Source of the DNA: Beijerinckiaceae bacterium | GTDB lineage: Bacteria; Pseudomonadota; Alphaproteobacteria; Rhizobiales; Beijerinckiaceae | Reading direction: 5' to 3' | Assembly: GCA_006514895.1 (NCBI GenBank) | Contig: VDMG01000142.1 | Coordinates: forward strand, 1 to 32,645 | Length of the DNA stretch: 32,645 bases | Shown: positions 1 through 32,645 of the stretch, piece by piece | Numbering within the stretch: the first letter of the stretch is position 1 | Layout: each line of letters opens with the position of its first letter | Made by a program: the position numbers and the translations under genes | The notes under the pieces: model-generated | Seen by the model: only the letters and a program-made list of their open reading frames with translations | Databases searched by the model: none | What the model was told of the DNA's origin: nothing

Positions 1-45
1 ATCAACCACGCCCGCACCAACCTCGACAAAGCCGAGGCCGCATGA
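1..45 (+). CDS. C-terminal end of a truncated CDS (...INHARTNLDKAEAA*)
   Basis: Frame 1 is open from base 1 to a TGA at 43-45; only 14 codons are visible. Confidence 0.3.
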   Translation: MNHARTNLDKAEAA

Positions 46-133
46 ATTATTTGACGGCAATTGAGAGTCGGGACACTAGCTGTATTTGCCTGTCCGCCAC
101 GAACACGCCGGAAGTCGATCGAGGTGTGGCGGT

Positions 134-622
134 TTACGTGGGTTGAAAAAACTCGATCAATGGCCCTTTTCCACGACCGGCTACCCGGACTTCAGATCCG
201 GGGCCTGCGAATTCACTATATCGAATTGTTGTAACGAGCTGGTAGAGGCCGGCTGGGATATTGGTGCCTACGCCAGTGCCATCGCTCGCGGGTACAATTG
301 TTACATTGTCGTATTTTAGCGGAGATCCGCCCGGGGCAAACACCGGAAAGCCCGGTACACGTATAGCCGGCGGTAAAGGTGGAACGGTAGGCAGGTCAAT
401 CGGACTGACAGGATTGAGAAATGCGTCAAGCATCCAAGCTCCGCCAATTGAGCCCCCAGCCGTTTCCCAGTGGAACGCCAGGCTCCAAGGGTCTGCAGCG
501 TTCGGAGCGCCTAGTGTGCCGACCGTAATAAATCTGGCCGCGCCCGGAGTAGCCCCGAGGTTGGAGACTATGCCTAGGTCATCAATATCTAATGGGAATG
601 ATATTGTTGAAATTATCGGCAT
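134..622 (-). CDS. Hypothetical protein, 162 aa
   Basis: ORF preceded by a strong Shine-Dalgarno on the minus strand (AGGAGGAAAGAATATG). No family recognised. Confidence 0.6.
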   Translation of the reverse strand: MPIISTISFPLDIDDLGIVSNLGATPGAARFITVGTLGAPNAADPWSLAFHWETAGGSIGGAWMLDAFLNPVSPIDLPTVPPLPPAIRVPGFPVFAPGGSPLKYDNVTIVPASDGTGVGTNIPAGLYQLVTTIRYSEFAGPGSEVRVAGRGKGPLIEFFQPT

Positions 623-953
623 ATTCTTTCCTCCTAATTGCGAGCAAAATCCTCATCTGTTCCCTCGAATGGAAGGATTGGATGCCGGAGGAGTGACCGG
701 GCTGGATGTTGGCCGCCTCCGGATTCCGCCCTAAAAATTCAAAGTCCAATCATCGAATGATTATACAAAAACCGGTTCGGCGCGCCCTCTGTTCAGGGGA
801 CGCAGTTTCAATATTAAACGCGCCATGCTTCCGCGATTCCAAAACAGTTGTAAGATCGCTGGTCATCAATACCGAGGCGCCGCCGCTCGGCCCATAAGTT
901 CGTTTGAAGCTTGGGCGGAAGCCAACGAAGCGCCGCGGCGGGAGGAGACGATA

Positions 954-2891
954 ATGTCCGGGAAGATCTATCCAATCGCTCCAGGCTGGAAGCAACGAGC
1001 CTATGTCGATAGCGCCAAATACCGAGAACTCTATGCCCGCTCGGTCACCGATCCGGAGTCATTCTGGGCCGGCGAAGCCGGCCGCATCGATTGGATCAAA
1101 CCCTTCACGCGGGTCAAAAACACGTCTTTCGGCCCTGGCCCCGTCTCGATCAAATGGTTCGAGGACGGCACCACCAATGTCGCGCAAAATTGCATCGACC
1201 GGCATCTGCTCCGGCTCAAGAACCGCACCGCGATCATTTGGGAAGGCGATGACCCGAAGGATTCGAAACATATTACCTACCAGGAACTCTACGGCGAGGT
1301 CTGCCGCCTCGCCAATGTCCTCAAGGCGCATGGCGTCAAGAAGGGCGACACGGTCACGATCTATCTGCCGATGATTCCCGAGGCGGCCTGTGCGATGCTC
1401 GCATGCGCGCGGATCGGCGCGATCCATTCGGTGGTATTTGGCGGCTTCTCTGCCGATTCGCTCGCCGGTCGGATCGAGGATTGCCACTCGAAACTCCTCA
1501 TCACCGCCGACGAAGGGCGGCGCGGCGGCCGCACGACGCCACTTAAGGCGCACGCCGACGAGGCTGTCGCGAAAGCAAGCGGAATCGTCGAGACCATGCT
1601 TGTTGTCCGGCATACCCGCGGCACTGTTGCCTGGATGGACGGCCGCGACGTCTGGTACCACGAGGCCACGGCAAAAGCTGCGATGGAATGCCCTTGCGCC
1701 GAAATGAACGCGGAAGACCCTTTATTTATCCTCTATACATCGGGCTCGACCGGCACGCCGAAGGGCGTTGTGCATACAACGGCGGGCTATCTCATCTTTG
1801 CCGCGATGACCCATCACTATGTTTTCGATTATCATGACGGCGACATTTATTGGTGCACCGCCGACGTCGGCTGGGTAACCGGGCACAGTTATATCGTCTA
1901 TGGTCCGCTCGCCAATGGCGCCATCACACTCATGTTCGAAGGCATCCCGACCTACCCGAGCGTGTCGCGCTTTTGGGAGGTCGTCGACAAGCATCGGGTC
2001 AATATTCTTTACACGGCGCCGACCGCGATCCGCGCGCTGATGCGCGCCGGCGACGCGCCGGTCAAGGCAACGAGCCGTGCCTCGCTGCGGCTTCTAGGTA
2101 CGGTCGGCGAGCCGATCAATCCGGAAGCCTGGGAGTGGTATCACCGCGTGGTCGGCGACGACCGCTGCCCGATCGTCGATACCTGGTGGCAAACCGAGAC
2201 CGGCGGCATTGTCATCACGCCCCTGCCCGGCGCGACGGATCTAAAGCCTGGCTCGGCGACGCGGCCCTTCTTCGGGATCAAACCGGAAGTGGTCGATACC
2301 GAAGGAAAAATCCTCGAAGGCCCTTGCTCGGGCAATCTGGTTATCGCCGATTCCTGGCCCGGCCAAATGCGCACGATTCATGGCGACCACGAGCGCTTCG
2401 TGCGCACCTATTTTTCAGCCTACCCAGGCAAATATTTCACCAGCGATGGCTGCCGCCGTGACGCCGACGGCGATTATTGGATCACCGGCCGCGTCGACGA
2501 TGTCATCAACGTCTCCGGTCACCGGCTCGGCACTGCGGAGGTGGAGAGTTCCCTCGTCGCCCATGAAATGGTCGCGGAAGCCGCCGTCGTCGGCTATCCG
2601 CACGACATCAAGGGCCAGGGCATCTATGCCTATGTCACCTTGATGATCGGGGCCGAGCAGAGCGAGGAACTCCGCGCGGAGCTCGTCGCTTGGGTGCGCA
2701 AGGATATTGGGCCGATCGCCAGCCCGGACATCATTCATTTCGCGACGGGGTTGCCGAAGACCCGTTCCGGCAAGATCATGCGCCGCATCTTGCGCAAAAT
2801 CGCCGAGAGGGAATTCCATGCACTCGGTGATATTTCGACTTTGGCCGATCCCGCTGTTGTCGAAGAATTGATACGCAACCGAATTGGTTGA
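954..2891 (+). CDS. acsA: Acetyl-CoA synthetase (AMP-forming)
   Basis: Motifs [78 protein letters not shown]. Preferred ATG at 954 with GGAGGAG just upstream (the listed ORF starts at 825). Confidence 0.96.
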
Positions 2892-3050
2892 ACCACGTTT
2901 AGGAGGTGTAACCGGAAAAGCTCTATTAACCGCATCTTAACCACTGCTGGAGATTGTCGCATGGATTGTCCGTAGCCGTTAATATTTTTGAACCAAAGCT
3001 CCGCTAAACCCGGCTCTCAATGGTTCCTTCAGTATTCGATTGGCACGTAG

Positions 3051-3599
3051 ATGATTAACTACAGAATTAATCTTGGCCGCGGTGTCGACACGATCCGTAT
3101 TGGCACCGCTCTTTTCGCGGGCTTGGCAGTTTGGGTGGCGGCGGGAGAGGCGAGAGCGCGGGAAGTTGTCGCGTTTTCTCAAAGCTATCCAGCCGGTACG
3201 ATCATCATCAAGCAAAGCGAGCGGAAGCTTTATTTCACCACGGGAACAGGGACCGCCATTCGCTATCCGATCGCGATCGGCCGGGCGGGCAAGGCGTGGC
3301 AGGGCGAAACCTTTGTGCAAGGCAAGTTCGTCGCGCCCGCTTGGGAGGCGCCCTGGGTCGTTCTGCGCGATCATCCGGGGCTTTCGAGGGTTATCCCCGG
3401 CGGCTCGCCGCGCAACCCAATGGGCGCCGCCGCGATCACCCTGAACCTTTCCGAGGTCGCGATCCACGGAACCACAGTGAGCATGCGCAGATCCGTCGGC
3501 ACCGCCGCTTCCTACGGGTGCATCAGGATGTATAATGAAGATGTGATGGACCTTTATCATCGCGTCGACGTCGGGACTCCGGTCGTCGCGATTCCGTAA
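3051..3599 (+). CDS. L,D-transpeptidase (YkuD/ErfK family), exported
   Basis: N-terminal hydrophobic segment; catalytic motif HGTT...SYGCIRMYNEDVMDLY. Confidence 0.88.
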   Translation: MINYRINLGRGVDTIRIGTALFAGLAVWVAAGEARAREVVAFSQSYPAGTIIIKQSERKLYFTTGTGTAIRYPIAIGRAGKAWQGETFVQGKFVAPAWEAPWVVLRDHPGLSRVIPGGSPRNPMGAAAITLNLSEVAIHGTTVSMRRSVGTAASYGCIRMYNEDVMDLYHRVDVGTPVVAIP

Positions 3600-3675
3600 C
3601 ACGCCTTCAATCCGCATGCGTTCGGATAGAAGAAGCAGGCTTCGCTTATAATCCCTAGGCTGCTCATTTTACCCT

Positions 3676-3778
3676 AGACCATGATCGCTTCAAGATGAAG
3701 CGCTCATGGTCTCTATGTATTTGTTTTCTCGCATGATCTTATCCAAAAAGTCTGCAACTTTTTGGGATCATGCTCTAG
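3676..3778. repeat. Intergenic double-hairpin repeat, copy A
   Basis: Hairpin 1 at 3676-3712 (AGACCATGATCGCTTCA / TGAAGCGCTCATGGTCT, 16 of 17 pairing). Hairpin 2 at 3731-3772 (GCATGATC..CCAAAAAGT-CTGCA-ACTTTTTGGGATCATGC). Confidence 0.7.
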
Positions 3779-4047
3779 CCTATGGAAACCACCGGTGCAT
3801 TGCCGCACGCGGGGACTTTATTTCCATCGCGGATTGGTCTAACCAGTTTCTCCGGTCTGGATGTCCCGCTTGTGCCGGTATCCAGCCAGGGCAGACTCAT
3901 TGTTGCGGCAATGCTGCTTACCGGCATTGCTGGATAGTTGCGTTTGATTGGCGTAGTGTCCGGCGCGGACGCCTTGATCTATGCCCCGCGGGCGGGCCGC
4001 CGGGGGCGCGATAGGCGGGCCTATTGGTCATTTGCAGGGAGTAATCG

Positions 4048-4317
4048 GTGGAAACGAAAGCCCTCGATCATACCGAGCTTGCCAATCAGATCATCGACGT
4101 GATCGTCAAGGAAGGAATGGTTGACCGTGAGAAGGCTACCCTCGATGCGACGATTGAAAGCCTGGATTTGAAATCGATCGACATCGTGATGATCTTGACG
4201 GCCATCGAGGAAAAATTCGACGTCTATATTCCGATGGATGGTCCTTTCCATGAGGCAAAGAACATTGGCGATTTGATTGACGCCATCGCCGCCTACATCA
4301 TCAAAGAAAAAAACTGA
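4048..4317 (+). CDS. Acyl carrier protein, 89 aa (GTG start)
   Basis: ACP-like fold signature ...IESLDLKSIDIVMILTAIEEKFDVYIPM...; GGGAG upstream; directly abuts the KAS gene. Confidence 0.85.
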   Translation: METKALDHTELANQIIDVIVKEGMVDREKATLDATIESLDLKSIDIVMILTAIEEKFDVYIPMDGPFHEAKNIGDLIDAIAAYIIKEKN

Positions 4318-5541
4318 ATGACTGACGCGCGGCGAATCGTCGTCACCGGCATCGGAGCTGTTTCCGCCGCGGGAATGGGCGCACCGGCTCTCTGGCAGGC
4401 CGCGCGCGACGGCCGTTCCTGTGTCGGCGAGGCGCGCTTCGCAAGACCCTACCGGGGCCGCATAAGGATTGCCGCCCAAGTCCAGGATTTCGATCCTTCC
4501 GCCTATCTTACGGCAAGCGAATTGCCCTTCTGCGATCCCGTCACGCAATACCTGCTTGTGGCCGCCGACGAAGCGATCGGCCAGGCCGGACTTGCGTCCG
4601 CCAAACCCATGGGTCCGCGCACCGCCACCATCATCGGCACCGGCATTGGCGGCATGCACACGATTGAAAACGGGCTCTATCTGACGCTGGTTGAACAGGG
4701 TCGTCCGGATCCCTTGACGATCCCTCGTCTGATCCCGAGCGCCTGTCCCTCCCTCCTGAGCATCCGCTATGGGTCGACTGGACCATGCTTTGCTGTCTCG
4801 AGCGCCTGCTCCTCGGCGACGCAGGCGATCGGTATAGGCGTCCATCTCATCCGCTCCGGGCTCGCCGATTGCGCCATCGTCGGCGGAACCGAAGATTGTG
4901 TCTCCAATAGTGCGATGTTGGCTTGGGAAGCGCTGCGGGTGCTCACACCGGACACTTGCCGGCCTTTTTCCAAGGGCCGCAACGGCATGGTCCTCGGCGC
5001 CGGCGCCGCTGTGTTCATCCTTGAAGAAGCGGAACTGGCCGGCGCCCGGGGTGCCGAAGCACTCGTTGAAATCGCCGGCTACGGAACCTCGGCCGATGCC
5101 AAGGATCCCGTGCGGCCCGATGTTGACGGAGCCGCCGCATGCATGCGCAACGCCTTGGCCGACGCCGAGGCCGAAGCCGAAGAAATCGACTATGTCAATG
5201 CGCATGGAACCGGGACGACCGCGAACGACGTTACGGAATCAGAGGCGCTGCGGCTTGTTTTCGGCGGGCGGCTCCCGAACCTGCCGGTTTCCTCGACGAA
5301 ACCTATCCACGGCCATGCGCTGGGCGCCGCCGGCGCCCTCGAGCTTGTCGTGACGATCGGCGCCGTCCGCGACAATGTTGCGCCGCCAACCATCAACTGG
5401 CGCGAGGCGGATGCCAAATGCCCCGTCGACGCCGTGCCAAACGAGGCGCGTCCCATGCTGATCCGGACCGCCCTGACCAATTCCTTCGCTTTCGGAGGAA
5501 TTAATGCAAGCCTCATCGTCCGTCGCGCCACCGCGGCATGA
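4318..5541 (+). CDS. Beta-ketoacyl-ACP synthase (KAS II-like)
   Basis: Active-site Cys in SSACSSATQAI, His in NAHGTGTTANDVTE, His in HGHALGAAGALE. Confidence 0.93.
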   Translation: MTDARRIVVTGIGAVSAAGMGAPALWQAARDGRSCVGEARFARPYRGRIRIAAQVQDFDPSAYLTASELPFCDPVTQYLLVAADEAIGQAGLASAKPMGPRTATIIGTGIGGMHTIENGLYLTLVEQGRPDPLTIPRLIPSACPSLLSIRYGSTGPCFAVSSACSSATQAIGIGVHLIRSGLADCAIVGGTEDCVSNSAMLAWEALRVLTPDTCRPFSKGRNGMVLGAGAAVFILEEAELAGARGAEALVEIAGYGTSADAKDPVRPDVDGAAACMRNALADAEAEAEEIDYVNAHGTGTTANDVTESEALRLVFGGRLPNLPVSSTKPIHGHALGAAGALELVVTIGAVRDNVAPPTINWREADAKCPVDAVPNEARPMLIRTALTNSFAFGGINASLIVRRATAA

Positions 5542-5987
5542 CCGAGCGCGATCCTGCGCAAACTGGCGCGAGCGCCTTGGCACCGGAGCCAGGTACGGAT
5601 GCGCCGATTTGCATTCACCCGATCAGGGTCAGGACCGAGCCAGGCGAGGTCGCCAGATTTTCGCGCGAGACAGGAGGCATCGGGACCGGCGATTTCGTCC
5701 CTCTCACCTTCCCGTTCCGCTGGCTTGGGCTTCCCGCCATTCGCGGCGTGATCTTGCAATCGATCGGCGGCGAAGGCTTTCTGCCGGTTCATGAAGCGCA
5801 AAGTTTTGCCTATGAATCGAGCCTGCGGATCGACACCGATTATGTCCTCGCCGTCGAGATTGGGTCCAGTGACAAGCCGCCGCGTCTGATTGTGACAATG
5901 GTGGTTTCCACCCTGGAGGGGGAGGTTTGCGCTCGTCTCGAAACCGTATTGCGGATCGTGCGGCTCACTCAAGAGACACCATCATGA
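5538..5987 (+). CDS. MaoC-N/hotdog-type dehydratase-like protein, probably non-catalytic half
   Basis: ATGA overlap with the KAS gene; hotdog-like sequence without the DNPxH dehydratase motif. Confidence 0.6.
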   Translation: MTERDPAQTGASALAPEPGTDAPICIHPIRVRTEPGEVARFSRETGGIGTGDFVPLTFPFRWLGLPAIRGVILQSIGGEGFLPVHEAQSFAYESSLRIDTDYVLAVEIGSSDKPPRLIVTMVVSTLEGEVCARLETVLRIVRLTQETPS

Positions 5988-6433
5988 TCGCAGCCGAAGG
6001 ATCGCCGGCGCCACTGGACTGGCCAAACGCCGGAGAGGCCATCGGCGGGCAAGATTTTGGGCCTTTCGAGCGTGAAACGCTCGTGCGTTATGCGTTGGTT
6101 TCCGGCGACGACAATCCGCTGCATCTCGACCCGGAAGCAGCAAAGGCAGCCGGTCTCGCCGGGCCGCCTGTCCACGGAATGCTGATGCTCTCCTGTTTCG
6201 AGCCCTTGATCATGGGATGGCGGCGGGATCTCTTCATCACGCGGCTTTCGGCTAAGTTTTTACGGCCGCTGCTTGCCGGCGAAGGCATTCGCGTTTTGGG
6301 CCGAGTCCTGCGCAGCCAGAAAGTCCCCAAGCTTGAACTCGTTCTGCGGTTGACCGCGCGGGGTCCCAATGATGACCTTGTGATTTTGGCGGAAGCGACG
6401 GTTCTGCTCAAAAACACAAGCCCGCTTAGCTGA
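5984..6433 (+). CDS. MaoC-like (R)-specific enoyl/acyl dehydratase
   Basis: SGDDNPLHLDPEAAKAAGLAGPPVHGMLMLS hydratase-2 motif; ATGA overlap with the upstream CDS. Preferred start 5984 (listed ORF starts at 5927). Confidence 0.85.
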   Translation: MIAAEGSPAPLDWPNAGEAIGGQDFGPFERETLVRYALVSGDDNPLHLDPEAAKAAGLAGPPVHGMLMLSCFEPLIMGWRRDLFITRLSAKFLRPLLAGEGIRVLGRVLRSQKVPKLELVLRLTARGPNDDLVILAEATVLLKNTSPLS

Positions 6434-6434
6434 A

Positions 6435-7223
6435 ATGCAGCCGCGATCCATCCTTATCACCGGCGCATCTAGCGGTATTGGCCGCGCGCTCGCGCTCGTT
6501 TACGCGCGCCAGGGAATCTCCTTGTCGCTGATCGGGCGCGACCGCGAACGGCTGGACGCCGCCGCCGCCGCCGCCCGCGCGCGAGGCGCCGAAGTGAGCC
6601 TCGGCCAACTCGATGTGCGCGATCAAGATGGCATGGCGCAATGGATCGAGGCGGCCGACACGCGCCGTCCCTTCGATCTCGTCATCGCCAATGCGGGCAT
6701 CACAACCGGCCTCGCCCCTGGAGACCTCGCCGAGGACCCGCGCGCGGTTCGCGCCATAATTGGCATCAATCTTATTGGCGTCTTGAACACGGTTGAACCG
6801 TTGATCACGCCGATGTGCGCGCGCGGGAGTGGCCAAATCGCCTTCATCGGCTCGATCGCGGGGGTGCGCGGCTTGCCCTACGCGCCTTCCTATTGCGCGA
6901 CGAAGGCGGCGGTCCATGTCTATAGCGAATCCTTGCGCGGCCGCATCGAGGCGCGCGGCGTGCGTGTCAGTCTCATCATCCCCGGTTTTGTGAAGACCCC
7001 ATTGAACGATCGTATTGACGCCATGAAACCGCTCGAAATGACTGGCCGGGAGGCCGCGGTCCTCATTCAGCGCGGTCTCGAACGAGGCAAGGCAGTCATC
7101 GCTTTTCCGAGGTCTCTCTATTTGCTGGCGCGCCTCTCCCGCATCCTGCCAGTCAGGTTTGTGGACAAAGTTATGGCGCATTTCAAAGTTAACATACCGA
7201 AGACACAAGAGCGTATTCGTTAA
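6435..7223 (+). CDS. Short-chain dehydrogenase/reductase (3-ketoacyl or 3-ketosphinganine reductase-like)
   Basis: TGASSGIGRALA cofactor motif, NAG (IANAGIT), YxxxK (YCATKAAV). Confidence 0.9.
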   Translation: MQPRSILITGASSGIGRALALVYARQGISLSLIGRDRERLDAAAAAARARGAEVSLGQLDVRDQDGMAQWIEAADTRRPFDLVIANAGITTGLAPGDLAEDPRAVRAIIGINLIGVLNTVEPLITPMCARGSGQIAFIGSIAGVRGLPYAPSYCATKAAVHVYSESLRGRIEARGVRVSLIIPGFVKTPLNDRIDAMKPLEMTGREAAVLIQRGLERGKAVIAFPRSLYLLARLSRILPVRFVDKVMAHFKVNIPKTQERIR

Positions 7224-7302
7224 AGAATTCTTATGTCCTTCCTTTCCCCGGGGAAGCGCCTTTACGAGTCCTTAAAGTTAAACACCCCAATCACTCAATT
7301 TC

Positions 7303-7319
7303 TGCAACAAATTGTTGCA
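7303..7319. promoter_or_regulatory. 17-bp palindrome TGCAACAA-A-TTGTTGCA, possible operator
   Basis: Perfect 8-bp arms with a 1-nt centre in the AT-rich gap upstream of the GT2 gene. Confidence 0.35.
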
Positions 7320-7571
7320 ATTTGTTTGTTGTCGCAACCGCGCTTTTGGGCTTCAAAGCTTGAGTAGTGTCCATTCTTACGGCTCGTGCGAAGGGTCACG
7401 TTGCTTGCTCAACCGGCCGCGCGGCCCTCGCATCAAACAGTCCGCGCGGAAAGCCCGGTTCAGGCGGATTAAAGACGCGTTCAGAAGTTCGAGGCGTTCC
7501 TAACGCATTCAAAGACCCAGCCATGGGCGAGGGTAGTAGACCGGAAGTGACCGTGTCACGGGGGGTGGCCA

Positions 7572-8897
7572 TTGAGTTTTCTGGAACTCTTCAGAATCGT
7601 GTGCGAGACCGGCTTCCTTGCCGCCTTTTGCGGGCTCCTCTTCGTCGGCGGAGGTTTTGTGATTCTGATCGGGATCAATATTTTCGAACAAGCGACGGGC
7701 AGGCTTCTCGGCAAGCGGCTTTCGACTTCAATTCTGAGCGAAGCCGACCTCCCGCATGTTCTGGTGCAAATCCCGGTTTTCAATGAACCCGCGATGGTCG
7801 CGTACTGCTTACGGTCCGCCGCGGCCCTAGAGTGGCCCCGCGCGAAACTGCATATTCAGCTTCTCGATGACAGCACCGACAGGACGACCGCGATTGCCAG
7901 TGCCGTCGTCCGCGAATTGCGCGACCAAGGCTACAATATTGCGCATCTTCACCGGGCGGCGCGGCGCGGCTATAAAGCCGGCGCCTTGGCAGCTGGCCTC
8001 GCTCAGTCGAATGCCTCCTTCGTCGCCATTCTCGACGCCGATTTCCGGCCGCCGGCAAATTGGCTGCGGGCGGTCGTCCCGGCTTTGATCGCCGATCCAA
8101 GCGCGAGCTTCGTGCAATCGCGCTGCGAATTTGCGAACTACCGGACGAATTGGCTGACCCGCGCGCAAGGCCTTATGTTCGATGCGCATTTCGTGATGGA
8201 ACAGGCGACGCGCTTTCGGGCCGGCTGGCTGTTTCAATTCAACGGCACCGGAGGGGTTTGGCGCCGTGCGGCGATCGAGGCGGCCGGTAGCTGGTTGGGC
8301 TATTCGCTCTGCGAGGATCTCGACCTTACCATTCGCGCCGAAATCGCAGGATGGCACGGAATTTTCGCGATGGAGCCGGCCGTACCCGGACTTGTCCCCG
8401 AAAAGGTTTCCCATTGGCAGGTGCAACAAAGGCGTTGGTCCAATGGCTTTGTGCAAGTCGCCCGCAAGATGCTTGGCGAGGTCTGGACGGCCGAATGGTC
8501 CGTTTGGCGCAAGCTGTCGGCGAGTTTCCTTATCCTCATCCAGACGTTTTATCCGTGCGTCGCGCTCGCCTGCCTTTGCTTGGCTCTATGCACGATCATC
8601 CGGGGCGGCGATCTCGCCCCTTACGTGCCAGTTATCGCGACGATCGCGGCCTTGATCCTGTTCATCGGCATTGGCTTGACGCTCGTTCCCTATGTCATTT
8701 TGCGGCGAGGCTCGTTTAGGCGCTATCTCGCGACCCTCGCTTCGCTGATCCCCTTGATGATCTATATCAGCATCTCCAACGCGCCATCCATCCTGAAAAC
8801 CGTTTTCGGTGCCTCCGGCACGTGGAAGCGCACGCCGAAGACGACACCATTTCTGGACGATTTGCCGGTGGCCGAGCAGCTCAACGAGGCCGGATAA
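7572..8897 (+). CDS. Family 2 glycosyltransferase, CslA/ceramide-glycosyltransferase-like, membrane
   Basis: QIPVFNE, LLDDSTD, ILDADFRPP, CEDLDLTIRAE, QQRRW motif, C-terminal TM helices; apparent TTG start. Confidence 0.85.
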   Translation: MSFLELFRIVCETGFLAAFCGLLFVGGGFVILIGINIFEQATGRLLGKRLSTSILSEADLPHVLVQIPVFNEPAMVAYCLRSAAALEWPRAKLHIQLLDDSTDRTTAIASAVVRELRDQGYNIAHLHRAARRGYKAGALAAGLAQSNASFVAILDADFRPPANWLRAVVPALIADPSASFVQSRCEFANYRTNWLTRAQGLMFDAHFVMEQATRFRAGWLFQFNGTGGVWRRAAIEAAGSWLGYSLCEDLDLTIRAEIAGWHGIFAMEPAVPGLVPEKVSHWQVQQRRWSNGFVQVARKMLGEVWTAEWSVWRKLSASFLILIQTFYPCVALACLCLALCTIIRGGDLAPYVPVIATIAALILFIGIGLTLVPYVILRRGSFRRYLATLASLIPLMIYISISNAPSILKTVFGASGTWKRTPKTTPFLDDLPVAEQLNEAG

Positions 8898-9912
8898 TCG
8901 ACCTCGCGGCAGCGCTGCGATCGACCCGCGTGTACAAGGTGAATTGCGGGTCGCAGATGAATTTGAGCAACAGCCCGCTTAATGATTTATGCGTCTTCAG
9001 ATTGGCGTAAAATTCCGGTGCCATCTCTTTCAGCCGCGGCAGCCGTGACCAGGGCACGTCCGGAAAATCATGATGCTCGTTGTGATAGCCGATGTTGAGC
9101 GCGACAAGGTTCAAGGGACCGTAATAATCGAAGGTTTCCTGAGCCGGATCTTGTGTAAAATGCTCCTGGAGCCAGCGTGCGCCGAGCGGATGCAAGCCTC
9201 CGACCGAAAACCAGAAAGACGCGAAAAAATAGAGAAGCGCATTCGGTCCGAAGAACATTAATATGGCGAGATCGTAGAGGAACACGCAGCCGCCATTGAT
9301 GAATGTCCACCGGCTCCACATCGGTACCGAGCCCTTCAGCCTGGCAAGACGGGTGAGCTGAAAAACCGGAAAAAGGAACATCCAAGCCGCCTTGCCGGCC
9401 GCGCTATTGCCAAACAGACGCGCTTCCCAGCGGCTTGGAAGATCGGCGTCATAATCGTAATCTCCGAGATGCGAATGATGCTTCATATGGTAACAGCGAA
9501 ATCCCATCGCGGTCGGAAAGCTGTTCGGCAAATCGGCGAGAATCGCGACCCATTTGTTCATGAAATTCGCTTTGAAGATGCAATTGTGGGTCGCGTCGTG
9601 GATAACGACGAACATTGCGTGATTGGCGAAGGCGCCTATGCAAAAAGCGGCAATGAGGGCCGCCCACCAATAATCGATGCCTAGAGCGCCGAGACCCGCC
9701 GCGATCAAGGTCTGCCCGGCGACCACCGCGACGGTGATCGCCGCGGTCCTCGAGTCGTGGCCAATCAGAGTGGCGGCTTCGGGATGCGCCGCCAGTATCG
9801 CGCGCCGCCGCACGGGATGCGGACGCGGTTGAACGGTGGGAATGAAACCATCACGGTCCGCGCTGGATTCGACGCGGCTGACCTGCCCGCGTTGAAAAGC
9901 TTGCAAGCTCAT
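8881..9912 (-). CDS. Fatty acid desaturase resembling sphingolipid Delta4-desaturase (DEGS1/DES1-like)
   Basis: Histidine boxes HDATH, HMKHH, NEHHDFP. N-terminal QPRPHPVRRRAILAAHPEAATLI and C-terminal YYGPLNLVALNIGYHNEHHDFPDVPWSRLPRLKEMAPEFYANLKTHKS closely match my recollection of eukaryotic DEGS1. Confidence 0.88.
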   Translation of the reverse strand: MSLQAFQRGQVSRVESSADRDGFIPTVQPRPHPVRRRAILAAHPEAATLIGHDSRTAAITVAVVAGQTLIAAGLGALGIDYWWAALIAAFCIGAFANHAMFVVIHDATHNCIFKANFMNKWVAILADLPNSFPTAMGFRCYHMKHHSHLGDYDYDADLPSRWEARLFGNSAAGKAAWMFLFPVFQLTRLARLKGSVPMWSRWTFINGGCVFLYDLAILMFFGPNALLYFFASFWFSVGGLHPLGARWLQEHFTQDPAQETFDYYGPLNLVALNIGYHNEHHDFPDVPWSRLPRLKEMAPEFYANLKTHKSLSGLLLKFICDPQFTLYTRVDRSAAARSIIRPR

Positions 9913-9986
9913 GCGTGGATCGTCCTTTCATCCTGTCAGAGCCGGTGCGTCGCAGTGCCGGACGGATCAGATATAGCGATAACGGA

Positions 9987-11141
9987 TCAAGCCGCGAGAC
10001 TTTTCTCATAGACGCGGTGGACCTTGTCGATTCGCGCCCCGGAGAGCTCGATCGGACGGCGCATGCCAAAATTATTCTCCAAAACCCAGCTGAATTCGAC
10101 GTGTCCGATTGAACTCGATTTGCTGCGCTGGCGCATTTCCTCGATGAAAGCCAGAATGACGGCGCCGCCCGCGGCCTTGCGGTGCAAGGCGCGGCGAATG
10201 CCAAAGAGCGCGAGCCGCCCGGACTTGAATGCGTGGTTCCTGATCCGCGATATGACGCGTGGCAGTCCGAAAGGAAACAGACGGCCACCGAGATCGGCGG
10301 TCACCTCATGCAGGTTCGGCAAGACAACGCCGAAGGCTTGTGGCACGCCGTCGAGCTCGATCATAAAGCCGCCTTCCGGGGGCATCACCAATTTAAGCCC
10401 GTCGGCGCTCGACATGAATTCGGCGAGCGTAAAGGGAACAAAGCCCCAATTTTCGCTCCAGGCATCGTTGAATATATCGACGATGATCTCCGCTTCCTTG
10501 CCGATGTTCTTAAGATCGAGAGTTCTGATGTTGAGCCTCTTGCGCCATTCGGGCCGCTCCATAATGCTTGGACTGGCCTGCCGGTCTTGCTCGCCGACGT
10601 CGTATCGGTAGGAAATGAGGTCGCGCGCTTTCGTATAGCCTTGGCGCTCTAAGGAATCGACCAAATAAGGCGGATTCCAAGGCATGAACACCATGGGCGC
10701 GGCTTCGAACCCCTGGACAAGCAGCCCGGTCTCGCTGTTCACGGAGGGCGAGAACGGTCCATGCACGAGCGTGGCGCCGCGTTGGCGCAGCCAATCCTCG
10801 GCGGCCCGCATCAAACCAGCGGTGACCCCGTCATCGTCAATTGCATCGAGACAACCAAATTGTGCCCGCGACGCGCCGAGCGGTGCATAAGCTTCATCAT
10901 AGATCTGGGCGAGAATCCGCCCGGCAAGCTTGCCATTCTTGCGGGCGAGCCAGGCTTGCGATTGGACAAGCTTGAAATGCGGATTGAGCTTGCCCGCGAA
11001 CATGGTCCATCGCTCGGCATCGAGTGGCGGCGCGAAGCCCGGCTGATTCTGATAGAGAAGCCGGGGGAGCCGGCAAAAAGAAAGAAAGTTTCGCAGCCCG
11101 TTCGCCGGAATGATCTCGATCCTGTCCCTGTTCCCGCTCAT
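9987..11141 (-). CDS. GNAT-fold acyltransferase-like protein; candidate bacterial ceramide synthase
   Basis: Long GNAT-like protein (RNRDRIEIIPANG...HGPFSPSVNSETGLLVQGFE...MPWNPPYLVDSLERQGYTKA) in sphingolipid gene context. Preferred ATG at 11141 (listed ORF starts at 11213). Confidence 0.55.
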   Translation of the reverse strand: MSGNRDRIEIIPANGLRNFLSFCRLPRLLYQNQPGFAPPLDAERWTMFAGKLNPHFKLVQSQAWLARKNGKLAGRILAQIYDEAYAPLGASRAQFGCLDAIDDDGVTAGLMRAAEDWLRQRGATLVHGPFSPSVNSETGLLVQGFEAAPMVFMPWNPPYLVDSLERQGYTKARDLISYRYDVGEQDRQASPSIMERPEWRKRLNIRTLDLKNIGKEAEIIVDIFNDAWSENWGFVPFTLAEFMSSADGLKLVMPPEGGFMIELDGVPQAFGVVLPNLHEVTADLGGRLFPFGLPRVISRIRNHAFKSGRLALFGIRRALHRKAAGGAVILAFIEEMRQRSKSSSIGHVEFSWVLENNFGMRRPIELSGARIDKVHRVYEKSLAA

Positions 11142-11258
11142 CGGCCTAACCTTTTTTGTCAAGTGCGGTGGCGCCGCGCCGCGGTCCCGGGTCGCATATG
11201 GAGCAAAGTGCATCGTGGCCAGGGACGGGAATGCGCCAGACGGAAAATGGCCCCGCCG

Positions 11259-12485
11259 TCAGCCAGCCGCACTCAGCGAACGGGCCGGTGCTTCACATTG
11301 GGTTTCCCGATTCGCCAAAAGATCGGTCACGCCCTTAATCTCCGCCTCGGTGTGCAGCGCCGAAAGGAAAAACCGCAGACGCGGCTGGTCTTTCGGCACT
11401 CCAATTTGAATGATCGGCGGAACGTAATAGCCGTTGTCCATCAAATGGCTGGAGGCAGCCAGAGTCTCAAGACTGTCGGAGAAAAGGATCGGGACGACAC
11501 CGCGCCCGATGGCAGGTCCCGTATCGAGCCCCGCGTCATGCGCGAGATCGACGAAAAGTTCGGCATTTTGGCGCAGCCGCTCAATGCGCCAAGTCTCTTG
11601 CTGCATCAATTGCAGGGCAGTCTCCGCCGCCGCCGTTATAACAGGCGATAGGCCGACGCTATAGACAAATCCCGGCAGCGTATAGCGCAACCAGGAGATC
11701 ACCGATTCCTTGCCGGCGACGAAACCGCCGCAAGACGCCAGGGTTTTCGATAAGGTGCCGATAATGAGGTCGATTTGCTGCGGATCGACGCTGGAATGTT
11801 CCCAAAGGCCGCGTCCCTTGCTCCCGAGGACACCGATCGAATGCGCCTCGTCGATCAACAGCCAAGCCCTGCGCCTCTCCTTGATCTCGACAAGGGAAAC
11901 AAGATCGGCGATGTCGCCATCCATGCTGTAGAGACCCTCGGCGACAATAAGAGCGTTACGGTAATTGCCGCGCCTTTCACGCAAAAGAAAATCGAGGTGG
12001 TCAAGATCGTTGTGGCGGAAAATGATGGTTTCGGCAGTCGTTGCCTTGGCGCCGCTAACGATGCTGTTATGGGACAGTTCATCAATGAACAACACGTCGT
12101 GCGATCCAAGAATATGCGATATCGTCGTCACATTGGTGAGATAGCCGCTGACCAGGGTTAGAGCCGCCTCGACCCCGAGGAATTTGGCGAGCCCGGCCTC
12201 CAAATGACGATGCGTGGATCGCTCGCCACCGACGAGGCGGGAGCCGAGCGCGCCGATTCCCAATGTGTCCAGTGCCGCCGCCGCCGCCGCCTTGATCATG
12301 GGGTGGGAGGCGAGCCCCAAGTAATCGTAGTTGGCGAAACTTACGAAATGGCGGCCATTGATCTCGACTTCACGCCGCAAGGTGTCGATCGGCGCGAAAA
12401 ATGGGTCACCGAGGTCAAGATAAGCCTTCCCCGCGAGCCGGAAGCGCTTCGTTGCATAATCGGCGAGGCTTTGGGTCTTTTGCAC
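11259..12485 (-). CDS. spt: Alpha-oxoamine synthase, probable serine palmitoyltransferase
   Basis: PLP motifs SFANYDYLGLASHP, GSRLVGGERSTHRHLE, DELSHNSIVSG, AEGLYSMDGDIADL, LIDEAHSIGVLG, PLP-Lys motif GTLSKTLASCGGF. SPT rather than KBL/BioF is inferred from context. Confidence 0.8.
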   Translation of the reverse strand: MQKTQSLADYATKRFRLAGKAYLDLGDPFFAPIDTLRREVEINGRHFVSFANYDYLGLASHPMIKAAAAAALDTLGIGALGSRLVGGERSTHRHLEAGLAKFLGVEAALTLVSGYLTNVTTISHILGSHDVLFIDELSHNSIVSGAKATTAETIIFRHNDLDHLDFLLRERRGNYRNALIVAEGLYSMDGDIADLVSLVEIKERRRAWLLIDEAHSIGVLGSKGRGLWEHSSVDPQQIDLIIGTLSKTLASCGGFVAGKESVISWLRYTLPGFVYSVGLSPVITAAAETALQLMQQETWRIERLRQNAELFVDLAHDAGLDTGPAIGRGVVPILFSDSLETLAASSHLMDNGYYVPPIIQIGVPKDQPRLRFFLSALHTEAEIKGVTDLLANRETQCEAPARSLSAAG

Positions 12486-12889
12486 TTGCTGATCGGCGGT
12501 TCAGATGGGTTCACGAGACGATTGGAAAGTACGGCATCTTGTTGGCTGCGACTTGGTTGCCGCTTCCCGGCCGCATTGGTTGCAACTTGAGCATATCGTT
12601 GGCATAGCATCATGCGCCGGAAGGAGCAAAAGGGGATCGCCGGGGAGTGTCATAAGACCGGTGCAAATCTCCGCTCATAAATGAAAAAGATGATTTGTAT
12701 CATAGGTTTATCGCGTATTTTCAATTCCGGTTACAAAACGTAACAAAGTCAAGTTCACGGACCGGCAAGCTTCGTGCCCGCGCCTTGCGAATCAACGACT
12801 TTATGACGGGCGGGTGACTTTGACCTGGACAATTCGCCGGCGGCGGCCGCTGGCAGGCCGGCGACGGGGGCTAAAAGCACTCTAGGGAT

Positions 12890-13684
12890 TCACCGCAAGG
12901 GGGGAGATCCAGGGCCGGCGTCCCGGCCCGCTCGGCGAGGTCCGGTTCGGCCGCTCGCGCCATGGACGCGAGCATTGAGGCGATGGCGGATGCGGCCTGT
13001 CCGGCGATGACCTTGCGATTTTCTCCGCGGCTTGCCAAAGGCGAGATCGCACCGGATCGGCTCGCCCTTGAGGAGCGACCAGAGGTGCGGAAGCAAGGTC
13101 GCGTCGCCGAGCCATGCCGCCGCGGGCGATGAATAGCGGATAGCGACAGGTTGCACGCAAACCGTCTCGATACCGCTCGCCGTGGCGAGAAGATCGCGCG
13201 CGGCGGCGAAATGCGAGCTATGAAACTTGCGAAGCGCCAAACCGTCGCCGGTCGTGGCCTCAGGGAAAAGTAGCATGGGACGCCCGCCGAGCATTCTTTG
13301 CGCCATCGCCGCGTTGGTGCCGGGGATCGTGCGGCGCCGCTCACGATCCACGAAAACCGTTTCCTGCAGGCGCGCGAAAGTGGAAGCGACCGGCCATGTT
13401 CCGACCTCTCGCTTGGCGAGGAAACAGACCGGCTCGACGCTGCAAAGCACCAGGATGTCAAGCCAAGACACATGATTTGCGGCAATGAGACGAGGCTCCC
13501 GCGGCGGCGGTACGCACCCCGAGAAAACATCCAAGCGGAGCAAGGCGGCGAGCGTCCGCCCGAACGCGACCGGAAGCCACAGGCGCAGCGGCCAGCGCCG
13601 CCGCAACGCGACCCATTGCAAGGGAGCGAGACAGAAAAACAAGAGCAAGGCAAGAACGACTGCCGTGGCGCGGAGATAAGCCAT
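12890..13684 (-). CDS. plsC: 1-acylglycerol-3-phosphate acyltransferase-like (PlsC family)
   Basis: NHVSWLDILVL (NHxxxxD) and LLFPEATTGDG (FPEGT-like). Preferred ATG at 13684 (listed ORF starts at 13750). Confidence 0.85.
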   Translation of the reverse strand: MAYLRATAVVLALLLFFCLAPLQWVALRRRWPLRLWLPVAFGRTLAALLRLDVFSGCVPPPREPRLIAANHVSWLDILVLCSVEPVCFLAKREVGTWPVASTFARLQETVFVDRERRRTIPGTNAAMAQRMLGGRPMLLFPEATTGDGLALRKFHSSHFAAARDLLATASGIETVCVQPVAIRYSSPAAAWLGDATLLPHLWSLLKGEPIRCDLAFGKPRRKSQGHRRTGRIRHRLNARVHGASGRTGPRRAGRDAGPGSPPLR

Positions 13685-14012
13685 GATTCGCCGCAGGTTG
13701 GCCAGCTTGGCCGGGTTGCGATTCGCGCCTTTTACAAGCGCCAGTTGCATTTTGATGACAACCGCCGCGAGAGCATTTTCAAGCGAAGTGGATACCGGTT
13801 CGCGTCAACAAAATGCGATAAATAGAAAAAGCCTTCACTCTTCCCCGCAGCAAAGACATGCTTGAACGAAATAACACTCGAAGAACCGCTGATTCAATTT
13901 GGAAACGGCATAAGGTCGTCGAGGTCGGCGAAGCGCTCCGCCTCGCGGCGTCATGCCGGACGGCGGCGCCGATCCGGCATTCCAGTCACTGAACTGACTC
14001 CCGAATTACCAT

Positions 14013-15080
14013 TCATGGGTTCAGTGGTTTGATAACCTCGTCGCCCTTTATCGACGTTGTGACGATGTCCTTTGCGCCAACATTCATCTTCATGAGATCC
14101 ATCATTCGGATCTGGCTGTTCTCATAAGTGCGGAAATAGTACTGCTTTGCCTTAAGATCGGCGGCAGAGGTCACTGCGTATAATCGGCCAGGATATTGCC
14201 GTGCGCATCCTTCTCGTGTTCGCGGGCCGCGCCCTTTGGAATGTCGAATTGGTTCAGATATAGAACGCCTCAAGAACGGCGCCATTCCCGGTTTCTGACG
14301 GCAGGACCGACTGGCTGAACGCGACGGCGCGAACGAAGCGCGACGGCGGCGTGAAGTCGCCCGGCAGCCCAAGCATCCCCGAGCCTTGGCCGAACGGCTC
14401 GAGCTTGATAGAGCCCAGTTTGACCGGGGGAACGTTGGTCATCGAAAAATTCACATAGTTGCGCAGATTGGTCATGTGCCAATCGAACGCCGGCGAGTTG
14501 GTGAATACGCCCAGCGGGTTGTCATAGACGTTGAGCTTGCCGCCGACATACTCGATCACGATGCTCTTGCCGGATGCGTCGTGCACGATGTAATGAGCCT
14601 CCGGAGCAAAGCCCCATCCCTCGAACACGGATGAAGCGACGACGATGTTGCCGATGTTGGCCTTGACCTCCGCGACGCTGGCAAAATTCTCCAGAATCCA
14701 TGAACCCAATTCCCATTGGGCGATGGTCTTGCCCGCATCGGCCGCGGTGTAGGGCATATATCCGGCGGAGCCAGGGAAGTCCGGCGGCCAGACCTTTCTC
14801 ATTCAACCCGTCAAACAGGATCGGCAACCCCACGCCATTAAGCCCGACGCTGGCGTATTTCGCCTTCCGCTTGAGCCCTTTCTTTCCGTCGGGCGTGGTT
14901 CCTGTCCGCGCATAGCCGCGCGGAACCATGATCAGGTCGGAGTGAATATAAATGGCAAATTCCATCGTTCGCGCGTGAACGACGGTGCCCCGCTCAAGGC
15001 TTATCTGCGGGCCGGGGCGAAATTCGGCGATGGCGCGGTGATCGATGCGCAATCTCGAACAACCGACGTCTTCACGATCA
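14013..15080 (-). pseudogene. Choloylglycine hydrolase / penicillin acylase-like (Ntn hydrolase) pseudogene
   Basis: Continuous homology-like path across frames: GTVVHARTMEFAIYIHSDLIMVPRGYA...LNEKGLAAGL | FPGSAGYMPYTAADAGKTIAQWELG...AVLEAFYI | LNQFDIPKGAAREHEKDAHGNILADYTQ | TSAADLKAKQYYFRTYENSQIRMMDLMKMN. At least three frame changes. Confidence 0.85.
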
Positions 15081-15471
15081 TGCCGCTCGCCGATTTGGAA
15101 GAGCGCTATAGAGACTATTACGGCGGCCCGATGGAAATGCCGGACAGTTACGTCGCGTGAATGGTGCGAAAATGTAAAAGTCTGGATTTGATCCATCGGT
15201 CAATGGCAGATTTCTTCGTTCATTTCATGGGCCAAGCATGATCGGCGCGGCGGGTTCGATCCTGGCAAGGACGCAAACCAAACTCGCCGCCATGCAATGA
15301 ATGGCAAATTACGATTTTCCGCGACAGCGATTGATATCTCAAATCCAGTCTCTTACAGCTTAAAAGCGCCGCAAATCCGCGGCTTTCGTGGGCGATGGTT
15401 CGGCCTTGCTAAGGCTCGTCCAAAGCGGCAATCTCAGCCTGGAAATCTGGTCAGCGGTGGATGCCGAATAA

Positions 15472-17019
15472 ATGGTCTATGTAGCGCTGAAACCAAGTTA
15501 CGATGCGGATGTGATCATCGCCGGTGCCGGGCCGGCGGGGGCTGCGGCAGCGTGCCATCTGACGCGTGCGGGAGCGTCGGTTATACTTCTCGATCGTATG
15601 ACCTTTCCACGCGATAAGGTGTGCGGCGATTTTGTCGGCCCATCTGCCCTGATCGAGCTGGACTCTCTCGGCATATCGGAAATGGACGGGTTCGCGCGGA
15701 CCAATATCGCGCGTCGCGCTGCGCTTTATATCGACGGCGAAGCGCTGATCGCGAGGCCTTTTCCGATGATCGAGGGCATGCCTTCCTTTGGCCGGGTGAT
15801 TCCACGGCTCGCGCTCGACAATTTCATCGTCGATGCCGCGCGGAGCGCCGGTGCCCGGGTAATGGAGGGGTACTCACTAGCGGGTTTCGCAGCCGGCGGT
15901 GATGCGGTTGCCGTGGAGGCGGCGAACTCGAAGGGCCACTTCACGTTGCGCTGCCGCCAGCTGATCGGTGCCGACGGCGGCAGTTCGACGGTGGCGCGAC
16001 TCATGCGCGGATCGGCGCCGCCGCGGCGCGACCGGTTCATTGCCTCACGGGCCTACTTCGCCAACGTCGAGGGGCCAGACGATCAGCTCGATGTCTATTT
16101 CGGCCACAGCTCCTTTCCGGGTTACTGCTGGTTGTTCCCCACCGGCAATGGCGAGGCGAATGTCGGGCTCGGCATGGCGCTCGAAACGTGGCCCGCCCAC
16201 AACCGGACTCCCGCTGATATGTTGCGCCGCCTTATGCGCGACGATGCGGCCCTCGCGGCGCGCCTGCGCAATGCGAGCCTGCGCGGCAAGATCGTGGGCT
16301 GGCCATTGATAACCTACAACCATCGGCTCCCGATCGTGTCCGGCCGCGTCATGCTGATCGGCGACGCAGCGGGTCTGATCAATCCGCTCAACGGCGAGGG
16401 CATCCAATACGCGCTGCTGAGTGCCCGCTGGGCGGCCGAGACGCTGGCACCATGTCTGCGCGAGGATGATTTTTCCGCGCGCGCGCTTGCGCCCTTTGCG
16501 GCGCGCGTCGAGAGCGAAATGCGCTACGACATGGCGCTGTCCCGGCTTATTGTGCAGCTCATCGGCAACCGGGCGCTCACCCCGCTCTGGATCGGGGCGT
16601 CGAAAATTATTGCGGTGCGCGCCCACAAGGATGCCAACTATGCGAGCACTGTATCGGGAATCTTCGCCGGGCTGTTACCGGCGCGCGATGCATTGAAGGT
16701 GGTTGGCGGCACCGTCGGCCAGGCGGTCCGGTCGCTCGCCAGCAAGGCTGTGACTACGGCGCTCAGCGGCCCGCGCGGATGGGCAGGCCCCGGCGTTGGC
16801 ACCGCGCAGGGGAGATTCCAGCTGGCGAGCGATGCGGCAAAGGATCCCGCGGGCTTCGCCGAATGGTTGATAGGCGCCGCGGCCTGCGCGATAGAACTCG
16901 GTTCGCAGGCATCAAGGAACGCAATCGCGGGCAAGCCGAAAGGGACGGTTGTTTCTGCTCAAAAACTATCCGGTCTGGGAATCGGTTTGCCGGGCAAGAT
17001 CGCGACTGACGATTTTTGA
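15472..17019 (+). CDS. FAD-dependent oxidoreductase, geranylgeranyl reductase family
   Basis: DVIIAGAGPAGAAAACHL dinucleotide-binding motif, DKVCGDFVGP, VMLIGDAAGLINPLNGEGIQYAL. Confidence 0.9.
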   Translation: MVYVALKPSYDADVIIAGAGPAGAAAACHLTRAGASVILLDRMTFPRDKVCGDFVGPSALIELDSLGISEMDGFARTNIARRAALYIDGEALIARPFPMIEGMPSFGRVIPRLALDNFIVDAARSAGARVMEGYSLAGFAAGGDAVAVEAANSKGHFTLRCRQLIGADGGSSTVARLMRGSAPPRRDRFIASRAYFANVEGPDDQLDVYFGHSSFPGYCWLFPTGNGEANVGLGMALETWPAHNRTPADMLRRLMRDDAALAARLRNASLRGKIVGWPLITYNHRLPIVSGRVMLIGDAAGLINPLNGEGIQYALLSARWAAETLAPCLREDDFSARALAPFAARVESEMRYDMALSRLIVQLIGNRALTPLWIGASKIIAVRAHKDANYASTVSGIFAGLLPARDALKVVGGTVGQAVRSLASKAVTTALSGPRGWAGPGVGTAQGRFQLASDAAKDPAGFAEWLIGAAACAIELGSQASRNAIAGKPKGTVVSAQKLSGLGIGLPGKIATDDF

Positions 17020-17114
17020 ATGGTCGAACATTGGTCGCTGCTGCGACGCGGGCACCATGCAAGGCTTCTGGGCGCCATTAAGAGCGCCTACATCAATTAT
17101 TACGGCGGCGAGGC

Positions 17115-17763
17115 TCACGGCCTGCCGAAAACAAGCATGAAATTATTGGCGGGCAAGGCTAGCTGCTGCGCCAGGACGATGCCATGTTCGTTTGCAGCCT
17201 TTTCAACATCCCTGACATCCTTCAGTCCCCATTCCGGAGCATTCGCAGCGCGCAGCTCTCGATCGAAAGCCTCGTTGGATGGCGCCGTGTAATTCCCATC
17301 GACTTTGAACGGCCCGTAAATCGCCAGGAAGCCGGTTTGATTCAAGACCCGCGCGGCGATTTGCGCCACGCTTTCCGCAATAGCGATGGGCGCGACATGA
17401 AACAGATTGATTGCGAAGACAACATCGTAGCGATTTGTCTTGGCGTCCGGCCAAGTCTCCGGCTTGGCGAGGTCTATGTGGACGGGGTCCCAGACATTGG
17501 CATTGGCGTACTCGGCTTGCATTTGCCGGATCGCCTCGAACATACCCTTTATCGTAATCGGAGGGTTGAAACCGGATGTGCGGAAAATGCGGCGCGAAAT
17601 AGTTGATGTGCGCGCCGCTGCCGCTCGCGAGTTCGAGAGCGTCGCCAGACGGTGGAAAGAGCTGCTTGAACACGTCCAAAATGGGGTCGCGGTTGCGCTT
17701 TGCGGCCCAATCCACGTAGGCGCTAAGGGGACAATGGTCGATAACGGACTGCACGCTGGACAT
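17115..17763 (-). pseudogene. DUF938 SAM-dependent methyltransferase, single frameshift
   Basis: N-terminal frame (CPLSAYVDWAAKRNRDPILDVFKQLFPPSGDALELASGSGAHINYFAPHFPHIRFQPSDYDKG) joins by a 1-nt shift to MFEAIRQMQAEYANANVWDPVHIDLAKPETWP...VFAINLFHVAPIAIAESVAQ...NNFMLVFGRP. Confidence 0.8.
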
Positions 17764-17880
17764 GAGGCACTCCATCTAGCGCCTAAACAATATCATCATC
17801 CGAGATATTACTATCCGAACTTGGGCACGAGTGCCAAACCAACCATGCCGTGGATTGGCTCTGATCTTGTGCCAGCTCGG

Positions 17881-17924
17881 GCATGACCATTTCCAAGTTC
17901 GCGGACTTTTTGGAAATCGTCATC
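17881..17924. repeat. Intergenic hairpin repeat, divergent copy
   Basis: ATGACCATTTCCAAG ... CTTTTTGGAAATCGTCAT stem-loop, similar to hairpin 2 of the 3676-3778 repeat. Confidence 0.45.
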
Positions 17925-18051
17925 CCGCCAGGATTTGGGCAATTTCCTATTGTTTAATTAGTCTATCCGCTGCACCCAAAGCTCAAGCAAACACACATGC
18001 TCCTATATCGCCACATTCTGCCATCGCTGTGGCCCGGTTGCATGACGCAAA

Positions 18052-18468
18052 TCATAAATGGCCTATCTCGACATCTTCGCAGAACAGGGACAAAGCCTCC
18101 TCCAAGTAGTCGGCGAGAAGAGGGATACCAAGCAGATAGGCGGCCGTGCGCTTGTTGTGAGCCCGCGCGGCTTCGGCGCGCAATTCGTCCCAATCCTAAA
18201 TCGTGCCGTCGCCGCGCCCAAGCCATGTCAGAGCCACGAGATCGATTTGCTCGTCCTCGTTCATGGCAGCGATAAAACCGCGGATTTCTTGGGCGACCGG
18301 GTCGTCGCGATGATCCTCCAAGACAGATATCATACTATCGTCGGTCGCATTTGATGCGTCATTCGGGTCGGTTTCCACATCCTTTACATCGAATTCGCGC
18401 GCCTTGACGACAATAAAGCAGATTTTTTCGGTTGCGATCGACAAGCTCGGGGGATTCTTCGGCATCAC
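18052..18468 (-). pseudogene. DUF3775-like protein interrupted by one in-frame TAG
   Basis: MMPKNPPSLSIATEKICFIVVKAREFDVK...LVALTWLGRGDGTI-TAG(18196-18198)-DWDELRAEAARAHNKRTAAYLLGIPLLADYLEEALSLFCEDVEIGHL*; same frame on both sides of the stop. Confidence 0.75.
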
Positions 18469-18688
18469 TCACCTTCCACGGAGAAATTCCAGGCGGCGCG
18501 GGCACGTGGCCATTTCTTGTCCGGAACACGCCACAACACTCGCTGCCCTATTTGGCAACGGCGCTATTGACGCGCCCGCTCAAGCCGATGACGGCAAAAC
18601 AGATAACATGGCCGGGCGTGGCTGCCCAACAAACCTTATCGAGATCGTCGAGACCAGCAAGCATATTTTGCTGGCTGAACGGTGTTTT

Positions 18689-19417
18689 TCATCTGTCGCC
18701 GGTTATGCCCGCGTCGCTGACTAAGCGACGCATAAGGGCGGGAGTAAGATCGCCATGCACGGGAAGTCCATGGTCGCGCTCGTAGCGTTCCAGCGCTCGC
18801 CGCGTTGTCTGCCCGGCGACGCCGTCGGGGTTCAGAACAAAACCCAATTTGACAAGCGCGCGCTGCGCCGCCAGCACCGATTTGCTGGGCGCGGCGGGGG
18901 CTGTGTCCGCCGGGGCGGAACGGGCGCGCGGCGCGGCCGAAGCCTTTGGCGAAGGCGGCGCTTTTAATAATTGCGAAATTTTGTCATGCGGCCGCGGATG
19001 CACGCCCGCTGCCATCTCCAGCGGCGGCTTTTCAATCAGAGGCTTCTGCGCCGGGGGCTTTTCAGATGGCTTGTCGTGCGCTTGGAGGGCTGTCACGGCG
19101 GGCTGGGGCCGCGGCGCGGGAACCGCGATCATCTCGGCGATCGTTGGTTCTTTTGCTGAGACAGCGGGAGCGGTGCGCGCGAACAGGGGCGCGGGATGGC
19201 GGGTCCTTTGCCAGACGAGCGCATTGAGAAGGATTGTGGTGGCCGCCGCGACGAAAAAGCCAGTGGCAAGAATGTTCAAATAGCGCCGGCCTCGCCGCGC
19301 CGTCCGGCTGAAGCCGCGCCTTCGCGCGGTCAGGAGCGTTTCCCGCAAACATTTCAGTTTCGACGCCGGTTCGCTCAAAACGAAATCATGATCGGCAGCG
19401 GCCAAGGCTTCACGCAA
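18689..19417 (-). CDS. Peptidoglycan-binding domain (PG_binding_1) membrane-anchored protein
   Basis: One TM segment (ILATGFFVAAATTILLNALV), Pro/Lys-rich linker, C-terminal VLAAQRALVKLGFVLNPDGVAGQTTRRALERYERDHGLPVHGDLTPALMRRL. Confidence 0.85.
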   Translation of the reverse strand: MREALAAADHDFVLSEPASKLKCLRETLLTARRRGFSRTARRGRRYLNILATGFFVAAATTILLNALVWQRTRHPAPLFARTAPAVSAKEPTIAEMIAVPAPRPQPAVTALQAHDKPSEKPPAQKPLIEKPPLEMAAGVHPRPHDKISQLLKAPPSPKASAAPRARSAPADTAPAAPSKSVLAAQRALVKLGFVLNPDGVAGQTTRRALERYERDHGLPVHGDLTPALMRRLVSDAGITGDR

Positions 19418-20759
19418 TTTTCTGCACCGTCATTTGCTGATATAGGTCGCGCTGATCGTGGACAGGCAAGCGGGCAATCGTTTCTATCTTGGCCGGGGTT
19501 CCCGCCTTAACGGTCAAACTACGACAGTCGAGCGGCAGACGCACATGGACGCAGGTTCCCTTGCCGGGTTCGCTCGCAACGACGATTGTGCCCCCTTGGA
19601 GGCCGAGGAGACCGCAGACGATCGAGAGGCCAAGGCCGGTTCCCTTATCTTGCCGGTCCGGTAAGGCTTTCGCCTGAAAGAAAGGATCGCCGAGATGGGC
19701 GAGATCGCGCGCGGCGATTCCTATGCCCGTATCGGCGACAAGGATCAAAATCGAATGAGGTTCGGTTCTCGCGCTGATTGTCACGCTCCCATTGGCAGGC
19801 GTGAACTTGATCGCATTTGAAAGCAGATTGATAAGAATCTGGGTGCAGGCTCGTTTATCGCCGGTGATCTCGTCAAGATTTTCCGGATAGGCGCGCAGAA
19901 GCTCGACCCCGCTATTCTTGGCATGAAGCTTCACCATGTCGCAACAAAGATCGATGAGTGGCGCCACGGCAAAGTGCTGAAGCTCGATCGTCAAGGAGCG
20001 AGACTGGATGTTCGAAATGTTCAGGATCGAATTGACGACGGCGAGAAGATGCAGTCCCGATTGATTTATGATCCTCGCGTATTCGCGTTGTTTCTCAAAA
20101 TCGGGCGGCGCCAATCGCGGGTCGCCGAGCAACTCCGAAAAACCAACGATCGCGTTGAGCGGCGTGCGTAATTCATGGCCCGCATGAGCGAGAAAATAAT
20201 CCTTGCTACGGTTCGCTTCCTCGGCGGCGGCTCTAGCATCTTCGAGCCCCGCCTCGCGACGCTTGGCTTCTGTCACGTCGCGAAAGACGGCGATAGCGTC
20301 GTCGTTCCTTGTTCCTTCCCCGGCGGCGCGGAATTCCCCGCCGCGGCGCGCCCGCATTTCGAGCCAAAGGAAAACCGGCTCGGCGTAATTGCCGCGCTCG
20401 ACCCGCCTGGAGCCGCGCCAGCGCAAGAGAGCGTTGACTGTAACGGAGCCCGCGCGGGCATCCGAAATCGTCTTCAGAAAGGCCGGTCTGTCGGCGACCT
20501 GGACACGTTCGAAAAACCCGCGTCCCAGCAATTCGCTGGGGGGCACGCCGAACAAGGCTTCGCAATTCGAACTGACCGATGTCACCGAGCCCAACCCGTC
20601 GCAACGCACGACAAGGCCGCCGATGGTCTCGGCGAGACTGTCGTATCGTCCGGCCCTGGCTTGCTCCGTGCCGCGGCGCAAGCTCCGAAGGTAGAAAAAA
20701 ACGGTTCCCCCGGTTATCGCGAAAACCGTCGCCGAGATCAGGATCGGCAGCAAACTCAA
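19410..20759 (-). CDS. PAS-domain sensor histidine kinase
   Basis: N-terminal TM; H-box HAGHELRTPLNAIVGFSE; N-box NLLSNAIKFTP; DTGIGIAARD; GTGLGLSIV. Confidence 0.93.
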   Translation of the reverse strand: MSLLPILISATVFAITGGTVFFYLRSLRRGTEQARAGRYDSLAETIGGLVVRCDGLGSVTSVSSNCEALFGVPPSELLGRGFFERVQVADRPAFLKTISDARAGSVTVNALLRWRGSRRVERGNYAEPVFLWLEMRARRGGEFRAAGEGTRNDDAIAVFRDVTEAKRREAGLEDARAAAEEANRSKDYFLAHAGHELRTPLNAIVGFSELLGDPRLAPPDFEKQREYARIINQSGLHLLAVVNSILNISNIQSRSLTIELQHFAVAPLIDLCCDMVKLHAKNSGVELLRAYPENLDEITGDKRACTQILINLLSNAIKFTPANGSVTISARTEPHSILILVADTGIGIAARDLAHLGDPFFQAKALPDRQDKGTGLGLSIVCGLLGLQGGTIVVASEPGKGTCVHVRLPLDCRSLTVKAGTPAKIETIARLPVHDQRDLYQQMTVQKIA

Positions 20760-21023
20760 AACAACTCTCCGTTACCACACTTCGAGTCCGGCTTGGTATT
20801 CGACGGACGCGCCGGAGCGTGCCAGAGGCTTCTTAACCAAATCCCTTTAAGCCCCGCCAAGCCTGGCCTGCGCGGCGTTTACGGCCGGAAATTTGTCCTA
20901 TGGTATAAAAGGCGTTGCCAAGTCATGCCGCGATAATGAGCCACAAGGGGACCGCTCCGGCCGGATTTATCCGGCATCCCCATTCGAATTTTGGTTAAGC
21001 GACTCTTAACCAAAACCCGGATG

Positions 21024-21070
21024 TTTTCGCCAAATCTTTCGCCAAGCCTTTCCCAAGTCTTTCGCCAACC
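21024..21070. repeat. Four degenerate tandem copies of CTTTCGCCAAGC-like units (12/12/11/12 nt)
   Basis: TTTTCGCCAAAT-CTTTCGCCAAGC-CTTTCCCAAGT-CTTTCGCCAACC read directly from the sequence. Confidence 0.7.
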
Positions 21071-21335
21071 CTGCACTCCTAGCTGTCCCGGTCCGCAGGC
21101 GGCCAAGCTCGCGCCTGGCCGCCGGAATGGCAGGGGGCATGGCGCGCAGCGGTTGCTGCATTGGCCGTGACACCTTAAATAATAGAGGCTTTCCATCGCG
21201 TGGAATCGACGGATCGCATCAAAATCACGCGATTTCGCTCAATTGTTTTAAGAGTTGCGCCTGCCGGAAGCGATGGTTCGGCACGGCGTGCGCGTAGGAC
21301 AATGCGCCCGCGCCAGCATGGGGTGAGATAAATTT

Positions 21336-21773
21336 ATGACGGGCGGCCGGACCGGCTCGAAACTTGACGAGATCATCGAGAACTTCGATTACCTCGACGA
21401 TTGGGAGGACCGCTATCGCTATTTGATCGAGCTCGGCCGCGGTCTCGAACCCTTGGACGAAGCCGCTTATAACGAGAGAAACAAAGTGCGTGGGTGCGCC
21501 AGCCAGGTGTGGCTGGAGTGCCGCATCGCGAAAGATGATTTGGGGTGTCCGGTTCTCTACTTAAAGGGCGACAGCGACGCGCATATTGTGCGCGGGCTGG
21601 TGGCTCTCCTGCTGGCACTTTATTCCGGCCAGACGGCCGCGCGGATCCTTGCCACCGACGCAGAGGGCTTGTTCGGGAAACTCGGTCTCTTGACGCATCT
21701 GACGCCGCAGCGCTCGAATGGTGTCCGCTCGATGGTCGAGCGAATCAAGAACGATGCACGTTCCGCCGTCTAG
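21336..21773 (+). CDS. sufE: SufE family cysteine desulfuration protein
   Basis: EIIENFDYLDDWEDRYRYLIELGRGLEPL...NKVRGCASQVWLECRI...RGLVALLLALYSGQTAARI. Confidence 0.93.
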   Translation: MTGGRTGSKLDEIIENFDYLDDWEDRYRYLIELGRGLEPLDEAAYNERNKVRGCASQVWLECRIAKDDLGCPVLYLKGDSDAHIVRGLVALLLALYSGQTAARILATDAEGLFGKLGLLTHLTPQRSNGVRSMVERIKNDARSAV

Positions 21774-21886
21774 AGCGCTTGCCCATCACGTGGAATCACG
21801 TGATCGAAATGGAAACGCTCAAATTCAAAAAGTATGAGCATGTCAAAATCGAAAAAGTCGAGCAACTTCTTCGGGACATGCTCTAA
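21771..21886. repeat. Intergenic double-hairpin repeat, copy B (overlaps the sufE stop codon)
   Basis: Hairpin 1 ATCACGTG-GAAT-CACGTGAT (21785-21804). Hairpin 2 GAGCATGTC...AAAAAGT-CGAGCA-ACTTCTTCGGGACATGCTC (21836-21883). Same architecture and CATGCTCTA end as copy A. Confidence 0.65.
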
Positions 21887-22070
21887 CGGCAGAGGGAGAT
21901 TACCGGCAACAAGCAAAGATGCCCGCATCAAGCTTTCGCCCAATGCGGCCGGGGACGCAAGGCGGGCCCAACGGCGGAACGGCTTGAGAGCGATAAAGGA
22001 AGGCGGAACGGGCGCCGTTCCCACGATGCACTGACGCGGCAAGACAGAGCCAGTTCTGGCGCCTGACGGC

Positions 22071-22487
22071 TTATCTCTTACGCCGGCGTTGTTGGCCAAG
22101 GCCCATTTGTTTGGCAAGGTTCGAGCGCGCCTTGGCGTAATCCGGCGCCACCATGGGATAATCGGGCGGGAGGCCCCATTTCTCGCGGTATTCGTCAGGA
22201 GACATATTGTATTGGGTACGCAGATGCCGCTTCAACGACTTGAATTTTCGCCCATCTTCCAAGCAGACGAGAAACTCTCGCGTGATCGATTTCTTGGCGG
22301 GCACGGCTGGCTTTGGCGTTTCGGCCGCCGCGACTGCCGTGCCCGAGGTGACACGCAGCAATGCCGAATGCACGTCGCTGATCAAGGATGGCAGATCGTT
22401 CGCCGGCACCGAATTATTGCTGACATATGCCGAAACAATATCCGCTGCTAGCTCGATATAACTGTTGGAACTTGCGACTTCGCTCAT
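22071..22487 (-). CDS. mucR: MucR/Ros family transcriptional regulator
   Basis: FLVCLEDGRKFKSLKRHLRTQYNMSPDEYREKWGLPPDYPMVAPDYAKARSNLAKQMGLG. Confidence 0.93.
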   Translation of the reverse strand: MSEVASSNSYIELAADIVSAYVSNNSVPANDLPSLISDVHSALLRVTSGTAVAAAETPKPAVPAKKSITREFLVCLEDGRKFKSLKRHLRTQYNMSPDEYREKWGLPPDYPMVAPDYAKARSNLAKQMGLGQQRRRKR

Positions 22488-22805
22488 GGCGCTCGATATC
22501 CCCGAATAGAAGGTGTCGCCGGTAGTATACGGGTTAAATAGCGATGCCCTATATATACCCTTCGCGGCAAGACCGGCCAGACAAAAGCTCTTTTAAGCGA
22601 CTTTTGCGAATCAACTTTCAAGAACTTTCGCCCTTTCTAAGGGCAACACAGGGTTTCCGCAAGTAGCAACGCCTACACTTTATTGCATTAAATAAAAAAA
22701 AACGTTGAAAGTTGCGGGCCGCGCCTGAATAAAGCAACGGCCATGACACCGGGCCTTGCCTGACCTGTGCGGTGAAATGCATGCCGCCACAACGAAGGAT
22801 GATGG

Positions 22806-24989
22806 ATGCGCAATCTTCACTTGTCTGCCCTTGCTCATCAAAAAACGCCGCCTCCGGTCGAGAAGCGCCGCGTTGAAACGAGCCTGCACGGGGTCACGCT
22901 GAGTGACGACTACGGGTGGCTCAAGGCGGAGAATTGGCAGGAGATTTTGCGCAATCCCGCCGCCTTGCCGAGCGATATCCGTGCCGTGATCGAGGCCGAG
23001 AATAGCTACGCGCGGGCTGTGCTCGCGCCGGCCGGGAAACTGCGCGCGGCGCTTGTCAAGGAGATGCGCGGGCGGATCAAGGAAGACGACTCCGAAGTTC
23101 CCCGGGCGGATGGTCCGTGGCTCTATTATGCCCGCCACACCGCTGGGGGACAGCACCCGCTCTTTTGCCGCGTCAAGCGCTCCGGCGGGGCGGCTGAAAT
23201 TCTGCTCGATGGCGACGCGGAAGGGCGCGGCAAGAGCTTCTTTGACATCGGAACTGCCTGCCACTCCCCGGATCACACCAAACTTTGCTGGAGCGCCGAC
23301 GAGACGGGCGCGGAACTTTATGCGATCCGCGTCCGCGGCCTCGGCAGCGGCCAAGCGGACGCCGGGAATGCGGCGGCGGACAGCCCGGAGGTGATCGCCG
23401 ATACCGACGGCAGTCTCGTTTGGATGGCCGATTCCAGCGGTTTTTATTATGTGCGGACCGATGAGAATCACCGGCCCGCCGAGGTTTTCCGGCACAGGAT
23501 CGGCAGCGATCCCGCAGCCGACGTCCGCGTCTTCGAGGAGCACGATCCGGGTCTGTTCATTCATATCCGGCGCAGCCAATCGGCGCGCTTCGCCATCATA
23601 AGCGTGGACGATCACGATTCGTCCGAAACTCATCTGCTCGATCTCGCCGACGCCAGCGCCACACCCTTCCTCGTCGAGCCTCGCGCGCCGGGGCTGCACT
23701 ATGATGTCGAACATCGTGGCGACCGGCTTTTTATCCGCACCAACGCCGATGGGGCCGAGGATTTCAAGATCATGAGCGCGCCTCTGGCGAACCCGGCGAA
23801 ATCCTTCTGGATAGAGGAAGTGCCGCACCAGCGCGGGCGCATGATCATCAGAATCGCCGTTTATCCGGATTACCTCGTGCGCATCGAGCGCGACGCCGGC
23901 CTGCCGCGCATCGTCATCCGGCATTTTGCAAACGGCGGAGAACATGCCATCGCATTCGCGGAAGAAGCCTATTCGCTCGGCCTCGAAGAACGTCTGGAAT
24001 ATGAGATGGAAACGTTGAGATTCATCTTCTCGTCAATGACGACGCCGTGGGAAACCTATGACTACAATCTCGCAACCCGCGAAAGAATTCTGCGCAAACG
24101 TCAGATCATTCCCTCGGGTCACGATCCGTCGAACTATGTGACGCGGCGGCTTTTCGCGGCCGCTCCCGACGGCGAACAGATTCCGATCTCGCTTCTTTAC
24201 CGCGCCGATCTATTATTGGACCAATCTGCCCCCCTGTTGCTCTACGGATATGGCGCTTACGGCTCGCACGTGCCCGCTTCATTTTCCGCGACCCGTCTCA
24301 GCCTCGTCGATCGCGGTTTCGTCTATGCGATCGCGCATGTGCGCGGCGGCACCGACAAAGGCTGGTACTGGTACACCGATGGAAAATTGAGCAAGAAACC
24401 GAACACCATCACCGATTTCATCCGCGCGGCGCGACATCTCATTGCTTGCGGCTACACGCGCGCGGGGCGGATCGTGGCGGAAGGCGGCAGCGCGGGCGGA
24501 ATGCTCATGGGCGCCGCCGTCAATCTCGCTCCTGAATTATTCGCAGGGGTCATCGCGGACGTGCCTTTTGTCGATGTCTTGAACACGATGCTCGATGCGA
24601 GCTTGCCTTTGACTCCGCCAGAATGGCTTGAGTGGGGCAATCCGATCGCCGACCCGGCGGCCTTCGCGGTCATGCGCTCCTATTCGCCCTATGACAATGT
24701 CGAAGCCAAACCTTACCCGGCGATTCTGGCACTTGGCGGCCTTACCGATCCGCGCGTTACCTATTGGGAGCCTTTGAAATGGGTTACGAAACTTCGCGCC
24801 GTGACAACGGGCGATAGGCCAATCCTCCTCAAGACCAATATGGGCGCCGGACATGGCGGCGCGCCGGGACGCCTCGACCATCTGGACGAAGTGGCGCTGC
24901 ATTACGCCTTTGCCCTCGCCTGTGTCGAAGGGATGAGAGCAGCAATAGGACCGCCTACTCTTGTGAAGTCCGTGCTTCCGATTCCATGA
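22806..24989 (+). CDS. S9 family prolyl oligopeptidase / oligopeptidase B
   Basis: SSFSATR...AIAHVRGGTDKGWYWYTDGKL; catalytic Ser GGSAGGMLMG, Asp GLTDPRVTYWEP, His GAGHGGAPGR. Confidence 0.93.
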   Translation: MRNLHLSALAHQKTPPPVEKRRVETSLHGVTLSDDYGWLKAENWQEILRNPAALPSDIRAVIEAENSYARAVLAPAGKLRAALVKEMRGRIKEDDSEVPRADGPWLYYARHTAGGQHPLFCRVKRSGGAAEILLDGDAEGRGKSFFDIGTACHSPDHTKLCWSADETGAELYAIRVRGLGSGQADAGNAAADSPEVIADTDGSLVWMADSSGFYYVRTDENHRPAEVFRHRIGSDPAADVRVFEEHDPGLFIHIRRSQSARFAIISVDDHDSSETHLLDLADASATPFLVEPRAPGLHYDVEHRGDRLFIRTNADGAEDFKIMSAPLANPAKSFWIEEVPHQRGRMIIRIAVYPDYLVRIERDAGLPRIVIRHFANGGEHAIAFAEEAYSLGLEERLEYEMETLRFIFSSMTTPWETYDYNLATRERILRKRQIIPSGHDPSNYVTRRLFAAAPDGEQIPISLLYRADLLLDQSAPLLLYGYGAYGSHVPASFSATRLSLVDRGFVYAIAHVRGGTDKGWYWYTDGKLSKKPNTITDFIRAARHLIACGYTRAGRIVAEGGSAGGMLMGAAVNLAPELFAGVIADVPFVDVLNTMLDASLPLTPPEWLEWGNPIADPAAFAVMRSYSPYDNVEAKPYPAILALGGLTDPRVTYWEPLKWVTKLRAVTTGDRPILLKTNMGAGHGGAPGRLDHLDEVALHYAFALACVEGMRAAIGPPTLVKSVLPIP

Positions 24990-26133
24990 AGGCTTTGAGT
25001 TCGGCCATGGACTTAAAATGAAACACCGCGTGTTCGGTCCGCGCTTCGATGGAACCGTCGGAATACATCACGTATGAGGTTCCCGCACTTTCATACTGCC
25101 CCACGATTGCGAGCTCCTGGGTACTAGAGACAAGCGGCGGCGGTTCCGGCGAAAGGTCTTCAACAGCTCCGGTTCTGGCTTCGGATTCATCTGGCGGCAC
25201 GAGGTCCGGGTTTGCCGGTTCGAGTGGTTCGGCCGAAGGCTCCACGTCTTCGGTTCGCGAATCCAGCGCCTTGTCCAATTCGATAAAAAGCTCCTCCTCG
25301 AAGATCCTGTCAATGGAAGCAATTTCGGCCGGCCAGTTTGTGCCCATTTCGGATTGCGCCTCGGGCTCTCCGGGGGTGTAACGCATTTCCGGTGGGGTCT
25401 GCCCGATCGGCGGCTCTTCACTTTTATCCCCCGCTATAGCCTCGTCGAATAGGCCAGGCTCACCGCCCGCGCGCCATGCGCGTTCCGCGGGCATCTCTCC
25501 TGCCGGAGCGAAGGCGGCCCGCGTTTCCGCCTTATCCTCCGCTTTTTCCGCCGCAACCTCCGCCGGCGTGTCGAAGCCCGGCTCAGACGGCGGCTCCGCC
25601 GCGGTTTGTGCCGCCACTCCGACGCGCGAAGAAGGGGGACTATTCTGCGAGGAATAATCAGACTCTGCTGTTCCTCTCGGCGTGGGCAACACCGCCCCGC
25701 GAGACTTCAAGAGGCTTCGCGCGGCCGTGAGGTTGGAGCGCATTGGGCGCTGCGGCCAGCTTCGCACGCCGCCGGCCGGCGGGATGGCTTGTGGGGGCGC
25801 CGCGGCCATGGGCGGAACAGCCCCGGGCACCATCGAAGCCTCGGGCGTGACTCTAGGGGAATACTCGCGATGCGGTTCGCCAGCCATCCGGCGAGACAAT
25901 TCGCGCAGCGGCGGTGTAATGCTTTCCCCGGATTTGAGGGAAGCGTGCATGCTGGAGAGCCTGTGCAAGATCAAGCCGAGCGCAAGCGTCACAATTCCGC
26001 CAGAGAAGGCCATGGAACCGGCGATGACGCTGGCCCAGCCGCGCTCGACCTGAATGATTCCATAGCCCGCGTAGATCGCAAAAGCTCCGCACAGCGAGAG
26101 GAAAGCACCTAGAGCAAGGACCAAATAGCTCAT
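24955..26133 (-). CDS. Hypothetical membrane protein with long acidic/Pro-rich region
   Basis: Two N-terminal TM helices, low-complexity Glu/Pro/Ala region, conserved-looking C-terminus (YESAGTSYVMYSDGSIEARTEHAVFHFKSMAELKAFMES). Confidence 0.7.
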   Translation of the reverse strand: MSYLVLALGAFLSLCGAFAIYAGYGIIQVERGWASVIAGSMAFSGGIVTLALGLILHRLSSMHASLKSGESITPPLRELSRRMAGEPHREYSPRVTPEASMVPGAVPPMAAAPPQAIPPAGGVRSWPQRPMRSNLTAARSLLKSRGAVLPTPRGTAESDYSSQNSPPSSRVGVAAQTAAEPPSEPGFDTPAEVAAEKAEDKAETRAAFAPAGEMPAERAWRAGGEPGLFDEAIAGDKSEEPPIGQTPPEMRYTPGEPEAQSEMGTNWPAEIASIDRIFEEELFIELDKALDSRTEDVEPSAEPLEPANPDLVPPDESEARTGAVEDLSPEPPPLVSSTQELAIVGQYESAGTSYVMYSDGSIEARTEHAVFHFKSMAELKAFMESEARTSQE

Positions 26134-26456
26134 TTTTTATCCACGCCTCAGCCCTCGAGATAAGCCGCCGTTCATACGATCATATCAGCGAATTTCCGCA
26201 CACAAGCCAAGATCCGGCTCCCGGCCGAAGTCCGGTCTCCCGTGGCCCCTCATTCGTCCTCGTTCCGGTGCACGCGCGCCGCGCCAAATCACAATTTAAA
26301 GCTTGGCGGAACTTCCCTCTGCATTAAACCTGTTCACGATAGGTTGCCGTCGTCTTTCCAGCCCTCTGTAAAATCAATGTCTTGCCGGACTAACTGTCCA
26401 GGGCTATCTGTAACTGGTTGCCACAAATCACGCAACTGGTTAGGACAGAACCTAGG

Positions 26457-27328
26457 ATGAGAAAAATAAACCGTCTATCCGCGCGCGCAGTCGCAACCTT
26501 AACTAAAGTCGAGGCGTCACGCCGATGGCGGCGACCTCTATTTGAGGGTCGATAAGACCGGCGCGAAACGCTGGACGTTCATGTACGAACAGGACGGCAG
26601 ACAGCGTGAAGCCGGGCTCGGTGGCGTCAATTCCGTTCCACTTGCCAAGGCTCGGGTCCTCGCTGCCGAGTTCCGCGAAGCCATCGCCGCTGGCAGGGAC
26701 CCGGTCGCCGAGCGGAAGGCTGCTCGTCAGGCACAGCGGAGCCGTAAGACGTTCGGTCAGTGCGATAGCCGACGTTCGTTCCGGCGTTCCTGACATGCCT
26801 CCATACCCGGCAGTCCGTTGCGGCTCTAGCTTTGGAATTTGCAGTCTTGACAGTAGCGGGCACCAATGAAGTGCTCGGCGCAAAATGGGGCGAGATCGAC
26901 GCCGAAAATGGTGTCTGGAGGGTTCCGGCTTGTCGCATGAAGGGCGGGCGCGCGCATCGCGTCCCGTTATCCCGGCGCGCCGCGGCCATTCTGGCAGAAC
27001 TCGCCAAGGCCAAGGCCGGGGATTTCATCTTTCCTGGTCAGCAACCGGGCCGACATATTTCAAGCCTCGAAATAATCATGGCTCGCATGAAGGTCGACGC
27101 GACGGTTCACGGTTTTAGGTCAAGCTTCTCTGATTGGGCGTCAGAGACGACCAACTTCCCGCGGGAAGTTATCGAACATGCCTGGCTCACCTTGTTGGTA
27201 GCAACGTCGAGCGGAGCTATCGGCGCGGTGATATCCTCGAAAAGCGCAGGATTGTCCTACAAGCTTGGAGCAGCTTTTGCGATCTGTCCGATCGCGGCAA
27301 TGTGGTTCCGATCGCGCGGATAGGTTAA
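26457..27328 (+). pseudogene. Decayed tyrosine integrase (DUF4102/P4-type)
   Basis: MRKINRLSARAVATLTKVEAS | HADGGDLYLRVDKTGAKRWTFMYEQ...REAIAAGRDPVAERKAARQAQ...KTFGQC | (central part missing) LEFAVLTVAGTNEVLGAKWGEIDAENGVWRVPACRMKGGRAHRVPL...VHGFRSSFSDWASETTNFPREVIEHA | AHLVGSNVERSYRRGDILEKRRIVLQAW, spread over different frames. Confidence 0.85.
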
Positions 27329-27573
27329 CATAGCTACGCGGGGCTAGGCTTAGCGGTCCGAATGTCGAGAGCATCCCTCGATTGCCCCGTGCTTCCTTTT
27401 GGGTGAGAGCAGGATGCGCTCGAAGTGGCCGCCATTTAATCCGCCTATCATCGGGCATTTTTGCGCCAGCGGCTCTTGCGGGAGCAATACCCGCTCACTC
27501 TTAACGCCCTTTATTTCCGGTTTTGGACGCCGGGAAAAGGCCACTTTCTCGACGAAGTCCTTAAAAACATCCT

Positions 27574-28161
27574 TTGTGGTCGCTTCGCGTTGTCGCACGC
27601 TGGGCAGCCCCGTGGCGTGACAGAGAAGCATTTGTCAACGCAGCCGGGATTAAAGCGTGCTGCATTCGGTATGCGAAGGATGGCACCGCCTGCCTGGTGC
27701 CAAAAAAATTGGTCGTCTTTGACAACGAGGACGAGATTCAAACCCTGCTCGATTCGGGGCAAGTCCCTTATACAGACCTCCGATTCGCGGAAGCGGAAGC
27801 CGCCCAACTATGGCCGGTGCGCCGTGGCGCGAATGGAGACGAATGGCGAGGAACGGAAATCGTCGACGATTGGATCATTAGGGATGAGACAGAACGCGCC
27901 GATTGGCTGCGTTGGATAAAACCCGCCGACCGGCACCTTACCTATGATGAGGTGCACACACTGCTCGATAAAGAGCTGCGCGCGCGATTGGAAGCTAGAC
28001 CAGACAACCGCGCTGGAGCTGGTCAAGGCCATCGATCCGAGCTGGACAAGGGCGGCGGTAGAAACCGTCCTCGTGGATAACCGGCAAACGCGGCGCAGGA
28101 CGCCCAACCAAAAAAGCCTATGAGGAATTAATTCGCAAAAATAATTCTCCAGAAAGTTGAC
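27574..28161 (+). pseudogene. Unknown gene with probable C-terminal frameshifts
   Basis: ORF to about 28000, then a coherent continuation in another frame (KLDQTTALELVKAIDPSWTRAAVETVLVDNRQT) and a third (GAGRPTKKAYEELIRKNNSPES*). Confidence 0.45.
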
Positions 28162-28210
28162 CCTTGCGAATTTGCGAATAATGCAAGCCCCAACCTTGTG
28201 TGCTTCATGG

Positions 28211-28237
28211 CGAGTTACCGAAATTAAAGGTAACTCG
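28211..28237. promoter_or_regulatory. Perfect 9-bp inverted repeat CGAGTTACC-N9-GGTAACTCG abutting a start codon
   Basis: Read directly; right arm ends 1 nt before the ATG at 28239. Confidence 0.55.
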
Positions 28238-28238
28238 A

Positions 28239-28490
28239 ATGACCCTCCCAAACCCCAACCGTACCGGCCGCAAGCGCCGGGTTCCTATCGATCCGTCGAT
28301 CCTCGCCGTCGCTGAAACCCTCCGCGTCAATGATGCCGTCCAGATCAGCGGACTCAGTCGCAGCTCCCTTTATAAAGGTCTGGCCGCAAGTCACCTTCAA
28401 GGAAATCATTTACCTTGGATTCCGCAAACGGGACCTCGTTATCAACCGCACCGATCATCCCCTGATTGGGCGCCTGGCAGGAGCCTCCTG
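28239..28490 (+). CDS. Small putative HTH/excisionase-like protein, possibly degraded
   Basis: MTLPNPNRTGRKRRVPIDPSILAVAETLRVNDAVQISGLSRSSLYK is HTH-like at the N-terminus. The downstream part is ambiguous between frames; the end coordinate is an estimate. Confidence 0.35.
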
Positions 28491-29000
28491 ATGAACCCGT
28501 CCTTTTATTCCACAATTCTCGACCTTCCATTCGACGAGATCAATTTGGTCGACACGGAATATCGTTCCAGCCCGGGCAACCGGCCCGAACCGGTCTGTCT
28601 CATCCGTTGGGAACTCAGGAGGGGCTTAAAGCAGAGGTTCTGGATCAACGAGCTCGGCGCGGAGCAGCCCTATTCCATCGGCAAAGATGCGGCGGCCGAG
28701 CTCAGCTTCCACAAGGCTATGGGTTGGCCCCTGCCTAAGAACAATCTTGATCTCTTCATTGAGCACCGCAATGCCACGAACGGGCGCAATCTCCCGCAAG
28801 GAAACACTCATAGGCGCCCTCATCCTTCGCCGCCTCGATAGCATTGGCTCTGAGACCAAAGAGCTGATGCGCGATCTCATCCTGCGTGGCGGGAGATTGC
28901 GGCGATCCTCGATTATTGTGAAAGCGATGTCGCAGCCTTGCTCCGCCTTCTCACCGTGCGCGCCTGCAGCCGCCGGAGGGACATGCACTCATCTATTTTG
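28491..29000 (+). pseudogene. Fragment of phage-type DNA polymerase (family A-like, exonuclease region), frameshifted
   Basis: MNPSFYSTILDLPFDEINLVDTEYRSSPGNRPEPVCLIRWELRRGLKQRFWINELGAEQPYSI...FHKAMGWPLPKNNLDLFIEHRNATNG | LIGALILRRLDSIGSETKELMRDLILRGG | EIAAILDYCESDVAALLRLL; three frames in succession, no polymerase domain visible. Confidence 0.65.
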
Positions 29001-29058
29001 ACTGGGCGCAGCAAGAGTTTGGTACGGCTGCCGCTCTCAGCAATGATCCCAATATGAT

Positions 29059-29093
29059 CGAAGCGTATACGTCATATGAGCGAAGCGTATACG
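29059..29093. repeat. Two direct copies of CGAAGCGTATACG, 22-bp period, each with a palindromic core CGTATACG
   Basis: Copies at 29059-29071 and 29081-29093. Confidence 0.6.
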
Positions 29094-30499
29094 GTTGCGC
29101 CGCCTAAAAGCCGCGGAACGTGACGGCGGGTTGACCGAAAAGCGCCAAGTTCTTGCCCAACAGCACAGGCGCGGCAATACCGATCAAAAATGCGAATCCG
29201 AGCTTGGCAGATCGCCACAAATTGCGCCAAGAGCTGTACGATAGCGGGCTTGGTGCCAAGCCCAACGGCAACGGCAACGACAATGCCAGTGGCGCATGGC
29301 AGGAAAAGAGGCGGAAATTAGCCCCGCATGACGGCCATGGCGGCCGAGATCATCGGAAACGATTTTCACGGCCATTGCCGCCAGTCGCATGCGATTGATC
29401 TGCACTTGCGCGAACGGCCAAACGCGCCCCGTCTTGCAAGTGGCCTTACTATTTCGATTTTTTCGCAGGGATGACATCGCCGAGCTGCAATGCCGGAACG
29501 CGTCAACCTGTAATGCGGTTAACCGGGGTCCACACAAAATATTGAAGATCGGGAGGGGTCGCGGGCATTCGGAAAAAGGTGCGAGCGGCGAGTGTGCAGT
29601 ACATGCTGCGCCGCGCATGCGCACCGCCAATAGGAGCAGAACAGATGCCTGGTGCAACTGATTACACGGCAACTTACACGGCAACAAACTTGCTGAACTA
29701 CATCACCGGGCAGCTCGCCGGACGGCGTACCCCGCAGACGCCTGCCGGGTCGAAAAAGGATCGACCGCCGCGGTTTCGGCGGGCAAGCATTGCCCTGGAG
29801 ACGACGCCGCCGCTTCACGTCGCGCGGGTCATGGTGTACGGAATCCACTTGTAATTGCTGAGTGCAGCCCGCCAATCTCTTCGATGCGCCTGACACGTCC
29901 GGGCCGGAGTTCCAGCTTATAGGCGGTGGCGCGGTGGCGGCCTGAACCTCGCGATATATAGACCTTTTGGGAAGGTGGGCTACGGCGCCCGTCTCCGCTG
30001 TTGCGCACCTTTTTCCGAATGCCGGAGACCATGAGTTCCAGAGCAAACCGAACTGACGGGGACGTCTAAACGTACCCCCTTGTATTACAAGATAATTTAA
30101 GGAGGGACGAGCTGGCGCGCAACCCGTACCGGCCAGTATGGGGTCTCCAAGTACCTTTCATGGACCCAAGGACCTCGGCCACGGCCGGGCATTTGAAAGT
30201 GGGCGGCGCCGCGCAGCTCTTCCGCCATTTGGATGGCACCGTCGTGTGGCAGCGGTGACCGCTGGCAGGCTTTGGGCGGTTGCCTGTACAACCCACACTG
30301 CCAATGAAGGCCGTCAGCATGGCGCCCTGGCGATAAGCACAAAAAAGTGCATATAAGTCAACCAAACGTGTAACCAGTATCTTATACTGAATAAAGCTCG
30401 AAGTTAATTTTGTATATTATACTTATTGCTCGAAGTTTCCCCCAACATAATAAAGCGCTTGTATTGACACGGAAATGCAGTGAGCTGCATCCTGCGTTC

Positions 30500-30823
30500 A
30501 TGATCTCCGCCCAACAGCTTCACACCGGCCGCATTTCGCTCGGCTTGAACGTCGCACAATTGGCGAAGCTTGCCGGTGTCGCGCCAAACTCGATTTGGGC
30601 GATCGAACGGGGTGCAGATTTTAAAGCCTCGACGATGCAGGCGCTCGAAAGCACATTAAGGGACGCGGGGGTTCTGTTCGCCCCCGGCCGCGTCGGCGTC
30701 AAGATGCATTGGATTCAAGGCCGACCCGAAAGCGCCGAGATAAGGGCTGGCGTCTTGGGGATTATCAACGCTGAGCGGAAGAGCCGCGGCCAGGCGCCCT
30801 ACGCCGACATGGAGGGCGCATGA
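30500..30823 (+). CDS. XRE-type HTH transcriptional regulator
   Basis: SLGLNVAQLAKLAGVAPNSIWAIERGADFKASTMQALESTLRDAGVLF. ATG at 30500 is preferred over the listed 30410. Confidence 0.75.
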   Translation: MISAQQLHTGRISLGLNVAQLAKLAGVAPNSIWAIERGADFKASTMQALESTLRDAGVLFAPGRVGVKMHWIQGRPESAEIRAGVLGIINAERKSRGQAPYADMEGA

Positions 30824-31059
30824 TGAACAGCGCTGAGATCGAGGGGCTGTACGAATTGCGGCTCGCGCTTGACGATACGCAGCGCAGCGCGCGCGCCGTT
30901 GCCGAGCTGCGTGAAGGACTGGCGGGGCTCGGCTGCCAGGTCGACGTTAAATCCGAACTCTGGCAAGACGTGGCCAATGCGCAGCGCGCAGTCGAAACCG
31001 CTTATCTGAACATTTATGACTTCGTAAAATCGCAAGCCCGAAGGAGCTTGGAACGATGA
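30820..31059 (+). CDS. Hypothetical phage/island protein, 79 aa
   Basis: ATGATGA overlap with the upstream CDS and overlap with the downstream ATGA; operon-like. Confidence 0.6.
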   Translation: MMNSAEIEGLYELRLALDDTQRSARAVAELREGLAGLGCQVDVKSELWQDVANAQRAVETAYLNIYDFVKSQARRSLER

Positions 31060-31736
31060 ACACACATGCCGCCGCGCCGACCCTGGACAGCTTTCTGAAG
31101 GTTCACGGGCTGACCATGGCGAGCTTTGACAGCAAGAGCCTTGATGAGGCCTTGCGCATGACCGGGCTTGATGATCGGGCGCTAAGCGGCCTTGGCGACG
31201 CGCATCGCGATCGGTCGCTCATTGTTCGAGGTGCCCTGCTCGATAGGCTTGCCCGCGCCAAGGTGGACAACAACGATAGCGACCCAACGCCCTACCCGGA
31301 TGAAGACACTGGCGATGAAAATACGGATGGCGATGACGAGTCTCCTTCGGAGCCTAGGGATAAATCGAAGAAGAAAGCAAAGCCCGCCAAAGCCGATGAC
31401 GAAGACGACGCGGAAACCTCGAATACCGACGCCGCTCTGGAAACTCTAGCCATCGACGGCTACGAGCGCGGCGTGCGCGCCACGGCCGATGCGATCATTC
31501 TCGCGTGGCAACGTGCACGCCGCCCGGAGCCGCCTCCAAAGCCAAGCGCGAGCGATGACCGCGTGATCGCCGCCGAAATCCGCGCCGGATATCCGATCAC
31601 CGCGGCTCAAATCGATTATTGCGCTCGCAAGGCGCGGGGCCTTGTTGCCCCCGAGCCACCGCCGAAAGGATCGTATGCCCGCATGATCTTGGACGCCGAT
31701 CGCAAGGCCCGCAATCTCCCGCCCCTGGAAGGGTAA
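31056..31736 (+). CDS. Hypothetical phage/island protein with acidic/Lys-rich centre, 226 aa
   Basis: ATGA overlap with the upstream CDS; coherent ORF with charged low-complexity middle. Confidence 0.65.
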   Translation: MNTHAAAPTLDSFLKVHGLTMASFDSKSLDEALRMTGLDDRALSGLGDAHRDRSLIVRGALLDRLARAKVDNNDSDPTPYPDEDTGDENTDGDDESPSEPRDKSKKKAKPAKADDEDDAETSNTDAALETLAIDGYERGVRATADAIILAWQRARRPEPPPKPSASDDRVIAAEIRAGYPITAAQIDYCARKARGLVAPEPPPKGSYARMILDADRKARNLPPLEG

Positions 31737-31741
31737 ACAAC

Positions 31742-32077
31742 ATGGCTATGGTATCAATCGTGACGGACAAAACCCCCGGACAGACCAAGTGGCTGGCCCG
31801 GAGGGCGAAGGCGGAGCCAACAGGGTTTCCGCAAGTCGCATGGGATGCGCCGCCCCTCATCAAAGGGATTGCTGAGCTCGAACTCCCGGCGCGTGTGGAG
31901 AATGGCCTAAGGAACGATAATATCCTTTTCGTCGGGGACCTCATTCAAAGAACTGAGGTGGACATCCTCCGTACACCTAATTTAGGGCGCGGCTCGGTGA
32001 ACATGATCAAGAGAGAGCTCGCCAAGCTGGGCCTTCAATTGGGCATGGTCATCGTCGATTCGCCAGGAGGTCAGTAA
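31742..32077 (+). CDS. Stand-alone RNA polymerase alpha-subunit C-terminal-domain-like protein, 111 aa
   Basis: IAELELPARVENGLRNDNILFVGDLIQRTEVDILRTPNLGRGSVNMIKRELAKLGLQLGM parallels RpoA alpha-CTD ([43 protein letters not shown].LGM). No alpha-NTD. Start at 31742 preferred over the listed 31619. Confidence 0.8.
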   Translation: MAMVSIVTDKTPGQTKWLARRAKAEPTGFPQVAWDAPPLIKGIAELELPARVENGLRNDNILFVGDLIQRTEVDILRTPNLGRGSVNMIKRELAKLGLQLGMVIVDSPGGQ

Positions 32078-32645
32078 TGGACATGATCGAAGAGCTTGCC
32101 GCGCTGAAGGCGCAAGTCGGGGCGCTGGCGGCGAGAGTCGCAGCGATCGAAAACCTCGGCGGCCGGAAAATAATTCCTGCGCCGGTCGAGCCGGTCGTGA
32201 TGGTCACGCACCCTGCCGCACCCGTGACGACTGACCTCCCGGACGGCAAAGAGCTGCAAGCACTCCGCGCGATTTGCGCCCGTGAATATCCAAAATGGGT
32301 AGACAGCGATGGCTTTGTTTTTGGCAGGCGTGGCACCGTCTCAAAACAGGAAAATGACCTCGAATGGCTTTTGCAATTTGGGCGCAGCATCCTCGCAATT
32401 AGCAATATGCGTGTCCTCGATAAGCCGGACAAAAAGCGGGCCGTCGTCGGCCATGTCGACGCCGCAACTGACCTGCTTCAATGCATCGGCAAGCCAGCGC
32501 GAGAGCTTCGGATGGGTCCTTTCTGCATGGCGTGTTTTGTGATGGGCGTGCCAGTCTCCGGCTTGGGGCTTGCCAGTTGTTCAATCTCACTCGGATTATC
32601 AGAGTACACCGGCAAGCCGATCGCGCCCGGGGCGTGGCGATCAAT
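32077..32645 (+). CDS. Hypothetical island protein, truncated by window end
   Basis: TAATG overlap with the upstream gene; frame open to the last base (MDMIEELAALKAQVGALAARVAAIENLGGRK...). N-terminal coiled-coil-like heptads. Confidence 0.6.
   Translation, partial: MDMIEELAALKAQVGALAARVAAIENLGGRKIIPAPVEPVVMVTHPAAPVTTDLPDGKELQALRAICAREYPKWVDSDGFVFGRRGTVSKQENDLEWLLQFGRSILAISNMRVLDKPDKKRAVVGHVDAATDLLQCIGKPARELRMGPFCMACFVMGVPVSGLGLASCSISLGLSEYTGKPIAPGAWRS

Follow-up and report, generated by a model that had tools for sequence, protein, structure and literature searches.

The locus described here lies in a DNA stretch of 32,645 nucleotides (the window) and is assigned to Methylocapsa/Methylocella of the Beijerinckiaceae. 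Judging from its genes, it probably encodes a modified form of the bacterial ceramide pathway that leads to a ceramide-type membrane lipid with attached sugar, and the best reading of the product is a Delta4-unsaturated or C4-hydroxylated glycosylceramide. The locus consists of two modules, ACP-KAS-hotdog-hotdog-SDR-GT2 on the + strand and alpha-oxoamine synthase (AOS)-GNAT-desaturase on the - strand. The ten genes listed by a first-pass annotation of this DNA are all present as open frames, and the search of every protein against profile models that it had proposed was run with Pfam and NCBIfam, which gave the following families:

4048 to 4317, + strand: dedicated ACP (Pfam PP-binding, 7e-5; KSI motif)
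4318 to 5541, + strand: KAS, a FabF-type beta-ketoacyl-ACP synthase (TIGR03150, 390 bits; C-H-H triad)
5538 to 5987, + strand: hotdog 1, HadA-like (no Pfam match; predicted structure matches hotdog proteins)
5984 to 6433, + strand: hotdog 2, MaoC/HadB-like dehydratase (MaoC_dehydratas, 5e-16; HadB, 8e-9)
6435 to 7223, + strand: classical SDR (adh_short, 5e-41)
7572 to 8897, + strand: GT2, a membrane glycosyltransferase (Glyco_tranf_2_3, 3.5e-22)
8881 to 9912, - strand: DEGS-family membrane desaturase (FA_desaturase, 4e-30; Lipid_DES, 8e-8)
9987 to 11213, - strand: GNAT protein, a bacterial ceramide synthase (CerS), i.e., an N-acyltransferase of the YghO/CC_1154 family (YghO homology)
11259 to 12485, - strand: AOS, SPT-like by context (Aminotran_1_2, 2e-45)
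12890 to 13750, - strand: PlsC/OlsA-like acyltransferase (OlsA model, 195 bits; cut-off, 300)

The GNAT protein matches YghO of E. coli BL21 (38% over 375 amino acids, E = 1e-86; hhalign, 100%), which is a homologue of Caulobacter CC_1154/CerS; a PDB sequence search returned no relative. Members of this family were found in 12 of 13 genomes with an SPT, mostly 1 to 10 kb from the SPT gene, and in none of the three Alphaproteobacterial genomes without an SPT match. The ceramide-type pathway suggested by the first-pass annotation is supported by this identity. The enzyme would act as the N-acylating step, either before or after the SDR reduces the 3-keto group.

The AOS would join an acyl thioester to an amino acid, most likely serine (the active-site residues gave no reading), to form 3-ketosphinganine. 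Its PLP lysine is located in a GTLSK motif, and its best PDB match is an SPT. The protein scores below every SPT equivalog cut-off of NCBIfam (292, 290, and 210 bits for cut-offs of 500, 640, and 670 bits, respectively), whereas the control SPT of locus L050 reaches 627 bits for the cut-off of 500. In the AOS tree, it falls in its own clade (support, 100/99), outside the canonical SPT clade (98/93), and the deep placement is weakly constrained; a joint clade of the two is not rejected (AU test, p = 0.267). The best NCBIfam score is that of the BioF model (343 bits), as would be expected if the gene encoded an extra BioF, or an enzyme of the KBL type, in a mixed island without lipid function. 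This reading is extremely improbable: the score is below the BioF cut-off, and linkage of the gene to those of CerS and the desaturase is constant. A housekeeping identity was rejected because the genome encodes its own BioF (434 bits, above the cut-off) and ALAS (632 bits) elsewhere. The SPT assignment made in the first-pass annotation is modified accordingly: the enzyme is not a housekeeping BioF or ALAS, but it was not recovered among known SPTs either. It is unlikely that the AOS takes glycine, alanine, or a longer amino acid in place of serine and that the product is a ceramide analogue of the 1-deoxy type or another amino-lipid. The separate clade and the SPT models, none of which is above its cut-off, are consistent with such an enzyme, and 1-deoxyceramides have been described from the Black Sea (PMC11334938); however, the co-inherited glycosyltransferases require a hydroxyl acceptor, for which the C1-OH derived from serine is the simplest choice, the CerS and DEGS-type enzymes suit normal ceramides, and a canonical-clade SPT has the same cassette in locus L192.

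Two components of the canonical bacterial pathway, CerR and AasR, gave only weak generic matches in 16 genomes of the window type or related to it. The best CerR match in the window's genome has an E-value of 6.7e-13, which is in the range of generic epimerases, and AasR gave no match at 1e-20, whereas all eight canonical genomes gave values of 1e-35 to 1e-53 for CerR and 1e-139 to 1e-162 for AasR. Both genes appear to be missing, and their roles seem to have been taken over by the SDR and the ACP-KAS-dehydratase cassette.

The first five + strand genes form an operon, since they are translationally coupled (the junctions are TGA-ATG, ATGA, ATGA, and a 1-nt gap). Ser43 of the ACP, within the KSI motif, is the likely phosphopantetheine site. 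The ACP is 67 to 99% identical to those of relatives and 34% identical over 29 amino acids to AcpR of BL21, although ACPs are too short for a call of orthology. The Cys-His-His triad of the KAS is intact, and its TIGR03150 score is below the FabF equivalog cut-off; the protein is 37.6% identical to E. coli FabF and 53 to 55% identical to the KAS proteins encoded beside SPT or CerS in loci L192 and L203. The AlphaFold model of hotdog 1 (pLDDT = 86) gave an R-hydratase and Mycobacterium tuberculosis HadAB as the best Foldseek matches (E of about 1e-5), and this protein is probably the non-catalytic half of a dehydratase. Hotdog 2 carries the catalytic GDxNPxH motif as GDDNPLH, so that the pair has the HadAB-type arrangement with one member bearing the hydratase motif, putatively as a heterodimer. 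The KAS and the HadAB-like pair may carry out chain elongation on the dedicated ACP, for either the sphingoid base or the N-acyl group; the ketoreductase would be a housekeeping enzyme or the local one, and the enoyl reductase a housekeeping enzyme. The dedicated acyl-ACP cassette of the first-pass annotation is supported, except for the SDR, which had been counted in this chain-building module and more likely belongs to the sphingoid pathway.

The SDR is 40 to 47% identical to SDRs encoded beside AOS or CerS (L140, L142, L143, and L203) compared with 31% to E. coli FabG, and the AOS and SDR genes of L203 overlap by 4 nt. Because related SDRs adjoin AOS and CerS in genomes that have no KAS cassette, the enzyme more likely reduces 3-ketosphinganine (or 3-oxoceramide) than serves as a fatty-acid ketoreductase. 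A purely fatty-acid role is weakened by these neighbourhoods and identities, and the enzyme may serve both pathways.

The desaturase is a member of the DEGS family according to Pfam (Lipid_DES, the sphingolipid Delta4-desaturase model, 32.0 bits, cut-off of 23; FA_desaturase, 105.9 bits, cut-off of 29.7) and carries three histidine boxes (HDATH at 105, HMKHH at 142, and HNEHH at 277) that are invariant in alignment A1, in agreement with the DEGS-like label given to it at first. A PDB sequence search returned no relative, and a Foldseek search of the model (pLDDT = 73) against viral structures returned distant general desaturases only. DEGS itself is the animal enzyme that forms the characteristic double bond of sphingosine. 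The enzyme of the locus is a candidate Delta4-desaturase or C4-hydroxylase, which would form the 4,5 double bond or hydroxylate C4. There is a fair chance, though well short of even, that it is instead a C4-hydroxylase forming phytoceramide or an acyl desaturase; sequence alone does not separate these activities, and eukaryotic DEGS2 is bifunctional (PMC10140171). The Lipid_DES domain above its cut-off argues against this possibility, and a glycerolipid substrate is disfavoured by the recurrence of such genes next to AOS and CerS across several phyla, which has no bearing on hydroxylation. DEGS-like genes adjoining AOS genes also occur in Verrucomicrobia, Acidobacteria, and other Alphaproteobacteria; in Verrucomicrobia, the neighbours are an FA_hydroxylase, an AOS, a CDP-alcohol transferase, and a CerS relative. 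The first-pass annotation knew of no described bacterial locus combining DEGS with SPT, and we found no publication on one in the open-access literature, but the DEGS-AOS neighbourhood is not unique to this locus.

The GT2 has complete DDS, DAD, ED, and QxxRW motifs and would attach the sugar; most relatives would use a GT21 alongside it. Of the 149 family genomes, 36 have the desaturase, and precisely these 36 have the GT2. An AOS of the window type is present in 35 of them, and the AOS-GNAT-desaturase order is preserved in nearly all family members with the desaturase. This perfect co-occurrence and conserved order, which answer the earlier suggestion to compare gene neighbourhoods across relatives, rule out chance. 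One type of GT21, the ceramide glucosyltransferase family, is found in 34 of the 36 desaturase genomes; the remaining 113 genomes lack it, as does the window's own genome. The first proposal of a linked glycosyltransferase is supported. Members of Pfam GT2 and GT21 also glycosylate diacylglycerol and hopanoids. The two modules might be unrelated neighbours, with the KAS operon making a separate glycolipid (e.g., glycosyl-diacylglycerol or a special acyl group) and AOS, CerS, and the desaturase making an unglycosylated ceramide. The modules are physically apart in many genomes, and genus g171 has a KAS cassette without a desaturase, as such a division would predict. The exact desaturase-GT2 co-occurrence among the 149 genomes makes it quite unlikely, as do single clusters in which the cassette accompanies CerS and AOS (L203, with hotdog-KAS-ACP-CerS divergent from AOS-SDR) or SPT (L192, with hotdog-hotdog-KAS-ACP, an LptF-like permease, and CerS). 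CerS also stands in one cluster with AOS and SDR in L187 and with ACP-KAS-hotdog in L204; L203, L187, and L204 are without the desaturase and the GT2. Genes in neighbour loci were called by homology, longest-ORF calls being unreliable in GC-rich loci.

Several known systems come close to this locus. The Caulobacter crescentus and E. coli BL21 locus (aasR, cerR, acpR, spt, and cerS/yghO; PMC9386255, PMC11324152) shares the PLP-dependent AOS, the dedicated ACP, the YghO/CC_1154-type N-acyltransferase, and partial clustering. The window differs in the clade of its AOS and has neither AasR nor the epimerase-type reductase CerR; it has instead the ACP-KAS-HadAB-like cassette and a classical SDR, in addition to the DEGS-type desaturase and the GT2. 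The sgaAB(C) cluster of Pseudomonas MYb115 likewise has a non-canonical AOS, which has SPT activity and is fed by a dedicated PKS, and a separate KDS reductase (PMC12134224). Its chain-building machinery is an iterative type I PKS, whereas the window encodes separate FAS-II-like enzymes and, in addition, a bacterial CerS, a desaturase, and glycosyltransferases. The eukaryotic de novo pathway (SPT, KDSR, CerS, DEGS1, and UGCG) shares the logic of the steps, the DEGS-family desaturase, the classical SDR reductase, and, for most relatives, GT21; the window's CerS is of the unrelated bacterial type, its acyl donor is apparently ACP-bound, and its AOS is of the single-subunit type and another clade. 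The DES-FA_hydroxylase-AOS-CDP-OH_P_transf-GNAT clusters of Verrucomicrobia and Acidobacteria (L105 and others) share the desaturase, an AOS, and a CerS relative in one cluster, but their AOS belongs to a third clade, they include a fatty acid hydroxylase and a CDP-alcohol transferase, and searches with the window's proteins found no linked KAS cassette or GT2. No description of this locus type was found in the open-access literature.

The gene set, which looks complete for a glycosylated ceramide, is carried by bacteria of soils and wetlands, of which many are methanotrophs. Sphingolipids are thus predicted for Methylocella, Methylocapsa, and Methylocystis, methanotroph genera for which open-access literature searches returned no such report, and the predicted lipid can be searched for directly in the bearers. 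Open-access literature searches for a bacterial sphingolipid desaturase likewise found none, for which the DEGS-family genes are strong candidates. Desaturated sphingoid bases are often treated as eukaryotic markers, which makes the prediction relevant to environmental lipid data. The locus also offers strong candidate genes for supplying and reducing the sphingoid backbone by a second, non-homologous route, and thereby a new system in which the order of steps and the acyl donor of bacterial ceramide synthesis can be tested. More tentatively, and with clearly less than even probability, the locus represents a further bacterial route to ceramides, in which the AOS clade was independently recruited as an SPT, the FAS-II-like ACP cassette replaces AasR loading, the SDR replaces CerR, and methanotrophs, along with members of other phyla, form Delta4-unsaturated glycosylceramides with a bacterial DEGS; if true, this would raise the question of a bacterial source for eukaryotic DEGS.

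The PlsC gene, which had been included in the locus at first, adjoins the AOS gene only in the closest relatives and was rejected as a pathway member; this OlsA-type neighbour probably lies outside the pathway.

The genes that the first-pass annotation assigned to a (glyco)sphingolipid locus are all present in the window, which belongs to a 3.03-Mb genome. The nearest named loci in the desaturase scan come from a Hyphomicrobiales MAG, Methylocapsa acidiphila, M. aurea, M. palsarum, and Methylocella tundrae, which places the window in the Methylocapsa/Methylocella group of Beijerinckiaceae.

Genes of the locus (window coordinates, strand, product)
4048-4317, +, ACP
4318-5541, +, FabF-type beta-ketoacyl-ACP synthase (KAS)
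5538-5987, +, hotdog protein 1, without Pfam match, predicted structure HadAB-like
5984-6433, +, hotdog protein 2, hydratase motif present
6435-7223, +, SDR
7572-8897, +, GT2, separated from the SDR by 348 nt
9912-8881, -, desaturase with Lipid_DES and FA_desaturase domains and three histidine boxes
11213-9987, -, GNAT protein, YghO homologue
12485-11259, -, alpha-oxoamine synthase (AOS)

The first five genes form a translationally coupled + strand run, followed by GT2 and opposed by the desaturase, GNAT, and AOS genes. In its predicted structure (pLDDT 86), hotdog protein 1 resembles M. tuberculosis HadAB, among other hotdog enzymes, and the two hotdog proteins look like a HadAB-type dehydratase pair that would dimerize.

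The GNAT protein is, on sequence grounds, a bacterial ceramide synthase (CerS). Over 375 residues it shares 38% identity with E. coli BL21 YghO, listed as the counterpart of Caulobacter CC_1154, which is needed for dihydroceramide synthesis (Padilla-Gomez et al., PMC9386255). A profile built on it found strong homologues (4e-70 to 9e-107), mostly 1-10 kb from SPT, in 12 of 13 Alphaproteobacterial genomes with canonical SPT and none in the three genomes without an SPT match.

The AOS was rejected as a housekeeping BioF or ALAS, since both are encoded elsewhere in the genome and score over their cut-offs. With AOS genes of other Alphaproteobacteria it forms one clade (100/99), separate from the one (98/93) that holds the SPTs of Alphaproteobacteria, BL21, and Sphingobacterium. 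Because the AOS has its own clade and falls under the cut-off of every SPT model, and a tree forcing the two clades together was not rejected (AU p 0.267), the proposed grouping with SPT is unproven yet unrefuted, while its distinctness from the genome's BioF and ALAS stands. We infer SPT function from gene context. The non-canonical AOS of Pseudomonas MYb115, which has its own chain-building enzyme, has proven SPT activity (PMC12134224).

The first-pass annotation had counted the SDR in the acyl-chain module; the adjacency holds, but sister clusters point to a probable role on the backbone. At L203, AOS and SDR overlap by 4 nt and run opposite to CerS, ACP, KAS, and hotdog genes, with no desaturase or GT2 match; L187 has AOS, SDR, and CerS together, and L143 has SDR, CerS, and AOS with an LptF-like permease and a desaturase. 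Since the SDRs of L203 and L143 are 40-47% identical to that of the window (the L187 SDR was compared separately), against 31% for E. coli FabG, we assign the window SDR, with moderate confidence, as a putative ketosphinganine reductase acting on the 3-keto group of the backbone. The cassette and CerS share one operon-like run at L203 and L204. The cassette is also linked to a near-canonical SPT, because at L192, in a genome of a different family (G054), a canonical-clade SPT (467 bits, just under the cut-off of 500) adjoins hotdog-hotdog-KAS-ACP, an LptF-like permease, and CerS. Genes for permeases of the LptF/LptG type and for ABC ATPases adjoin AOS/CerS at L140, L142, L143, and L192, as they do the sphingolipid genes of Caulobacter and BL21, whereas none was seen in the window.

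BL21 CerR and AasR have strong homologues in all eight canonical genomes, whereas window-type genomes and G054 gave generic matches only and lack good homologues; AasR had no match at 1e-20 in the window's own genome. Most economically, the SDR would replace CerR and chain synthesis on the dedicated ACP would replace loading by AasR. The cassette product may enter the sphingoid base or the N-acyl chain, and perhaps both. The locus quite likely encodes a ceramide-type glycolipid pathway, in which case serine is likely the AOS substrate; GT2 probably acts on ceramide, and Delta4-desaturation is somewhat favored over 4-hydroxylation for the desaturase.

Conservation of the neighborhood holds in part: the AOS-GNAT-desaturase block is nearly always kept together in relatives, whereas the ACP-to-GT2 block adjoins it in some and lies elsewhere in others. 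Among 149 Beijerinckiaceae genomes, the desaturase (E up to 1e-60) occurs in 36, from 9 of 43 genera, and the set of genomes with GT2 is identical. Window-type AOS (E up to 1e-197) is found in 35 of these, the exception (76% complete) having an AOS fragment at a contig end; the best matches outside the 36 reach 2e-163 and 1e-154. Because shared ancestry makes the naive probabilities of identical desaturase and GT2 sets (2e-35 for genomes, 2e-9 for genera) too small, weight is placed on the pattern. One genus without desaturase and GT2 has the ACP-KAS-hotdog-hotdog cassette (L185/L207; KAS 60%). Methylocystis-like relatives have the order ACP-KAS-hotdog-hotdog-SDR-GT21-GT2, the GT21 matching Pfam Glyco_transf_21 (2e-44), and in Methylocapsa acidiphila GT21 adjoins the desaturase. 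Of the 36 desaturase genomes, 34 carry a window-type GT21 (E up to 1e-86). None of the 113 others does, and their best matches, about 30% identical, are presumably hopanoid-type. This GT21 was not found in the window's own genome (nominally 99.7% complete), which may reflect the draft assembly or loss.

Both desaturase domains exceed their Pfam cut-offs, and the histidine boxes are intact. Scanning one genome per species yielded at least 375 relatives in bacteria, of which the best 80 come from Beijerinckiaceae, Verrucomicrobia, Acidobacteria, Bacteroidetes, Ignavibacteria, and others. An AOS, usually with a CerS relative, follows the desaturase in Verrucomicrobia/Acidobacteria loci with sufficient flank; in Bacteroidetes and Ignavibacteria loci, no AOS was seen linked to it. 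One of the former clusters has the order desaturase-FA_hydroxylase-AOS-CDP-alcohol transferase-GNAT. Such loci with these genes in one cluster (L105:9992-15022 and similar ones), the GNAT being a CerS relative, resemble a distinct type of locus for a hydroxylated phosphosphingolipid. In the open-access literature we found no report of sphingolipids in these methanotrophs, and no paper describing either a DEGS-type enzyme from bacteria or an ACP-KAS-hotdog cassette of this kind.

Elsewhere in the window, a choloylglycine-hydrolase family gene (14013-15196, - strand; CBAH 1e-45), with a homologue at the same position in relatives, is split across overlapping frames as if frameshifted. Another frameshift, or an assembly error, is suggested close by, where a methyltransferase-like gene (17115-17775, - strand) also occupies two overlapping frames. 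Inspection by eye of 26832-28841 and 30410-32077 showed small ORFs together with a truncated integrase-like ORF and one of helix-turn-helix type, possibly a decayed integrated element. An FAD-dependent reductase of the geranylgeranyl-reductase type lies at 15472-17019 on the + strand (FAD_binding_3 3e-22, GGR_cat 3e-9).
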